From Bradyrhizobium sp. CCBAU 53421 (GTDB lineage: Bacteria > Pseudomonadota > Alphaproteobacteria > Rhizobiales > Xanthobacteraceae), in assembly GCF_015291625.1 (NCBI RefSeq), contig NZ_CP030047.1, positions 7,812,001-7,876,000 on the forward strand: a stretch of DNA of 64,000 bases. The letters run 5' to 3'. The notes under the pieces were generated by a model that had not been told where the DNA came from, made no database searches, and was given only the letters and a program-made list of their open reading frames with translations. Below are positions 1-64,000 of the stretch, piece after piece. The first letter of the stretch is position 1, and each line of letters starts with the position of its first letter. The translations under genes and the position numbers were made by a program.

Positions 1-1
1 C

Positions 2-3000
2 ACAGTCCGCGAACGCTTCCTCGCCACGCGCGCCAGCGACGGACAGCGCGGAATACTCACGCTTTACGCTGCAGGCTCAGAGCCGGATCAAGCGATCTAC
101 GATTTGCTCTTCAAGCTGCCTCGAGATCACGTCCCGCAATTCTTCGCAACCGGCCGCTGGCAAGAGCGCGCCTATGAGGTTGCTGAGGAATTCAAGGGTG
201 GCACTCTGGCGGATTTTGCCGTCGATCCTGCCGATCCGGCGGCGATAGATAACCTGGTCGGCGAGCTCGCCCGGGCCGTTCACGCTCTCACCGAAGCCGG
301 ATTGCGACATAGGGACCTGCGCCCTTCAGTCATCTTTGTGCGGTCAAGGGAGCCACTGGATCTCGTCGTCGCAGGCTTTGGATCGGCACGGCTGTCCGAA
401 TTCGATCTCGATATCGTGTCTCCGCTCGAAACCACGCGCTATATGGCCCCCGAGGCGATAGCCGGCGGCGTCGCGCCGGCTTCCGACTGGTGGAGCATGG
501 GGATGATCTTGCTGGAAAAGATCACCCAAGGCGCGTGTTTCGAAGGTATCAACGAGCAGGCCTTTCTGATCCACATTCTGACCAATGGCGTGCATCTGCC
601 CGACCATCTGGACGGCCGGACCAACACCTTGCTGCGCGGTCTGTTGGCCCGCGACAGGCGTCAGCGCTGGCAGTGGAAGGAAGTTCAGGCGTGGCTGCGC
701 GGAGAGAGTGTATCAGCTCCGTCATCCGAGCCCGCGGGCGACAACGAGGGGCGGGCCCCGATTTCGCTGGGCGGAAAGCAATATCGCTCCGCGAGCATGT
801 TCGCATTGGCGGCGGCTGAGGCGGCCAACTGGGATCAGGCCAAGTCCCTCGTGCTGAGAGGCGCCGTTGCAAGTTGGGCTTCCGATGCCGGCTTTGACGC
901 GGCGATTGCGGCGGGTCTTCGGCAAATCCTGCGGAGCGAAGATCTTCAGGAGGATTTAAAGCTCTCCATCTCCTTGAAGACGCTCAATCCTTCGATGCCC
1001 TTGATCGTCAGGGGCAATATCGTCACGCCGGGTTGGCTACTCGACCATCCAAGCGATGGTTATGCTCTGATCACCGGCCCGGCGCCCGACCTGCTCCGGA
1101 AAATCGATCCGGACGATTGGCTTTGGCGTCTAAAAGTCCGTTCGGACACGGTTCGAAAGCGCTTGGCCCAGCTCGAAATCACGGTCGAGGAAGACGCGCT
1201 GCGTGTCCACCTTCTGTCGACGTCCATGGCCCGCCTGGGCGCCCTCTGGGAAGAACGGCGAAAGCTTTTCCCCGATAGCGACCATGCCGGCGTGGCCACC
1301 CTCACCGAGCGCCGCATCTCGGCGGAAGAAGACCTCCTTATCCTGCTCAGCGCGACGTCGAACCAGTTCCGCTCTGCCTCGGAGGTCATCGAAGAGGCTG
1401 AAAAAGAGGCCTCCACCGCGGGGCTCGGCAGCTTTTCGGCCGAGAAGGCGATGGAACTGCTTGGCCGGCCGCGTCGCGAGATCTATCAGACGATCGATGA
1501 ACGCATTCAAAACTTCGCCAGATGCAGTATCAAGCAAGTTGACGAGTGGGCGGATCAGTTCCGCCTGGACAGACGGATGCCGCTTGGGCGCGCGCTCGCT
1601 CTTCTCTGTGTTGACGAAGCCAGTTGGAAGCCGCTGCCAAAGCAAGGCTATGTGTCGACGATCCTCGACTTCTTCGCCAAGCGGATCTCCGGCGGCGTTT
1701 TGCGCGGGCCGCTGACGCGGATGCTGATCGGCGCATCGGCGAGGATCGATCTCACCGAGCTCGATACGTCCAGGGTCGCGGCGGCCGATATTCTCGATCA
1801 ACTGCTCGCTCGCTCCAACCGGACAGTGAATCTCGATCCGGCCGCTTTCGCAGATGATGACGGCCTTGAGCGAAGGTTGCGATCGTTGCACTCCCGCTCC
1901 CTGCTCTACAAGCGCGATACCGGCATCGACGGCCTGTTCATGGGATTTCCGTTCCTGATCATGCGCGATAGCCGGCCGAACGCGAGGCCGCGGATTGCGC
2001 CGGTGTTGCTGTGGCCGGTGCGTGTCAACCCCGAGGTCGGAAACCGCGGTCATGTCACTTTAGGCTATGGACGCGAGAAAAATCCGGATACGGAGATCGA
2101 GCACGTTCTCGTCAATCCGGCCCTCGAGGGAATGGTCGGCGTGCCTGAGGCAAGACGTTGGCAAGACGCTGCCAACGAGCTCCTTACCCATGCAGGCTTG
2201 TCCGTGCAGGCCGTGATGGACGCCTTCAGCCGATTGGCTGAGCCTGTCGGCAACAAATTGACCGCCCTCCCCGGAAAGGACGTCAAGGTCGGCACCCAGG
2301 AACGTCAACTCGTGCCGGCAGCCGTGCTTTTCCATCTGGCGTTCATGGGTCAGGCCGTCATGAAGGACCTCGAGACGCTCCGGGGTTTACCGCCGACCGA
2401 CACGGCACTCGAGGCGGCTCTGCGTCTGAACGAACCTCAACCGGCGCCTTCTGCAGCCCCGTCAGTAAAGGAGGCCGAGCGATACTTCACTGCCGATAGC
2501 GATCCCTCGCAGGAGGCGGCCGTCCTTGAAGCCCGTCAGGCCCCGGGGCTGGTCATCGAAGGGCCTCCGGGAACTGGCAAGAGCCAGACCATCGTCAACA
2601 TGGTCGCGGATGCGATCGGCACGGGAAAATCGCTCCTCGTGATCTGCCAGAAGCAGGCCGCTCTCGAGGTGGTGCGAAAGCGCTTGGACAAGGAGCGCCT
2701 GACGGATCGCTTCGTCATGATCACGGACGCCAATCGCGACCGCGAGGCGATCGTCGGCGCCGTCCGCTCGCAGGTGCAGACCTTGCACAACCTGCCCCGC
2801 GGCGGATCTTCGGCCTGGAAGCTGGAACGCGAGCGCCTCGCGGCGCGCATCGAGACGCTCGAGACGGAGCTCGACCGCCGGCAGATCGCGCTTCATGCGG
2901 TGGACGATCGCACCGGATTGTCCTACCGAGCGCTGCTCGGCGAACTGCTCGAGATCGAAGAAGGTGCCCCAAAACCCATCGATGCGCCTGAACTGCGCCC

Positions 3001-5911
3001 TTTGCTGTCGGATCTGCATCCCGCGGACGTAGCGACGATCGAGGAGAATTGCGGCCCGCTTGCCAAATTCTGGCTGCCATCGAAATTCGAGGACAATCCG
3101 CTCTCGGCCCTCAAGCCGTTCAATCCCGACCGGGGAACAACGGCCGCCATCGCTTCGCATCTGCAAACATTCTTGCAAGTCGACGCCCGGCGGGAGCAGA
3201 CCGATGCTGAGACGTCGAACTGCCTGAAAATATCGGATGCGGCGGAATTGAAGTCGTGGCTTGCCGAAGCGGACGAGCTTCGCTCGATCAGCGATTCGGT
3301 ATGCGCAAATCTTGCTCGATTGCGGCCACTGTTCCGTAAAGTCGAGGATGGGGTAACGGAAGCCAATCGCATTCTCGAGGGCCTGTTGCAGATCAAGGAA
3401 ATCCTTTCATCGCTCCAAGGCCCGGCCTATAAGCCGAATTTTTGCTTGAAGCTTGTTGCCTTCAACGAGGAGGAGCTCAACTCCGCCGGCGAGCTCGCGG
3501 GCCAGGTTCGCTTGCCGGCCAGTGCCCTACAATGGATGAACCCGCTACATTGGCTAAGAACGCGGCGTGCACGCGAGCTGCTTGGCTCGTTGCAGCTCCC
3601 GAAAGATGCCAGTGCCATCAGCTCGTTATATTATGCGGTCGAGCTCGAACTGGCCATGCGTCAGCCGAGGCGCGAGCTCGAGCAATATTTCATTGCCCTC
3701 TTCGGCCGAGCCCCCAATCTGGATCTGTCGCCCGGTAAGCTTGCCGATCTTGCCGAGCGCCTTGGTTCGTTCCTCAACGGTCTGGGCGGCCACAATGTGC
3801 TCATCGATCGGTGCCCGAGCCGGCCCGAGCTCGATCAAGCCCTCTCGGCCGGAACCACTGAAGAACTCGGCTTGTTCTTTGAGCGGGCGGATCTGGCGCT
3901 CAGAAGGCACGATGCGAGAGAGGAGAGCCGCCTCGTCCTGGATCGGCTCAAGCCCTATTTCGACGAGCTGTGGCTCGGATCAAGACGCTCGGCGATCGAG
4001 AATGGACGTTCGAACGCCAGCGCGGTCGCCGAGATCGTCGAGGCTCTGCCGATGCTGAGCAACTACCAGGAATTTAGACTTCGATCTTCCCGCCTGGGCG
4101 AGAAGGAGCGAGCCATCTTCGCCACTCTCAGGTCCAGGGAGAGCGAACTGTTGACCCTGGCTTCCGAAGATCTCGACGCCTGTATTCGCGCCACCATCGG
4201 GCGCGAGGCCCGTCTTTCATGGAAGGCCGCCATGGAGGGCGCGAACCCTGACGTGTTGTTCGATGGCGACGAGCTGGAGGCCAAGGTAAAATCGCTCGCG
4301 GAAGCCGACGCGCAAATCCGCAAGTACAATAGGGATCTTCTCGTCCAAGGTATCGACGCGGCAAAGGTCCGTCCGACGACCGAGTGGGACGCGATCACCA
4401 AGCTGCGTGGGCCGAGAGCGTTAAGATTGCGCGAATTCATCGACCGGGCCGCTTCGCTCGGTCTGTTCGCGCTCCGCCCGGTCTGGCTCATGACGCCAGA
4501 CGTCGCCAGCCGCGTGCTGCAACCTCGCGCCGGCCTCTTTGACACCGTCATCTTTGACGAGGCGTCTCAGATGCCGGTCGAATACGCCTTGCCATCCCTG
4601 TTTCGAAGCCGGCTCGTCGTTGTTAGCGGCGACGAAAAGCAGATGCCACCGACCTCCTTCTTCGCAAGCAAGGTCGAAAACGATGAAGCGGCGATATTCG
4701 ACGGGGAAGAGCCAGAAGAAGGGGCAAGCGAAGAGGAACGCGAGGCCTTTGCCGAGACGTGGAATCGCAGAGAGATCAAGGACTGCCCCGACCTCCTCCA
4801 ACTCGCCCGCTCCGTACTTCGGACCCGTACTCTGCAGGTGCACTATCGCTCGAAATATCGGGAGCTGATTTCATTCTCGAACGCATCGTTCTACGCCAAC
4901 ACCCTTAGCGTTCCCGTTCGCCATCCCCAGGAAACAATCCGCAGGCTCAAGCCGATTGAGGTGGTACGCTCGGGCGACACTTACAAGAGCCAAACCAACC
5001 AAAAGGAAGCCAGCGATGTGGTGGAATACCTCTGCAGGCTTTGGGAGGATCCCTCGCCCCCGTCAGTCGGCGTCGTCACCTTCAACCGCAAGCAGGCCGA
5101 TGCCATAGAAGATGCATTGGAAGACCGCGCCGAAAGCGATGCAGCATTTCGCGAGGCCTTGATGCGCGAGCGCGAACGTATCGAGCACGGCGAAGACATG
5201 GGCTTTTTCGTCAAGAACGTGGAGAATGTGCAGGGCGATGAGCGCGACATCATCGTCTTTTCAACGACCTTCGGTCGCAACGAGCACGGGGTCTTCCGCA
5301 AGAGCTTCGGCGCACTGGGCCACGCCGGGGGCGAGCGTCGCTTGAACGTCGCGGTGACAAGGGCAAGGGAGAAGGTAGTCATCGCCACATCCATGCCGGT
5401 GCCGGAAATATCGGATCTGCTGACGCGACGGAGCGGTCCCAGGGTGCCGCGCGACTACCTGCAAGGCTATCTTGAATATGCCAGGACTGTATCCGATGGC
5501 CTCGCAGATACCGGAAAGACCCTTCTGGACCGGATGGTCACCGAACAGCGTCCCCATGACGAAGCTGGAAATCACGAAGAGGACGGCTTCACAAAGTCCG
5601 TCGAAGCCTTCCTGCACGCGAATGGCTACAAGCCCAGCCGGGCTCGCGATGGCGGCGCATTCAGCCTCGATTTCGCCGTGACCGACCCCCGTACCGGCCT
5701 TTATGCGATCGGCGTGGAATGCGACGCGCCCCGACATCGTTTGCTGGAAAGAGCGCGTGCGCGCGAGATCTGGCGTCCGAAAGTGTTGGGAAGAGCCGTT
5801 CCCCACGTCCATAGAGTTTCGTCCTATGCCTGGACTCATGCCGGAGACGCCGAACGCCTGCGGCTCAAGAACGCTGTCGAAGGCGCGCTTCGTGGGGGAG
5901 AATTGCAATGA
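2..5911 (+). CDS. kinase-like / SF1 helicase / nuclease-like fusion protein (5' partial)
   Basis: The frame is open from base 2, so the true start lies left of the window; at least 1969 residues are present. Numbering from the TTG at 104: a protein-kinase-like domain (about 1-200) has HRD in 'RHRDLRP' and an APE motif, but the catalytic-loop Asn is Val (HRDLRPSV) and the DFG Asp is Gly ('AGFG'), so it is probably a pseudokinase. A long middle region precedes an SF1 helicase of the COG1112/UPF1-like type: Walker A GPPGTGKS (about 820), DEASQ Walker B (about 1484), 'GDEKQMPP', 'NVQGDERD' and 'NVAVTRARE'. The last 110 residues resemble the small restriction-endonuclease-like domain often found at the end of such helicases ('IGVECDAPRH'). 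It overlaps the next gene by 4 bp (ATGA). A nucleic-acid-directed defence effector is inferred. Mokosh-type systems have similar parts, but the match is not established. Confidence 0.85.
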   Translation, partial: TVRERFLATRASDGQRGILTLYAAGSEPDQAIYDLLFKLPRDHVPQFFATGRWQERAYEVAEEFKGGTLADFAVDPADPAAIDNLVGELARAVHALTEAGLRHRDLRPSVIFVRSREPLDLVVAGFGSARLSEFDLDIVSPLETTRYMAPEAIAGGVAPASDWWSMGMILLEKITQGACFEGINEQAFLIHILTNGVHLPDHLDGRTNTLLRGLLARDRRQRWQWKEVQAWLRGESVSAPSSEPAGDNEGRAPISLGGKQYRSASMFALAAAEAANWDQAKSLVLRGAVASWASDAGFDAAIAAGLRQILRSEDLQEDLKLSISLKTLNPSMPLIVRGNIVTPGWLLDHPSDGYALITGPAPDLLRKIDPDDWLWRLKVRSDTVRKRLAQLEITVEEDALRVHLLSTSMARLGALWEERRKLFPDSDHAGVATLTERRISAEEDLLILLSATSNQFRSASEVIEEAEKEASTAGLGSFSAEKAMELLGRPRREIYQTIDERIQNFARCSIKQVDEWADQFRLDRRMPLGRALALLCVDEASWKPLPKQGYVSTILDFFAKRISGGVLRGPLTRMLIGASARIDLTELDTSRVAAADILDQLLARSNRTVNLDPAAFADDDGLERRLRSLHSRSLLYKRDTGIDGLFMGFPFLIMRDSRPNARPRIAPVLLWPVRVNPEVGNRGHVTLGYGREKNPDTEIEHVLVNPALEGMVGVPEARRWQDAANELLTHAGLSVQAVMDAFSRLAEPVGNKLTALPGKDVKVGTQERQLVPAAVLFHLAFMGQAVMKDLETLRGLPPTDTALEAALRLNEPQPAPSAAPSVKEAERYFTADSDPSQEAAVLEARQAPGLVIEGPPGTGKSQTIVNMVADAIGTGKSLLVICQKQAALEVVRKRLDKERLTDRFVMITDANRDREAIVGAVRSQVQTLHNLPRGGSSAWKLERERLAARIETLETELDRRQIALHAVDDRTGLSYRALLGELLEIEEGAPKPIDAPELRPLLSDLHPADVATIEENCGPLAKFWLPSKFEDNPLSALKPFNPDRGTTAAIASHLQTFLQVDARREQTDAETSNCLKISDAAELKSWLAEADELRSISDSVCANLARLRPLFRKVEDGVTEANRILEGLLQIKEILSSLQGPAYKPNFCLKLVAFNEEELNSAGELAGQVRLPASALQWMNPLHWLRTRRARELLGSLQLPKDASAISSLYYAVELELAMRQPRRELEQYFIALFGRAPNLDLSPGKLADLAERLGSFLNGLGGHNVLIDRCPSRPELDQALSAGTTEELGLFFERADLALRRHDAREESRLVLDRLKPYFDELWLGSRRSAIENGRSNASAVAEIVEALPMLSNYQEFRLRSSRLGEKERAIFATLRSRESELLTLASEDLDACIRATIGREARLSWKAAMEGANPDVLFDGDELEAKVKSLAEADAQIRKYNRDLLVQGIDAAKVRPTTEWDAITKLRGPRALRLREFIDRAASLGLFALRPVWLMTPDVASRVLQPRAGLFDTVIFDEASQMPVEYALPSLFRSRLVVVSGDEKQMPPTSFFASKVENDEAAIFDGEEPEEGASEEEREAFAETWNRREIKDCPDLLQLARSVLRTRTLQVHYRSKYRELISFSNASFYANTLSVPVRHPQETIRRLKPIEVVRSGDTYKSQTNQKEASDVVEYLCRLWEDPSPPSVGVVTFNRKQADAIEDALEDRAESDAAFREALMRERERIEHGEDMGFFVKNVENVQGDERDIIVFSTTFGRNEHGVFRKSFGALGHAGGERRLNVAVTRAREKVVIATSMPVPEISDLLTRRSGPRVPRDYLQGYLEYARTVSDGLADTGKTLLDRMVTEQRPHDEAGNHEEDGFTKSVEAFLHANGYKPSRARDGGAFSLDFAVTDPRTGLYAIGVECDAPRHRLLERARAREIWRPKVLGRAVPHVHRVSSYAWTHAGDAERLRLKNAVEGALRGGELQ

Positions 5912-7275
5912 GTGGGCCCAAAGCATTCAGGATTGTTACCCGAGCCGAGATCATCGCCATCTGTCGTCGCAACCTGGCGAGGCTCGACGCCGCGATCGAA
6001 AGCTGGACCGCAGCCGGCAGACGCAGCGGGACGCTTGAGCAAAAGGACATCGAAAAGGTCATGGCCCGGCGAGAAGAGCTTTATCGCCTGCTCGACGATG
6101 ATCGTTTCGTCGAGCTGCAGAAGCAGGTCGCGGCCGAGATCGGCTTCCTTCAGATGGATTCCGATCGGCGGGTCGAAAGGGCCGCCGAACTGGCGGCGCG
6201 TTCAAAGCGTGATTTGAGGCGCTCGAGAGCAGCAGCCGAGGCGCTGCTTGAGAGACTGCAAGCTTTGAAGGTCGAGATTCCCGCCGACATTCGAAGCGAG
6301 CTTGGCGGCTCGGCCGGGTCTTTCGAGCGCCTGGAAGCGGCTATGGCAAGGGCACTGTTGCTGCTCCCTTCTCAAGCGACGCAGGATACCTCGACAGACC
6401 GCCAACGCGCACTTGCCGAGCAGCTAGGCGCCGGCGAACGCCGTGACACGCTGCAGGAATGGCTTTCGCGACAACCTCAGGAGATGGAGGATCCGGCCTT
6501 GGGCCGCGTCGACGCTGTCCTTGGCGAGTTGCGCGGTCTCGGCATCGATTCGTCACCATTCTCGGACCGCGTCGCGCTCCTGGAAGCAGAGCCCGCGGCT
6601 CGAAGATCGCTTGTCGCCGATAGCCTTTTATTGGACTTGGCGGCAGCCGTGAAGGATGGCCGCGCCCGGGCGCGACTAGCTGACGAGCTTCGGCAACGAC
6701 GCGCGGAACTCACCGTGATGAGGTCACCTGAGGCAGCCTCGCTGCTCAACGAAATCGAAGAGACGCTTTCCTCACCGTCAGCGAGCAACGGTCAAGACCT
6801 CGTCGAGCGCGCGGACCTTCTCATCGAGGAAGAATTCAAGGCGATGGCCGCCGCGGAGCGCAGGCGTGCGGTCCTCGAAGGCCTCGCCAGCCTGGGATAC
6901 GAGGTATCCGAGGGAATGGCGACCGCATGGGTTCAAAATGGTCAGATCGTGCTGCGCAAGGCGGCCAATCCTGGCTATGGTGTAGAACTTCTGGGCGGAT
7001 CGAAATCGGATCTCCTCCAGGTACGGGCCGTAGGGATCGGCAGCTCGGCCGAAATTCGCGATAGGAGCCGTGACCGCGACATGGAAACGATCTGGTGCGG
7101 CGAGTTTGACCGGTTGAAGGCGCTGGTAGCTACCGCAGGCGGCAACGTTGCGATGGAATTCGCAAGGCCGGCCGGTCAATTCCCTCTGAAGATTGTCTCA
7201 GGTCCGGGCGTAAGCCATCAAGCCGAAGTTGTCGAAAGATCGTATCGAGGACTACCACTCAACCGTCACAATTAG
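5908..7275 (+). CDS. coiled-coil protein coupled to the kinase-helicase
   Basis: 455 residues, start ATG at 5908 inside the stop region of the preceding gene (ATGA overlap), so the two are very probably translated as a coupled pair. The sequence begins 'MSGPKAFRIVTRAEIIAICR' and is dominated from about residue 60 to 330 by charged, Arg/Glu/Ala-rich heptad-like stretches typical of long coiled coils. The last 120 residues look globular ('GYEVSEGMATAWVQNGQIVL'). I see no enzymatic motif, signal peptide or membrane segment. The family is not recognised by name. The coupling suggests a structural or sensor subunit working with the helicase protein, and the unit may continue upstream outside the window. 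Confidence 0.75.
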   Translation: MSGPKAFRIVTRAEIIAICRRNLARLDAAIESWTAAGRRSGTLEQKDIEKVMARREELYRLLDDDRFVELQKQVAAEIGFLQMDSDRRVERAAELAARSKRDLRRSRAAAEALLERLQALKVEIPADIRSELGGSAGSFERLEAAMARALLLLPSQATQDTSTDRQRALAEQLGAGERRDTLQEWLSRQPQEMEDPALGRVDAVLGELRGLGIDSSPFSDRVALLEAEPAARRSLVADSLLLDLAAAVKDGRARARLADELRQRRAELTVMRSPEAASLLNEIEETLSSPSASNGQDLVERADLLIEEEFKAMAAAERRRAVLEGLASLGYEVSEGMATAWVQNGQIVLRKAANPGYGVELLGGSKSDLLQVRAVGIGSSAEIRDRSRDRDMETIWCGEFDRLKALVATAGGNVAMEFARPAGQFPLKIVSGPGVSHQAEVVERSYRGLPLNRHN

Positions 7276-7752
7276 GAATCTGCAAAAAACCAGTCACCAA
7301 GCTAAGGAACGTGATCTTGCAGATGCTGGCGAACATCAAACAGAGTATCGCTTTTTGCGCGATCGAGAGCTTTTGTGGCAACTGCTTTATAGCCGTCCCT
7401 TATGATTAGACCGTCTGTTGCCCGGACAGAAATTCAGGATTGGCTCATCGAGACGTGCTGCAGCGGTATGTCGCTGCGGTGACTCGACCGAACATGGTGT
7501 TCGCAGCTGGTTCCGCCCGAAGGGACACATCGTCGTCGACAGTGCGAATGGCTCGCCACGGTAACGCTCAAATTCCTCGCTTGAGCGCGATTTTTAGCGA
7601 ATTTCACCAGTGTCGTCGCGCTACGCATTCTCCCTCGCGCTGACGGGACTATGCCCGCGCGCTGCCCGCATATTAATCAAAAACGCAATTGCGAATCTCA
7701 ATCTTTGATTGATATTAGTGAAAAACTCACCCAACTACATTCAAGGAGAATT
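7276..7752. other. no recognisable gene
   Basis: Between the coiled-coil gene and the next ribosome-binding site I see no credible coding region; the open frames here have rhizobial base composition but no recognisable motifs. Nothing structured stands out. Confidence 0.5.
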
Positions 7753-7922
7753 ATGTCAAAGGTTGCTCCCTACCACACGGATTCGCCCGAATATCCCCCT
7801 CTCACCGCAACGTCTATCACGACCACGACAACTGCCCGGCCGGAAAACACATCAAGCAATGGCACCGTAAAGCCGGTTCAGCTGGTAGGCCACGTTGCGA
7901 TGATTGCAAGAAGCTCGGTTAG
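7753..7922 (+). pseudogene. small Cys-containing protein gene with a one-base frameshift
   Basis: A strong ribosome-binding site (AAGGAG at 7742) precedes ATG 7753. Frame 1 reads 'MSKVAPYHTDSPEYPP' and then turns into low-complexity Thr-rich sequence. Shifting frame after the C5 run near 7795-7802 gives a coherent continuation: 'HRNVYHDHDNCPAG', then a basic stretch 'HIKQWHRKAG' and 'RPRCDDCKKLG', ending at TAG 7920-7922. The 170-base span is one base short of a multiple of three. The restored product is about 56 residues with one Cys followed by a CxxC, possibly a tiny zinc-binding protein. From memory, small rhizobial proteins with this 'YHTDSPEYPP' beginning and 'YHDHD' continuation exist, but I cannot verify that here. 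The function is unknown. Confidence 0.5.
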
Positions 7923-7993
7923 GTCGCGAATGCTCCACACGGCACGGACCGCAGTTCAACGCCGAGCCAGGTCCGCGTAGGTTAATAAATTTT

Positions 7994-8017
7994 GCGCGGC
8001 GGCGCATGTCGCCGCGC
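7994..8017 (+). terminator. GC-rich hairpin after the small gene
   Basis: Perfect 8-bp arms GCGCGGCG (7994-8001) and CGCCGCGC (8010-8017) with an 8-base loop, followed by CGTTTC. The T tract is short, so this is only a candidate intrinsic terminator. Confidence 0.35.
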
Positions 8018-8029
8018 GTTTCTATCAGC

Positions 8030-8293
8030 ATGACTATCGACTGCAACCCTGCAAACAATATCCCGCACCCATCTTCTCACTCTCCCGTTACGACACATTC
8101 ACAGAACAAGGTACGGCTCGATATAATATCGGTCCTCGAGGCGACACGCAGCTGGCGCCGCCTTGTTAAAGGACGGAAGCCGGTGTCGCCGGAAATCGAA
8201 ACCATCGTCGATTGCGGGTTCGATGCTCACACTGCCCGCTCACTTGCAGTGAGGTTTAAAAACTACTTGGCGTTGCGTTGTTATGGGCAGTAG
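8030..8293 (+). CDS. hypothetical small protein
   Basis: 87 residues from ATG 8030; an earlier in-frame ATG at 8006 lies inside the preceding hairpin and is less likely. The N-terminal third is polar and probably disordered. The C-terminal 60 residues look like a small helical domain ('RLDIISVLEATRSWRRLVKG' and 'ARSLAVRFKNYLALRCYGQ'). No homologous family is recognised, there is no clear ribosome-binding site, and the gene stands alone. The call rests only on protein-like composition. Confidence 0.35.
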   Translation: MTIDCNPANNIPHPSSHSPVTTHSQNKVRLDIISVLEATRSWRRLVKGRKPVSPEIETIVDCGFDAHTARSLAVRFKNYLALRCYGQ

Positions 8294-8663
8294 CCGGTTA
8301 TAGTTCGCGTGTCATTCCGACGCTTCACCACAAACTCCATTTACCCTGATTCATACGGAACTGTTCACCTGGCTTGGATTCATCACAAGGTCACCACGGT
8401 GTCGCTAAGCCCGATCTATTTCACCTCCCCCGGGCTTCCGCACCAAATGGAAGGCCTGAGATCCGATGCAATAGAGAGCTTCCCACGCACCGCGGAAACG
8501 CGGTTCCTCAACTGCGGTGACTGGAAGTGGAAGATCCTGTTCGGCGACCTGACCGAGGACGGAGGATGCGAGAACTCCGCCGAATACTGTGGCGGCCGCT
8601 GCTGGAGCGGACTTGAAGAGGTGCCGGCAACGGATTCTTTTCCGATGATGCGAAGGGTTGCCG
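8294..8663. other. no recognisable gene
   Basis: Spacer between the small protein and the end of the convergent fic gene. A plus-strand open frame from 8309 runs into the fic gene on the other strand and has no recognisable motif. I see nothing else. Confidence 0.5.
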
Positions 8664-9893
8664 TTATGGCCCCTTGGGAGCTGCAGACACTTCGTCCGGA
8701 TCGACCTCCTCGGGAAGAAGTGGCTCCTCGCCGAACGGGCGATTGATGATGCTCAGCGCTTCGGTGGCCGCATAGACGCGGTTGCGCAAGTAACCAGTAC
8801 GCTCCGCCAGAATGCCAACCTCTTCCAGTTGAACGATCGCTTGATGGACTTGCGGAGGACTGATCTCGAGAAGTTCGCCAAGTCGCTTGGCCGTCACGAC
8901 TGGATAATTGTGAAGTTCGTCGAGTGCGCGCGCGGCCGCCGATCCCCTTCTGAATTTGCGGCGTTCCCTCCAAACGTTGGACAGTTCGGACAGCGCCTCA
9001 CGGGTCCGCATGAGTTCGTCGACCGTTCCGGTGACGGCGTCGGCCATGAACGTGATAATCGGCTGCCAGTCCAGTCGCTGTTGAGCATCCTTGAGCGAGG
9101 CGTAGTACGCTTCCTTTTTGCTTTCGATATACGGCGACAGGTACAAGGGGACGTGCTTCTCCGCCGCCATCATAAGCGGAAGAAGGAGGCGGCCGACGCG
9201 GCCGTTGCCATCGCGGAAGGGATGTACCGCTTCGAAATGAGCGTGCGCGATGGCCATGCGCGTAATGAACCCTTGAGTCATCTGCTGCATGCCCTCGTTC
9301 CGCAGGAAGTCGATGGTCTGAGCGAGGCAGTCGGGAACATCGGCTGGGGGCGGAGGATTCAAGCTCGAATACGCGATATCGCCTTTTCCGCCGATCCATA
9401 CTACGCGGTTGCGGAGATCACCGGGGACGTCCTGGTAGTCTGGATCGTCCTTCATCACGGCGCGATGGAGATTTTGGATCAACTCCATCGTGAAGACGCC
9501 GTATCCATCCTTCGCCGCCAGCGGAATGAATCCATCCAGTGCCACGGCGTAGTTTCTTACCTGACGTGCTTCATCCCTGGCACCATCGTCCCCCGTCTCT
9601 TCCACGGAAAGCAGTTCGTCGAGGGTGCTCTGGGTACCTTCGATCGACGACGAACTGACCGCCTCGCGTCTGGTCAGCACGCGGCTGACGATGTAGGGGT
9701 CCTTCATCTGCGCCGCGATGGCGTCGACCTTGCCGAAAGCCGCTTGGGCAGCATCCAGAGCTTTCGCCGCCCCAGCTACCGAAACGCCCTCCTCGGGCGG
9801 CGCCGGCGGAACGACTCCGTAATGTGAATCGTACGGCGGCGGCAACCGCTTGAGGGTCTCCCGGATGGTGTGGCTGAGATCGCTCCGCTTCAT
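8664..9893 (-). CDS. Fic family protein (probable AMPylator)
   Basis: 409 residues from ATG 9893 ('MKRSDLSHTIRETLKR'). An open frame extends further upstream, but that stretch is AT-rich and not protein-like. The Fic core motif is intact at about residue 226: HPFRDGNGRVGR. An N-terminal inhibitory helix of the [S/T]xxxE[G/N] type is visible ('SSSSIEGT', about residue 105), which in this class blocks the ATP pocket. The C-terminal third looks like a winged helix ('VVTAKRLGELLEISPPQVHQ'). This is the common single-gene Fic/DOC-N type that transfers AMP from ATP to a hydroxyl side chain of a target protein; the target is unknown. There is no antitoxin gene beside it, consistent with the built-in inhibitory helix. 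Confidence 0.9.
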   Translation of the reverse strand: MKRSDLSHTIRETLKRLPPPYDSHYGVVPPAPPEEGVSVAGAAKALDAAQAAFGKVDAIAAQMKDPYIVSRVLTRREAVSSSSIEGTQSTLDELLSVEETGDDGARDEARQVRNYAVALDGFIPLAAKDGYGVFTMELIQNLHRAVMKDDPDYQDVPGDLRNRVVWIGGKGDIAYSSLNPPPPADVPDCLAQTIDFLRNEGMQQMTQGFITRMAIAHAHFEAVHPFRDGNGRVGRLLLPLMMAAEKHVPLYLSPYIESKKEAYYASLKDAQQRLDWQPIITFMADAVTGTVDELMRTREALSELSNVWRERRKFRRGSAAARALDELHNYPVVTAKRLGELLEISPPQVHQAIVQLEEVGILAERTGYLRNRVYAATEALSIINRPFGEEPLLPEEVDPDEVSAAPKGP

Positions 9894-10601
9894 GAAAAGC
9901 CAAAATTTGCTGTTGGATTTCCTATTTATAATTAGGGTTTCAGTAAAAAGCCATAACAATGCGCGACCTTTGAAGCCAAAAATAGGGGGTCCGTAAGTCG
10001 GCCGAAAGAGGCTCGACCACGTTTGCTCGCTATATGTTCCAGCCCTCGTCGCAACCGACCGACTGGCGAGCTGGCGAATGCGCACCCAGGGACAGTTGGA
10101 AAGACTAGTCTAGCTCGCGCCCTCCCCAACGACGGCGCGCACCTGCCCACCGCGCCGTCTCTGGTCAACGAAATGCGCAAGCCTCGCAGCAGTATCGCAT
10201 TTACCGCGGTGGGATTGGCGTGAACCGGCTCGAGTCGGGACCGGAAGCCGCAACGCACGTGCAACGGGAGTGATCATTGCGCTGCGCAATCACCGGCCTC
10301 GCGGCCTTTCGAAGCGGCTGGGATATTCTTTATTCTGACGACGGAGAAGGTATTGATGGAGACAGGACAGGCACAGCGGAGTGCAGGTCCTTCTACGGAC
10401 AACCGCAATCATGTGCTGCAGGGAAAGCTCAGTTCGCCTGGTCCAGGTTTGGTCCAAGCAGCAATTATTGGAGGCAACGACCCGACTATAGGGATCTTGC
10501 AGTTGGAGGAGCGGCCGACGTCCCCTGAGTCTCTTCGCCCATACACAGGAGCCGCCCTCTTGCGGTCGGTGGCGGAACTTTCGGGGAAATTATCGCGACG
10601 A
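9894..10601. other. no recognisable gene
   Basis: About 700 bp between the fic start and the jetD stop codon, presumably containing the fic promoter (an AT-rich stretch at about 9900-9950). Short open frames at 10353-10616 and elsewhere have no recognisable motif. Confidence 0.5.
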
Positions 10602-11768
10602 TCACGACAGCGGTAACTTGGGATCGAGCTCCTCCTGCTCGACAGTTTTGGCGCCTTCTTGGGCGAGATATGCGGCAAGTTCTGCGATGCAGGACTCTGC
10701 CGGGCATCGCGCCGGCGCGCCCTTTCTCGGCGGCACCTGTCCCGACCGCTCGGCGATGTCGACGCTCATGAGGTGCGGACGTAGCAGACGTCCGAAAGCG
10801 CGCTCGATCGTGTGGAAGATCCAGGTTCCGTCCGGATCGATGTCCGACCAGTGGAAGATCGGTGTCTGTGGCGACACCATTTCGCCGATCACGCGCAATG
10901 CTTGCTGGGTAGCGAGCGAAGGATAGCCCCCCACATACAACGTCGCGCCAAGTCGATCGGGATCGGCTTCAGTGATATGCCTGTTGAAGCTCGCGAAGTT
11001 TTCGATCGTCAGGACGTACGCCGGGGGCTTGCGGAAGCGAATGCGATCCGCCTCCTTTGGTGCGATCCCGAGATAATGCGGACAGATGCTGGACAGATCG
11101 GCCCCGTCGAGATCGATCTGCCCCGCGATCAGGAGCGGAGGCGCGAAGCGCTCCAGGCCGATCGTCCGTAGCGCCTCCCGAGGGCGGGCGCCGGGCGGCA
11201 ACTCAAGGATTCCGCCGAGGAGACGGACCACGGCACCCTCGACGTGTTCCAGCGCCTTGCTGTCACCCACGATCTTCCGCGAGAATGTTTTGTAATCCAC
11301 GTCGAGGTGTTTGCCATCGAGAACCGCCTGAGCGAGGGCAAATGCACCCCGCAGCTTGTCGACGTCGGACGCGAAGAAGCCGTGCCAGCTCTTCCCTCGC
11401 CCCCAAGCGTCCGCGATCGAGGAGACTGGCTCCGCCAGGCGACCGTCGAGGGCGAGGCCAGCGACGAGGCGCGTTCCGGCGTCCCGCGCGATCTGGGATG
11501 ATGGGATGCGACCGAGGTGGTGGTACAGGGGTTCGGCGGCCTGGAGCCTGACATGCGCAATCTGGTCCCGCCTGGCTCCGCGCCCCCGACCAAGAATGAC
11601 GGCGCCGATTTCTTCGGCGAGCGCAACCTGCTTCAGGAAGGCGTCGGCGGCGACTACGGAAGGAAACGCGTCGTAGTCCGGATGCGCGATGGGACTCGCG
11701 GCTCCGCCTTCATAACGGTCCAGCAAGTCATTGAGCAGGCCGGTTGCGTCGGTGAAGCGGCGAGCCAT
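10602..11768 (-). CDS. jetD: Wadjet nuclease subunit JetD (Toprim-like)
   Basis: 388 residues, two bases downstream of jetC, last gene of jetABCD. In Wadjet systems JetD is the topoisomerase-VI-like/Toprim nuclease that cleaves circular plasmid DNA after the SMC complex has extruded it. The C-terminal half shows the expected Toprim pattern: an acidic 'ENFASF' strand followed by 'HWSDIDPDG' (about residue 305), i.e. the Glu and DxD metal ligands, so it should be active. The N-terminal half ('DATGLLNDLLDRYEGG') is the family-specific DNA-binding arm. The length is normal for the family (about 380-400 residues). The order, strand and spacing with the other jet genes make the call secure. Confidence 0.9.
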   Translation of the reverse strand: MARRFTDATGLLNDLLDRYEGGAASPIAHPDYDAFPSVVAADAFLKQVALAEEIGAVILGRGRGARRDQIAHVRLQAAEPLYHHLGRIPSSQIARDAGTRLVAGLALDGRLAEPVSSIADAWGRGKSWHGFFASDVDKLRGAFALAQAVLDGKHLDVDYKTFSRKIVGDSKALEHVEGAVVRLLGGILELPPGARPREALRTIGLERFAPPLLIAGQIDLDGADLSSICPHYLGIAPKEADRIRFRKPPAYVLTIENFASFNRHITEADPDRLGATLYVGGYPSLATQQALRVIGEMVSPQTPIFHWSDIDPDGTWIFHTIERAFGRLLRPHLMSVDIAERSGQVPPRKGAPARCPAESCIAELAAYLAQEGAKTVEQEELDPKLPLS

Positions 11769-11770
11769 GG

Positions 11771-14700
11771 CTATTCAGCGGCGAGTCGGCGAGCGAGGTC
11801 GTCGTCCGACATCAGGTCCGGATCGATTGCCATGAGTTCGCGTTTGGCTTTCTCCTTCAGCGACACAACGGTCGCTCGCGATTGCTCGCCGATGCGGTCC
11901 ACCTCCACGATCGTGTCCATGTGCTCTAGAACCGCGACCCGCTTCTCGAACGGGGCTGCGATCACGAACTGCAGGCCGAGGTTCTTGTAGAAGCTCATCA
12001 TCTGGCGCTGGTTCTTGCCGTCCATCTTCGAGAACGCCTCGTCGAACATGGCGAGCGCGAAGCCCACCGGCTTGCCGGCACGCCGCTCGGCGCTGCCGTA
12101 GACGGCTGCGAGCGAGGCACCGATAGCGACATAGATAGGCACCTGTTGTTCGGCTCCCGACCCGGTACCGCGCCGCTGCTCCCAGCGCGTCTTGCGGCCA
12201 GTGACGACGTCCTCCATGTGGATCTCGAAGGTGTAGAAGTTGCGGTAGTCCTCGAACTGCGTGAAATCTTTCTCCTTATCTTCCAGCAACGCTTCGAGTG
12301 CCAGGATCGTGTCCTTGTGCGGGAAGTCTTCCGGCACGTCGCCGCGGAACAGCATGTCCAGCGCCTCCGGAGACGTCCTGGCGATCTCGATGATCTTCAG
12401 AATAGGCTGAAATTCGACGACCTGCGCGCTGTGGAACGAATACCTCTCGTTATGGAAGGGATGCGCCTCAAGGCTCCGATTCAGGGACCGGAGCTCCCGG
12501 TCCATCTTTCCGATCCGCGCAGTCAACGCGTTGATGAACTCGCCGCGCAACAGGGTCGAGGCCTTCTCCGCCGCTTCGCGGGCCTGACGTTCATATTGAC
12601 GCAATTCGTTGGATTCTATGTCGGCGATCTGCTGCGCCATCCAAGGCTGCACCTCCTGGAGTGGCTCGCTCTCGACGCCGATCTGGGAGCTGATAGTGAA
12701 CTCCTCGAAGAAGCCGCTGAGGAATTCGCGCACCTGCCGTTCGATTCTGATGCGGTCGTCGTTGGCACCCTCGGCATCCTTGACGGCCTTATCGGCGATG
12801 GCGCGATGCCGATCGACCTCGTTCCTGCTCGCGCGGCCATCGAGACGCGCCCGGTAGACGGGCCTGCCTTTCGCCACCGCATATAACGGCAGGTTCTTGA
12901 GGAACAGCGCCCAGGCGATACGCAGGTTGAGCTGCGAGCCCGGCACGTTTTCGCCGTCGCCGAGTCTTTCCTTTGCCCTATCCGCTTCGCTGCTATGCCT
13001 GTTGTAGAGGATCTGCTGGGCCTCGCGTGCGTCAGTCCTGATCTGCTTGAGGTTCAGCTGGGCGGTCTTCTTGTCGCGGAGACCGCCGTCGCCGGCCTCG
13101 TCCAGGGCGGCGAGCTTTGCCTGCGCATCCGCCCATTCGGACTGAGCCGCCGCGAAAGCCGCGGCGCACGTCTTCAAGTCGCCCGCCGGAGAATCGCACA
13201 GAAGCTTCAACGCCAGGAAGGCGCTCTCGGCGAGTTGGGCCTCCTTCGCCGCCGGCTCCAGAGACTGATCGAGGTCGTCCGCCTGCTCTTGCAAGACGCG
13301 CAGCGCGTTCTGCTGCGCCGTCTTGCCAATCTTGTGCTCCGAAGCATTGATCGACCGGTGACTGCGGACCAGGCCGTCGTCGTAGAGGCCATCCTTCATG
13401 ATGGCGCGGCCGGGCCTATAGAACTGATCCAGCGTGTCCGCCAGCCGCACGGAACCGTAACGGCGCATGATGAACGACAACGCGTCCGGATCCTGCGTAC
13501 GGAAGATCGACGGAAACGTTCCCCGCTCCGGCTTGGCTCTGAACTGCTCCAGCTTGTTCAAGCTCACCAGAGACGTGCGCCGGAATTCGCGCCGCCCTTC
13601 CTTGAAGATCGCAGTCGCCGCGCCGATGTCCGCTCGATCGACGAATACCGCATCGCGGTCGCGGCCGAGGAGCGCTTCGGCAGCCCCCGTCCATTCCGGA
13701 TCGGCAACTTCGATCAGTTCACAGAGTACCCGCGGCGCCATTCCCTTCTGCCGGAGCTTCAGGCAGAGCCGCTCGGTGTCAGGCTCAAGATGCGCCCGCG
13801 GTCCTCCCGAGGAGTGCTGGCGGATCCGCTCAAGCATATCGTTTCGCTGGCTGCGAAGAGCGGAAAGCCGCGCAATGAGCGTCTGGCGCGCCTCGTCGAG
13901 CTGCACGAGCCGCTGCACCCCCATCGCCGTCACGGCGGCTTCTGCCGAGGACTGTTCGTCAGAAACGCGCTCAGCCGATGCGGCACCGACGGCGGCGAGC
14001 AGCCTGTCCACGACTGCAATGAGATCGTCGAAACCGCGCCCGTGCATCGCCCGCAGTGGCTCCAGCCGCCGGATTGTTTCGAGGCGCGCCTTGAAGTCGG
14101 CCGCCGCACGCTGCACCGACTGTTCCGCGACGGCCACCGCCTGGTGGAGGCCCTTCCTGCCGGTCTTGGCGTCGTGCTCGGCGATGGCCTCCGTAAGCCG
14201 CTGGAGTTCGGTGTCGATACCCTTGATATCCTCCTTCAAGAACTTTAGCTCTTCAGCCGCCGCATCGCGCTGCGCGACCGCGCTCCGGAGCTTGCTCCTG
14301 AAGTCGCGGTTGATGGCGCGAGCCGCGAGCCACTCCGCACGCTTGGCAATCCACTGTTCGCGGAACTTGGTTTCCAGCGCTTCTTCCAGGGTCGCGAGGA
14401 TCGACCGTAGCTGCTTGAGCGCCTCCAGCTTGAGCCGCATTTTCTTGATAGTGTCGCTGATGTTCCGGTAAGTCTGGATCGACTCGCGCAATTCCTTGAT
14501 GCCGATCGGACTGTCCTCGAGGATGTAGTTCCGCACGAACTGCGTGGCGGTCTGGTTGTGGTCGAGCGTCATAGCGTTGACGATCGATTTCTGCAGCGCG
14601 GCGGCATTCTGTTCGCCGTACGGCGAGTGCGGCAGGAGATGGCGCATGTACTCGCGGACGTAATCGCTCGCCCGGTCGCGGTGATTGACGAAATTGCCTT

Positions 14701-15208
14701 CGCCCACGGCCGCGACGACGCGTGCGCGCACGTCCTCCCATTGTGCGGGAAACAACGACTTTCCGCGCTGTTCGATAAAATCCTTGGACGTAAGCGTCGC
14801 GCCGACCGTGATGAACAGCGCCAGTACGGTCTCACGGCTATCGGATTTGCGGGCCTCGAGCGCCATACCGATGGTGATCGGCGGCCGAACTCCGTCCGTG
14901 TCCTCGAAGCTAAGAGCGACGTAGGTCCGCGCTTCGTCGCGGCGACGTTGGTCCTCGCCGAGCGTGCCGAGGCAGTAGTCGACCACGCTGCGCTTCGAGG
15001 CGCTGCGCGATTTTCCGCCGTCGCCGGCAACGGCATTCAGACGCAGGAAACGCCGGCTGCCGCCCGTCAGGACGACCTGAGCCATGTCGAGGATCGTCGA
15101 CTTGCCGGAACGGTTCTCGCCGAGCACGCCGACATGGGCGTTCACCTCGATGTCGGCCACGTCGAACAGGTGCCAGTTCACCATCGTGAGGCGGCGCAGC
15201 TCCATCAT
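11771..15208 (-). CDS. jetC: Wadjet SMC-like ATPase JetC
   Basis: 1145 residues, start ATG 15208 overlapping the jetB stop by 4 bp (ATGA). It has the SMC/MukB-like layout: Walker A GENRSGKST at residues 31-39, long coiled coils (about 240-480 and 640-950) around a hinge-like middle, and near the C-terminus a signature-like 'RGTGSGAEQQ' (about 1014) and Walker B with 'AMFDEAFSKMDGKN' (about 1050). Known role of the family: the dimeric motor that extrudes DNA loops and detects small circular DNA, working with the kleisin JetA and the KITE-type JetB, and delivering DNA to JetD. All ATPase motifs are intact, so the operon looks functional. Confidence 0.93.
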   Translation of the reverse strand: MMELRRLTMVNWHLFDVADIEVNAHVGVLGENRSGKSTILDMAQVVLTGGSRRFLRLNAVAGDGGKSRSASKRSVVDYCLGTLGEDQRRRDEARTYVALSFEDTDGVRPPITIGMALEARKSDSRETVLALFITVGATLTSKDFIEQRGKSLFPAQWEDVRARVVAAVGEGNFVNHRDRASDYVREYMRHLLPHSPYGEQNAAALQKSIVNAMTLDHNQTATQFVRNYILEDSPIGIKELRESIQTYRNISDTIKKMRLKLEALKQLRSILATLEEALETKFREQWIAKRAEWLAARAINRDFRSKLRSAVAQRDAAAEELKFLKEDIKGIDTELQRLTEAIAEHDAKTGRKGLHQAVAVAEQSVQRAAADFKARLETIRRLEPLRAMHGRGFDDLIAVVDRLLAAVGAASAERVSDEQSSAEAAVTAMGVQRLVQLDEARQTLIARLSALRSQRNDMLERIRQHSSGGPRAHLEPDTERLCLKLRQKGMAPRVLCELIEVADPEWTGAAEALLGRDRDAVFVDRADIGAATAIFKEGRREFRRTSLVSLNKLEQFRAKPERGTFPSIFRTQDPDALSFIMRRYGSVRLADTLDQFYRPGRAIMKDGLYDDGLVRSHRSINASEHKIGKTAQQNALRVLQEQADDLDQSLEPAAKEAQLAESAFLALKLLCDSPAGDLKTCAAAFAAAQSEWADAQAKLAALDEAGDGGLRDKKTAQLNLKQIRTDAREAQQILYNRHSSEADRAKERLGDGENVPGSQLNLRIAWALFLKNLPLYAVAKGRPVYRARLDGRASRNEVDRHRAIADKAVKDAEGANDDRIRIERQVREFLSGFFEEFTISSQIGVESEPLQEVQPWMAQQIADIESNELRQYERQAREAAEKASTLLRGEFINALTARIGKMDRELRSLNRSLEAHPFHNERYSFHSAQVVEFQPILKIIEIARTSPEALDMLFRGDVPEDFPHKDTILALEALLEDKEKDFTQFEDYRNFYTFEIHMEDVVTGRKTRWEQRRGTGSGAEQQVPIYVAIGASLAAVYGSAERRAGKPVGFALAMFDEAFSKMDGKNQRQMMSFYKNLGLQFVIAAPFEKRVAVLEHMDTIVEVDRIGEQSRATVVSLKEKAKRELMAIDPDLMSDDDLARRLAAE

Positions 15209-15843
15209 GCGTCATCTCCCGTCGTCTGCGGCAGCCGAGCTTCCTCGCTCCGAACGTAGCGCTCGAGCCGCTGAAGGGCGTCGCCGCCGCTTATCAGCTT
15301 GATCATCGGACGGAGCCTGACTTCGCAGTCCTGCTGCTCATCGTCGAAGTCGCCGATCTCGATGAGGCTGCGCTGGGCCGCCTCGCGCAGGATGTCGCGG
15401 AAGCGTGCCGGCGAGATCGCGCCTCCGCCGCTGTGCTGAGCCATCTCCCGATAGCGGTCGAACAGGTCATTCAGTGTGGCGACGACGACCGCGCGGTCTT
15501 CGACCGCTCCGACGTTCACCTCCTGCTGCCAGTACGCCGCCAGCACCAACATCACGATGGTCTCGTCGAGCTTCATGCGGGGCAGCGGAACGTCCTCGTC
15601 CATGGCGACGATGCCGGCCCATTGCGCTTCCGGATCGCGATGGACGCGGAAACCGCAACTGTCGAAGAAGCCGTCGATCACGTCGCGAAAGCGACCGTCC
15701 ATGATCGTGTTGTAGACCGTCCCGGTACGGGGGTCGCCGGCAAACACGAACTGCCGCCGCAGCAGGAAATGCAGCGCCTTCCGGAGATCGGCCGCCTTTT
15801 CCGAGCCGGCAGATCGTTCGATGTTCTCGAATTCACTGAGCAT
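15205..15843 (-). CDS. jetB: Wadjet KITE-like subunit JetB
   Basis: 212 residues, second gene of the operon, overlapping jetA by 11 bp and jetC by 4 bp. It corresponds in size and position to the DUF4194-type JetB subunit, a tandem winged-helix (KITE/MukE-like) protein that bridges the kleisin and the SMC heads. Family-like features are the helical N-terminus, 'ALHFLLRRQFVFAGDPRTGT' and the final winged helix ('FRDILREAAQRSLIEIGDFD'). No catalytic motif is expected or seen. The call depends partly on synteny with jetC and jetD. Confidence 0.85.
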   Translation of the reverse strand: MLSEFENIERSAGSEKAADLRKALHFLLRRQFVFAGDPRTGTVYNTIMDGRFRDVIDGFFDSCGFRVHRDPEAQWAGIVAMDEDVPLPRMKLDETIVMLVLAAYWQQEVNVGAVEDRAVVVATLNDLFDRYREMAQHSGGGAISPARFRDILREAAQRSLIEIGDFDDEQQDCEVRLRPMIKLISGGDALQRLERYVRSEEARLPQTTGDDA

Positions 15844-17362
15844 TTGCCGCCCTCTCCTTGCGGAACGCGCCCGACCGCGTGACCACGAAGTTCGCGCAGC
15901 TGAGCCATTCGCTATCGTGCGGCGGCGTGTCAGGCGAGGGAGCTAGATCAAAGCAGGCCCCGATCTGTGGCGGCACTTCGCCGGTCAGTGCGTAACGGCG
16001 GGCGCAATCGAAGGCGAGGAAATCATCGACGGTATCGATCTCCATGAAACGGGCCTCCTTCGTCGCGAATGGAGGTACCTGCTCTTCGAGAAATCTCCTG
16101 ACGTCCTCCGGCCGGGGCGCGATACGGGCGATGTACTCCAGGCGAAGCTGCTTGCGCAGTTCGTAAAGCGGATCCGATGGCGGCGCGGCGAGCTCCCTGG
16201 CCTCGACGGGGCGTCGGGGCTGCCTCGCCGGTGCCTGATGATGTTCCGACCACGGCGACCGCATCGGCTCGATGCTCCACTCTACGGTCGCCTCGCCGTG
16301 CCTGCCGCTGCGCAGCAGTGCGTCAAGCCGGCGCACCAGGTCGCCGGCGCGGCCGACGAGTCCTTGTGCTCCGCGCTCGGCGTACTTGATGGTGTTGCGG
16401 ACGCGCGCCTCGAGCTGCCTGCGAAAGGCCTCGATCCGTTCGAACATCTCGCCGATCTGCTCGAAGATGCTTTCGACGGCCAAGAGATCGTCCGCCGCCG
16501 CCATCCGCCCGTCCTCGACGTCGGAAGCCATGCTGTTGGTGGCGTACTCTTCCGCGAGCACCTGCATCGTCTCGGGCGTGTAGGAAATCCGCCGCGCGAG
16601 ATCGACGATCGCATCGCGGAACCGGTAGGGATGATTGACGGTGAGGATGGACTCGAAATCCTTCAGCAGCAACTGGTCCACGAACTCCTCGAAGAACGCC
16701 TCAAGGCGAGTGCCGACGGTCTTCGATTCCATGACAGTCCGCCGGATCCGTTTGAGATCGGCGAGAATGGCGCGCAGGCTCTTGGTGAACTGGTCGGCCT
16801 GATTGCGCGCCTCGCGGACGGCCAACGCAGCTTCGCGCTGCTTGCGGTCGGTGATTTGCGGAGTGAGCTTTTCGACTGCCTCAAGATTCAGTCGGATCTG
16901 GACGATGAGACCGCCGAAGCGCTGCGAGAGGTCCTTGTTGAGGCTCGCCAGCCGCTGGATGACGAGCAGCGGGCCCATGGCCATGTCGACCGTGACCCGG
17001 AGCCCGTATTCCTCCTCTTCGAGCCATCCCCAAGCGACGAGCCGAGCGTATAGCTGGCGCGCCATTGCGAGCGCCTTGTCACCCCTCTCGGAGGCGAACG
17101 CGACATCCGCCTTCCTTATCCGACGGCGCCCCGCCGATACCATCTCGGGCAGACTGCCGAAATCGTCACCTTCGCTCCATAACGTAGTATTAGCCCGCAT
17201 GACGTCGTAGATCGCGTGAACGACCTGCTGCGGGGTCGGAAACGCCGGCGAGCCGGTGAAGTATCGTTCATGGAGATCGAGCAAACAAGCCGCGTAGAGG
17301 TGCTTGTGATCTCGCGAAAAGGCCAAAAACGCGTCGTCATGCAAATGGCGGAATAAGGACAA
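15833..17362 (-). CDS. jetA: Wadjet kleisin-like subunit JetA
   Basis: 509 residues, first gene of jetABCD. The start appears to be TTG 17362 ('MSLFRHLHDDAFLAFSRDHK'), with AAGGAG nine bases upstream. A helical N-terminal half, a central coiled coil ('DQFTKSLRAILADLKRIRRT') and a winged-helix-like C-terminal half fit a MukF-like kleisin. The N-terminus does not look like the DUF3375 type I JetA I remember, so this may belong to another Wadjet subtype (perhaps type III); that assignment is uncertain. Role in the family: closes the SMC ring and binds JetB and JetD. An inverted repeat lies directly upstream. Confidence 0.85.
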   Translation of the reverse strand: MSLFRHLHDDAFLAFSRDHKHLYAACLLDLHERYFTGSPAFPTPQQVVHAIYDVMRANTTLWSEGDDFGSLPEMVSAGRRRIRKADVAFASERGDKALAMARQLYARLVAWGWLEEEEYGLRVTVDMAMGPLLVIQRLASLNKDLSQRFGGLIVQIRLNLEAVEKLTPQITDRKQREAALAVREARNQADQFTKSLRAILADLKRIRRTVMESKTVGTRLEAFFEEFVDQLLLKDFESILTVNHPYRFRDAIVDLARRISYTPETMQVLAEEYATNSMASDVEDGRMAAADDLLAVESIFEQIGEMFERIEAFRRQLEARVRNTIKYAERGAQGLVGRAGDLVRRLDALLRSGRHGEATVEWSIEPMRSPWSEHHQAPARQPRRPVEARELAAPPSDPLYELRKQLRLEYIARIAPRPEDVRRFLEEQVPPFATKEARFMEIDTVDDFLAFDCARRYALTGEVPPQIGACFDLAPSPDTPPHDSEWLSCANFVVTRSGAFRKERAANAQ

Positions 17363-17374
17363 TTGACACGACTC

Positions 17375-17423
17375 CTTAGGGTCGGCGTCATCCCGATGAA
17401 GGCAGAGCGAGCCGACACCTAAG
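17375..17423 (-). promoter_or_regulatory. inverted repeat upstream of jetA
   Basis: CTTAGGGTCGGC (17375-17386) is mirrored by GCCGACACCTAAG (17411-17423): 12 paired positions with a single bulged base and a 24-base spacer. The left arm touches the AAGGAG ribosome-binding site of jetA, so it could be an operator or an RNA hairpin hiding that site. Confidence 0.5.
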
Positions 17424-17929
17424 CTTATGATCTGCCGGGGAATGCTCTAGTTGACGTGTATCACGGGGCGTGCGCAACCCGGAGGGATCAGTTCATGGTA
17501 TGTTCCTCTATAACGTGCCGAATGGTCCCTGTCGAGACTCCAAATGTCGAGATCGCGCCCGCACGCCGGCAACATCAGCAAAAGTAGTCTGGAGATGGAT
17601 TGAAACCGATGACATCCCTAAGGAAATTCGAAACAGACTGCCCAAAGACTTGGTCTGCAAACCGTGTTGTTTGGCCGGCATCGAAGGACACGCCAGGCGA
17701 TTTTTCGCTCCCCCGGTTCGTCACCGCATCTCGCGCGACGCCGGTTCGGCGAACGGGTGTAGGAGCCTCATGTGCTGGCTGTCCTTCAAAATCCGCCTAC
17801 CGTCGGTTCGTGCCACGCGGGGGTCGGCCTCGATCGCCGCGGCGATGACATTGCATGGCGGAGCCGACAGCCCAAGATACCGACAGAATGCATTGGCCAG
17901 TGCATCTGTCGAAGCGTTGCGCAAGTATA
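17424..17929. other. debris between the Wadjet operon and a recombinase remnant
   Basis: No intact gene. On the minus strand, 17924 to 17721 carries a protein-like frame of 67 codons ('DALANAFCRYLGLSAPP', 'RRILKDSQHMRLLHPF') that begins exactly where the recombinase remnant stops making sense. It may be a fragment of an unidentified gene joined by a past recombination. Confidence 0.4.
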
Positions 17930-18606
17930 GTACCGATACCGGCCTGACTTACCGGTACGGAGCGTCATGCCGCCGCCGCAGCTTGCGCAGGTCGCAATGC
18001 CCGTGAGGAGGATCGGCCCCGTCACCACGCGCGGAGGCGTTGCTTTCGGATTTTTGGCCTTCAGCATCGCCTGCACGGCATCGAACGTCGCAGCGTCGAT
18101 GATGGGATCAACGGCGACCGCGACCTGATCGGCTTCAGGCTTGGCCTCGCGCGTTTTCCAGACCTTGCGGTTGAACCGGTGCTCGCCCTTATAGGTCGCG
18201 CGGGTCAGGATTTGATGCAGCGGGCCAATGCCCCAGCGCGCACCGACGCGCGTGCGGTAGCCGTGCTCATTCAGCCAGCAGGTGAGAGCCTTCACGCCCA
18301 TGGGGCCGGATGTGCCGTCACCCTTGAGGAAGAGCTTGAACATGAGACGCACGACTTCGGCCTCGACCGGATCGATGGCGAGGCGCTTCTTCGTCTTCGC
18401 GCCGCGCTGTTCGGCATCGATCACCGCATAGCCGTAAGGCGCTTTCGATCCGTTCCAGAATCCCTGACGCGCATTCTCCTGCATCGCGCGCAAAGTATGC
18501 TTCGCGTTCTCCTTCGATTGATACTCGTCGAACAGCGCGAACACCTGCCGCACCATCACGCTCATAGGATCATCGCCGAGATCCTGCGTGATGCTGACCA
18601 GCCTTA
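17930..18606 (-). pseudogene. large serine recombinase, middle fragment
   Basis: The minus-strand frame reads from 'LVSITQDLGDDP' through the recombinase domain ('QSKENAKHTLRAMQENARQG', 'KAPYGYAVIDAEQRGAKTKK', 'ATYKGEHRFN') to the zinc-ribbon half 'CASCGGGMTLRTGKSGRYRY' followed by 'YTC'. This is the middle of a Tn3-resolvase-fold large serine recombinase. The catalytic N-terminal domain is absent (the frame ends at about 18606, where a different truncated gene begins on the other strand), and after 17930 the sequence no longer matches the family. It is a dead fragment and a clear recombination scar. A C-terminal remnant of a similar protein lies at 35.1-35.65 kb. Confidence 0.85.
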
Positions 18607-18607
18607 G

Positions 18608-19114
18608 GACTTTTTAGAGGATATCATCGTTCGACATAGCGGCTCAAAATATCAGGTTGATATCGCGGCACGGTACAGCGCCTTCGTTCGCGGATCAGCG
18701 CATCCGCTCAAAGTGCCGCTCTTGATTCCCGAACTTCGATTTGAGGGACGCGCCAAGGCGCACAAGTATCGGTTGGATTTTTGCATCATCGACGGATCAA
18801 CGATGCAGAAAAAAGGCTTCGAGCTGTCGCCTTGGTCCAGCCATGGCAAGCTCACGGCGACAAAGGGCAAACTTCAAAAGGACATCAACGCGGAGGCAAG
18901 TGCGAATTTCGACAAGGAAATGGCCAAGCATAAGGCCTATTTCAAGAAGCATGGCATCTTTGCCTCGATTTTCACCGATGCCGATCTGATAGATATGGAC
19001 AAGGTCTGGGCCTACATTGCCGACTTCCTCGAACCGAAGGAGGTGATGGCGCAAATGAATCTTCACCTTCGGAACAATTTCTTTAAGAATAAGAAAAAGC
19101 CACGCAAACCGTAA
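18608..19114 (+). pseudogene. truncated gene, C-terminal part of an unknown nuclease-like protein
   Basis: An open frame starts right at the junction (18608, 'DFLEDIIVRHSGSKYQVDIA') with no start codon or ribosome-binding site, so this is a 5'-truncated gene of about 168 codons. Visible features are 'KYRLDF' followed by 'GFELSPWSSHGKL', i.e. D-x(n)-E patterns that could be a PD-(D/E)xK-type core, and a basic tail 'NNFFKNKKKPRKP'. A GTG at 18713 could give a 133-residue product, but the remnant interpretation is preferred. I do not recognise the family with certainty. Confidence 0.55.
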
Positions 19115-19125
19115 AGATTGGCCGA

Positions 19126-19743
19126 TTAGGCCGCCGTCTGGCGCGCTGATTTCGGGAGGCTTGGGCATTTCGCTGCCCATTCAGGGCCTATGAGGCCCGT
19201 AACCGAAAGAACGAGCTCGGGCGGCACGCGCATTCTTGCCGCCGTGAGCGCTTTCACCAAGGCATCGGCCTGTCCGTCGGCTCTCAGGCCGTCGGCAATC
19301 AGATCGTGGATCAGAAGCTCTGCGGTGCACAGCACCGGAAGTTTGGGAAAGGAGCTTCGGCAGATCGCTCTTGCCTTCCGCTCGTCAATGAGAGCAATTC
19401 CTGATATTTCATAGGCACAAGCTATCGTGGCTGCCTCTCCGTCGTCTAGCGTAGCGGCGGTTGAGCCATCGATAAGGGATTCGTAAATCCGTGCCCCGGT
19501 GGATTGTACCGATAGCGTTCGGATGAATCCAGCATCGGCGAGTTCCAGAAGGCGGTCATGATCGCGGTGCCCCTTTGTCGATCCGTTCGCCAACTCGAAA
19601 GAAGCGTTCTCTGTCACAAAGAAGGGGCTTCCAAGTGCGTTGATGATGTCAGCAGCACGGCCCGTTGCATTCAGATTAATGACAACGCTTGCGTCGGCGA
19701 CGAGTGCTATGTGTGGACTAAGGGGAAAGCTTGACGAGTTCAT
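19126..19743 (-). CDS. PIN-like nuclease domain protein
   Basis: 205 residues from ATG 19743, overlapping the end of the XRE-ImmA gene by 26 bp, last in a four-gene operon. The fold pattern fits a PIN ribonuclease: 'LVADASVVINLNATG' near the N-terminus (first catalytic Asp), 'LDDGEAATIACAYE' in the middle (acidic residues) and 'IALIDERKARAIC' (third Asp). PIN proteins of this COG2405-like type usually cut RNA, often as toxins, and are often encoded beside an XRE-metalloprotease regulator, as here. Start choice: translational coupling to the preceding stop; an earlier upstream ATG exists in frame. Confidence 0.7.
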   Translation of the reverse strand: MNSSSFPLSPHIALVADASVVINLNATGRAADIINALGSPFFVTENASFELANGSTKGHRDHDRLLELADAGFIRTLSVQSTGARIYESLIDGSTAATLDDGEAATIACAYEISGIALIDERKARAICRSSFPKLPVLCTAELLIHDLIADGLRADGQADALVKALTAARMRVPPELVLSVTGLIGPEWAAKCPSLPKSARQTAA

Positions 19744-20896
19744 TCGCTTCGCTTTCTTCAGTTTCCACACCATCAAGAAGCACTCTCACCTCGTGACGAT
19801 CCAGATGGAGCAGACGCGCAAGCTGCCCCTCGCTGTATATTTCCTTCTTCGATGCCTCTCGCGCAAGCAAGGCTAGTCTGGGCGGCACAGCTCCTTGCGC
19901 GCGAGCAGAATAGGTCTTCCGGTCCGGCAATTCGCCTAGTACCTGACAGACCTGATCGTCGGTAATCCCACCATTGGCAGTGAACCAGTCCCAGGTGCCC
20001 TCACGCGCTAGCTTCAGCTCCTCAAGACGCCGGACGATAGCTTCTCGTGATACGTGCAACGCGTGCGCGAGAAGGATGATGTGACGCCGCGTCAAATGAG
20101 ACTGACCTGCCGTGATCTCCGCGAAACGTTGTCGGACGGTCCGGGCGGGCATCGTAAAGGATCGCTGGAAACAGTTAGCGTATCGCTCCTCTCGCGACGT
20201 GAACCGCTCGTCCTCAGTAAGCACTTCCGGCTGACGCCTCGTCGAGATTAGATGCGCGGCCTCATGCGCTCCGGTTTGATTCAGGCGTTCCGGGGGATGA
20301 TTGGAGTTGAGTAGAATACAAGCGCCCGCCGACTCGTCAAAAGCAAACAAACCGGAAACCTTGCCATCCAGAGGCCGCACGTAGACGCGGACGCCGAGTT
20401 GCAAGTCGAGAATGGACACAATGTCGGTGATTGGACCGGGGCCAAGTCCCAGCCAGTCTCGTAACTCCTGAGCATCCTGCTCCGCCTGAGCGCGCACGTC
20501 TCCAGGCAATATGGGGCGTTCGGGCGGATAGTTTCGGGTGCGGGTTACGCCGAGCGCGTTTTCCAGCTCCAATTCCGCGCGGACTAGGTCGTTCAACAAT
20601 CGGGTCGCCCGTTCGACCCCACTGTCCTCATTTTCTGCAAGCTTGCGGAAGCGGGGAATCATATCGAGATGAACGGCTTCGCGGCGCAGCAACGCGTTGG
20701 CCGAAGTGCCGTAGATGTTCGCAAGCTTTTGAAGTTCATCGATCTGGACGCGTCGCTTGCCTTGTTCAATGGCTACAAGGGTGGTTCGCACCACGCCGAC
20801 CTGCGCAGCCGCATCTGCCTGAGTAAGCTTTGCGCTTTCGCGCGCGACTCGCAGCCGCTCCCCGATTTCCACGTCCGTTAGCCGTTCACCGCTCAT
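19718..20896 (-). CDS. XRE helix-turn-helix / ImmA-IrrE metalloprotease fusion
   Basis: 392 residues from ATG 20896, which overlaps the stop of the QueC-like gene by ATGA (a longer frame starts 18 bases earlier). Residues about 10-70 are a Cro/XRE helix-turn-helix ('ERLRVARESAKLTQADAAAQ'). Residues about 150-270 are an ImmA/IrrE-type zinc peptidase with the HExxH signature 'GAHEAAHLISTRR' near 212. The last 120 residues are a helical tail. Family knowledge: such COG2856 proteins repress their own operon and are relieved, or cleave a partner repressor, under stress or infection. The palindrome upstream of the operon (22858-22868) is a candidate binding site. Confidence 0.85.
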   Translation of the reverse strand: MSGERLTDVEIGERLRVARESAKLTQADAAAQVGVVRTTLVAIEQGKRRVQIDELQKLANIYGTSANALLRREAVHLDMIPRFRKLAENEDSGVERATRLLNDLVRAELELENALGVTRTRNYPPERPILPGDVRAQAEQDAQELRDWLGLGPGPITDIVSILDLQLGVRVYVRPLDGKVSGLFAFDESAGACILLNSNHPPERLNQTGAHEAAHLISTRRQPEVLTEDERFTSREERYANCFQRSFTMPARTVRQRFAEITAGQSHLTRRHIILLAHALHVSREAIVRRLEELKLAREGTWDWFTANGGITDDQVCQVLGELPDRKTYSARAQGAVPPRLALLAREASKKEIYSEGQLARLLHLDRHEVRVLLDGVETEESEANELVKLSP

Positions 20897-22266
20897 TGAC
20901 TTGCCCGCGTCCACTTCCTGATGAAGGAGCGCGCTCCCAGATCATTCACAAAGCTGTTCCACTCTGCGGCATGCCGTTCAAGCATGCCTATAAGATTTTC
21001 TTCGGCATCCTCGGCTGATAGCCCAAGTGCCATTCCGGTCAACACGGCGTGACGGCGGACGGTTGGACGAGCATCTTCCTCTGCCATATCTGCCATGTGA
21101 TCAAGATGGAGCGTTCCAGCGATGGCGTACTGCTCGAAGGCCGCGCTTTTTCGTTGAAAGTCCGGATGGATTGCTTCGGCAAAGGTAGGAGCTCGCAAGT
21201 CTTCGCAGATATACTTTCCCGGCTCTTCGCTAAGGCCCGCCGCGTGCACGCTCATTCGCCTCAACATGCAGGCCGCGCATACGCCGCATTGAAGTTTTCT
21301 TTTGTTAAGCGCGCTCCAACGACTGTCTCGCCAGCACGACTTCGTGTCTCTCCAGGAATCACCCTCCGGCATAGCTGCAAATTCGCGCAGCGTCTCTCCC
21401 TTGGTATTCCAGAGGCGAGGAAATTTGAATTCAACCGCATGGCCCGTGAGCGCATTCAAGAAGCGGCTCATCAGTCGCGTGAACCTCGGGTGGTTCCGGT
21501 AGTCCGGATACCCATGATTTACAGTCACTAGCGCCGGGCCAATTGCACCTTGCCCGCTTTCGGGAATAAGAATGTCGCTTGCGTTCGTCAGATAGGCCGC
21601 AAGGCCACTGATCAGCGCGAACTTGAAACCGCGGCTTCTTGCCGTCGTTTCTCCGTTCGTTAGAGCTGATTTGAATTTGTACGGCACTCTCGTGAAAGGC
21701 TGCAATCGTCCGTCGACAACAGGTTTTCCCGAAGCCTTAGCGCCGACGCGCACGCGAACAAGTTCTTTTCCGAGCGTCTTTCCAAGAAGCCCGGCCACAG
21801 CTCGCGAGTCCATGCCGTCGCTGTATGCGATAACGGCTTTCGTTGGCCGAGGGATCTGCAGGCACTCTTGCGCCGGAGAGGGTTCGGTCTTAGCCCGTTT
21901 GACGAACTCAATCTCCCAAAGATCGCCGGTCAGGAATCCCAACACTTCGTGCAACGATCCTGAAACGGAGGTATCGCTCCAGCGCATTGGATCGTGCACG
22001 GGGATGCGCAGTTCAATTTTTCGGGGCCAGCCTCGCGCCGGACGCTTGATGGCGCGATCAGAAAACTCGACCGCGGCGGCGACGACCATTGCGTCGTAAA
22101 TCATCGGCTCCCATCGCGCGAACGCGAAGGATCGCAGGGCATCGGTGCTGAACTCAAGGTCACGATTGAGCTCAAGTCCGATACGGCCTTTCCGAGGGCG
22201 GCGACCCGCCTCAACCACATCAACCGCTCTTTCACTGATCTTCGGCTTGTAACACGTAATGGTCAT
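20893..22266 (-). CDS. QueC-like PP-loop ATPase (QatC/Cap9-like)
   Basis: 457 residues from ATG 22266, overlapping the upstream gene by ATGA. The centre has a PP-loop ATP-pyrophosphatase motif SDGMDS ('VIAYSDGMDSRAVAGLLGK', about residue 148). The C-terminal half carries 'KLQCGVCAACMLRRMSVHA' (about 327), matching the zinc-binding Cys cluster of QueC, the 7-cyano-7-deazaguanine synthase. A 120-residue N-terminal extension ('DAMVVAAAVEFSDRAIKRPA') is not part of housekeeping QueC and resembles the defence-associated QueC homologues (QatC of QatABCD, Cap9 of type IV CBASS). No queD, queE, queF or tRNA-guanine transglycosylase is nearby, so tRNA queuosine synthesis is unlikely. Inference: activates a carboxylate with ATP to modify a protein or nucleotide in a defence pathway. 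Confidence 0.8.
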   Translation of the reverse strand: MTITCYKPKISERAVDVVEAGRRPRKGRIGLELNRDLEFSTDALRSFAFARWEPMIYDAMVVAAAVEFSDRAIKRPARGWPRKIELRIPVHDPMRWSDTSVSGSLHEVLGFLTGDLWEIEFVKRAKTEPSPAQECLQIPRPTKAVIAYSDGMDSRAVAGLLGKTLGKELVRVRVGAKASGKPVVDGRLQPFTRVPYKFKSALTNGETTARSRGFKFALISGLAAYLTNASDILIPESGQGAIGPALVTVNHGYPDYRNHPRFTRLMSRFLNALTGHAVEFKFPRLWNTKGETLREFAAMPEGDSWRDTKSCWRDSRWSALNKRKLQCGVCAACMLRRMSVHAAGLSEEPGKYICEDLRAPTFAEAIHPDFQRKSAAFEQYAIAGTLHLDHMADMAEEDARPTVRRHAVLTGMALGLSAEDAEENLIGMLERHAAEWNSFVNDLGARSFIRKWTRASQ

Positions 22267-22820
22267 AGTGGCGGTCCTTCATCTATCCCCGACTGGCGAG
22301 GCAGCGTAACTGACCGCTGGGAGGGCAGTTTAGTAAACGACATGAGCTCTCGGGCGAGACCTCCGCAATCGAGCTGCTGTCGGGCCCCGTCTAAGCGGAC
22401 CCGAACGAACCCGGCGCTGCGGGAAGAAGCCTCGCGTTGATAGTGCTCTTCAATGCCGCGTATGTGGTCGCGTGCCGCGCCTTCCAACGCATTCGCCAAG
22501 GCAGCTTCGGTAGCGGTCTCGCCGCTCAGTCCCACGGCGACAGCTTCGATTGCGCAGTCGATAAGCTGGTGCGTCGCTGCAGAGCCATAGTGGCCTTGCC
22601 TTAGCACCTCCAGTCTTTCGATCGTCATATCTGGAAACAGGGTGCCACCTCCCAAGATATCCCGGACCTCGCCGATTGGTGCGCTCAGAATGTCCTTCTT
22701 GAGCGCATGAGGCAGTCCTTCCGCAACCTGATCCGACGAGAACGCCGCTTTCGCTGCTCGCTCGGCTAGGTCCTTCCAATGTCTCCTCATGGGGAGACTT
22801 CTGTGCGGTCCATCGCTCAT
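22263..22820 (-). CDS. unknown protein, first gene of the QueC-like operon
   Basis: 185 residues from ATG 22820 ('MSDGPHRSLPMRRHWKDLAE'); a TTG four codons upstream and an ATG ten codons downstream are alternatives. It is coupled to the QueC-like gene by a 4-bp overlap. The protein looks soluble and mostly helical, with a small Gly-rich turn ('DILGGGTLFPDMTIERLEVL'), and no cysteine cluster or catalytic motif is evident. I do not recognise it. In this position a protein of this size could be the substrate or scaffold that the QueC-like enzyme modifies, as has been proposed for small partners in related systems; this is inference only. Confidence 0.65.
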   Translation of the reverse strand: MSDGPHRSLPMRRHWKDLAERAAKAAFSSDQVAEGLPHALKKDILSAPIGEVRDILGGGTLFPDMTIERLEVLRQGHYGSAATHQLIDCAIEAVAVGLSGETATEAALANALEGAARDHIRGIEEHYQREASSRSAGFVRVRLDGARQQLDCGGLARELMSFTKLPSQRSVTLPRQSGIDEGPPL

Positions 22821-22857
22821 CGGGGGCTCCAATGTCAGGACTATACTAAAAGAATAG

Positions 22858-22868
22858 TGACAATGTCA
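22858..22868. promoter_or_regulatory. palindrome TGACAATGTCA in the divergent promoter region
   Basis: A perfect 5+1+5 dyad in the AT-rich 185-bp gap between the QueC-like operon and the divergent fic gene, 38 bp upstream of ATG 22820. Half-sites of this size are typical of XRE-family repressors, and an XRE gene is in the operon, so autoregulation is a reasonable guess. Confidence 0.45.
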
Positions 22869-23004
22869 AATCTTATGAAGTGGATGATTTTCACAACTTA
22901 AGAATTGAGCGTAGATTTTTCATCTACTAAGATAGATTTTCCGAACCTGGCCTCTCTGGTGAAGAAAATTCGGAGAGCGGAGAAGATTTTTCAGAGGAAA
23001 TACA

Positions 23005-24552
23005 ATGAGCGTTGAATTTTCAGGATCGGTGAGCGTTTTTCACGACAGGCGATTGCCTGAGCCCGGTGTCCCAGCGGGTTATGCCGCGCTTATTGGAGCT
23101 TACAGGCTCTCCGTCCCAGTACCCCGAATCCTTTCAGCCATAGGGACCAAGCACCGGAGCGTTGAACAGAATGGTTGGCGCATATACACGCCGCGCCATG
23201 CTCCCGAAGCCTCGCTTGAAGGACACCTGACTTTTGCCCTCAAGAATGAAGGACTCGACCTTGCTATCCTGAAGCGACTTTTCCTCGCGGTCAAAGAGGG
23301 AGATGTCGCGGAGCTTGTCCGGCAGAAGCCTACCGGCATTTACACACGCCGTATCTGGTTTCTGTACGAGTGGCTGCTTGGCCGCGAGCTAAAGCTGTCG
23401 CTTACAGACAAGGTCTCATATGTGGACGCGGTTGATACAGATATCCAGTTCGCGGGGACAGGAGAGAATTCAGCTCGGCATCGCGTTCGCAACAACCTTC
23501 CCGGCACTCCGGAATTTTGCCCGCTCGTTTTCAAGACGCCTGCGCTGAACGAATTCATCGCGCAGGACTGGAAGGAGCGCGCGCGCGCAGTCGTAAGCGA
23601 AGTTCCGAAGGATTTGCTCGCGCGCACGGCTGCTTTCCTGCTGCTGAAAGATTCAAAGTCCAGCTACGTCATCGAAGGAGAGAGGCCGCCCCAGGATCGT
23701 ATTCAAAGATGGGGCCGCGCCATCGGCGAAGCCGGGCGGGCGCCGCTTGACGAGCAAGAATTCCTGCGTCTGCAAGGCATTGTCATCGGAGACGAGCGTT
23801 TCGTGAAGCTTGGGTTTCGGCAGGAAGGGGGCTTTGTCGGTGAGCACGACCGCGATACGCAGCGGCCTATCCCGGACCACATCAGCGCGAGGCATGAAGA
23901 CATCGCCCATCTCATGACAGGATTGATCGCATTCGACCATGCCGCAGAAAGCGAACTCGACCCCGTTATCGCGGCAGCGGTGCTCGCATTCGGCTTTGTC
24001 TATATCCACCCGTTCGAGGACGGAAACGGACGTATTCACCGATATCTCATGCACCACGTTCTTGCGCGGCGCGGGTTCAATCCGGCTGGCGTCCATTTTC
24101 CGGTGTCGTCGGCAATCCTTGACCGGATCATTGAGTACAAAGGCGTGCTGGAAAGCTACTCAAGCAGGCTACTTCCCTGCGTTCAATGGGAAGCGACTCC
24201 AAAGAACAACGTGAAGGTCTTGAACGACACCGGGGATTTTTACCGCTTCTTCGACGCGACCCCTCACGCGGAATTCCTATACGAATGCGTACGGCAGACA
24301 ATCGAGCAGGACCTTCCAAACGAGACAAGCTTCCTTCGCAACTTCGATGCGTTCCGGTCCGGAGTCGAAAGCATCATCGACATGCCGGAGCGAACGCTGA
24401 ACAATCTGTTTGGCTTTCTGCGGCAGAATCAAGGAAGGCTTTCAAAAAGGGCGCGCGAGAACGAATTCGCCGAGCTCACCCAGGATGAAGTTGCCAAGGT
24501 TGAGCAATTGTACGCGGACTCCTTTGGCCAAAGCGGAGCCGCAAGTGACTGA
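23005..24552 (+). CDS. Fic family protein with N-terminal extension
   Basis: 515 residues from ATG 23005 with AGAGGAAA upstream. The Fic core HPFEDGNGRIHR is at about residue 335, with the 'flap' region and inhibitory helix visible earlier ('SSYVIEGE', about 220, fitting [S/T]xxxE[G/N]). Unlike the shorter Fic protein at 8.7-9.9 kb, residues 1-190 form an extra domain ('GYAALIGAYRLSVPVPRILS'), and a helical tail follows the core ('LTQDEVAKVEQLYADSFG'). Catalytic His and acidic residues are intact, so AMP or another nucleotide group could be transferred. It is divergent from the QueC-like operon and 45 bp upstream of the NlpC/P60-like gene, probably co-transcribed with it. Confidence 0.88.
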   Translation: MSVEFSGSVSVFHDRRLPEPGVPAGYAALIGAYRLSVPVPRILSAIGTKHRSVEQNGWRIYTPRHAPEASLEGHLTFALKNEGLDLAILKRLFLAVKEGDVAELVRQKPTGIYTRRIWFLYEWLLGRELKLSLTDKVSYVDAVDTDIQFAGTGENSARHRVRNNLPGTPEFCPLVFKTPALNEFIAQDWKERARAVVSEVPKDLLARTAAFLLLKDSKSSYVIEGERPPQDRIQRWGRAIGEAGRAPLDEQEFLRLQGIVIGDERFVKLGFRQEGGFVGEHDRDTQRPIPDHISARHEDIAHLMTGLIAFDHAAESELDPVIAAAVLAFGFVYIHPFEDGNGRIHRYLMHHVLARRGFNPAGVHFPVSSAILDRIIEYKGVLESYSSRLLPCVQWEATPKNNVKVLNDTGDFYRFFDATPHAEFLYECVRQTIEQDLPNETSFLRNFDAFRSGVESIIDMPERTLNNLFGFLRQNQGRLSKRARENEFAELTQDEVAKVEQLYADSFGQSGAASD

Positions 24553-24597
24553 CGGCGGATCTCATTCAGAGACCGGAAAGGCCACCCATTTCCAGCG

Positions 24598-25890
24598 ATG
24601 GTTGGACAATTGATGAAACGCATCAAGATCGACAGCGTAGAGCCAGGAGACATTCTTCTTACAGCGCGCCCTGGCAAGGTGAGTAAAGCTATTCGCTTCA
24701 CGACCGGAGGCGTCGTATCTCACGCGATGATATGCGTCCAGCATGGTTCATTTATCGATTCGACTTCAAGCGGGGTGCAGGCACGTAATCTGCAACGGGA
24801 ACTATTCGAGGACGACGAGAAGGCGTTTCACTTCCGTCTGAAGGACAGACCTGATCGCGAGGTGCTTGAGCGGATTGTTGACTATGCGCGATCCGAAATT
24901 GGTGCACGCTATTCTAAAAGCGAAGCCGCACGATCAGTTGCTGCAGTCCGCAGGCCAAGATCAAAACGGCAATTCTGCTCCCGTCTGGTAGCGCGCGTAT
25001 ACAAGACGGCCGGCATAGAGCTTGTGCCGGATGCGGATTACTGCTCGCCGGAAGATCTGCGCATCAGCCCGCTCTTAAAAGAGCTTCCGGTAGAGTTTGA
25101 GCCCGTATCCGCCGACGAACTCGCATGGACATCCGGTCGCCCGAACCCGATCCAGGCCATGCATGACGCACAGAACGCTGTGCTGGACGCCGCGCGCTCT
25201 GTTCACGCCAACGTAGAAAATTTCAATGATATATACGACCTTCTCGTAAGGCGCCCAGAATCTGATCAGGTGATTGCAGCTGCACTCAAGAGAAGTGGTT
25301 ATCTCAACATTTGGAAATTTGAAGTCGAGGAGCACCCATGGCGCTACACCCGTGGGCTGATCGATAATCTTTCCGCGTCGCCCGAGGCCTTGCGTGACTA
25401 TTGCATAGGCACCGTAAAGGAGGCCTACAGCGGCGGAATTCGCTATTCGATCAATTTGGTGCAGCTTCGGGCGCTCCAGCTGCAGCACCCGCGAGAATCG
25501 TTCCGCCTTGAAATTGCATTGTATGAAACGTTGGTACGTAACGATCAGAGCCGTAGGGAGGTGGCTTATGATTGGTTGCAAAGGCATTGCCTGGATCTGC
25601 TGGAACAGCATATGGAACAGATCGAGCCTCATACTGAATACTGGTGGTCGTTGATCGATCGGGTCGAGCCGAAGCTTGCAGTTTTATCCCGTCATGCCGT
25701 CTCCGTAGAGGGGCGTACCGACATCTGCTCCACATGCGGGGATGATCCTGCCAAGCCCTACCGTGTAGTCAACGGCGCGGAGCACATGCCCGGAGTGCCA
25801 TCATTGCGTCTCTGCGATGACTGCCTCGAAATTCGGCGCGGCATGGGCCATGTGTTGATGCCTTTTCTATTGAGGTCTTGGAAGACGTGA
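24598..25890 (+). CDS. permuted NlpC/P60-like (YiiX-type) protein with C-terminal CxxC pairs
   Basis: 430 residues from ATG 24598 (or ATG 24613). Residues 10-150 fit the circularly permuted NlpC/P60 papain-like fold: 'VEPGDILLTARPG', the catalytic-type His in 'VVSHAMICV' and the Cys in 'RQFCSRLVARVYKTAG'. Such domains cleave amide, thioester or acyl bonds. A helical middle region follows, then a C-terminal pair of Cys motifs, CSTC and CDDC, that should bind zinc. No signal peptide, so it is cytoplasmic, unlike peptidoglycan amidases of the family. It lies between fic and the STAND gene on the same strand; the three could form one transcription unit. Target unknown. Confidence 0.75.
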   Translation: MVGQLMKRIKIDSVEPGDILLTARPGKVSKAIRFTTGGVVSHAMICVQHGSFIDSTSSGVQARNLQRELFEDDEKAFHFRLKDRPDREVLERIVDYARSEIGARYSKSEAARSVAAVRRPRSKRQFCSRLVARVYKTAGIELVPDADYCSPEDLRISPLLKELPVEFEPVSADELAWTSGRPNPIQAMHDAQNAVLDAARSVHANVENFNDIYDLLVRRPESDQVIAAALKRSGYLNIWKFEVEEHPWRYTRGLIDNLSASPEALRDYCIGTVKEAYSGGIRYSINLVQLRALQLQHPRESFRLEIALYETLVRNDQSRREVAYDWLQRHCLDLLEQHMEQIEPHTEYWWSLIDRVEPKLAVLSRHAVSVEGRTDICSTCGDDPAKPYRVVNGAEHMPGVPSLRLCDDCLEIRRGMGHVLMPFLLRSWKT

Positions 25891-25920
25891 TGGAGGGCAG
25901 CATTTTAATGGCGCACTGTC

Positions 25921-28247
25921 TTGGTGAGTGGAGGTCTTTTTCTTGACCCGAGCGGCGCAACGAAGAAGCAACGTCTTGGATCCGGCGCAGCTAGTCCGGA
26001 TCGAAGCCGTGCATCGCGGCTTCATTTTTTTCAGCATCTGTACACTGTACAGTGTCTGCTCTCGGCAACCGCGTTGTCGATAGAGAGCGTTGAGGTCGAG
26101 AGCGATGAAGATGTCGAGGTGCAGTTTAATGGGCGGCGCATCTACGTCCAGGTGAAACACCGGAAAGAACCGCTCGCCTGGAACGATATCGACGAAGCTG
26201 TGGCGCGCTTCGGAGAATTGCGCGCCGCTCATAAGCGTGGTGAACGCCAGGGAGAACCGGGATTTCTCATCGTCAGCAACGCAGCTCCCAACGGCCCTCT
26301 CGCCGCTAGGCTGGCCGCGGCGGACTGGCCGAACGATGTGCGGGTCGATTGGCCATCGGCCGATCCAGAAAAACGAATCCTTCCGGCGCCGCAATCATCG
26401 CTTGTCGAAGCGGCGGAAGCAGCGAGCAGAATGGCTGTAAAGTTGCCGTTCGCAACTCTCGCGCCTGAGACTCTCGTTTGGAAGCTTGCTGGCCTGATAT
26501 CTCTTGCCGCGACGGGAGAGGACGCGAATTTAGACCACAGCTTCCGGGCTGGAGAGCTTCCCAACCTTTTTGAACAGCTCGTAATACAGTTGCAGGATCT
26601 GCCACTGCCCCCATCTCCCTATCGGGTGCAGGAGCAGGAGCCCAACCTTTTGACGGGAGAAAGGGTCAGGCTGATTGTCGGCTATTCGGGGGCAGGCAAG
26701 ACATCGTGGCTGGCACAGTCTGCTCAACATGCCCCGGGCACTTTGATCTATCTCGATGTGGCCGATACACCCGGCGCGGCCCTCGCCAATGCCGTTGCCC
26801 GAGAAGTAGCTGGTCGGCTGTTTCAGACGGGGGGCCTTGGCCAAATCCTTCTGCCTGGCGCGTCCGGGCGAGAAATCCTTCAGCTTCTATCCCGCCGTCT
26901 GGCGGAGCGCGGAGAGATTGTCACTGTTGCCCTCGACAATGTTCACCAGTTGCCTGCCGATGATTTGATGGGGGTGATCCAGTCTGGGAGAGACATGCGC
27001 TTCGTACTTTTGGGGCGCGCAGAAGGCGAAGTCTCCACCCTTGAGACGATTCTCGGCGTCACCCGTGAGGCCCTCCTTGGTTGGGCACCAGACACAGTAG
27101 CGGCGGCAGCCCATGATCAAGGATGCCAAAGTGATGCCGCCACTTGCCAGCGATTGATCGATCTCACCGGTGGCCTTCCGCTTTTCGTTCTGAATGCAAT
27201 CTCCGTTGCAAAATCCGACTATGGTGGTTCGCTAAAGCAATTCTGTGCTGATCTTGCTCGATCGGCACACACCCGGGAAGTCGCCCAGGACTTCATCCTC
27301 GGTCGGGTTTTTGACCGGTTGCCAAAGGCAGTGGCTGACGTGGCCGAAATGCTAAGCCTTTGCGATGCACCACTGAGGCGCACGGAAATACAGGCCTATA
27401 TTTCAAGCGCCGGCGGGTCCGATCAGGCTAACGCCGACCGGGCTTTTCGCCACTTGATGAGTCAGGGTCTGCTGCAGGTGTTTGCCGACGACCGGATCAA
27501 GCTTCACGATGCGGCGCGCGCCGTAGGCAAAGGACGATTGCTTCTCCGCGGCGCTGAGAGCGTAAAAGCGTCCCGGGAAACCCTTCGAGCTGTCGTACAG
27601 AAGAGCCTTTTAGAGAGCTGGCACCCGGCGAAGCTATCGCTGTTCCTCCGGCTGAGCGGAGAGGTCGGTCGCCTCGATGTTTTGGTCGAAATGGCTACAG
27701 ACGAGCTCTTCCATGAAATGGGTGTCTGGCCCGAGGTTGAAGCTTTCCTCGAACACGGCGTGCAGAATGAGACTGTTCCGCCTGATCAGCGAATAAAGGC
27801 ACTCGACGGACTGGCATTTGCCGACCTTAAGTCTGGCTCTGATCCCGCTGTTTTATGGCTCGATCAAATGGACGCTCTGATCACGGCCCACAATCTTGGC
27901 GCTGAGGAACGGCTGCGCGTCGGCATGAAGCGAATGAACTTTTTGGCTGGCAAAGGCGACCGGCGCGGCGCTATGCGTCTGGTGACGGAACTCACGCCCG
28001 CCGTTAATGATCTCTCTTCCGGTCATCAGCGCGTGTTTTGGTATAATGTCGCATGTGCGGAGCTCGCACTAGGGGACCCGAAATCCGCAGAGAAGCGGGT
28101 TCAGTCTCTCATCCAAGACTACTACAAACTGATCGGCCTGACACCCGAGATGGTGATGGGAAACAATGCGCCCGAGCTGCAACGGATGCTAAAGGACGGG
28201 GCGGACATCGACGACATTAAACATCTCGCGGATTCCCTTGACGTACT
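25921..28247 (+). pseudogene. STAND NTPase with N-terminal nuclease-like domain, 5' part (cut by IS66)
   Basis: Starts at TTG 25921 or GTG 25924; there is an in-frame stop at 25906 and no ATG nearby. About the first 100 residues resemble the DUF4297/Cap4-type PD-(D/E)xK domain ('DEDVEVQFNGRRIYVQVKHR', Q-x-K). A P-loop NTPase follows: GYSGAGKTSW (about 254), Walker B-like 'VTVALDNVHQLP' (about 338), then winged-helix and helical-repeat sequence. Such NACHT/STAND proteins act as single-protein phage sensors that activate the nuclease. At 28247 the frame runs into IS66 and stops at TAA four codons later. Joining 28247 to 31370 restores the frame exactly (2892 bases, 964 codons including stop). 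Confidence 0.85.
28240..28247. repeat. IS66 target site duplication, left copy
   Basis: GACGTACT, identical to the copy at 31362-31369. Eight bases is the normal duplication length for IS66. Confidence 0.95.
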
Positions 28248-28278
28248 GTAAGCGTAGCTCTGCGGCCCTTTTGATTGA
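28248..28278. repeat. IS66 terminal inverted repeat, left
   Basis: Starts GTAAGCGTAGC; about 25 of 31 positions match the reverse complement of 31331-31361. Confidence 0.9.
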
Positions 28279-28288
28279 CGCTTGACGC

Positions 28289-28891
28289 CTACTTTGTCCG
28301 CGTAGCGCGTCGTCGCGGCTTCCATATGTCGGACAATGCGTTGACCGCCGCCTCAAGCGCCTTGCGGTCGATGACGTTGGGATCGAACCGTTCCGGGCCC
28401 CAGAGGCGCATATGTTCGTGCTCCGGGTGGGTGGGGTCGCTGATGGCCTCAAGATATTCGGCATAGCCTGGCGCACCGCCGACGTCTTCCGGAGGACAAC
28501 GACCGGCGGCCTCGAGCAAGAAGGGCAGGCCCTCCGTTGTGGTGTTCTCGAACCATTTTTCGAGCTTGATCACATGGTCCCAGCTGTCGCCGAAGTCATA
28601 GAGATAATGGATCGTCTTCGCACCGGTCTCTTGAACGATATTGGAGAGCCGCGTCTTGCGGGCATCGACGGGCTGGGGGCCAAAATCACCATCGGGATCA
28701 GGGATGCCCCAACGTCCTTCGCCAGCCAGGAACTCGAAGAGATGGCTATTCGTCCAGCCAAACGCCGCCTGAAGCGTCAGATGCAGCCGATCAAGGCGCA
28801 GCGTGAGCGGCACGACAAGGCATCGCATCACCTCCGGTTTCACGTCCTTGAGGGTCACCTTGATCCGGACCGCGGTCGTGTTCAGGCTCAT
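28289..28891 (-). CDS. pRiA4b ORF-3-like passenger protein of IS66
   Basis: 200 residues, overlapping the tnpC stop by 4 bp (ATGA). The sequence matches the plasmid pRiA4b ORF-3 family: 'IKVTLKDVKPEVMRCLVVPL', 'HLTLQAAFGWTNSHLFEF' and the conserved 'YLYDFGDSWDHVIKLE' with 'RCPPEDVGG'. The family is a common cargo of IS66- and IS1182-type elements and plasmids; its molecular function is unknown. Here it is clearly within the element, inside the left inverted repeat, so it moves with the IS. Confidence 0.9.
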   Translation of the reverse strand: MSLNTTAVRIKVTLKDVKPEVMRCLVVPLTLRLDRLHLTLQAAFGWTNSHLFEFLAGEGRWGIPDPDGDFGPQPVDARKTRLSNIVQETGAKTIHYLYDFGDSWDHVIKLEKWFENTTTEGLPFLLEAAGRCPPEDVGGAPGYAEYLEAISDPTHPEHEHMRLWGPERFDPNVIDRKALEAAVNALSDIWKPRRRATRTK

Positions 28892-30453
28892 GCCGCCAGC
28901 CTCGGATCGTGTGTATGCATCGTATAGGTCGACGCCCAGGGAAGCAGTTCGTCCAGTCGTGCCGCAGCCCAGCCATTGACGAGCTTGGCGAGAACGTCAG
29001 CAAGCCAGTGCTCGGCGCTGACGCCATTGAGCTTGCAGGTCTCAATGAGCGAAGCGAGCAATGCCCAATTCTCAGCGCCCTCGTCGCAGCCGGCAAAAAG
29101 GGCGTTCTTGGCGTTGAGCTTGATCGGCCGCATCGCTCGCTCGACAGCATTGGTGTCGATCTCGATGCGCCCGTCATCAAGGTACAGTGTCAGGCCGTCC
29201 CAATGCCGCAGCGCATAGCGCAAAGCCTTCGCCGTGTCGCTATTCTGCGCAAGGTGATCAAGCTTGGCCTCGAACCACTGCTTCAAGGCTGCAGCCAGAG
29301 GCCGGGCATGCGCGTGCCTGCCGGCGCGGCGCTCGTCCGCAGATCGGCCGCGGAGAGCCTTCTCGACCGCATATAGCTGAGCGATGCGCTCGAGGGCCTC
29401 GCGGGCAACCGGAGCTGGCGCTGGTGCCGCCTCGCGCTCGATCTTCACAAACTGGCGCCGCAGATGCGACCAGCAGAAGGCGAGCGTCCCGGACAGGGCG
29501 TCCGCACGCGTCTCTCGGGTCATGGTCTTGTAAGCCTGATAGCCGTCGCAATGGATGATACCGCGATAGCCCTCAAGCAGCCGCAAGCCATGAACGGCGC
29601 CGCGGCCCGGTGCATAGGCATAAACCACTCCAGGTGGATCAGGCCCGGCCCAGGGCCTGTCGTCGCGCGACAGCGCCCAGAAGTAGCCGGTTTTCGTTCT
29701 GCCGCGACCCGGGTCCAACACCGGCGCCGGGGTCTCATCGACGCAGAGCTTCGAGGAGGCGAGCAGAAGCTGGCGCAGCCGATGCCACAACGGCTTCAGT
29801 TCCTGGGCGGCATAGCCGACCCAGAAGGCCAGCGTGGAACGGTCCAGCGCTATTCCGTGCGTCGCCAGCATCTGCGCCTGGCGGTAAAGCGGCAAATGCC
29901 AATGATACTTCGCGTCGATCACATGCGCGACCAGCCGCTCGGTGGGCAATCCTCCCCTGATCAGTCGCTCGGGAGCAGCATGCTGGAGGACGACGCCATG
30001 ACAGGCGCGGCAGGCGAGCTTGGGCCGGCGGGTGACGATGACGCGATACTGCGCCGGAACGACGTCAAGCCTCTGGCTCTCATCCCGACCAATCTCAAAG
30101 AGGTCGCCCGCACAAGACGGGCAACAGGTCTCGGCCGGCATCAGGGTTTCCACGATGCGCGGTAAATGCTCCGGCAGCTGACCACGGTTGGCTCTGCGCT
30201 CGGCCGTCCTCTTCTCGCAAACTCTGGGATTGGCGCGATCTTCGGTGGCTTCGAGAGCTGCGACGGCTCCTTCGATGTCCTCCAGAACAAGCTGTAGCTG
30301 ATCAGCATCGAGCTTTTCCGAGGATCGACCGAACTGCGCATCTTTCGCAAGCTTGAGTAACCGCTCGAGCCTGGCGCAGCGATCCAGCAGAGCCGCGGCA
30401 AAGACACGCAACTCGGCTGGATCGCTCGGCAGCTCATCGGGCAAATCACTCAT
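28888..30453 (-). CDS. tnpC: IS66 transposase TnpC
   Basis: 521 residues, full length for IS66 TnpC. An N-terminal leucine-zipper/coiled-coil region, a zinc-finger-like segment ('CCPSCAGDLFEIGRDE', 'KLACRACHG') and a DDE catalytic core are visible: Asp in 'KLCVDETPAPVL', Asp in 'GIIHCDGYQAYK' and Glu in 'DTNAVERAMRPI'. All three acids are intact, so the element is potentially active. The adjacent tnpB and tnpA genes are required accessory genes in IS66 transposition. Confidence 0.95.
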   Translation of the reverse strand: MSDLPDELPSDPAELRVFAAALLDRCARLERLLKLAKDAQFGRSSEKLDADQLQLVLEDIEGAVAALEATEDRANPRVCEKRTAERRANRGQLPEHLPRIVETLMPAETCCPSCAGDLFEIGRDESQRLDVVPAQYRVIVTRRPKLACRACHGVVLQHAAPERLIRGGLPTERLVAHVIDAKYHWHLPLYRQAQMLATHGIALDRSTLAFWVGYAAQELKPLWHRLRQLLLASSKLCVDETPAPVLDPGRGRTKTGYFWALSRDDRPWAGPDPPGVVYAYAPGRGAVHGLRLLEGYRGIIHCDGYQAYKTMTRETRADALSGTLAFCWSHLRRQFVKIEREAAPAPAPVAREALERIAQLYAVEKALRGRSADERRAGRHAHARPLAAALKQWFEAKLDHLAQNSDTAKALRYALRHWDGLTLYLDDGRIEIDTNAVERAMRPIKLNAKNALFAGCDEGAENWALLASLIETCKLNGVSAEHWLADVLAKLVNGWAAARLDELLPWASTYTMHTHDPRLAA

Positions 30454-30504
30454 TGGCCCGAGCTTGCCATGCTTCGCGCCGTGATGCAGCGAAGATTTGT
30501 ATTT

Positions 30505-30858
30505 TTACGCAAGCGCTTTCGGCTGCGGGATTCGAGGCGCGTGCATGCGTGTCCAATCCATGCCGGCCAGAAGCGCTGACAACTGGGCGGCATTCATCCG
30601 CATCACGCCGGCCACGATGGGTGGCCATTTGAAGCCGCTGCCATCAAGCCGCTTCCAGTACATCGCAAGGCCGGTGCCATCCCAGACGACAATCTTCACT
30701 CGATCGGGGCGCTTCGCACGGAAGACCACCGCTACGCCCTTCATCGGGTCATGGCCCAGCGTCTCTTTCGCCAGCAGGGCCAAGCCCTCCGCACCCTTCC
30801 TGAAGTCCACGGGTTGCGTCGCCACGTAAATCGTGAGGCTCGCGGGCATTGTCAGCAT
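30505..30858 (-). CDS. tnpB: IS66 accessory protein TnpB
   Basis: 117 residues from ATG 30858 (ATG 30849 is an alternative). Typical IS66 Orf2 sequence: 'IYVATQPVDFRKGAEGLALL', 'VVFRAKRPDRVKIVVWDGTG' and 'YWKRLDGSGFKWPP'. It is full length. Essential for IS66 transposition, exact role unknown. The name is the IS66 convention and is unrelated to the RNA-guided TnpB nucleases. Confidence 0.95.
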   Translation of the reverse strand: MLTMPASLTIYVATQPVDFRKGAEGLALLAKETLGHDPMKGVAVVFRAKRPDRVKIVVWDGTGLAMYWKRLDGSGFKWPPIVAGVMRMNAAQLSALLAGMDWTRMHAPRIPQPKALA

Positions 30859-30940
30859 GCAAGGGGCGCGCGTAGAGGTGCGCGGGACGCCTGGCCTTGC
30901 TGTGCTGAGTGATGTGTTCCTAGCGCTCCGACGGACACGT

Positions 30941-31273
30941 TCACTCGACCGTCACAACGGCGACTTCCGGCGACCCGGAGGGTTCCGCGGTCGCCGGCAA
31001 CGCCGATTCCGATACCACCGGCACGAACGACAGCGTGTCCGCCGACGCCGGCAGCACCAACTGGCCCAACCGCGCACGGCGCCGCCAGTCATGCACCTGC
31101 TGGGGCCGGCAGCCATGACGACGGGCGACATCCGTGACAACCGCACCCGGCTCGAGGCTTTCGGCGGCAATCTGCGCCTTCAAATCGTCCGGCCAGCGCT
31201 TGCGACCTGCACCAGCATACACTTCGATACGTGGTGACAACCGTCGTCTTATGTCGTCAGAATGGTCGTCCAT
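30941..31273 (-). CDS. tnpA: IS66 accessory protein TnpA
   Basis: 110 residues from ATG 31273 (a longer in-frame open stretch runs into the inverted repeat and is not used). It contains the helix-turn-helix of the IS66 Orf1 type: 'RKRWPDDLKAQIAAESLEPG', followed by 'VTDVARRHGCRPQQVHDWRR'. First gene of the element, next to its right end, as expected. Confidence 0.92.
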   Translation of the reverse strand: MDDHSDDIRRRLSPRIEVYAGAGRKRWPDDLKAQIAAESLEPGAVVTDVARRHGCRPQQVHDWRRRARLGQLVLPASADTLSFVPVVSESALPATAEPSGSPEVAVVTVE

Positions 31274-31330
31274 TATGAGCACCCTTGCAGAAGATGACTC
31301 TTCTAGCGGTGCTCTCAAGACTCCGCACAA

Positions 31331-31361
31331 ACAATCCAAGGGGCCTCGGCGCTACGCTTAC
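31331..31361. repeat. IS66 terminal inverted repeat, right
   Basis: Ends GCTACGCTTAC, the reverse complement of the left end GTAAGCGTAGC. It abuts the right GACGTACT copy. Confidence 0.9.
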
Positions 31362-31369
31362 GACGTACT
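31362..31369. repeat. IS66 target site duplication, right copy
   Basis: GACGTACT, identical to 28240-28247. Confidence 0.95.
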
Positions 31370-31934
31370 CGCGAAGGCGCTTGACGCTCAGAATCAGTTT
31401 TCTCCGCTCGCTCGTGTTCACGCCCTGAAATTCTACGATCTGGCACGCGCCCCAGACTCTCTATTTCGTGTCGGGCAGGACCTGGTGGATCAGTTCGTGC
31501 GCAATCGCGACTTCGATGGTGCGCTGAACATGATGGAAACCATCGTTCTGCCCCAGCTTCGCCAGTGGAAGATCGCTGATTATCTGATTTCTGTCCGCTC
31601 CCAATATGCCGTCGTTCTGGCTTATTGCGAACGATATTCAGATGCTGAAGCTGAGATGGAACGTCTTGAGCCGTATAAGAGCGGCCTTCCCCCTCTAGCG
31701 CAGGGAGAACTTGAAAACCAACGGAAACTGATCGCAAGACTTCAGGCGTTCGGACCCCCGCCAAAATGGGTGCCGCCTCCAGGCCTACTTGAAGGGCTGG
31801 CGGATCACTTTGCAAAGACAAAGCAGATGCGGCAGACACCGGCGCGGGAATCTAAGCGCAAGATCGGACGAAACGAACGCTGTTCCTGTGGATCAGGTAA
31901 GAAGTTCAAACATTGCCATGGTCGCGCTAATTGA
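31362..31934 (+). pseudogene. STAND NTPase, 3' part ending in a SEC-C motif
   Basis: About 190 codons continuing the frame of the gene interrupted at 28247: 'DVLAKALDAQNQFSPLARVH', helical-repeat sequence ('DFDGALNMMETIVLPQLRQW', 'SDAEAEMERLEPYKSGLP') and a final SEC-C zinc-binding motif 'RNERCSCGSGKKFKHC'. SEC-C motifs end many large STAND or helical-repeat proteins. It has no start codon of its own; an open frame continues upstream into the IS from 31134, but that part overlaps the inverted repeat and tnpA and is an artefact of the insertion. The fragment is probably not translated. Confidence 0.85.
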
Positions 31935-32044
31935 CGCCTCAGTTGCTTGGGAAGCGCTGACGCGAATGTGCTCGTCATGCTCGTCTAGCTTTCAAAGCTA
32001 CCGGACCATTCGCAGGTCGCGGCGCAACATTAAAAAGAGACAGT

Positions 32045-33107
32045 CTATTCGCCGTTAGGAAGCTGCTTTCGAGGTAAAGCGTTAAAATCAACCGGCTGCA
32101 GGCCTGCCGTTTCCTCAAAGGGAAAGAAGCCGTTCAGAGCCACCGTTATAACTGACCCGTTCCTAACCGGTTCTTGTCCCTTGGGTTTGCCGTCCTCAGC
32201 ACGGAGCTCAGCCAGAACAGTATATTTTGCATCACGGGGCCGGGCGGCAGATGACACTGTTCCATTGACGAAATTCTCGACGGCAAGAGCAAAAAGATAT
32301 TGTTCCGCGCGGTCGACCGTAATCCTACTCTGATCGATCTTGATTCCGAGGTCGAAAGAAAGCTTCGGGACGAAGATGCGCGCCAAGCCTTTCGGTATTA
32401 CGAATGGCCGGTCCGGCAGCAAGTTAATCGGGCGTCGAAAATATCGCGTACACGTCGCCCCTCCATTCATGATGAAGCTCTTCTCAAAAGCTGTTGCGAA
32501 GCTCTGCCGTGCCGCATCGAAAATATAATCTTCAAGCCGCTTGCCAAGCGAAGCACCCTCGCGCGCAAATTGTAGGCGTTGAGCTTACCGGACCTTCAAG
32601 GCCAAATTCCAAATTCATGGTAAGGGGTGTTCCATCGGCGGGGTAGCCGACGGCTTTAACATTGTCGGATGTTACGTTGCCGATAGACATTTGTGTCACG
32701 TGGAGAAAGACATCGACGATACGTCCGGGAAGTCCCCATTCCTCGTTGGTCAGGTCGCGAACGACGAATAAGTCGATATTCTCGTGATGGGCTTGGGTAA
32801 TTGCACCCGATTGAAATCCCTTGGTTGAAAATATGACGCCGCGGGATGCCCCAAGATCGAGCACCGCAGTTGCAAGCGAATCGACCTGCTGCCGCTCCAC
32901 TTTGGAGTTCCAAAATTTACATTCAGCAATGACCAGGTGCTCATAAAGACCTTGCTTGTGCCGGAGTAAAACGTCGATCTGACGCGGAGCGCCCGAACGT
33001 CCCGTCACAACGACATCTCGTTCAACGCTCACTTCTCCGGTCTCATGGAGCGACGCGACCAACCGCTCGAAACCGCCCCAATCCACTACTAAGTCCGTCA
33101 AACTCAT
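32045..33107 (-). pseudogene. Mrr-like restriction endonuclease, frameshifted
   Basis: Start ATG 33107. The first 170 residues are an Mrr-type PD-(D/E)xK domain: 'WGGFERLVASLHETGEVSVE', 'GAPRQIDVLLR' (Asp) and 'VIAECKFWNSKVERQQVDSL' (Glu-x-Lys), i.e. a complete catalytic set. The frame then ends at 32532 in unrelated sequence. A second frame, open from near 32585 to the stop at 32045, reads 'GASLGKRLEDYIFDAARQSF' and 'YFRRPINLLPDRPFVIPKGL', which looks like the missing C-terminal half. The span of 1063 bases has one base too many, so a one-base insertion near 32580-32590 explains it. Without it the protein would be about 353 residues. It could be real decay or a sequencing error. Confidence 0.75.
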
Positions 33108-33471
33108 CCAACAAATCTAACTCATTTGAAGCCAAGCGTCGCGAACTCTAGCGCGCTCGGCTTCTGCGGTCCGGATCTGAGTGTACGCAAGCGGCCCGCC
33201 CTCCAGGCTGACATCTCCTACCAGCGCCTGGGGGATGCCAGCCTTCCCTTTGCCACCTTCCGCCGATCCGGTAGTGTGTCACGGCTCAGAAGATCCACGC
33301 CTCCAGACCACTTGCGACAATTTCGGTATGACAGGGCATTGGAGCATCGCCAAAAAGTGGCATGTAAGCCATTGATAGGATTTGGTATTTTTGCTTGCTC
33401 GACGAGATCGAAAACGATGACCGCACCAAAGAGAAGATGTTATAAATAAAGCAGTGTGACATACTGGCTCT
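33108..33471. other. divergent intergenic region
   Basis: Lies between the two divergently transcribed nuclease-like genes. The AT-rich part at 33380-33465 (including TATAAATAAAG near 33440) is where promoters would be expected. No gene seen. Confidence 0.45.
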
Positions 33472-35022
33472 GTGGCCAGTATTGAAGACATTCTCCGCCG
33501 GACCGGACCGGCCCTTACGACCGAGCTTATCGCCGAAATGGCGAAGGACGGCGTGTCTTCCGATGCCGCGCGCCAGCGCATCGCGCGTGCAGACGACTTT
33601 ACGGTTAAACGGCTTGCCGGGCTTCGCTTTCCGCACAATGCGCGATTCCTCTATCTCGACGATCAGTTCGGGGATAAGCGATACTGGCAAGCGCTGGAGC
33701 GTGTTTTCCGCGAACACGGCAAATCCTATTGGGCCGCGGTCGCGAGCCTGAAGGCGCGCGGCGGCATTTGCCCGCGCCAGCTTTTCGATGGGGTATGCGG
33801 CAGCCCTCTCGCCCGATCGCGGCAGCTTTCCCCGCAGCGCATTCTTGACCGACTTACGGCGATCAATCTGCTTGAAGAGATTCACGACGACGCGAGGGGC
33901 GAAACATACGTGAAGTTTAGTCCCCACGAGTGTGGCAGCGATCCCGTCCCGCAGATCAGAGCGCGTCTAGTCGCCGAGAATGTCGTGCTGCACGGCATGA
34001 AGGAATGGTTTCGGCGCACGGGTTTCGGAAGCTTCGATAAGGTGAGGGTTCGCGGTGAAGGCGACCCGCCGGTTGTTTCGAGCATCACCTGGGATCTCAG
34101 CGCGCCCTCCTATGCGCGGCCGCTGGTAGCCCCTTCCGGCACTGGAGGGCTGAAGCCAGGCTTTATTGTCTGCGACGTCAATATGCGCGATGTGCTGAGT
34201 GAAGATGCTGTCGCAGCCTTCGTCCGCAAGCATGATCTTGCGTCGGCACCAGCGAATGTCGCGCCGATCATGCCGTTCTTGATCGCAGACGGCTTTTCGG
34301 GGAAAGCGTTCGGGTTCGCGCGCTCGCGTGGAATTCTCGCAACGACGACATCTCATCTGTTCGGCGAGGAAGTCGCCAAAGCGCTTCGTGATTTAATCTC
34401 CCTGCTGACTGATACGGGCGCGACTGCTTCGGTCAATCCGGATCATGTTGAACGCGTCCTGAATAGTCTTACGCGCATCGAAGGAGCCGCCAACAATCTT
34501 CGCGGCGCGCTTTTCGAGATTATCGTCGGATCGCTGGTGAAAGACGTTGAGGGTGGATATTTGCGCTCGGGCGAAAAATGGAAAGATTACGAATCGGGCC
34601 GAACGGCGGAAACCGATGTTCTCCTAGATAGGCCGGACGACAAAGGGCCGCTCGTGGTCGAATGCAAGGCGAAAATTCCTGGAGCGCGCGTTAACCTTGA
34701 AGAAGTACAGAAGTGGCGCGACGATCGCGTGCCGCTGCTGCACAAGATATTCAAGACGGACTCGCGCCTGTCCGGAAAGCATGTGACGTTCGAGCTATGG
34801 ACGAACGGCCCAATTGGGACGGATGCGCTGGAGTGGCTAAAAGCGTACCCAGCCCCAACGGATTATAGCGTCGGCTGGAAAGATGGCGATGCCATGAAGC
34901 CCTACGTCGAGAAGGCGTCATCCGCAGCCATCCGGAGCGCAATGAGGGACCACTACTTTCATCACCCTCTCGCGAAAATCGCCGCTCAGGTGGCACGGAA
35001 TGTAGCGCCCGTGTCGTCCTAG
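33472..35022 (+). CDS. PD-(D/E)xK nuclease-like protein with winged-helix N-terminus
   Basis: 516 residues from GTG 33472 ('ASIEDILRRTGPALTTELIA'). The first 70 residues look like a winged helix ('GVSSDAARQRIARADDFTVK'). Near residues 345-405 a restriction-endonuclease-like core is visible: 'LRGALFEIIVGSLVKDVEGG' (Glu), 'RTAETDVLLDRPDDKG' (Asp) and 'LVVECKAKIPGARV' (Glu-x-Lys). It is followed by a domain of about 110 residues. The family is not recognised by name. Proteins of this layout occur as stand-alone restriction or abortive-infection factors. It is divergent from the Mrr-like gene and has no methyltransferase beside it, so conventional restriction-modification is unlikely. Confidence 0.7.
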   Translation: MASIEDILRRTGPALTTELIAEMAKDGVSSDAARQRIARADDFTVKRLAGLRFPHNARFLYLDDQFGDKRYWQALERVFREHGKSYWAAVASLKARGGICPRQLFDGVCGSPLARSRQLSPQRILDRLTAINLLEEIHDDARGETYVKFSPHECGSDPVPQIRARLVAENVVLHGMKEWFRRTGFGSFDKVRVRGEGDPPVVSSITWDLSAPSYARPLVAPSGTGGLKPGFIVCDVNMRDVLSEDAVAAFVRKHDLASAPANVAPIMPFLIADGFSGKAFGFARSRGILATTTSHLFGEEVAKALRDLISLLTDTGATASVNPDHVERVLNSLTRIEGAANNLRGALFEIIVGSLVKDVEGGYLRSGEKWKDYESGRTAETDVLLDRPDDKGPLVVECKAKIPGARVNLEEVQKWRDDRVPLLHKIFKTDSRLSGKHVTFELWTNGPIGTDALEWLKAYPAPTDYSVGWKDGDAMKPYVEKASSAAIRSAMRDHYFHHPLAKIAAQVARNVAPVSS

Positions 35023-35127
35023 CCCGTCAATACTGGCAATCCGTTCGGGATACCGCCATCGTCGGCGTCTCACAACTCATAGGGTGCCACTCCGTTCATG
35101 ATTGCATGTGTGCTTTCCCAATCGAAA

Positions 35128-35650
35128 TTAGATAGTAGAAATAATGACATATAAGTTCCCATCTTCATCCTCCTGGGCGCGCCATTTGCGTACAAAACCA
35201 CGAACATTTGCGTTCTCGGTCTGTTTGCCGCAATGGCGACTTGGAGGATATCCTTGCTGCCGATGATTCGGATGGCTTGGTCGTTGACCTCGACCGCGTC
35301 GACGATCGAGCGGATATAGCGTTTGCGTGTATTGGTGTCGCCCGCGTCCGGCTTCGCGTTCATCAGTCGCGCGAAGGCGTCGATCTTCTCTGCATTGACA
35401 GCGGCCGCCAAACGCATTGACCGCGAGCATGATTGAGGGCCGCTTTGGCCCGCTGAGCCTTCAGAGTGGCGGTGCGCTCTCGCAGGATATCGTCGAGCTC
35501 GACGATGCCGTCTTCAATCGAGCGATAAAGCCGCTTCATGCGATCTTCGCAGTCGGTCAATTCCTTCTGCAGAGCCAGCAGCCGGCCGTCGGCGGACTCG
35601 CTCTTTGCCGCCTAACGCTCGATCAGCATCTCAGGTCGGAAACGCCGTCA
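35128..35650 (-). pseudogene. large serine recombinase, C-terminal remnant with frameshifts
   Basis: Three successive minus-strand frames add up to one recombinase C-terminus: 'KELTDCEDRMKRLYRSIEDG' with 'LDDILRERTATLKAQRAKAA' (35600-35440), 'NAEKIDAFARLMNAKPDAGD' with 'RKRYIRSIVDAVEVNDQAIR' (35400-35260), and 'KQTENANVRGFVRKWRAQED' (35230-35170). A TAG stop interrupts the upstream end ('EMLIER' then stop, about 35615). It is long dead, with at least two frameshifts and one stop. The middle fragment at 17.9-18.6 kb has the preceding part of the protein, but the two lie in the wrong order to be one simply interrupted gene. Confidence 0.8.
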
Positions 35651-35833
35651 GCAATGGCAATCGTCATGACGCTGCTGGTTCGCGGATGTGATCATTTTCG
35701 AAGCCGCTCGGTGATGAGCCATGGCCCATCCGAATGCGACACCCTGCGGGCGCCGCTCAACGAAGCGGACAGGCGATTACAGATCAGATCGCGGTCCGAC
35801 CGGGTTTCTCAATAACAGCAACATTTCAGACGC

Positions 35834-38059
35834 TTGGAAACCTGCGATGGCCATCACGATTGGCCTTTACCTTGGCCTCAAGACCCGTCTAGATTGAGGG
35901 ATATTCGCGCACTGGTTGCGCATCAAAGCGAGTTTAACGTGGAAGATAGCCTGCAATCAATTTTGCATCTCCAAGATGAACTGCTCAGTTCAAACAAGAT
36001 GTACATCGTCGACGAGGTGATCTCAGAAATCGCCCGCGCAATCCCCCAGGACGGAAAATTTCTGTTCTATATGCGGCAACCGCGCCACTTCTCCGACCCA
36101 CATGCCGCCGAGACGCCTTATCTGCTCTTTCCTTATCTCGCGTTCGAGATCTGCGATGGAGAGGTTTGCAGATTCGGTCACAGAACCGATCTTCAGAAAC
36201 GAGCTTTAGAGGTTGCGGAGGAATACACGGAGGAAGTTCTCTCCGAGAGCGCGGTCGTGCGCTGGGTTCCGCACCCGGAAATCAGCCGGTTTTTCGTGGA
36301 GCAGGTGCGACGCACCTTCTTGGTATTCTACCACGTGAGCGGGTCCCGGGAGCACTTCATCGAAAGTGTTTCCAGACGGTTCGTACGCGAGTTTGTAAGG
36401 AGCAAGACGGGCCGCGAGATCATTGATTACGATCACCATTTCGGTGAAATCCGGCAACGCCTGGGTATAGATATTTTGCTCGGGCTTCAGAAAAACCCGT
36501 TTCTGAAACTGGAGGACGTCCAAAAGATCGAAGATATCATCGATATCGACCGCGGCTCGTCCAAGGTGCTGAAAAGCATTTCGAAAAACAAGGACTTCCT
36601 GAAGGATCTCTTCGGTTCGATCGCGCGGAAGTCCATCAACTACGGTTATATCAATAAGCCAAAGACGTATTATTGCATCAACACCCTGACCGAAGAGCAC
36701 CTGTTCTTGGATCGCGGCAGTCAGGACACGGCTTTTCAGGTTGCTCGGCAAGCGGTTCTAATCTTCATAAAGGGTGGCGATCGGCTCAGTCTTGATGCGG
36801 TTCATAATGCGACGAAACTCATTTCAACGAGCTTGCGTGAGCAGGCATCTGCTGAACGAGAAGATCCGCTATTCAAAGTCATGAGGTCGTCGCAGGATGC
36901 GGAGGAGCGCCTCGGAACTTCGCCAGTCGAGACTCGTGCGGCCCTTGAACGCGAAATCCGCAACATTCTGGAACCGTTCCTTCGCGAAGTGATCCAAGCG
37001 AGCCAGGCCGAAAAAATAGCGGTCTGGCGCTTTGACCCCTTCAACAAAGAGTTCGTCGAGATCGCCTCGGTAGGCTTTCCGTCGAATTATCGCCACCTTA
37101 CGATCCCTCAGACGAACGACGTCTCATTATGCGTCAAATCGTATGTCACGGATCAGCCGATATGGCAGGAGCATCGGGATCAGTATTCGGCCGAGACGGG
37201 CGAGCAGCCCCTCCTTACGAACGATATTGGCAAATTCAGCGATGCCACCCATGCGAGGCCGATCTGGGTGGGCAGCACCAAAAGCGCCGTGATCGAGTTT
37301 GCCTCGTCGCGCGCGAAGAGACTGGTCACTGAGGGACAATATTTCGAGCGCGTGTCGATCACATGTGGAGAAGTCATCCGGAGGATCGAGCTGGCCAATG
37401 ACCGTTCGTGGCTATCGCGAATGTCCTACGTGCATGCAGCTCGTCATCGGATTGAAGCGATTATCAGAGAGATACAGGAGACGGATGAACAGCGGGCGGA
37501 CCAGCTCCGTTCCCTCCTGTCCTCCTACTCGATTGTTCAAGACAGCGAAAACCGCTTCCGGAACGTCGATAATATCGATGAACTTGCGGATGCGATGGTG
37601 AGCGCGATGTCAACCCTGACGACCTCCCCTCTCATGAGGTCCCTGTGCGAGAAGGTCAGTCAGCAAGGAAGCGAACACAAAGCATCGCCGCGTTCCTACG
37701 GGCTCGTCCTGGAAATTCTCGACACATTGGGCTCCAATGCCGGTCATTCACCTCTTCTGATCGAAGATGTGAGTATCGAGACAGACTATGATGAGCCATC
37801 CAAAATCGCGACGATGAAGATCCTATACAGGCCGAAAGCCGCGTTGCAACAGGCTGTCCGCCTTTCCCAGGTCTGCATCTCACCGATCAAAGACAGCCGG
37901 TCGGCGACCTATCATTTCGGTCTGTTCTTGTTGGCCGCTCAATTGCGGATGGTCGGCGGCAGTGCGTCAGCCGCTCCCATGGTTGATGACGGATTCGGCA
38001 ATTCGCTCTTCGGCGTGGCGTTCTCCATCCCCCTAAACGACAACGAAGGTGCAGTATGA
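35834..38059 (+). CDS. GAF / histidine-kinase-like signalling protein
   Basis: 741 residues; the start is probably TTG 35834, since no ATG occurs in the first 55 codons. The N-terminal 370 residues are unrecognised. Residues about 375-520 resemble a GAF sensor domain ('AEKIAVWRFDPFNKEFVEIA'). Then an H-box-like helix 'MSYVHAARHRIEAIIREI' (about 535) is followed by a degenerate ATPase region with a recognisable G-box-like 'YHFGLFLLAAQLRMVGG' near the end, but no convincing N-box. It overlaps the next gene, which begins with a receiver domain, by ATGA. It is therefore probably the sensor half of a two-component-like pair, with possibly reduced kinase activity. No transmembrane segment: cytoplasmic. 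Confidence 0.7.
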   Translation: METCDGHHDWPLPWPQDPSRLRDIRALVAHQSEFNVEDSLQSILHLQDELLSSNKMYIVDEVISEIARAIPQDGKFLFYMRQPRHFSDPHAAETPYLLFPYLAFEICDGEVCRFGHRTDLQKRALEVAEEYTEEVLSESAVVRWVPHPEISRFFVEQVRRTFLVFYHVSGSREHFIESVSRRFVREFVRSKTGREIIDYDHHFGEIRQRLGIDILLGLQKNPFLKLEDVQKIEDIIDIDRGSSKVLKSISKNKDFLKDLFGSIARKSINYGYINKPKTYYCINTLTEEHLFLDRGSQDTAFQVARQAVLIFIKGGDRLSLDAVHNATKLISTSLREQASAEREDPLFKVMRSSQDAEERLGTSPVETRAALEREIRNILEPFLREVIQASQAEKIAVWRFDPFNKEFVEIASVGFPSNYRHLTIPQTNDVSLCVKSYVTDQPIWQEHRDQYSAETGEQPLLTNDIGKFSDATHARPIWVGSTKSAVIEFASSRAKRLVTEGQYFERVSITCGEVIRRIELANDRSWLSRMSYVHAARHRIEAIIREIQETDEQRADQLRSLLSSYSIVQDSENRFRNVDNIDELADAMVSAMSTLTTSPLMRSLCEKVSQQGSEHKASPRSYGLVLEILDTLGSNAGHSPLLIEDVSIETDYDEPSKIATMKILYRPKAALQQAVRLSQVCISPIKDSRSATYHFGLFLLAAQLRMVGGSASAAPMVDDGFGNSLFGVAFSIPLNDNEGAV

Positions 38060-39648
38060 AGCGTCACTTTCGAGTTTTGCTTGTTGAAGACGACCGCGAT
38101 CGCAAGAACCGCTTTGTTGCGGTTTGGAAGGCTGCCTTCGCTGCCGCGGGTGTCGAAATCGACATTCAGGTCGAGGAAAACTTTGATGATGTCGCGTCCC
38201 ATCTGAAGAAGCGGCCTCATATCGCCATCTTTGACAATGTCTTCGAAGTGCCCGGGGGCGGTCCAGGAAAGGCAAGGGATAATCTCGGCATAGAGCAGAT
38301 CAGCCGTCTGAAGCCCGACCACACTGACACGGTGTTCGCGCTTTACAGCCTGGCAACCTTCAGTATTGACCAACTCGGGGTACGCATACCGAACCCTGAT
38401 ATGCTCATCACAAAGACGCATCTTTCCAATATTGAATACCAACACTACCTCGGAAAGACATTGGCATCGCGGGTACAACGCCTGCCATTCAAGAATTTGA
38501 GCTTCACCACGCCCTCCGTGCGACCTGAGTTTGCGGATGTCGAGCCAGAGCTCGCCTCGATCATCGAGCAGTGCATTGCAGGTTTCCTGAATGACGAGCT
38601 CGACGACGAAGTCATCGAGGTCCGTCTTCATAAACTGACCGGCGGGTTTTCAGGTTCAAGTGTATTCCGCTTGGAGTTCTTTGGGTCCACACGCTACGAA
38701 AATATCCCGTTCGTCCTCAAGTTCAGCCGCAAGGCGAATGTTTCGAACGAGGCGACACGTTACAATTCGTTCGTGCGCCTGCAATTGTCGCACGATATGC
38801 GTGTTGACCTGATCGGGTATGGTGAGGCAGGAGAATGGGCGGGGGCTTGCTACGCGTTCGCCTTTGGGCGTGCTGATGGCGTAGTGACCCTTACCGATAA
38901 GCTCAAGGAGGGCGACGGCACTGCCGTTACAACGGCGGTTCAAAGGATCTTTTCGTCGAACACCACCGGTTGGTACACGCTGAAGAAAGCCAAGCCGCAG
39001 CGGCTCGACGACTACTTCTCAAATTCCGAAGAATACAAGCTATCGAAGGATGATAGGAGGTTGGCCGGATTGCGCGGCGTTCTTACGGAGGTGGGCGCCG
39101 AGGAAGGTGTGTCGAGCACCGTATCAACGGATGCAATCCGCTTCGGCACATTCGAGTGCGGATCACTACGCCGCACCCTTGCTAAAAAGGGGGCCGGAGA
39201 GATTGAATTGTGCTTCGGTCATGGCGACCTGAACGCGAATAATATCTTCATTGATAGTTCTGGTCGAAACCTTGCAATGATCGACTTTGAGTACGCTGGT
39301 CTCGACCACTGTTACAAAGACTTCGTATCACTCGAATCATCGATCCGACTTGAATTCAGAAAAACAGCGTTTCCGAACTTCAAGCTGATGGATCTCGTCG
39401 AAGTCGAGATGAAACTGTTCCGAGACCCCGATCAGGTCATTGCCGGGGCACCGGAATATGTCGAGCCGATCCGGGAGCTGCGAAAGGCAGCAGTCGCGCG
39501 GTTTAGCAGGCCCTTGGCCCTAAATTACCTTGTCGGGGTTGGATTGCATTCGCTGAAGCTTCTGGGGGTCTCTGCAGGCTGGCGTCCTGACCAGAGGAAG
39601 GTTCTTGCGGCGGCTGCGCTCGCTTCGGCGCGTTGTGCGGAAGGTTAG
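38056..39648 (+). CDS. receiver domain fused to APH-like phosphotransferase
   Basis: 530 residues from ATG 38056. Residues 1-130 are a response-regulator receiver: acidic pair in 'VLLVEDDRDRKNRF', phospho-acceptor Asp in 'IAIFDNVFEV' (about 59) and Lys in 'MLITKTHLS' (about 119). Residues 190-480 form an aminoglycoside-phosphotransferase/choline-kinase-like fold: nucleotide loop 'GGFSGSSVFRLEF', Lys in 'FVLKFSRKAN' (about 221), catalytic 'CFGHGDLNANNIF' (HGD, about 389) and metal-binding 'MIDFEYAG'. All key residues are intact. So a phosphorelay input appears to control a small-molecule or protein kinase output. It is reminiscent of the ternary-complex-associated kinase modules predicted in conflict systems, but I cannot assign it to one. 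Confidence 0.75.
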   Translation: MKRHFRVLLVEDDRDRKNRFVAVWKAAFAAAGVEIDIQVEENFDDVASHLKKRPHIAIFDNVFEVPGGGPGKARDNLGIEQISRLKPDHTDTVFALYSLATFSIDQLGVRIPNPDMLITKTHLSNIEYQHYLGKTLASRVQRLPFKNLSFTTPSVRPEFADVEPELASIIEQCIAGFLNDELDDEVIEVRLHKLTGGFSGSSVFRLEFFGSTRYENIPFVLKFSRKANVSNEATRYNSFVRLQLSHDMRVDLIGYGEAGEWAGACYAFAFGRADGVVTLTDKLKEGDGTAVTTAVQRIFSSNTTGWYTLKKAKPQRLDDYFSNSEEYKLSKDDRRLAGLRGVLTEVGAEEGVSSTVSTDAIRFGTFECGSLRRTLAKKGAGEIELCFGHGDLNANNIFIDSSGRNLAMIDFEYAGLDHCYKDFVSLESSIRLEFRKTAFPNFKLMDLVEVEMKLFRDPDQVIAGAPEYVEPIRELRKAAVARFSRPLALNYLVGVGLHSLKLLGVSAGWRPDQRKVLAAAALASARCAEG

Positions 39649-39842
39649 ACTAGCCGTCGGGGCTCATACCTGTTCGCCAGCAGCCGGAGGCGCGACACCC
39701 TGCGTGCCGCCGCCTGCCATCCACTCAGAGCTACGGGCGACGCGCCAGCGAACCGCCTACCGAGATGGAGGCTTCGCGCGCGATCTTGGCGTCGCGGATC
39801 TGCGAGAGGATTGAGCGCCGCGACAACGAAGGACGCAAAACA

Positions 39843-40430
39843 GTGTCAGCAAGCTCGGATATAGAGCGCTTTCGCATCGACGAAAGCGGATACACTGGGT
39901 TCGATTTTCTCAACCTCGATCATCGCTTCCAGGGCGCCTCTGCCATTGCGATCAGCGACGATGATGCCGCTCGGCTGATAAAGCAGCACCTTCCGAGGCT
40001 GCAGGCGTCGAAACTCAAGTACCGCACGTTCTCGCGTCGACCGGTCATCACCAGCCGCTGCTCGCTCTGCAACGGGATGTCCTGTTGCATTTCAAAGCGG
40101 TGACTTACGTCTGCGATAAGCGCTTTCTATTGGTGCTTATGTTCGTGGATTATGCCGTTGAGCCCTTCTACTATGAGCGCGGTGTCGATTGCGATGGCAT
40201 CACTACTCACGACGGCGCGGCCAACAATCCTCGGTGAAGCTGCGTTCGAGGCCATGCTGCACCGTTCCAGCACGCCGCCAAGGCGAAGACACCAGAAGCT
40301 TTGACGGTCCTGGTCGATGCCGCGCGCGCGACCCGATGGCAAGAGCTGCCGGAGGCCTTAGGACCCCTTGCTAAATATGCCGCGCCAAAATGGCTGGCGG
40401 CAATTGCGACGCCTGGCGTAAGGATGCTGA
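39843..40430 (+). pseudogene. DUF3800 protein, degraded
   Basis: GTG 39843 begins 'SASSDIERFRIDESGYTGFD', with the conserved 'IDESG' of DUF3800 (RNase H-like fold). After 'KLKYRTFSRRP' (about 40045) the reading shifts frame and continues as 'LLALQRDVLLHFKAVTYVCD' and 'FLLVLMFVDYAVEPFYYERG' to a stop at 40237. A further frame carries 'HAAKAKTPEALTVLVDAARA' and 'ELPEALGPLAKYAAP' to about 40430. At least two frameshifts, so this is a decayed gene. DUF3800 genes are frequent in defence and mobile regions; the function is unknown. Confidence 0.75.
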
Positions 40431-40457
40431 TTGCAGTTTGCTCATGCGGCTGCCAGC

Positions 40458-41930
40458 TTAATATTTTGTACGGACATAAGTCCCGTAGGAGCCATAACAC
40501 TGGTAGCCCGCTCTATTCTTGTGCGGCCGCAACTCGCTGTCGTGAGCCTTGCGCTCGAACAGCTTTCCGCACACCGTGCAGCGAAACACATAGGTTGGGC
40601 CACCGCTCGCTGTCCGCGACCGGCGTCGGGTCGAGGTTCGAGGCGCTACAATTCCCGCGGGGCGTGATGTCGGAGGAATTGACTGCGGGCCCGCCGGTGT
40701 CAGCTCGATGGGATAACGCGGCGAGAAGGTCGTCTGCGTCTGCGAAACCCCTAGAATGCTGTCGAGGCGATAACTGCGCGGTTGACCATCTTCTGCACGA
40801 ACGGCCATCAACAGAACATCGCCCGCTCGGGAGCGGCGCAGAGAGTAAGCTTCGATGGCGCGTGTCGAGCGTTTGCCCTTTTGATCGCGATAGTCGATGT
40901 TGACCAACAGGCGGTTAGCGGCGGCGAACCGAATACTCTCGATGAAGGCCTGACCGGATAAGCCAGCCGGCAGGCTGATGATGCGCTGACGAATGATTTC
41001 TTCCGTCGCCCCGCCCATAGGCGGCATTGTCGGTAGAACCGTCGCTGTAACCCGGCCGTGAAGCCAACCAAATATCTCCGGCAGAGTATCCCAGAAAGAT
41101 GTGATTGGCAGCAGGGCGGGAAGTTGGTGATTCAGCATGCCGGACCAACCGGCCTCAACATCCCCCCGGTGCGGCTCGATGTCGGAGAGCTTCGGCAGCT
41201 GGATGCCCTTGAAGAGACATTTCTCCCGCAAAACCGCAACAAATTGGTGCTGCTCGGGACGAGCATCGGTATTGCGATAGAGATTGACGACGTCGTAAAG
41301 GTCTCGAGGCCGGGTACGCTCGGCAAGCGCTCTGAACTTTTCGGCGAAGGCTTCGACGTAATCGTAAGCGAGCACCTCGATTCCTTCTTCGGGCGCATCG
41401 GAATAAGGATGGAAAATTTCGACGGTCTCGGGCGGCAGGACGACGCGTTCGTCGGCGGTCAGGTCTAGTTTGATACGCGGCAAGGGCCGGGTTGGTGAAA
41501 CCGGCCCCTTGTAGCTGATCTTGCCCTGGCAGGAGATTTGGCCACGCGGGTTGCGATAGATATCGAACTCCTGCTGATCGGCAGGGATTTCAATGCCTGT
41601 CTCTTCATAAACCCAGGTACCAACCTCGGCAAAGACGCGTTTGAGAAACGCTTCGTCAAGATGGGCCTCGTCACGGAGCGTGAAGTCAAGATCCTCGGAA
41701 AAGCGATAGGTTTCAAAGAAGCATTTCTTGAGACAGGTGCCGCCCTTGAAAATCCATTTCTCGGCGAGCTCCTCGTGAGCGTAGATGCCGGCAAGCATCC
41801 AGCCGAGGACATAGTCCTTTTCGATGACATGCGGTGTGAGCGACGTCTGCGCGGCAAGATCAAGGATTTCGCGCTTGTCGATCAACTGACGTCTCCGGTA
41901 GCCCAGGATAGGGGAATGAGGAGCCGCCAT
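40458..41930 (-). CDS. abiEii: AbiEii nucleotidyltransferase toxin with WYL and zinc-ribbon-like C-terminus
   Basis: 490 residues from ATG 41930 (a longer frame starts at 41951). It overlaps the antitoxin gene by 49 bp. Residues 20-260 are the AbiEii/MenT-like nucleotidyltransferase: 'WIFKGGTCLKKCFFETYRF' then 'SEDLDF', with the GGT and DxD-type metal ligands, and 'YDYVEAFAEKFRALAERTRP'. Unusually long: after about residue 300 it adds a WYL-like domain ('FAAANRLLVNIDYRDQKGKR', 'IEAYSLRRSRAGDVLLMAV') and a final CxxC...C element ('FRCTVCGKLFERKAHD'). AbiEii toxins add nucleotides to tRNA or other acceptors and arrest growth. The extra domains suggest ligand sensing; see findings. Confidence 0.88.
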   Translation of the reverse strand: MAAPHSPILGYRRRQLIDKREILDLAAQTSLTPHVIEKDYVLGWMLAGIYAHEELAEKWIFKGGTCLKKCFFETYRFSEDLDFTLRDEAHLDEAFLKRVFAEVGTWVYEETGIEIPADQQEFDIYRNPRGQISCQGKISYKGPVSPTRPLPRIKLDLTADERVVLPPETVEIFHPYSDAPEEGIEVLAYDYVEAFAEKFRALAERTRPRDLYDVVNLYRNTDARPEQHQFVAVLREKCLFKGIQLPKLSDIEPHRGDVEAGWSGMLNHQLPALLPITSFWDTLPEIFGWLHGRVTATVLPTMPPMGGATEEIIRQRIISLPAGLSGQAFIESIRFAAANRLLVNIDYRDQKGKRSTRAIEAYSLRRSRAGDVLLMAVRAEDGQPRSYRLDSILGVSQTQTTFSPRYPIELTPAGPQSIPPTSRPAGIVAPRTSTRRRSRTASGGPTYVFRCTVCGKLFERKAHDSELRPHKNRAGYQCYGSYGTYVRTKY

Positions 41931-42694
41931 CTTGAGATGAGTCGCTTGCATTCCAAAGCAGGATCAAGCTTGGCATTGCCGGCCGTGAGCCTTGTGCGAC
42001 ATTGCTCCGCAAGCCCCCTTCCGTCATCCTGCCTGTCGGCTAGGAAGCCAAGGCGTTTGAATACAGCGCCATTTCCGAGCAGGTCGGCATATTCGATCAA
42101 TTTTTGATCGCTGCGATCGGGCCGTTTGAAGTACGTGCTCAGGCAGTCGTTGACCTGCTGAATGCCCCCGCCCATGGCTGGATCGTCGAGTATGTCGACG
42201 ATGGTCCGGTGCACATCGGAAACAGGCACCTTCGTGTGATGTCGCCAGACAGGTTTAGTACCGAATATCTTCTCGGCTTTCACGTGTTTGAGCGAAAAAT
42301 CAAAGCCGTGCCGTTTTTGGTGCTTCGTACGGATGACCTGGCCTGTCACCACCACGATATCCTTGAAAATCTGCTCGGTAAGATCCCAGTGCTCGGCGGC
42401 AGTGCGACCGCCAACGTAGGCTGGCGCGAAAAGCGCCGGCACAAGAACCCAGCCATCATCAAGAACACGTTCCGCACCAAGTGTATCGATGGATGCAGCA
42501 ATGTAAGCACCAGTTCCGACCCGGCTGAGCCAGCCTTGCTCGCGCCAGCGGGCAAGCCGCTTGGCCGCCTCGACCCGTGAAATGGCAAGCGCCTTCTCGA
42601 CGTCGACGATGTGGATGACATCCCCCGAGGCAGCAAGGACGCGCTGAAGTTGGGCACGGCCCTGAGGAAGGCGATATTGGGCATGTTCTTTCAT
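41882..42694 (-). CDS. abiEi: AbiEi-family antitoxin
   Basis: 270 residues from ATG 42694, upstream of and overlapping the toxin gene, the usual order. An N-terminal winged helix ('DVEKALAISRVEAAKRLARW', 'REQGWLSRVGTGAYIAA') precedes the AbiEi domain ('GWVLVPALFAPAYVGGRTAA', 'EKIFGTKPVWRHHTKVPVSD' and 'HRTIVDILDDPAMGGGI'). In type IV AbiE systems the antitoxin represses the operon by binding inverted repeats in its promoter and counters the toxin without direct contact. Two such repeats are visible upstream (42706-42728 and 42765-42789). Confidence 0.88.
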   Translation of the reverse strand: MKEHAQYRLPQGRAQLQRVLAASGDVIHIVDVEKALAISRVEAAKRLARWREQGWLSRVGTGAYIAASIDTLGAERVLDDGWVLVPALFAPAYVGGRTAAEHWDLTEQIFKDIVVVTGQVIRTKHQKRHGFDFSLKHVKAEKIFGTKPVWRHHTKVPVSDVHRTIVDILDDPAMGGGIQQVNDCLSTYFKRPDRSDQKLIEYADLLGNGAVFKRLGFLADRQDDGRGLAEQCRTRLTAGNAKLDPALECKRLISRWRLLIPLSWATGDVS

Positions 42695-42705
42695 ATGATA
42701 AACTT

Positions 42706-42728
42706 CGCAAAAATGTAGAAAAATTGCG
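42706..42728 (-). promoter_or_regulatory. inverted repeat upstream of abiEi (proximal)
   Basis: CGCAA (42706-42710) and TTGCG (42724-42728) with a 13-base A-rich spacer, 12 bp before ATG 42694. A good candidate for autorepression by AbiEi. Confidence 0.5.
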
Positions 42729-42764
42729 TATACAATATCCTACCCTCTTAATTCAAGTATGCTA

Positions 42765-42789
42765 TTTTTCGCAAAAAATGCGAATTTTT
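42765..42789 (-). promoter_or_regulatory. inverted repeat upstream of abiEi (distal)
   Basis: TTTTTCGC (42765-42772) and GCGAATTTTT (42780-42789) form a dyad with the CGC core shared with the proximal repeat. The whole 42695-42800 stretch is markedly AT-rich, as in a promoter. Confidence 0.45.
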
Positions 42790-42799
42790 ACATACAAAC

Positions 42800-43245
42800 T
42801 ATCTTTGATCAAGTAGGCTTCTTCCCGACATCAGGTCAATCGCCGTTTGGTGATCATCTGACTCGAACAGATGCCCGCAGCGAGCCATCGTGACTTGAAG
42901 GCTGCTAAGGCCAGCACGCCGCGATAGCTGCATGTGAAGCTGAAAGAGAAACAAGGCGGGCGCGAACGCGTATCGCGCGGTAGCCATTGTTCGGGCGGAC
43001 ATACTGACTGACAAGATTCTGCCTCCACTAATGCCAAAGGAAAAGTCTTCTGCATACGCGCCGAAATTAAAGGTCTTCTGCGCGGCTTGAATCGCAGCGT
43101 TCCGCGCGTCGAAGATTGGAGGCGGCAGACTCGCTGGCATTGCGCTCGTCGCGCATCCGGCCGTTGATGGGGAAGACGGCCCCGCTCCCTCGGAGCCGGC
43201 GATATACTGCCGATGCACGGAACCGCTAACAGGAGCCATTGACCA
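42800..43245. other. no recognisable gene
   Basis: Lies between the AbiE promoter and the IS110 transposase. Open frames on the minus strand (42799-43422) look partly protein-like ('AQKTFNFGAYAEDFSFGISG') but match nothing I know. Part of this is probably the left non-coding end of the IS110 element, which in that family can encode a guide RNA. Confidence 0.4.
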
Positions 43246-44267
43246 ATGGAAGTCGCGACAATTGGGTTGGACATTTCGAAGCACGTATTTCACGTCCATG
43301 CAGTTGACAGCAAGGGCCAAATAACCAGTCGCCAACGCCTCCGGCGAGGCGAGATCGTGTCGTTCTTCTCCTCGATCGAGCCGTGTCTGGTCGGCATCGA
43401 AGCCTGCGCCACCGCTCACCACTGGGCCCGCGAGTTCAGCGGTTTGGACACGAGGTGAAATTGATTCCGCCTGCCTATGTAAAACCTTATGTGCGGCGAG
43501 GAGCTAAGAACGACGCCGCCGACGCGGCCGCGATCTGCGAAGCGGTGACCCGCCCCAATATGAGGTTCGTTCCGATCAAGAGCGTCGAGAACCAGGGCTT
43601 CCTGATGCTTCATCGCGCAAGAGGCCTGCTGGTCCGCCAGAGAACCATGACGGCTTGTGCCATTCGAGCTCACTTCGCTGAGTTCGGAATCATTGTCGGG
43701 CAAGGCCGGCAACGGGTGGACGGTCTGGTGGACTTATTGGATGACGAGGCCCTGTCGTTACCAGCCAATGCTCGTCTGGCACTCGCCGCTCTCGTGAACC
43801 AACTGAAGGAATTGGACCAGCAGGTCGAGGCCATCGAGCGTGAGCTGGCTCTCATCCAGAGAACTAATCCGATGGCGAAGTTGTTGTCCTCCATTCCCGG
43901 CATTGGTCCCATAACGGCCACGGCTCTCGCTGCGACCGTGCCGGACCCGACAATGTTTCGCTCCGGGCGAGAGTTCGCGGCCTGGCTTGGCCTGACACCT
44001 AAGCAGAATTCAACTGGCGGGAAGGATCGGCTGGGCAGAATAACAAAACAGGGCGATTCCTATCTCAGGCACTTGCTTGTGATCGGAGCACGTAACGTCG
44101 TTCGGTACCCAAAGGCACGCTCCAGGGTCGGAGGCGGCTGGATCGAAGCCCTGCTTGAACGGCGTCGGCCCATGGTGGTCGCCATCGCCGTTGCCAACAA
44201 ATTGGCCCGGATCATCTGGGCAATGATGACCACCGGGGAATTCTATCGGCCTAAGCTCGCGGCTTAA
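43246..44267 (+). pseudogene. IS110-family transposase with one-base frameshift
   Basis: Starts at ATG 43246 ('MEVATIGLDISKHVFHVHAV') and has the DEDD RuvC-like residues of IS110 ('GLDISK', 'GIEACATAHHW', 'KNDAADAAAI'). The first frame stops at 43458 ('REFSGLDTR'). The second frame reads from 'FGHEVKLIPPAYVKPYVRRG' to the C-terminal serine region ('LLSSIPGIGPITATALAATV', 'WLGLTPKQNSTGGKDRLGRI') and ends at 44267. The 1022-base span is one base short: losing one G in the run near 43442-43445 explains it. Otherwise full length (about 340 residues). The element ends cannot be set, because IS110 lacks clear terminal repeats. Confidence 0.9.
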
Positions 44268-44514
44268 CTTTCCGCGTATCCTGGCCACCTTATGGTGTGA
44301 GGGCAAATGACAGCATGATGGAAACCGGCGGAGCTGGGGATCGAGCAAGCCCGAAGAGCTTTAAGCGCACAAGCGCGACCCGTTGATGAGGCCTCGATCC
44401 GCGATCTCCATCAGGGCCCGCGGCCATGGCATCGGTCGCACTAACAGGCCGTATACATGAACGCACCCGACCGGTATCCAAAGTATGCTGCCAAAAATCC
44501 CTTGCATCCGCGGG

Positions 44515-44766
44515 GCCGTCTATACATGAAGCTCTCGACAAAGCCGTTCTGCATCGGCTTTCCCGGTGCGATGAAGTGCCAGTCGATGGCTGTGTCCTTG
44601 CATCAGGCGAGCATGGCGTTGCAGGTGAACTCAGTGCCATGGTTCGGACACGATCATTCCTGGCTTGCCACGCCGCTCGACGATCGCCGTCACTTCGCGG
44701 GACACGCGCCGCCCCGAGATCGACGTATCCGGAATGGCGCCGAGACACTCCTTGGTCACGTCGCAA
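44515..44766 (-). pseudogene. IS3-family transposase fragment
   Basis: Minus-strand reading gives the integrase core of an IS3/IS407-type OrfB: 'CDVTKECLGAIPDTSISGRR', 'VTAIVERRGKPGMIVS', then after a frameshift 'HGTEFTCNAMLA', an in-frame TGA where Trp is expected, and '[20 protein letters not shown]' followed by 'FVESF'. Both ends are missing. A dead remnant. Confidence 0.85.
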
Positions 44767-44933
44767 GCTCCCAATGCCGGCATCTATCGATGCATGGGTT
44801 GTCACCGCGAGATCGGCATTGCGTCGGGACACGTCTTGCCGCCGCAAGGACATCATTCGCACACGATGGCGCAAGGATCGATCCGATGGCGATTGATTGT
44901 GTACGCAGATCATCAACCGAAATGATTTATTCC

Positions 44934-44967
44934 AAATGAAAGTCCGATGAAAGTCGGACTTTCATTT
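44934..44967. repeat. perfect 14-bp-arm hairpin
   Basis: AAATGAAAGTCCGA (44934-44947) and TCGGACTTTCATTT (44954-44967) with the loop TGAAAG. On the plus strand a TT tail follows; on the minus strand the 5' arm ends in TTT. It could be a bidirectional terminator or a transposon end. See findings. Confidence 0.75.
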
Positions 44968-45313
44968 TTCGACAGCGTCGCTCGGCTGACCGCTGCTGAT
45001 GCCGAGCATGCCTGGAGTTACGGCAATCCTTCTAGGTTGGTTGGGGGGTGAACAAGTGTCTTGAATCGTATACATACGGATACTACCCTGAGCCGAGGCA
45101 CAGCACGATATCACCGGTCTTCATTTCATTGGAGCTTGTACAATCGCACCCGCCTCCATTCTGCCATGGGGTACATCGCCTCGATCGACACGGAGGCAGA
45201 AGCTTGAATCTGTTCACCCCTTGGGACGATCGCGCCGCCCCTCTAATACGAGGCGACGGGTCGCTTCCGAATTCAACAGATGAATTGAGCAGATCGCCTG
45301 GACTGCCCTTTTG
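44968..45313. other. no recognisable gene
   Basis: Downstream of the Crp/Fnr gene on the opposite strand. I see no coding frame with recognisable content. Confidence 0.45.
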
Positions 45314-46141
45314 CTAGTTTCCCGTTCCGCTTCCGGTTTCAGAGCAAGCATAAGCATCCGAGATCAGCTTGTAGCAGCCACATGCCCTTTGCTCGAGGCC
45401 CTTGCGTTCATCGATCTCCAAGACGCCGCGCCCCTTGCGGATCAACCCTTGCGCTTCGAAGCGGATCAGGGTCTCCGTAACTCCAGCTCGGCGCAATCCC
45501 AGGACGGACGAAAGGTAATCATGGGTAACCGGAAGCACATGATCACCTACAGCGTCACTCGCCAGGCAAAGCCAGCTCGCGAGCCGCTTTTCGCGACCAT
45601 GCCGAACGCCGCACAGTCCAGTCTGAGCGCAATGCAAGGCGAGCGCTTGGCTATACCGAGAAAGATGTTCTCTTATCTCAGGACGCTCATTCATTACCCG
45701 ACGCAGATCCTCGACGCGAATTCTGCGAGCGGTTCCGAGAAAGAGCACAACGTACTGGTATGTCGAAAGATGTCCTCCGACCAAGAGCGAAGCGCCGGCC
45801 GCCGCTCGATGCCCGAGTATCGCCGTTTCAAGGACGCTTCCCGCCGCCACGATCCTGAGCGAGACGAGACCAGAATCGATAAAATAGACATGGCCAAGGT
45901 GCCCTTTCGGCTCCTGCAGCACCATGCGTTCTCTCAAGACGACCGGCTCAAGGAACTCCTTTATGTCTGCGAGCGCTTGGGGAGAAATTCTCTCCAGGAT
46001 CGTATTTTTAAGGAACGACCGCGTATGCGGACGCATCTCGGCAGACTGACGAAGGATTTGCGGTGTGCCGGCTCTCTCGTTGAGAGCTGCCTGTTCCGTG
46101 CTGTCAAGCGCCTCCAAGAACGCGGGCACGTGCTTGGTCAT
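45314..46141 (-). CDS. Crp/Fnr-family transcriptional regulator
   Basis: 275 residues from ATG 46141; an internal ATG ('MRPHTRSFLKNTILERIS') would give about 239 residues, closer to the usual length, and could be the true start. A cyclic-nucleotide-binding-type sensor domain ('GHLGHVYFIDSGLVSLRIVA') is followed by a helix-turn-helix with 'LPVTHDYLSSVLGLRRAGVT' and 'RFEAQGLIRKGRGVLEIDER'. It lacks the N-terminal cysteine cluster of oxygen-sensing FNR; two Cys near the C-terminus are probably not a cluster. Similar regulators are abundant in Bradyrhizobium-type genomes. It stands alone, with no clear target nearby. Confidence 0.85.
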   Translation of the reverse strand: MTKHVPAFLEALDSTEQAALNERAGTPQILRQSAEMRPHTRSFLKNTILERISPQALADIKEFLEPVVLRERMVLQEPKGHLGHVYFIDSGLVSLRIVAAGSVLETAILGHRAAAGASLLVGGHLSTYQYVVLFLGTARRIRVEDLRRVMNERPEIREHLSRYSQALALHCAQTGLCGVRHGREKRLASWLCLASDAVGDHVLPVTHDYLSSVLGLRRAGVTETLIRFEAQGLIRKGRGVLEIDERKGLEQRACGCYKLISDAYACSETGSGTGN

Positions 46142-47433
46142 AGTGCCGTCCGTCTCCTAGCATGTCGAGTTCTGCGGCTGCCGCGTTAATTGTAGCGATG
46201 TTTTGTTCGTCATTAATGCAATGAATCCGGGCTTGACGCTCAAATACCGCTGCCACGCATCGCTTTCCGCCGGATTCCAACCGCTCGCGGCCTGATGGAC
46301 GCGTCGACGAAAATTCCTCGCAACAGCACCAACGGCCTACCTTTAGGCTTTGGCAATCTGGCCTGCGCATCCGGCGAATGACGGTAGCATCCGCCACTGC
46401 CGAAGAGGCGGATCGGCTTGCGTTGCGGGGCGAGGTTTGCTCCGGCGGTTCGAATCAATGCTGATCTCTGCACGACGGATGGTGATCGATTGCAGGGATG
46501 CATTCGTGTGAATCGGGCCTCGCCGAGCCGAGAAACGCCGTCGCAGCTACCGACTCCAGGGCGGCAGAACGGCTATGTTTTGTTCAGTTAAGTCGACGTG
46601 ACGGCGATCATTGAAATGGGTCATCAGGCGGCTTGATCGCAGCTTAGAGCCCGATCGTGTCGCTCATAAGGGTGCTGCAGGCGGCCGGTAACGGGCTCGC
46701 CCGCCACATGCTCATCGAATGCGCCTCGCCCTGTCGGCATCCTGCCCAAGAGCGGAACAAGGAGGCTATACCGGCTCGAGCAGGCACGGCGGTGCAAAGA
46801 CACAGATCCGCCTGATGGATCGCTAGTGGAAGCAACCCATGGCGCCAACTACGCCAAGGACCGGCGAACGAAATTGGATGAGCTGCCCTTTTTTTCGGTA
46901 GGGCGACTACCCCAATTCTTGCCTGTATCCTCCATCTGCAAGAGCGAGACCGTCGCGACTAACGCGCTGCAAGTTGTAAGTGGCGGGTACCAGAAAACGA
47001 TGTTGGCTCAGATTGTGAGCGATACGGAACTTGCATCGAACAAAGAGCACCAAACTCAAAACCTGCATTCAGATCGAGGCTGCACATGGCATGTTCCGAT
47101 GATCGTCACTCCCCAAAATACTTTCAGTTGCAGCAATTGGCGCGCCAACGCTGGGATCAGAGAACTTGCGCTGAGGTCGACTATATCAAACCGGCAGCAG
47201 CTGCCCATGTAACTTCTGCCCGTTCTCCTGAATAGCTTGATGCGATTTCTGATTACTGCCGAGCCGGCGCATCATGTCGCAATTGCCACAGACATCTGAG
47301 TTCGATTGCTCATGCTACGTAACCATCCGGCCAGGTTAGTCGCACCAAATCGGAGCATCTCGCGCCAAGCTGACGGCTCTGTCGAGATATTATGCCCGGG
47401 ACAAGCCCTTGGCAGGCGCTTTAGTGCCAAAAG
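46142..47433. other. gene-poor stretch, probably decayed sequence
   Basis: 1.3 kb without a credible gene. Several short open frames exist on both strands (for example 46240-46503 minus and 46826-47212 plus), but none has recognisable motifs or a ribosome-binding site. The base composition is typical of the surrounding island debris. Confidence 0.5.
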
Positions 47434-48069
47434 ATGAAGGAGACGAGAGTGACCACCCAGGACCCAGCCCTTAGAATTCGTGTCCCCGAACATCCTGCTG
47501 AGCGGATATTCGTCGAGCGCTGGTCGCCGCGTGGGTTCACCCAGGACTCAATTCCGATAACAATTCTGAACACCTTCTTCGAGGCCGCTCGATGGGCGCC
47601 GTCAGCGTTCAACTCCCAGCCATGGCGATTCCTCTATGCCTTGCGCAGCCAGTCAGAATTCCAAACCTTTCTTGCTCCTTTGATCGAATTCAACCAGGGT
47701 TGGGCACGCCACGCGGCCGCGCTGATCTATTTGTTGTCCCGCAAGGACTTCACACCGCCCGGAAAGACCAACGCGCAATTTTCACGCACGCATTCCTTTG
47801 ACAGCGGCGCGGCCTGGGCCAATTTTGCCAACCAGGCGACCGCAGCAGGTTGGGCCGCACACGCCATGAGTGGATTTGACGCGGACAAGGCACGCGACGA
47901 ACTCAAGGTGCCAAAGACCTTTGCTGTCGAGATCGCGATCGCCGTTGGGCGCAAGGGCGACAGTGCGCACCTGTCACCGACTCTCGCGCAGCGCGAACAG
48001 CCGAGCGCGCGTTCTTCTATCGAGGACTTTGTAGCCGGCGGCTTGTTCCCCGATCGATTCAAGCGCTGA
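47434..48069 (+). CDS. nitroreductase-family protein
   Basis: 211 residues from ATG 47434 ('MKETRVTTQDPALRIRVPEH'). The FMN-binding nitroreductase fold is evident: 'VERWSPRGFTQDSIP', 'FFEAARWAPSAFNSQPWRF' (about residue 50, the FMN/substrate loop), and 'FDSGAAWANFANQATAAGW' (dimer helix), ending with the short C-terminal arm. These enzymes reduce nitro, quinone or similar groups with NAD(P)H. It lies 390 bp from the convergent flavin-dependent monooxygenase gene. The physiological substrate cannot be guessed. Confidence 0.88.
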   Translation: MKETRVTTQDPALRIRVPEHPAERIFVERWSPRGFTQDSIPITILNTFFEAARWAPSAFNSQPWRFLYALRSQSEFQTFLAPLIEFNQGWARHAAALIYLLSRKDFTPPGKTNAQFSRTHSFDSGAAWANFANQATAAGWAAHAMSGFDADKARDELKVPKTFAVEIAIAVGRKGDSAHLSPTLAQREQPSARSSIEDFVAGGLFPDRFKR

Positions 48070-48458
48070 CGGATGATCGGCACCGCTTGTTAAAGGCCGC
48101 TCAGAGCGCCCGACCTAACGACCGCGCTCAACTTGCCATCAAGTGGGACCTGTATTTTGCGGAACGCGATATCCGGGAATCAACCCCTCCGGGACAACGT
48201 CGGAGCTATTGCACCTGATAAACATAGCCATTCGGCGCTCGCCGCGAAGAGACGACGGACGACGGCTCTGATCTGGCAGCGGCCCCTCCTTATCTATCTA
48301 TCGGAAGCGAGATTCCCTCGCGGTCGACGATAGAACCACCGGCCAGCTTCACTTGAATGCCGCAAGCATCTTGCTCGCCCCGCAAATGAATGCAAGCGTT
48401 CGATCCTCGCAATGGCCGAGAGCTTGCGATCCCAACTGCCTATCCTGTCACACCAGGT
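48070..48458. other. convergent intergenic region
   Basis: Lies between the 3' ends of the nitroreductase and the monooxygenase genes. No gene or convincing terminator was identified. Confidence 0.4.
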
Positions 48459-49841
48459 TTAGTGCGACGACTGCGGCACTTCTGCACGGATGTTGCCTAC
48501 ACCTGCCCTCGTGAACCGATTAGCCGGCCGCTTGAGACCCAAATTGTCTCTTAGTGTTTGTCCGGCATATCCGGATCTAAATTTGGCTCGTCGGCGCAAC
48601 TCGGGCACGACGAGCTCAATGAAATCCTTCAGTCCGCCGGGGAAGGTTTCCGGTATGATGTTAAATCCATCAGCCGCCCGTTGATCGAATCTATCGACCA
48701 TGACGTTTGCTATCTCGTCTGGCGTACCAACAACCAAGAGTTGGCCTTTGCTGTCAGATATATAGCGGATCAGTTGTCTCCAGGTGAATTTCTCGCGCGC
48801 AGCCATTTCGAGGAGCAGCTTCTGTCGGCTCTGAATGAAATTCGTCTGCGGTAACGTCTCGGGGACCAACGAGTCGAGGTCCATTGAACGCAGCTCGGTA
48901 ACAAACCCCAACAACCGATCGGCTAGTCCGGTTAGAACGTCGATGTGCACATACGAATGCAACCTTTCGAGCTTCTCGGCGGCCTCCTGCTTGGTTCTCC
49001 CGACGACCGGTACGATGCCGGGCATGACTTGCACCTGATTGTCCTCGCGTCCGAATGCACGGGCTTTCTCTTTGAGAGCTGCGTAATGTCTTTTGCCATC
49101 CTCCAAGTAGGGAGCGGCGCCGAATACGACCTCGCCGAACTCGGCGGCGAATGTTGTCCCGGTCTCGGATGCGCCAGCTTGAACGAACACGGGATAACCT
49201 TGCGGCGGCCTTGCAATATTGAGAGGACCGCGCACTGACAAGTGCTCTCCTCGATGGTTGAGCAAATGCAGCTTGCTGGTATCGACAAAAATACCACTTT
49301 GCTTGTCGCGAACGAAAGCGTCATCCTCCCACGTGTCCCAAAGACCCTTGACAACTTGTACGAATTCCTTGGCGCGAGCATAGCGCGTGTCATGATCCGG
49401 AAGCTGGCTCTCGCCGAAATTTTGCGCTTCGAACTTGTACCCCGAAGTAACGATGTTCCAGCCCGCGCGTCCCCGCGAGAGGTGGTCGAGTGAGGCGAAC
49501 ATGCGTGCTAGATGATAGGGCTGATTGTAGGTCGTTGTCGCTGTCCCGATCAGACCAATTTTGTCTGTCTTCATCGAGAGTGCCGACAGCAGCGTAATTG
49601 GCTCGAACGCATCGTTTCGGCTCGACCGCGCGATCGTGGCCTCATCTCGTTCCAGGACGCTTGGGCTATCGGCGAGGAATACGAAATGTAATGCTGCGCT
49701 TTCGGCAAGATTTGCCAGATGGGCATAATAGTCGATATCGACGCCACCATTTGCCGGCACGCTCGGATCGCGCCAAGCCCCTTCGTGAACTCCCGCCTGC
49801 GTGAGGAACACCCCAAGCTTCATTTCACCATTGCGTCCCAT
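48459..49841 (-). CDS. LLM-class flavin-dependent monooxygenase (NtaA/SnaA/DszA type)
   Basis: 460 residues from ATG 49841, chosen because AGGAGG lies seven bases upstream. The luciferase-like TIM-barrel family of NtaA/SnaA/DszA is clear: 'YYAHLANLAESAALHFVFLA', 'FEPITLLSALSMKTDKIGLI', 'SLDHLSRGRAGWNIVTSG' with 'YAKEFVQVVKGLWDTWEDDA'-like sequence following, and 'GYPVFVQAGASETGTTFAAE'. Enzymes of this family use reduced FMN from a partner reductase to cleave C-N or C-S bonds of aromatic or sulfonated compounds. Length is normal. A methyltransferase gene lies 176 bp upstream on the same strand. Confidence 0.9.
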   Translation of the reverse strand: MGRNGEMKLGVFLTQAGVHEGAWRDPSVPANGGVDIDYYAHLANLAESAALHFVFLADSPSVLERDEATIARSSRNDAFEPITLLSALSMKTDKIGLIGTATTTYNQPYHLARMFASLDHLSRGRAGWNIVTSGYKFEAQNFGESQLPDHDTRYARAKEFVQVVKGLWDTWEDDAFVRDKQSGIFVDTSKLHLLNHRGEHLSVRGPLNIARPPQGYPVFVQAGASETGTTFAAEFGEVVFGAAPYLEDGKRHYAALKEKARAFGREDNQVQVMPGIVPVVGRTKQEAAEKLERLHSYVHIDVLTGLADRLLGFVTELRSMDLDSLVPETLPQTNFIQSRQKLLLEMAAREKFTWRQLIRYISDSKGQLLVVGTPDEIANVMVDRFDQRAADGFNIIPETFPGGLKDFIELVVPELRRRAKFRSGYAGQTLRDNLGLKRPANRFTRAGVGNIRAEVPQSSH

Positions 49842-50017
49842 ACCGTCCTCCTGCTGACATCCTTGCGGACCATGCTCAGCTGCGCGGTCCTGCAGACTTC
49901 GCCGGCGTCACCCTTGCTACAGCAACGGTTGCCGATTCTTTCTCCAATTCGGTCGACATCACAGTGGCGAACCACCGCGGAACAGCCCTCTTGATGATTT
50001 GAGAAATGGCGAGCGCA

Positions 50018-50800
50018 TCACACCCGTTGCGCATGCCAGGCTGCAGAGCGGAATCTGAGGTTGACCGGCTGCCGCTTTCGGAAGGTCTCCCCGATCATTT
50101 CCAGTATGGAATTCCACAATTGCGAGGAGACCTGACTGGGGATATCATGTCTCCCACGCCAGTAATTGACATACCGCTCCTCGTTCATCGGTATTGCTTG
50201 GCTGGTCGCGAGAGAAATGCAGTTCCCGAGGCCAGGAAACTGGTTGAGGAGCGCCTCGTAGGTGCCCATCTGGCCGGTGAGGGTCGTCCGCGACCGTCGT
50301 AGAGCCGGAGCCATATCGCGTATAAGATTTTCGATTTCGAGTTGAAAGGGATCGGTCTCAAGATCAGCAAGGACGTGCGCTATTGTGAAGAAACCGCCCG
50401 GCCGCAGGATTCGCATGCTTTCACGAAGCGCATCCGCCGCATTCGTCAAATGGAATGACAGGCTGTAGCAAACCCAATCCAGCGACTCGTCGGCAAGAGT
50501 CGTGTTTTCTCCCGGTGCATTAATCCACGATATGGCAGGATATGTTGGGCTAAGCCTCTGTCCCACCGCAACCATTTGACTCTCGGGTTCGACCGCGTAG
50601 CCGGTAAGACCCATGTCAGCTAACGCATAGGCGATTGCCCCTGTACCTGCGCCGATATCACCAAACACCGGGCTCCCGGTTAGGTGTTTGACCTGGTCGA
50701 CAAGGACCTGAAGCAGCCTCCGTGAGTAGGGTGGGAACGCCGGATAAAACTCTGCAATTTCGGAAAAGCTTCCAAAAGACGGTCTCTTAGCAGCCTGCAT
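50018..50800 (-). CDS. class I SAM-dependent methyltransferase
   Basis: 260 residues from ATG 50800. SAM-binding motif I is clear: 'PVFGDIGAGTGAIAYALADM' (about residue 45), then the acidic end of strand 2 ('GYAVEPESQMVAVGQRL') and a post-motif 'LADESLDWVCYSLSFHLTNA' with 'MRILRPGGFFTIAHVLADLE', typical of the Methyltransf_11/UbiE-like family. The substrate cannot be inferred. It is transcribed towards the monooxygenase gene and could be co-transcribed with it. Confidence 0.88.
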   Translation of the reverse strand: MQAAKRPSFGSFSEIAEFYPAFPPYSRRLLQVLVDQVKHLTGSPVFGDIGAGTGAIAYALADMGLTGYAVEPESQMVAVGQRLSPTYPAISWINAPGENTTLADESLDWVCYSLSFHLTNAADALRESMRILRPGGFFTIAHVLADLETDPFQLEIENLIRDMAPALRRSRTTLTGQMGTYEALLNQFPGLGNCISLATSQAIPMNEERYVNYWRGRHDIPSQVSSQLWNSILEMIGETFRKRQPVNLRFRSAAWHAQRV

Positions 50801-52479
50801 TTTCTGTCTCCACAGCCACTGATTATGAGAGTGAAATGGCTGCGGTCACCCGCATTGCCCAAATTGCCGCTTAGGCATTGCGCCATTGCTTCTGACCTGC
50901 AGATCCACTCATGCGAACAAGAACCTATCAGACCGTCATAGCCGACGGTCCCCTCGAGCTCGCTCCATTCCCCCGAGGGGACTCAGACCAGATCATCGAT
51001 CCACCGATCTCGCCCGAGCCATTGCCCGAAACGTATTGCGCCGCCTCTCACCCACGAGTTGTCGCAGTAGATGTTTTGCGCTCTTGATGGAACCGTCCGA
51101 CAGCAGCGTGATCGGGTTGCGCTCTTTGCTTCCTACTAGACAAGTGTGTGCGCGTGCCGCGTTCCGGCGCGTGTGAGTGACCGACGAGCAATAGCCAGCG
51201 AAATGCTGTAGGCCGGCACGCGTTACGAGCATTATCGTCGACACTATAGCCCCGATCCCTGGCGGGCTCAGGTTGCGGTCCCTGACATGAAGGCCGGCTC
51301 GAACAGGCGAGAGGCTGCGCTTCGCTTCGTCATTGCCCAGCATGCCAACTCTCGCTTGTCAGACTACGACCTCGACCGCGTTCAGTTGGCGAAGCGCTTA
51401 CTTGTCGAGGCCAGCCACCCGGCTCAACATACGAGCGGACGGCCTCGATCATCGCGTGGGCACGCCCCCCCTGCACGTCAACGAGACGGTACATCACCTC
51501 GGCGACACCAAGGATACCAAGACAAAGCAATACAACATCTCTCCACACCATTAGCCAGCGCATCGGCTGCCGCCAGGCGGCCTCAACAGTTTGTAATCGA
51601 TGCCGCATCCTGCACTTCTTTTTTGCAGTTGAACACTGAGCCAACCGGCGCTTTGTCGATGACCGGTCAGCCGGCACTCCTCACGCAGGAGGTGGCATGC
51701 TGCAGCACCCAGGCTCAACTACCAGCTTTGGCAGTTGACGGCCCAGATCTTCCCAGTCATGAGCTCTCTCTGAATGCTCGTAGGCCCTACGGCCCGGCGC
51801 TGCAGGTTAAAAGATGTTCGGCTACGAAATCCAAGCCCCATGCACGATCGGCCAATGGCGATCAGATTGATTACGATGACTTCGATTCCGGCCATTTCGG
51901 CAACCAGTTGTCATCAAGCTCGAACAGGCGAGATCCCTGACTGCGAACGGCATTAGCTGCAATCTTCCTCGTGCCCAGTGCTGTGTATGGGCCCGGCGAC
52001 CACAACAGCTCAAGCGGACCGCAGCTGTCGCCATTCCTGTTTCTAGTCCTGGTGCTGTTCGCGACGCGTGGCACGAACAGGCGATTTGCCGGATCGCGCT
52101 GGAACGTACCCTCGCAATGGTCGCCTGAGCCATACCAACGTTGGCTGACAGGCGGTAACGCTGGTAGTTTGCCACTGAACTGCGGACATTAGCAGGGACG
52201 CTCAGGTGCCACATCGGACCATCGTCCACCCACTACTCTCATCGAAGGTGGTACGATTTTTGAATTGCTTTGCTTGGCTGTCATAGATGGCCATCAGCAT
52301 CGCTTCGCAAAGATCCGCCCTATTGAGGGGAGTAAGACGAGCAAAATGTCACATCTACGACGCGCATTCGCGTTTCGTCGACATTCTTACTCCGTAGCAC
52401 CATAAGCATCGCCAGGATGAGACGCCAGAACGGCACTCTGCCGTTGGTCACTCGTCCGACAATTAGGAACAATCGCAGC
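50801..52479. other. gene-poor stretch
   Basis: 1.7 kb with only short, motif-free open frames. One minus-strand frame (51677-51330) contains a single hydrophobic segment ('WRDVVLLCLGILGVAEVMYR') and could be a small membrane protein, but there is no supporting evidence. Confidence 0.45.
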
Positions 52480-53574
52480 ATGACTGCACTTGCCAAACCA
52501 TTCACCGCCGATATTGTCGAAGCGCTTTCCTTCCCGACGTTTGTACAAGTCACGCACAATCTGATTGCCGCGAAATTCGATCTTATGAAGTTCACGCCGG
52601 CGAAATGTATACTTGACACCGCGTTGGCAAGCGGACGACTGCGACCTGGCGGACATGTGATTGAAAGCAGTTCTGGCACCTTTGCCTTGGCTCTGGCTAT
52701 CCTGTGCTCCTTGTATGATCTTCGCCTCACCCTGGTAACTGGCCCGACCTCTGACGTTGTCCGCTGGCGGCTGGAGAATCTGGGCGCGGCTCTACATACA
52801 GTTCACGCCAGCAAGAACTGCGAAGGTGGCATTCAGCAGGCCCGCCTTGAGGTGCTGGCCAGGTTGCGTTCATCGCTTCCCAATACCTTCTGGCCACAAC
52901 AGTACACAAATCAGCTGAACTCCTCCTCTTACAGACCGATCGCCGAGCGTGTACTGCTGACAAAGCCGAAAATTGATGTAATCGTCGGCACAGTGGGCAG
53001 CGGCGGATCCCTGTTTGGAATTGCATCGGTCTTGCAACGCGCGAATCCGGATTTGAAGGTCATCGCTGTCGATCACAATAGAAGCGTGATTTTTGGTGCC
53101 CAAGCCAAGCGGATCAGCAAGATGTGCAGGGACACGTTCGAGCAAATTCTGGCGATGGGAGCCGGAATTCCCATGGGCAATGTAAATTTTGAACGTTGCG
53201 ACGAGGTCCACTGGATCCCAGTGCCGAAAATGGTGCAAAAGGTGCACGATTTCCATCGACACACCGGAATTCTAGTCGGACCATCGAGTGGCGCCGCTCT
53301 TACAGTTGCGGAGTGGTTCGCAACTCAGGATCCATCGCATACCGTTTTGACTATTCTACCGGATCACGGCGTCCGTTATGTAGAAACAATGTTTAATCCC
53401 GGATGGTTGAACCATTGGAGCGATGACCTCAGTCGTGATTGGGCAAGGCCTAGCGAGATCGCTTCGCTGCAGGATGTAACGGAAGGGTGGTGCCGATTCA
53501 TGTGGGGGCGACGCAAATACCGAGATGTCGTCGGGGCCGATCCGGCGCCCCGCCATGCCGGGTATAATCCGTAG
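52480..53574 (+). CDS. cysteine-synthase-like PLP enzyme (fold type II), copy 1
   Basis: 364 residues from ATG 52480 (AGGAAC upstream); a longer frame begins at 52417. The CysK/SbnA-like fold is evident: PLP-Lys in 'DLMKFTPAKCIL' (residue 37; position inferred from spacing to 'SGRLRPGG'), substrate loop 'VIESSSGTFALALAILCS', and phosphate-binding 'GTVGSGGSLFGI' (about 172). The Asn usual after SSSG is Thr here, so the acyl-binding loop is modified and the substrate is probably not O-acetylserine. The C-terminus is extended ('WCRFMWGRRKYRDVVG'), shared with the second PLP enzyme of this cluster. Likely role: beta-replacement on an activated hydroxy amino acid. Confidence 0.85.
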   Translation: MTALAKPFTADIVEALSFPTFVQVTHNLIAAKFDLMKFTPAKCILDTALASGRLRPGGHVIESSSGTFALALAILCSLYDLRLTLVTGPTSDVVRWRLENLGAALHTVHASKNCEGGIQQARLEVLARLRSSLPNTFWPQQYTNQLNSSSYRPIAERVLLTKPKIDVIVGTVGSGGSLFGIASVLQRANPDLKVIAVDHNRSVIFGAQAKRISKMCRDTFEQILAMGAGIPMGNVNFERCDEVHWIPVPKMVQKVHDFHRHTGILVGPSSGAALTVAEWFATQDPSHTVLTILPDHGVRYVETMFNPGWLNHWSDDLSRDWARPSEIASLQDVTEGWCRFMWGRRKYRDVVGADPAPRHAGYNP

Positions 53575-54274
53575 CGCTCGTTCTAACTGCCCACCTTAGT
53601 GTTCAAGTGCGTGCGGACGGTAGACTGGGAGAACTAGTCGCCGCGAAGTTTTAAGGCAGCGCAATAGGTCATCCAGGCTGATTGCTGCGGCGGCCTCCAC
53701 TCAATTGCAAAGCCGCTGCGGTCTCGACAATGCGACTTTCCATGGCTCAACGTCTTCCCGTTGCATCGGGCCGATCGGGTCCCGACCGCCGCGGCGTTGC
53801 GCAGTCCACATTCGCACGCCGGCGCGATGGCAGCTCGCGACGCCAGCGCCACAGCGAGCAGCCGAGAGCTCTATATCTGCGGGCTTCGGCGTTATCGATT
53901 GGAAATGATCAGCGCCGCCTCCGGACGTCTCAGCGCTAGTGTCTCCGTCAATCGGAATATTCTAACCCCAGGAACGGCGAGATGAACTAGCTTGCGGCAG
54001 AAAACCAGACAGGATGTTCAATGAACGACATCGTTGTCGTGTTTATCACGATGGTGCCCGGACGCTCATTTCAGGGAACTGCCCAGTTAAGCCGTTGATT
54101 AGCCTCAAGGGAGCATCTTCTAAGATCCTTTCGTCACAGTGGCACGTCTTTTGAAGTTATGGTCGCAAGGCGCCGCAAGGACGCACGCGCTATTCGCTAA
54201 TCTCGAACAAGCCGCAATCAACGCAGGTACCGGATCTTGACCATCGGCTGCACACACAACTTTAGCTCGGATCT
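53575..54274. other. no recognisable gene
   Basis: 700 bp between the first PLP-enzyme gene and the GHMP-kinase gene. Only short, motif-free open frames on either strand. Whether one transcript spans this gap is unclear. Confidence 0.4.
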
Positions 54275-55168
54275 ATGAGATCAACCGCTCCTGCATCAGT
54301 TGGCTACGGTGAAGCTATCGGTCACCATGGTGAGCTACTTCAGGGCATATTCGAGGACGAAAATGCTCGTCTGCGCCGTGGTCTGACATCGCTGCCTTGC
54401 CGTCATCTTAAGTCAACGGCAACGTTCAAAGCGAGCGACCAAGAGGGGTTGACCGTCTCTCCAGCGTGTCGTGAAAAGTCGAGACGCGCCGCCGAGCTCG
54501 CACTCGCGATGTTCGCAAGGAGCCGAGTTGGCGGACATCTGACAATAGCAAGCAATATCCCCGTTGCGCGTGGCATGGGTTCGTCGACGGCCGACGTCCT
54601 AGCAAGCATCTCGGCCATTCTTGACTATCTGGACCTCGAAGCACCGCCTGGCCGCGTCATGGAAATCGCGGTGAGAGCGGAGACGGCGTGTGATTCCACA
54701 TTGTTTTCGCAGCAGGCTGTGCTGTTTGCGCATCGCGAGGGAGTCGTGATAGAGTCTTTTCGCACCTCGCTACCAGCGCTTAACTTCATCAGCGTCGATG
54801 CAGCTCCCGACCAAAGCGTCGATACGCTGCTATTTGAACCGGCACGGTACAGTTCTTTCGAGATTGAGCTTTTTCGTCCGCTCCGCAGTCTTATGCGTCG
54901 GGCAATCAGGGATTCCGACCTTGAATTGCTTGGCCGAGTTGCGACCGCAAGCGCTCTGATCAATCAGAGATTCCTCCCAAAGCCGCGCCTCGACCACATT
55001 CGGGCGATTGGCACTTGCCACGGCGCTCTTGGCGTGCAGGTTGCACACAGTGGCACCGTTGTTGGCTTGCTGTTCGATCCAGCGAGCGACAGAACCACCA
55101 GGCACATGGAAAAGGCGATGCACGACCTGCAAAAGTCGGGCTTCGAGCCATCGATCTTCCGGAACTGA
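54275..55168 (+). CDS. GHMP-family kinase (PduX/threonine-kinase-like)
   Basis: 297 residues from ATG 54275. It has the PduX-like N-terminus 'GYGEAIGHHGELLQGIF' and the GHMP nucleotide loop 'PVARGMGSSTADVLA' (about residue 95), followed by the helical C-terminal half with 'GALGVQVAHSGTVVGLLF' (motif 3-like). PduX-type enzymes make O-phospho-L-threonine; relatives phosphorylate homoserine or other hydroxylated substrates. It ends 20 bp before the preferred start of the second PLP enzyme, so the two are coupled. Inference: it supplies the phosphorylated amino acid used by the PLP enzymes. Confidence 0.82.
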   Translation: MRSTAPASVGYGEAIGHHGELLQGIFEDENARLRRGLTSLPCRHLKSTATFKASDQEGLTVSPACREKSRRAAELALAMFARSRVGGHLTIASNIPVARGMGSSTADVLASISAILDYLDLEAPPGRVMEIAVRAETACDSTLFSQQAVLFAHREGVVIESFRTSLPALNFISVDAAPDQSVDTLLFEPARYSSFEIELFRPLRSLMRRAIRDSDLELLGRVATASALINQRFLPKPRLDHIRAIGTCHGALGVQVAHSGTVVGLLFDPASDRTTRHMEKAMHDLQKSGFEPSIFRN

Positions 55169-55188
55169 ACGAGATTTGGGAGCAACGA

Positions 55189-56259
55189 TTGGCTAGCGTG
55201 CGCAAGCTCGAGGATTTCGAGAATCCGAGATTCATCAAGTTGAGAGATGGCCTGTATGGTGCCAGTTTCTTTCTTATGAAGCTTCTCCCTGCCCGCTTCA
55301 TCCTTGAGCGGGCCGCGGAGGAGGGTTTGCTCAGACCAGGGGGGCGAATTTGCGCGTCCTCTTCGGGCAATTTTGGTTTGGCCCTGGCCATGCTTGCCGT
55401 GCAGCATGGATACCAGCTTACTCTGGTAAGCGACCCCACCCTCGACCGGCACCTTCATAAGCGCCTCAGCCATCTTGGGGTTCACTTAGACATTGTTCCA
55501 AAACCAGCAGCCAGTGGTGGATTTCAGCGCGCGCGGTTGGACAGGCTGACCGCGTGGCAGAAAGAAACGCCCGATAGCTATTGGCCCTTACAGCACGCCA
55601 ATCCGCACTATCCGATTGCTTACGCGAAATTCGCAGCCGCGCTCATCGACAGGGTCGGAAAGATCGACTGCCTGGTGGGCACCGTCGGCTCAGGTGGTTC
55701 CATGTGCGGCACGTGCGAGGCCCTAAGGGCACTGTTCCCCGAACTAAATGCGATTGGTGTTGATACTCTCGGGTCGGTCCTGTTTGGGCAGCCCAGCGGT
55801 CGACGATACTTTAGGGGGCTGGGAGGTGACGCTCTATCCTCCAATCTCGATCACAGACACTTTGACGAGGTGCATTGGCTGCCGGCTGCAGACGTCGTTC
55901 ACGCAACGCATCGGTTGCATCGGGAGCATGGACTATTCATGGGGCCCACCAGCGGGGCTGCATTTAAGGTTGCGGAATGGTGGTCAGAAACGAATCCGGG
56001 CAAAACGGTTGTTGCCGTCTTTCCAGACGAGGGCCATTGTCACACTGACAGCACCTACAACGAGGAATGGCTGTCTTCCAGTCTTGGATGGCCGATTTCA
56101 GCCCGCCAAGAGCCGCTGGCTGTCGCAGCCCCGACCGACGAACTGAAGGGCTGGTCATGGTATAAATGGGGCAGGCGAGCGCTTGACGAAGTGCTTTCCG
56201 GATTGATCGACCATGCTCCAAGACGCACAGTCCACCCTCTCCTCGGTTCGGCAATCTAG
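55189..56259 (+). CDS. cysteine-synthase-like PLP enzyme (fold type II), copy 2
   Basis: 356 residues if started at TTG 55189, which has GGGAG seven bases upstream; GTG 55198 is an alternative, and the open frame reaches back into the kinase gene. The layout matches copy 1: PLP-Lys in 'FFLMKLLPARFILERA' (about residue 31), 'ICASSSGNFGLALAMLAV' (canonical Asn, unlike copy 1), 'GTVGSGGSMCGT', and the same C-terminal extension 'GWSWYKWGRRALDEVL'. The two are therefore paralogues specialised to different steps or to a heteromer. Followed 18 bp later by the GNAT gene. Confidence 0.85.
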   Translation: MASVRKLEDFENPRFIKLRDGLYGASFFLMKLLPARFILERAAEEGLLRPGGRICASSSGNFGLALAMLAVQHGYQLTLVSDPTLDRHLHKRLSHLGVHLDIVPKPAASGGFQRARLDRLTAWQKETPDSYWPLQHANPHYPIAYAKFAAALIDRVGKIDCLVGTVGSGGSMCGTCEALRALFPELNAIGVDTLGSVLFGQPSGRRYFRGLGGDALSSNLDHRHFDEVHWLPAADVVHATHRLHREHGLFMGPTSGAAFKVAEWWSETNPGKTVVAVFPDEGHCHTDSTYNEEWLSSSLGWPISARQEPLAVAAPTDELKGWSWYKWGRRALDEVLSGLIDHAPRRTVHPLLGSAI

Positions 56260-56277
56260 GAGCGGGAACCCGTCGGC

Positions 56278-56796
56278 ATGACACCCTGGGCATCGACCAG
56301 AGCTATCGAGGACACTCGCGTTGAAGCCGTGAAATTGTCTCACTTCGATGAGGCGGCGGTCAGCCATTTAAGCCTTCGTCCCGAGCAGGAGCAGTTTGTA
56401 GATCCGATCGAGCAAGTGTTCTCCGAGTTTCGAAGCAGTCCTGGTCCCGAGCTAAAGCACCCATTCGCGATAGTTGCCCGCAATAGCGTCGTCGGCTTTT
56501 TTGTGCTGCGTGAAAAGACGGCAGTACCCGAGTGGGCGCCACCTGGCGTGATTACTCTGCATAGCTTCCGTGTTGGCCCACAATACCAAAACAATGGGTA
56601 CGGTACCGCAGCAATTCGACTTGCGACTCAATGGATCCTGGCGAAGCGGCCATGCGTTGATCATCTTATGCTTGCGGTAAATGCCCGCAATGCGACAGCC
56701 AGGAAGCTCTATTTGAAGTCGGGATTTCGTGACACAGGCGCGACTTACCTCGGCCCGGTCGGTATTCAGAACATCCTTGAATATAAAATGCGCTAG
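56278..56796 (+). CDS. GNAT-family N-acetyltransferase
   Basis: 172 residues from ATG 56278, 18 bp after the second PLP enzyme. The acetyl-CoA-binding motif A is clear: 'LHSFRVGPQYQNNGYGTAAI' (about residue 103, Q-x-x-G-x-G), followed by 'LMLAVNARNATARKLYLKSG' and 'FRDTG', the conserved N-x-x-A-x-x-L-Y of the family. It likely acetylates the amine of the cluster's product or provides self-resistance. The position in the operon supports a role in the same pathway. Confidence 0.85.
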   Translation: MTPWASTRAIEDTRVEAVKLSHFDEAAVSHLSLRPEQEQFVDPIEQVFSEFRSSPGPELKHPFAIVARNSVVGFFVLREKTAVPEWAPPGVITLHSFRVGPQYQNNGYGTAAIRLATQWILAKRPCVDHLMLAVNARNATARKLYLKSGFRDTGATYLGPVGIQNILEYKMR

Positions 56797-57206
56797 GAAA
56801 TGAGGAGCCTCCCCCTCTTTTCCGGCTCTCTACAAGAGGCAGAGCAGAGACATCGGATGGCCGTCCCAATTGACAAGGTAGAAGTGGGCTTGGAGCGTGG
56901 CGGTTTGAGCGCCTTCGCTGTGGTGTCACCGAGACCGCGCCGCCGTCGACGCGCGCGCTCATTATTTCTCGGGCGCTTGCGTCGACACCCGGAAACCATG
57001 CGAGCTGGTGGGCCGACGACAAAGTCTCCCTTCGGGGCTTCCCGTCGTCGGGGACCTTGTCTTGGTTCACCAGGAACACGGAGCACTATCCGAGCTCATC
57101 TTCAATTCCGCCGCGACGAGCGCGTCGCGATGACGCTCGCGTCGCGCTCGCTCCCGATCCGTCCGAATCGTCGTCTGAGACGCAGCTCGATCCGTCGGAA
57201 GAACAC
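56797..57206. other. no recognisable gene
   Basis: 410 bp between the GNAT and GntR genes. Arg-rich frames with no motifs. Presumably the promoter region of the regulator. Confidence 0.45.
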
Positions 57207-58007
57207 ATGAGCCAAAAAGAGCACCTTCGGTTGGTTTGGCAAACTTCTGGAAGCCCATTAATGCAGAAGACGGTCGCCGGTTCGCTGCACGAAACGGTCA
57301 GACAAGAACTCGTGCGGCGAGTGATGAAAGGTGAATACAAGGCAGAGGCGCCTTTGCCATCGGTCGCCACATTAGCGGAGGAGTTTGGCGTAAGCGCGAT
57401 AACGATCAAACGTGCGTTGCGCGACCTTCAATCTACAGGCATCCTGCGTACCGTGCCCGGGCTCGGCACCTTTATACGAGAGAGGCATAGGTTCATTCGC
57501 GACGTCAATTTCGGCTTCGTATCATCCAAAGATGGGCAACGATCTGAGCGCGAGCCGCGCATTCAGTTGGCGTCAGTATCTAGAGAGGCCATCCGCCATC
57601 CCTCGTTCAGCGAATTCGATGCACCGACTGGAACAATGCTCTGCCTACGAAAGATAATATCGGCCGACGGCATACCCTTGATATTTGACACTTCGTACTT
57701 TCCGCTGTCGTTCGACAGCGTATTCGATGAATATGGCGACGAGCTTGCCTGCGAGGCTCTGCACAATTGCGGTGCGAACCAGGAAAAGATAAGTTTGCTT
57801 ATCGATGCCGCTCCAGCGTCAGAAGAGGCACAACAGGCATTCGGGATCCCTAATGGATATCCGACCCTGCGACGGCTTTATGAACTGACGACCCTAGAGC
57901 CTGCCTTTACGGTATTTGGTATTTCCGAATCGCCATTTGACCGGTTGGCGTGCTCGGTACACCTGAACAGAACAGACACGATCCGCTCGCCAATGCAAAC
58001 GTCTTGA
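57207..58007 (+). CDS. GntR-family (HutC-like) transcriptional regulator
   Basis: 266 residues from ATG 57207 (GGAAG upstream), within a longer open frame that starts at 57057 with Arg-rich non-protein-like sequence. The winged helix is at residues about 25-95 ('TVRQELVRRVMKGEYKAEAP', 'LAEEFGVSAITIKRALRDLQ', 'LRTVPGLGTFIRERHRF'). The C-terminal two thirds is a HutC/UTRA-type effector domain. It is last in the PLP-kinase-GNAT cluster and probably controls it in response to a small molecule. Confidence 0.85.
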   Translation: MSQKEHLRLVWQTSGSPLMQKTVAGSLHETVRQELVRRVMKGEYKAEAPLPSVATLAEEFGVSAITIKRALRDLQSTGILRTVPGLGTFIRERHRFIRDVNFGFVSSKDGQRSEREPRIQLASVSREAIRHPSFSEFDAPTGTMLCLRKIISADGIPLIFDTSYFPLSFDSVFDEYGDELACEALHNCGANQEKISLLIDAAPASEEAQQAFGIPNGYPTLRRLYELTTLEPAFTVFGISESPFDRLACSVHLNRTDTIRSPMQTS

Positions 58008-58494
58008 AGCCTACGCTGAGCTTCAAGATTGGTAAATCTAACTCACTGGCCGACGACTGACACGGCACTCGTCGGACATTTGATCGATCACGAAAAACGG
58101 GACAGAGGCGATCGCCGTTCGGGAATCGGGATCATCGCCGGCTCAGACGCTTCGAGCATCCGCTGTACGGCGCCAGCGCCAGTATCCACGCTCCGTCCAA
58201 GCTGCGTGCGGCAGCGACCACACTCGATCTCAATATTGCTGACCATATGCCGCTCCGCAGCCGAACGGCGCGCTGACCAATCTGTGACCTGGCCCGCAAG
58301 TGCGCCCAAGAGGAACCAGAGCTGGCACGGACCCGCGGCAATACGAAGCTGTCGCGCGTTCCGAGGCAAGAAGGACAGCGGCCGTGAGCTGGTCCCTGCA
58401 ACGCACAACGCCTCCTCACAAGGATCGCGTTCGCAAATCCAAAAACAGCGAATGCAACGGGCCAAAGTACCGATGGTAAAAATCCAAAAACCGT
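58008..58494. other. no recognisable gene
   Basis: 487 bp between the GntR regulator and the P450 fragment. The minus-strand frame of the P450 fragment stays open through much of it but shows no P450 similarity. Confidence 0.45.
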
Positions 58495-58717
58495 GGTGCT
58501 TCCTTGGATCGAGGCGAGATGCCAAGTGATGGGTGAGACGCGGCCGCCCTAGTTCGACCGCATGCGGACAGGCGTAGTGTTCGGAATCTCGATTTGCGGC
58601 CGCGTTCAGAGGGCAAATCGTATCATCCTTCCTGATCGTCACGCCGCCGAGCGTCACGTCACGATTCGGACTTCTGTAGCGAAATTTTACCGACCCACGG
58701 AGTGGGACGTCTCCTCG
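58495..58717 (-). pseudogene. cytochrome P450 fragment
   Basis: The minus-strand frame contains a P450 segment upstream of the haem-binding loop: 'LRGSVKFRYRSPNRDVTLGG', 'VTIRKDDTICPLNAAANRDS' and 'EHYACPHAVELGRPRLTHHL', the usual run-up to the Cys ligand loop. The sequence then leaves the family ('ASRLDPRKHHGFW'), so the haem-ligand region and the N-terminal part are missing. It resembles P450s (CYP112/CYP117-like) carried on rhizobial symbiosis islands. A dead remnant. Confidence 0.7.
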
Positions 58718-59181
58718 ACAACGCGCTGAGAGCTCCTTCCTTATCACTCGTCACTGCGGCTCGCACCGCGGAATCGGTCAACGTAGAGGTAGATGGTGTT
58801 GGGAGTCGCTTTCGTGTTCTCGCCGGCGCCGAGCGCCAATTCCCCAACGACCCCAGGGGAGCGGCCTTGGCGACCTGCCGCCGGCGGACCGCCGGAAGGC
58901 GTGGTCGAGATGATCCTTGATGTCGCTGAACACTACGCTGCCGAACTCACAGCCAACCACCTTTGCGGCTGGCAACAGCGCTCTTCCCTACCGGCGCGAA
59001 GCGGTACGACAAAGATCATCGCTCGGCGCACCGCTGAAATCCGTCGGATGCAGGTCGTCTCAGGCCAATCGGGCTCGAGATTGCGGCTTGGTGAAAGTGA
59101 TGGAACGCAGATTGCTCCCGAAGAATGCGCCCGGTGTGGCAGTCGATCCGGCGATTGATGTCCGATACCCTGCCCGCGCAG
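58718..59181. other. no recognisable gene
   Basis: Region between the P450 fragment and the protease gene. No further P450 sequence or other gene seen. Confidence 0.4.
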
Positions 59182-60060
59182 CTATTCGTTGCTGCGCACT
59201 GAAGTAAACATTTGAATTGACTTACTCTTTTTCCAATCTCTTGAGCCGGGGGCCGGCTCGGCCAAGAGTTGGTCGATCAAGTTACGATGCCACACCAGTC
59301 CGACGCTGGCATTGTTTTCATCGTCGAATAGTCTCCCAGAATAAATGCCCATGAACTCCGAGACTAAGATGTTGTCGGCTTGAATGGAGCCATCCCCAAA
59401 TGCCGCAGGTCCAAAGACCCGCGCGAAAACTGGAGAACCTGACATACCCTTTGAGGTCCGACTATCGATCAGAAACGCCGGTCGCATGTTCCATGGGACG
59501 ATAATCTCACTTGCGATACTTCCCCGCTTCCAAATGGGAAATGGCACAGGATAGGCATTCGTGCTTTCGGGCAATGCGTGGCCCAAAACAAAAATCTCGC
59601 TTCCGGCGAAGTGATATAGCCTTGGGTAGGTATGGTCGTTGACGCAGAACACGTCTCCTCCGGCTAATTTGTCCGTCACGTCGAGCGCCACTACGTCGGC
59701 ATTCCACTCGTAAGCCATCGGATGCTGAACCCAATACGGCCTGTGAAAATCTTCAAAGAGCGGAAGATTGATGTCTGGCACGGCCATGCTTCGCCAACCC
59801 TTCGGTTGGGACGCTCCCATTACGAAATATCGCAATACGATGCGCTCCGGTACCCAATGATTGCCGATAGCTGTTCCGTCCATCATGTTGAGGCCGGTCA
59901 CCACATGCCAATTCGTGATTAGAAATACCTTCTCTGAACGCCGCCAAAAAAAGCCGGTTGCCTGTCGCGGCATATCGCCTACGCCTTTCAAATCCAAGAA
60001 GCACGCCGAGAGCGAAAGAGAGTCAAAGCGAGTAGCATAGTCCGGTAGAGTCATTTGCAT
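59182..60060 (-). CDS. trypsin-like serine protease domain protein
   Basis: 292 residues from ATG 60060. The chymotrypsin-fold catalytic triad is visible in order: His in 'FLITNWHVVTG' (about 51), Asp in 'WNADVVALDVTD' (about 120) and Ser in 'SRTSKGMSGSPVF' (about 207, G-x-S-G-S-P). No signal peptide or PDZ domain, so it is probably cytoplasmic, which is unlike the periplasmic DegP family. Stand-alone trypsin-like proteins of this kind are seen in conflict-system operons. Neighbours are unrelated or unknown. Confidence 0.82.
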   Translation of the reverse strand: MQMTLPDYATRFDSLSLSACFLDLKGVGDMPRQATGFFWRRSEKVFLITNWHVVTGLNMMDGTAIGNHWVPERIVLRYFVMGASQPKGWRSMAVPDINLPLFEDFHRPYWVQHPMAYEWNADVVALDVTDKLAGGDVFCVNDHTYPRLYHFAGSEIFVLGHALPESTNAYPVPFPIWKRGSIASEIIVPWNMRPAFLIDSRTSKGMSGSPVFARVFGPAAFGDGSIQADNILVSEFMGIYSGRLFDDENNASVGLVWHRNLIDQLLAEPAPGSRDWKKSKSIQMFTSVRSNE

Positions 60061-60559
60061 TACTGTAAAGTCCTACGTTTCTAGTGTTGGCCCGGCCATC
60101 AATACGACGTTAATCGCTTGCTGGACTCCTCGCTTGCGTCAATACAATCAGATGGCGGCGCTTGTCAGGATAGCCCCGCACTTCGCGCATGCCTTGCAAC
60201 GCAAGTAGCGCTCCCACTCATGGATGGGGTGTCGCCTCGTTCGATGCACGAGGTCGATGGCTACGATCTGATGTATGTCGCAACCGTCAGGTACACGTAA
60301 CCAGGGTTGCGGATAGGTCGCTATCGTGCGCGCGGCGACTTGACGAGGCCGGCGGTATCGGTCCAACCGCGCTGTACTCCCTCTCCACGCGCCCCATCAC
60401 GATCTTCAGGGGCGCGATCGGGCGAGGGGTCGACAAAAATCCGCAGCACAATTGCGGAGCAGGCGCATCGCACAGCGATTTCGGCCCCGTCAACATCTGG
60501 CGTAATCCGAGGTCGAAGGAACTTGCGCCACTGAACGAGGACCGTGGTGGTCAATCTGT
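60061..60559. other. no recognisable gene
   Basis: 500 bp upstream of the protease gene and downstream of the one-TM protein gene (both on the minus strand). Short open frames only, with no motifs. Confidence 0.45.
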
Positions 60560-61198
60560 TCAAGCCGAAGCAGGGTGACTACCTGTGGGTTGGTTCGCCT
60601 GATTAGGATCGGAGTCATCCCATCTGCGGTGCAGGAACTTCTCCACATCATCGAAACCTCCATGTTTGATGTAGGCGTGAATTCTTGCCAAAATTGACTC
60701 TGGCGGAGCCCAACCAGCGTGACCAGACAGAACTCCGATCCAATAACCAAGGTATGGATAGACGTCATCCTGCTCGACCAATTTGCGCTGGATGGCACGT
60801 TCAAACTGTTCGATATATATGAAGAAGCCATCGAAGCTATCGAGCATGTGGAGCTGCTGAGCGCTCAGCGGCCCCTTGCGCAATACGCTGTCAATCGCCT
60901 TGCTCAGCTCGTCGAAATTGTACAAATAGCGTTCAAATTTTTCGCCGCACTTGTAAGTTATCTCGCGTGGATCGCCTTCGAGCATCCAGCGCGCATGCCT
61001 GCAATCCTCGTTCTCGGAGAATTCCTTAAAGAGCTTCGCTACAAATTCGGTCTTTTTCCAATTCTCGGACCGTACATATTGGCCCAGCGCAATCGCAAAC
61101 ACCACGACTGCTCCGAGGGGAGCGGCGGCGCTCAAGCCGTGCAACATATACTTCGACCAGACCCGCGCATCTTGGATGAGTTGATAGATGAAATCCAC
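60560..61198 (-). CDS. hypothetical protein with one membrane segment
   Basis: 212 residues from ATG 61198. A single transmembrane helix is near the N-terminus ('AAAPLGAVVVFAIALGQYV', about residues 23-43), followed by a cytoplasmic helical domain rich in charged residues ('WKKTEFVAKLFKEFSENEDC', 'YKCGEKFERYLYNFDELSKA', 'SFDGFFIYIEQFERAIQRKL'). The family is not recognised with certainty; it has the layout of DUF4760-like proteins. It lies upstream of the trypsin-like protease on the same strand, with a 500-bp gap, so a functional link is possible but weak. Confidence 0.65.
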   Translation of the reverse strand: MDFIYQLIQDARVWSKYMLHGLSAAAPLGAVVVFAIALGQYVRSENWKKTEFVAKLFKEFSENEDCRHARWMLEGDPREITYKCGEKFERYLYNFDELSKAIDSVLRKGPLSAQQLHMLDSFDGFFIYIEQFERAIQRKLVEQDDVYPYLGYWIGVLSGHAGWAPPESILARIHAYIKHGGFDDVEKFLHRRWDDSDPNQANQPTGSHPASA

Positions 61199-61457
61199 GT
61201 GACCGCCCCCTGCCCTTGCGTCAGTCCCGATCGCCTAGGAGCGTCGTGTGACACCAAGCTAAAAGGCTCTCATCCCGGAAGGGTAAGAGCGTGACGCTCC
61301 AATCGTAATGTCGCGCGATGGGGACCGATGCCATACGGGCCCCTCGATGGTAGATCCGGCCGCGCAGGCGATCACCGAAGCCGCCTGCGCCAACAAGCTG
61401 GAAGCAAACGGACCGTATCGCCCTCACAATCGTCGCTGCCGGCGCATATCGCCCCCC

Positions 61458-62374
61458 TTACTGCAATGCGTTGTTCAAGAGCTTCGCAAGACGTGCTCCT
61501 GCGACGGCCGCCCGCTCGTTCGCAACCGCCTTCGCCCTTCGCTTGTACGTGTCGGTAATGGTGAACGGCCCACCGCCAACACCGATCGGCGGTTTGTAAA
61601 CGTCGCTCTTGGCCAGCTCAAAACTTTCCACGATCCAGGTGTGGACGTCCTCATTGGCGGCGCTACCAGCCGGCGCATCATCGATCTTTCGCGCGGCATT
61701 GATCGCCGCGCGCGTGCTCGTTCCCGTTCCAAAAAGATTGTCCCAGAAGGCGTGCAGTTCGTCCCTGCACGGCCTTTCGCACAGTTTCACGTCGTTACCG
61801 CCACGATCGCCATCCGGCAAGTCCTGGGTGAAACGCGAGGTCGCGTGTAGGGGCTGGTGCACGTCGCCCACCAGGTGAAGCAGCCAGACGAGATCATACG
61901 ATCTCACGTCATCCGAAGCTTCCGAGGCGAGTGCATCACGAAACGCAATAATCTGAGTCTCGGCATTAGGCTCGGGCCCGTCATGCGTCTGGGTGTCGTC
62001 CGGCGAGAACGGGATATCCTTATAATGCCAGTAGCGATGCATCAATTTATCACGGTATCCTATGTTGCGCGCAGAATCCGGATCTGACGGCTTCTCACCG
62101 TCATCCGTGTAGTCGTTCTTTTTCTTGATGTCGTCGGCCCATCCGGCGGCCCGGGTAAAGGCGGCCTTGCTTTTCTCGCGGCTAGAAAAGCCCTCAACCC
62201 AGTGATCATAATCCGGGTTCAGTCTCAGGAGCTGACTGACTCTAGCCCTGCTTGTGGGCGTCAGCTGATCCCAGGCGATCGCCGCGATCTCCATATGGCC
62301 ACGGAGATTCCAGGCGGAGGCGTCACCGGAAAAAAAAAACACATTGCAAATGGGATTATCGCTTTGGCCTTCAT
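61458..62374 (-). pseudogene. secreted S1/P1-type nuclease, frameshifted in a T10 tract
   Basis: ATG 62374 (GGAGAG upstream) begins a signal peptide, 'MKAKAIIPFAMCFFF', that is out of frame with the rest. Both frames meet at ten T residues (minus strand; 62330-62339 on the plus strand). One extra T would give '...CFFFSGDASAWNLRGHMEIA', i.e. a signal peptide cleaved before Trp-1, the N-terminal zinc ligand of S1/P1 nucleases. The mature region carries the other zinc-binding residues ('RYWHYKDIPF', 'WLLHLVGDVHQPLHATSRF', 'LHAFWDNL') and is intact to the stop at 61458. The 917-base span is one base short of a full frame. See findings. Confidence 0.85.
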
Positions 62375-62591
62375 CGCACTCTCCAAACAAAAAGTGATCG
62401 GTTTTACAAAATCGCTGACGATCGGTAGCTGGATGCTGGGCACGCGCGCTCCCGGCTTCGGCCTTGTGGCCGAATACGAATCTAGAAGACTCGCGGCTTG
62501 AGATGGCGCAGTCCAGCCAAAGGTTGTATAAGACGCTATATTCGCTCAGCGCCAAAAAATTACAACCACAGATTTTTTTCATGAGGCCCTT

Positions 62592-63655
62592 ATGCCCCAC
62601 GCCTCGACGTCGAATATCGCCGCATGTGGTCTCCCCTTAGTACGTTACGTACATTTCCTAACTGGCACGTTGCTGGCCTTGGCAGCTGCCCTCCTGCTCG
62701 GTCTGTTTGCGCCAGACACGGCCATCGCCGACGACACCTGGCCGGTTCACGGGTTGGTACAAGGCAACAACGGCAAGAAATCAAAAAACGTGAGCGGCAT
62801 CGCATGCAGCAATCTGCATGGCTTTCGGCGCGCCTGCCTCGTTATCAACGACGACGCGCAGCCGGCCCAGTTCGTGACGTTGGAGGACGGCGCGATCCAT
62901 GCTGGCGAGATGATGCCGCTAATCGATAACCGCTTCGAGGGTCAGGCACTCGAGCTCGACAGCGAGGGCGTCGCCTACGCCGAGGAGTTCTTTTACGTGA
63001 TCGGTTCGCACCGTCGTCCCCGCGACAGTGAACACAATCTCGGCAAGAAAGAAACTGTGGCGCGGATAGCGGCAAGCAGCCAGATCGTACGCTTCCGCGC
63101 GAAGGCAGCCATGATTTGTCTGTCGTCGAGAGGCAGGCAGAACTTCGCGCAATCATCGCGCAGGAACCGACACTCTCCAACTATCTCGATCGCAGGTTAG
63201 AGGACAATGGGCGGACCATCGAAGGCGTCGCAGTCCGGCACGGACAGATCCTCGTGGGGTTCCGCGGGCCTTCATTGGCAAATGGTCGCGCCGCCGTCCG
63301 TTCAGTTGCCGTTGATGCCATATTTGGCGATGCGGCCGCCAGTGCTCATTTTTACCGCTTGCCTCTGGGAGGAGGCCGGGGGGTCCGTGACCTCGCCACC
63401 TTCGGCGGTGGCGTCCTGGTGCTCGCGAGGCCGACCACAAGCGATCCCGGGCGGTACGCGATCGGTTGGTGGGACGGCGAGAGCGACGACGCAAGGCTTC
63501 TCAAGGATCTTGCGGGCGTCGTGGGAAAGGAGAGAACGCGCAAAGCCGAAGCCCTTCTGCTGCTGGATGAGGGCCCGTCCGGTCTGCGCGTCCTCATCCT
63601 GTTCGATGGCGAAAAAGAAGGAGCGCCGGTCGCGCTGACGATCCCGAGAACCTGA
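62592..63655 (+). pseudogene. secreted DUF3616 protein, frameshifted
   Basis: ATG 62592 with a long signal peptide (hydrophobic 'FLTGTLLALAAALLLGLFAP', cleavage probably after 'AIA'), then a DUF3616 domain: 'KNVSGIACSNLHGFRRACLV', 'FEGQALELDSEGVAYAEEFF'. This frame degenerates after about 63105. A second frame, from 'LSVVERQAELRAIIAQEPTL' (63116) to the stop at 63655, continues the domain ('NGRTIEGVAVRHGQILVGFR', 'YRLPLGGGRGVRDLATFGGG'). The 1064-base span is one base short. Divergent from the S1/P1-type nuclease, 217 bp apart. Function unknown, exported. Confidence 0.75.
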
Positions 63656-63755
63656 CCTTTGCCGCCAAAGATCCCGCGGCACGAACCGGTGAGAAATTGT
63701 GACAGCCTCGACAGTCGCAACCCACCCACCCCCTTTCCCGAAGACGGAGGAGCGA

Positions 63756-64000
63756 ATGACCGACACCAACCGGACGTGCTTTATGAAGGGACAGGGCGCT
63801 CAGCCGCGGCGCGACCGCTCGCAATTGCCTCCACGTAAAATGGCAACATTGATTATTGTTCTCACGATGCTGTTCTTCCTCGCCGCGGCTCATAACGCCG
63901 CGGCCCAACCACAGAAACCACAACCAGAAAGACCCCTCGTCTTTGTCCCAGGCATCCTGGGCTCGCGGCTAGTCGATGATAACGGCACGGTTATTTGGGG
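63756..64000 (+). CDS. LCAT-like lipase/acyltransferase (3' cut by window end)
   Basis: ATG 63756 (GGAGG upstream) opens an 81-codon frame to the window edge. A basic N-terminus and hydrophobic segment ('MATLIIVLTMLFFLAAAHNA') form a signal peptide or anchor. The first residues of the domain, 'PLVFVPGILGSRLVDDNGTV', match the start of the lecithin:cholesterol acyltransferase-like alpha/beta-hydrolase family (oxyanion-hole 'PGILGS'). The catalytic Ser, Asp and His lie outside the window. Likely exported lipase or acyltransferase. Confidence 0.75.
   Translation, partial: MTDTNRTCFMKGQGAQPRRDRSQLPPRKMATLIIVLTMLFFLAAAHNAAAQPQKPQPERPLVFVPGILGSRLVDDNGTVIW

Follow-up and report, generated by a model that had tools for sequence, protein, structure and literature searches.

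The window, a stretch of 64,000 nucleotides from Bradyrhizobium sp. CCBAU 53421, holds four open reading frames between positions 19126 and 22868, all on the minus strand. Gene 1 (22263..22820; ATG at 22820, stop ending at 22263) encodes a protein of 185 amino acids and gene 2 (20893..22266) one of 457. Gene 3 (19718..20914) begins with GTG at 20914 or ATG at 20896, and gene 4 (19126..19743) with ATG at 19743 or, alternatively, TTG at 19776. Genes 1 and 2 overlap by 4 bp, genes 2 and 3 by 22 bp from the GTG or 4 bp from the ATG, and genes 3 and 4 by 26 bp counted from the ATG at 19743; coordinates and start codons agree with the overlaps of 4-26 bp given by the original prediction.

To follow the operon beyond this genome, 80 loci were retained from 139 relatives found. 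Genes 1-3 are present in all 80 and gene 4 in 78, with identical order and strand throughout, and because gene set, order and strand are this constant the operon is not a chance assembly. Conservation of the gene order, proposed earlier as a check, thus extends over 80 loci from many bacterial phyla. In the two exceptions the locus reaches the end of its contig (L029) or gene 4 begins and then breaks off (L047). One gene each is split across two frames in L009, L064 and L074, and gene 1 of L005 shows an apparent frameshift close to its end. All four genes likewise occur in 8/8 plasmid loci (in L103 with gene 1 in two frames) and in 7/7 same-genus loci, at least some of whose genomes are shared with the 80; viral contigs searched for relatives of gene 2 yielded none. 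The module is probably mobile, and its four genes form a conserved unit with the anatomy described here.

The promoter region can be read by eye from the sequence. A -35-like box, TTGACA (22864..22869, minus strand), lies 18 bp from a -10-like box, TATAGT (22840..22845, minus strand), and is overlapped by an operator-like palindrome, TGACATTGTCA (22858..22868), of which the window holds a single copy. This palindrome is exact in 67/80 promoters and has at most one mismatch in 75/80, while shuffled sequences average 0 and 0.32. A second half-site, TGACAT (22832..22837, minus strand), directly precedes the GGAG ribosome-binding site of gene 1 (22827..22830, minus strand). The half-site arrangement is repeated in many of the listed promoters, and in the Pseudomonas copies L058-L059, L061-L063, L065 and L071 a second full palindrome follows 30 bp further on. 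Shine-Dalgarno-like sequences precede gene 1 in 66/79 loci.

Gene 2 had been described as a QueC-like enzyme with an extra N-terminal domain. The family assignment stands, but the protein is not a free-standing QueC: it matches the NCBIfam model of QatC with an E-value of 1.1e-35 (123.4 bits, against a curated cut-off of 280) and that of canonical QueC (TIGR00364) with only 5.5e-5 (22.9 bits, below the cut-off of 150.3). Similarly, the N-terminal domain is present but no peculiarity, as it belongs to the QatC architecture, whose N-terminal and C-terminal extensions and fold gene 2 has. The predicted PP-loop SDGMDS and Cys cluster (C311/C327/C330/C333) are both in place, and the active site is conserved. 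In the segment Y253-P-D255-Y-R-N-H-P, D255 is found in 80/80 and Y253 in 75/80 loci, in a YPD setting as in canonical QueC; the subtype L113-L115 has lost this Tyr/Asp pair. Judged by its sequence, gene 2 belongs with QatC.

Gene 1 has 316 homologues and an AlphaFold2 model that is all-helical (pLDDT 91.1, pTM 0.85). Neither Pfam nor PADLOC assigns it to a family, no NCBIfam match comes close to a cut-off, and neither homology nor a common fold with QatB could be demonstrated (sequence match with an E-value of 0.075). Its motifs are the N-terminal MSDGP, found in 80/80 loci, and a conserved C-terminal tail, GIDEGPPL. The original prediction had proposed looking for a glycine or carboxylate terminus entering the active site of the enzyme. 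We considered whether gene 1 is activated at its carboxyl end and set this aside: the tail is conserved, yet its final residues are variable and often extended, and the strictly conserved N-terminus is therefore the likelier end to enter the active site. We propose gene 1 as partner and substrate of gene 2, and modification of its N-terminus by gene 2 is somewhat more likely than not. A divergent subtype of gene 1 begins with MRDDI or MRDGI, where the Met is expected to stay, so that an N-terminal Ser or Thr is not universal. Arg2 of gene 1 accompanies the loss of Tyr253 in gene 2 in L083 and L113-L115; a strict coupling of the two residues was nevertheless rejected, since 5/80 loci lose the Tyr and keep Ser2, which reduces the correspondence to a mere hint.

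The XRE-ImmA/IrrE metalloprotease foreseen by the original prediction is borne out in gene 3, which combines an XRE helix-turn-helix domain (about residues 16-80) with an M78/ImmA-IrrE metalloprotease domain (172-298; Pfam HTH_3 and Peptidase_M78) and carries HEAAH at 217-221. Its metal ligands H217, E218 and H221 are present in 81/81 copies. In PADLOC it matches RmrA (E-value 2e-24), capP (1.3e-12) and capH (7.6e-9), the first being a name linked to RosmerTA (PMC10440598, in part). A weakly matching UPF0175-type C-terminal tail appears in 23/41 homologues (E-values of at most 0.1, best 6.9e-6), with none listed for the copy in the window. Gene 3 is proposed to be an autorepressor and protease-antitoxin, and autorepression of the operon is very probable. 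Gene 4 is assigned to PF11848 in the precomputed annotation, as are all 120 listed of its 2361 relatives. The PIN acids noted earlier are present and conserved: numbered from the TTG, D28, E61, D112, E114 and E132 occur in 79/79 copies and D131 in 76/79. Pfam PIN is matched weakly by 8/36 homologues (best E-value 0.0026), one of three PIN/VapC proteins aligns with gene 4 in register (0.0048; the other two gave no match), and PDB sequences gave no match with an E-value of up to 1. We propose that gene 4 is a PIN-like nuclease acting as an RNA-cutting toxin. Together the two genes show a RosmerTA-like arrangement, in which an antitoxin gene with HTH and M78 protease domains adjoins a predicted toxin gene.

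Several known systems share parts of this module. Like the four-gene operon, qatABCD encodes a QueC-family enzyme with the same extensions and overall fold, has a small helical partner with an invariant N-terminal motif just upstream (PMC13279940 and PMC13329287, both in part), and occurs on plasmids and amid defence genes. In contrast to it, the operon is missing QatA and QatD. Models built from 6 QatA and 8 QatD sequences match no open reading frame of the 80 loci at E-values of up to 1e-3, so the predicted absence of QatA and TatD holds within these stretches. Gene 1 is shorter than QatB, not detectably homologous to it, and starts with M[ST]DGP where QatB has MGTS; gene 2 keeps Tyr/Asp where QatC has Thr/Thr, and its PP-loop reads S[DE]G instead of SGG. 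Further, the obligate XRE-ImmA and PIN partners and the conserved operator-like palindrome set the operon apart. In part of PMC13329287, only about 34% of the QatC cluster is reported to have qatA or qatD in the vicinity, and members of the four-gene family may therefore sit there unremarked. Type IV CBASS shares with the operon a QueC-family enzyme, Cap9, that retains the deazaguanine-binding Tyr/Asp pair, and a partner with a fixed N-terminal motif (PMC13279940 and PMC11996544, in part). However, Cap9 is a minimal enzyme of about 185 residues that is without the QatC-type extensions of gene 2, and its partner is a nucleotidyltransferase (CD-NTase), which gene 1 does not resemble. Gene 1 matches none of CD-NTase, Cap9 and Cap10, nor are they among the 25 listed families flanking 110 proteins, in line with the noted absence of a CBASS synthase; a cyclic-nucleotide component was likewise not seen.

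The second half of the operon has its own relatives. RosmerTA and NetFlax also have an antitoxin with HTH and ImmA protease parts, with PIN-like partners reported at the antitoxin node (PMC10440598, in part), whereas in the present operon all loci examined have the antitoxin and its PIN-like partner joined to a QatBC-like pair. Xre-COG2856/PIN and UPF0175/PIN pairs, described in part of PMC2701414, resemble gene 3 in its Xre and COG2856-type protease parts and, in many homologues, its UPF0175-type tail, and gene 4 in its PIN-like character; unlike them, gene 3 unites three antitoxin-type parts in many homologues, within a four-gene operon that includes a QueC-family enzyme. CapH-CapP likewise places an XRE repressor and an ImmA/IrrE-type protease before or within a defence operon (PMC10904395, in part), but here the two are fused in one protein, in many homologues with an antitoxin-type tail. 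The evidence supports a conserved defence-type module whose partners differ from the ones known in Qat and CBASS, as had been predicted, with the XRE-ImmA and PIN-like genes kept beside genes 1 and 2 across loci. A defence function is probable, most probably against phages.

A module in which the QatBC-like pair is coupled to a protease-antitoxin and a PIN toxin could act as follows. Bound to TGACANTGTCA as dimers, gene 3 would hold transcription at a low level, its tail meanwhile restraining the PIN nuclease. Removal of Met would leave a Ser or Thr at the N-terminus of gene 1, to which gene 2, using ATP, would attach a small carboxylate, making gene 1 a competent sensor or adaptor. On infection the modified gene 1, perhaps with ssDNA, would turn on the protease of gene 3; cleavage of gene 3 by its own protease would free the nuclease and derepress the operon, and the infected cell would stop. 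We regard this scheme as a whole as quite possible, its chance slightly short of even. The coupling of genes 1 and 2 to genes 3 and 4, suggested by obligate co-occurrence and by analogy, is possible rather than probable. Rather unlikely, on present evidence, is the stronger reading as a third QueC-based immunity, in which a group other than CDG on the Ser/Thr of gene 1 would switch gene 3 directly, with no nucleotide messenger, leading to derepression and free PIN nuclease.

Alternatively, gene 3 may be a regulator only, a fused CapH-CapP cut on ssDNA, with genes 1 and 2 antiviral alone, gene 4 an extra effector, or else an addiction toxin that the tail of gene 3 restrains, and no signal from gene 1 to gene 3. 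The conserved palindrome across the promoter and the matches to capP and capH besides RmrA fit such a role, as do reports that CapP cuts CapH in the presence of ssDNA (PMC10904395, in part) and that QatBC on its own gives protection from some phages, lambda included (PMC13279940, in part), from which it follows that genes 3 and 4 need not be the output. Against it, the gene 3 subfamily is found with genes 1 and 2 in 16/17 same-genus matches (the remaining one weak and partial), beyond the need of a swappable regulator, and many homologues carry the antitoxin-type tail; we consider this alternative somewhat unlikely.

A different question is what gene 2 attaches. With Cap9-type chemistry, it would take CDG supplied by the queuosine pathway of the host and conjugate it to the gene 1 N-terminus (NDG modification). 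CDG is the substrate expected from the Tyr/Asp pair, which holds deazaguanine in QueC and Cap9 and is absent from QatC (PMC13279940, in part), and the host encodes QueC, QueD and QueE elsewhere in its genome. For a pathway census, 42 isolates were picked from the 80 loci, the other 38 being mostly metagenome bins. QueD was found in 34/42 carriers and QueE in 28/42; a single-protein QueE search, likewise with 28/42, proved too insensitive, and TIGR04508 took its place. The figure of 13/23 is no rate, since most of these 23 genomes were picked because QueE had been weak or missing in the single-protein search. Ten of the 42 have neither QueC over the cut-off nor QueE, six of them also without QueD, although the QueE model misses some true cases, as four QueC-bearing carriers give no QueE match. 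These counts weaken CDG as the substrate and speak against the sole chemistry proven for the family in defence. Nine of the ten retain the Tyr/Asp pair, and the subtype L113-L115 has lost it. Cap9-type chemistry is accordingly an unlikely account.

Hitch-hiking, in which an ordinary XRE-ImmA/PIN toxin-antitoxin pair serves as an addiction module that stabilises the QatBC-like pair but is not connected to it in mechanism, draws on Xre-COG2856 fusions beside PIN genes being a known toxin-antitoxin type (PMC2701414 and, for NetFlax, PMC10440598, both in part). Addiction partners would be expected to swap, yet the same subfamily persists across phyla in 80/80 loci, and pairwise identities co-vary among the four genes (Spearman 0.60-0.73, values that a common history could produce by itself), making this explanation quite improbable. 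Finally, a metabolic operon for queuosine or another deazapurine is hardly credible: database records label gene 2 a 7-cyano-7-deazaguanine synthase, but its QueC score is far below the cut-off, its partners are of toxin type, its surroundings are defensive, and the host's deazaguanine pathway, an outcome the original prediction had allowed for, lies elsewhere.

The original prediction had named the operon as its best candidate for an undescribed system, and among the matches listed from open-licence PubMed Central full texts we recognised no paper describing an operon of QueC-like, XRE-ImmA and PIN genes. The family is widespread and well defined, yet barely annotated by the libraries used, which give sub-threshold QatC, RmrA and a weak PDC-S70 on the operon. 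Part of PMC13279940 counts among the open questions which reaction QatC carries out and by what route a QueC-type modification restricts phages. In this context, the four-gene family offers a second, smaller QatBC-like pair whose likely output can be seen in the operon as a nuclease and a protease-antitoxin; with this output and a built-in reporter in its own operator, the readout is directly testable. The carriers apparently unable to make CDG further suggest that the QueC fold may attach groups other than CDG to proteins.

The four open reading frames of the operon lie on the minus strand at 19126..22868 as originally predicted, and the overlaps of 4-26 bp come out as 4, 4 or 22, and 26 bp by choice of start codon; gene numbers follow the direction of transcription. 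The window is contained in one 9.26-Mb contig, and the closest named relatives of gene 2, the QatC-like PP-loop enzyme, are from Bradyrhizobium. When a gene 2 alignment was scanned against one genome per species, 80 of the 139 relatives were kept as loci, and their gene content was established by scripted ORF calling and profile scoring. The expected gene order holds across genomes: genes 1, 2 and 3 occur in 80/80 loci and gene 4 in 78/80, with order and strand constant. L029 reaches the contig end, and gene 4 of L047 begins and then breaks off. One gene each is spread over two frames in L009, L064 and L074, and gene 1 of L005 is apparently frameshifted close to its end. Judged by record title, the operon is found among others in Alpha-, Beta- and Gammaproteobacteria, Geomonas, Acidobacteria, Chloroflexota, Gemmatimonadetes, Planctomycetales, Nitrospinota and Entotheonella, several of them metagenome bins. 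All four genes are also present on eight plasmid copies, although in L103 two frames share gene 1. Within the host's genus, gene 2 is found in 16 of 146 genomes, host counted, with gene 3 at adjacent places in the same 16 and a weak partial match in one more; gene 1 was detected in 13 genomes, all of them among these 16. In one genus genome (G084, contig 201, 6893-8256) two overlapping frames make up gene 2, adjoined by full matches to genes 1 and 3, so that the interruption is either natural or an error of sequencing.

The downstream half of the operon is of a known kind. Gene 3 joins an XRE domain to an M78 protease whose ligands H217, E218 and H221 are present in 81/81 aligned sequences. 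Near the end of gene 3, 23 of 41 homologues match a UPF0175 domain, at best with E 6.9e-6; this domain does not appear among those listed for the copy in the window. In gene 4, D28, E61, D112, E114 and E132 are kept in 79/79 sequences and D131 in 76/79. PF11848, which we take to be DUF3368 of the PIN superfamily, is in the window's own gene 4 record and in all of the best 120 of 2361 relatives; the Pfam PIN model matches the homologues weakly (8/36, best E 0.0026). A 2009 paper describes both Xre-COG2856 fusions next to PIN genes and UPF0175-PIN pairs as toxin-antitoxin types (PMC2701414). Similarly, the account of the NetFlax network, with RosmerTA, gives ImmA-type antitoxins PIN-like partners (PMC10440598).

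Upstream of gene 1, 200-bp stretches from 79 loci and the window share the palindrome TGACANTGTCA, exact in 67/80 and with at most one mismatch in 75/80; shuffled sequences gave 0 exact and on average 0.32 with at most one mismatch. These stretches hold 73 sites, against a single one in the 1,197,515 bases of the loci that lie outside them, and the sole copy in the window is at 22858-22868. By eye, this copy and a TTGACA box overlap, a -10-like TATAGT follows 18 bp further, and a second half-site, TGACAT, precedes the gene 1 ribosome site. Plasmid copies L085 and L100-L102 carry TTGACTTTGTCA at this position. In Pseudomonas loci L058, L059, L061-L063, L065 and L071, two full palindromes 30 bp apart replace the one plus half-site ahead of gene 1. 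Since a recognised DNA-binding domain is present in gene 3 alone among the four, its product probably acts as the repressor at the palindrome.

Gene 1 is predicted to be all-helical (pLDDT 91.1), and its pairwise identity over the whole protein falls to 21%. Its start is MSDGP in 80/80 loci, directly after the start codon in 79 (ATG 77, GTG 2) and likewise after ATG in the split copy L064; the eight plasmid copies start with MTDGP (five), MSDGP (two) or MRDGI (L083). A C-terminal G[VIL]DEGPxL is also kept among close relatives. The same-genus loci L113-L115, where gene 1 starts with MRDDI, form a divergent operon subtype in which a QatC-like RTTHP stretch of gene 2 replaces Y-x-D-Y-R-N-H-P. 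PMC13279940 reports similarly fixed N-termini for QatB, which begins MGTS, and for the CD-NTase of type IV CBASS, which begins MGGS; neither sequence nor fold comparison detected a relation between gene 1 and QatB.

The operon had been noted to lack neighbouring queuosine genes, and the host QueC, QueD and QueE, the last two adjoining, are indeed all elsewhere. QueD occurs in 34 of 42 isolate carriers, and QueC exceeded the cut-off in 13 of 23, a sample picked mostly for weak QueE. The ten carriers failing QueC gave 0/10 QueE matches, and in six of them QueD was not found. QueE was matched in 28 of the 32 other isolate carriers; the QueE model is incomplete, because the four misses (L008, L011, L037, L060) all have QueC. 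The Tyr/Asp pair of gene 2 is kept in 9 of the ten carriers failing both. These ten may hold idle copies, obtain the deazaguanine compound CDG from elsewhere, have genes missed by the models, or attach a different group; we lean towards a group other than CDG.

In the surroundings, a complete Wadjet set with strong PADLOC matches spans 10602-17362 (-): JetD (10602-11768), JetC (11771-15208), JetB (15205-15843) and JetA (15833-17362). A 1935-aa protein (104-5911, +; PADLOC PDC-S37 E 3.7e-146, Hhe 8.6e-70) has a PD-T4-6-like N-terminal stretch, and the 455-aa ORF directly after it has no PADLOC match. Divergent from the operon lies a Fic protein (23005-24552, +; PADLOC candidate PDC-S24, E 1.2e-205), and the N-terminus of a 776-aa protein (25921-28251, +) weakly resembles LmuA, its middle being of AAA type. 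A serine-recombinase remnant (17786-18565, -) retains Recombinase and zinc-ribbon domains with no resolvase N-terminal domain match, and a 133-aa ORF (18713-19114, +), convergent with gene 4, gave nothing above cut-off in family searches. No flanking family is in more than 9/80 loci (621 flanking proteins clustered, within 4.5 kb). Among 110 flank proteins of isolate loci, searched with 110 of 223 usable models, matches were to AbiEii (7), AbiEi (4), PDC-S24 (4, at loci other than the window's) and GajB (3); plasmid copies adjoin a Shedu gene and an Eco57I-type methylase gene.

Both operon halves are of known kinds. In open-licence full texts we found no description of their obligate union, nor of the M[ST]DGP partner, a QatC-like enzyme keeping Tyr/Asp, or the operator. 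The strongest rival explanation is that gene 3 is a regulator only and that genes 1 and 2 act alone, as the QatBC pair can by itself against lambda. We favour reading the whole operon as an abortive anti-phage module, with the four-gene unit, its domains, the palindrome and the conserved residues observed and the steps of repression, sensing, modification and release inferred: gene 3 would repress the operon and hold the toxin, and gene 2 would modify the gene 1 N-terminus. On infection, modified gene 1 would license the gene 3 protease, and cleavage would free the nuclease and raise expression.
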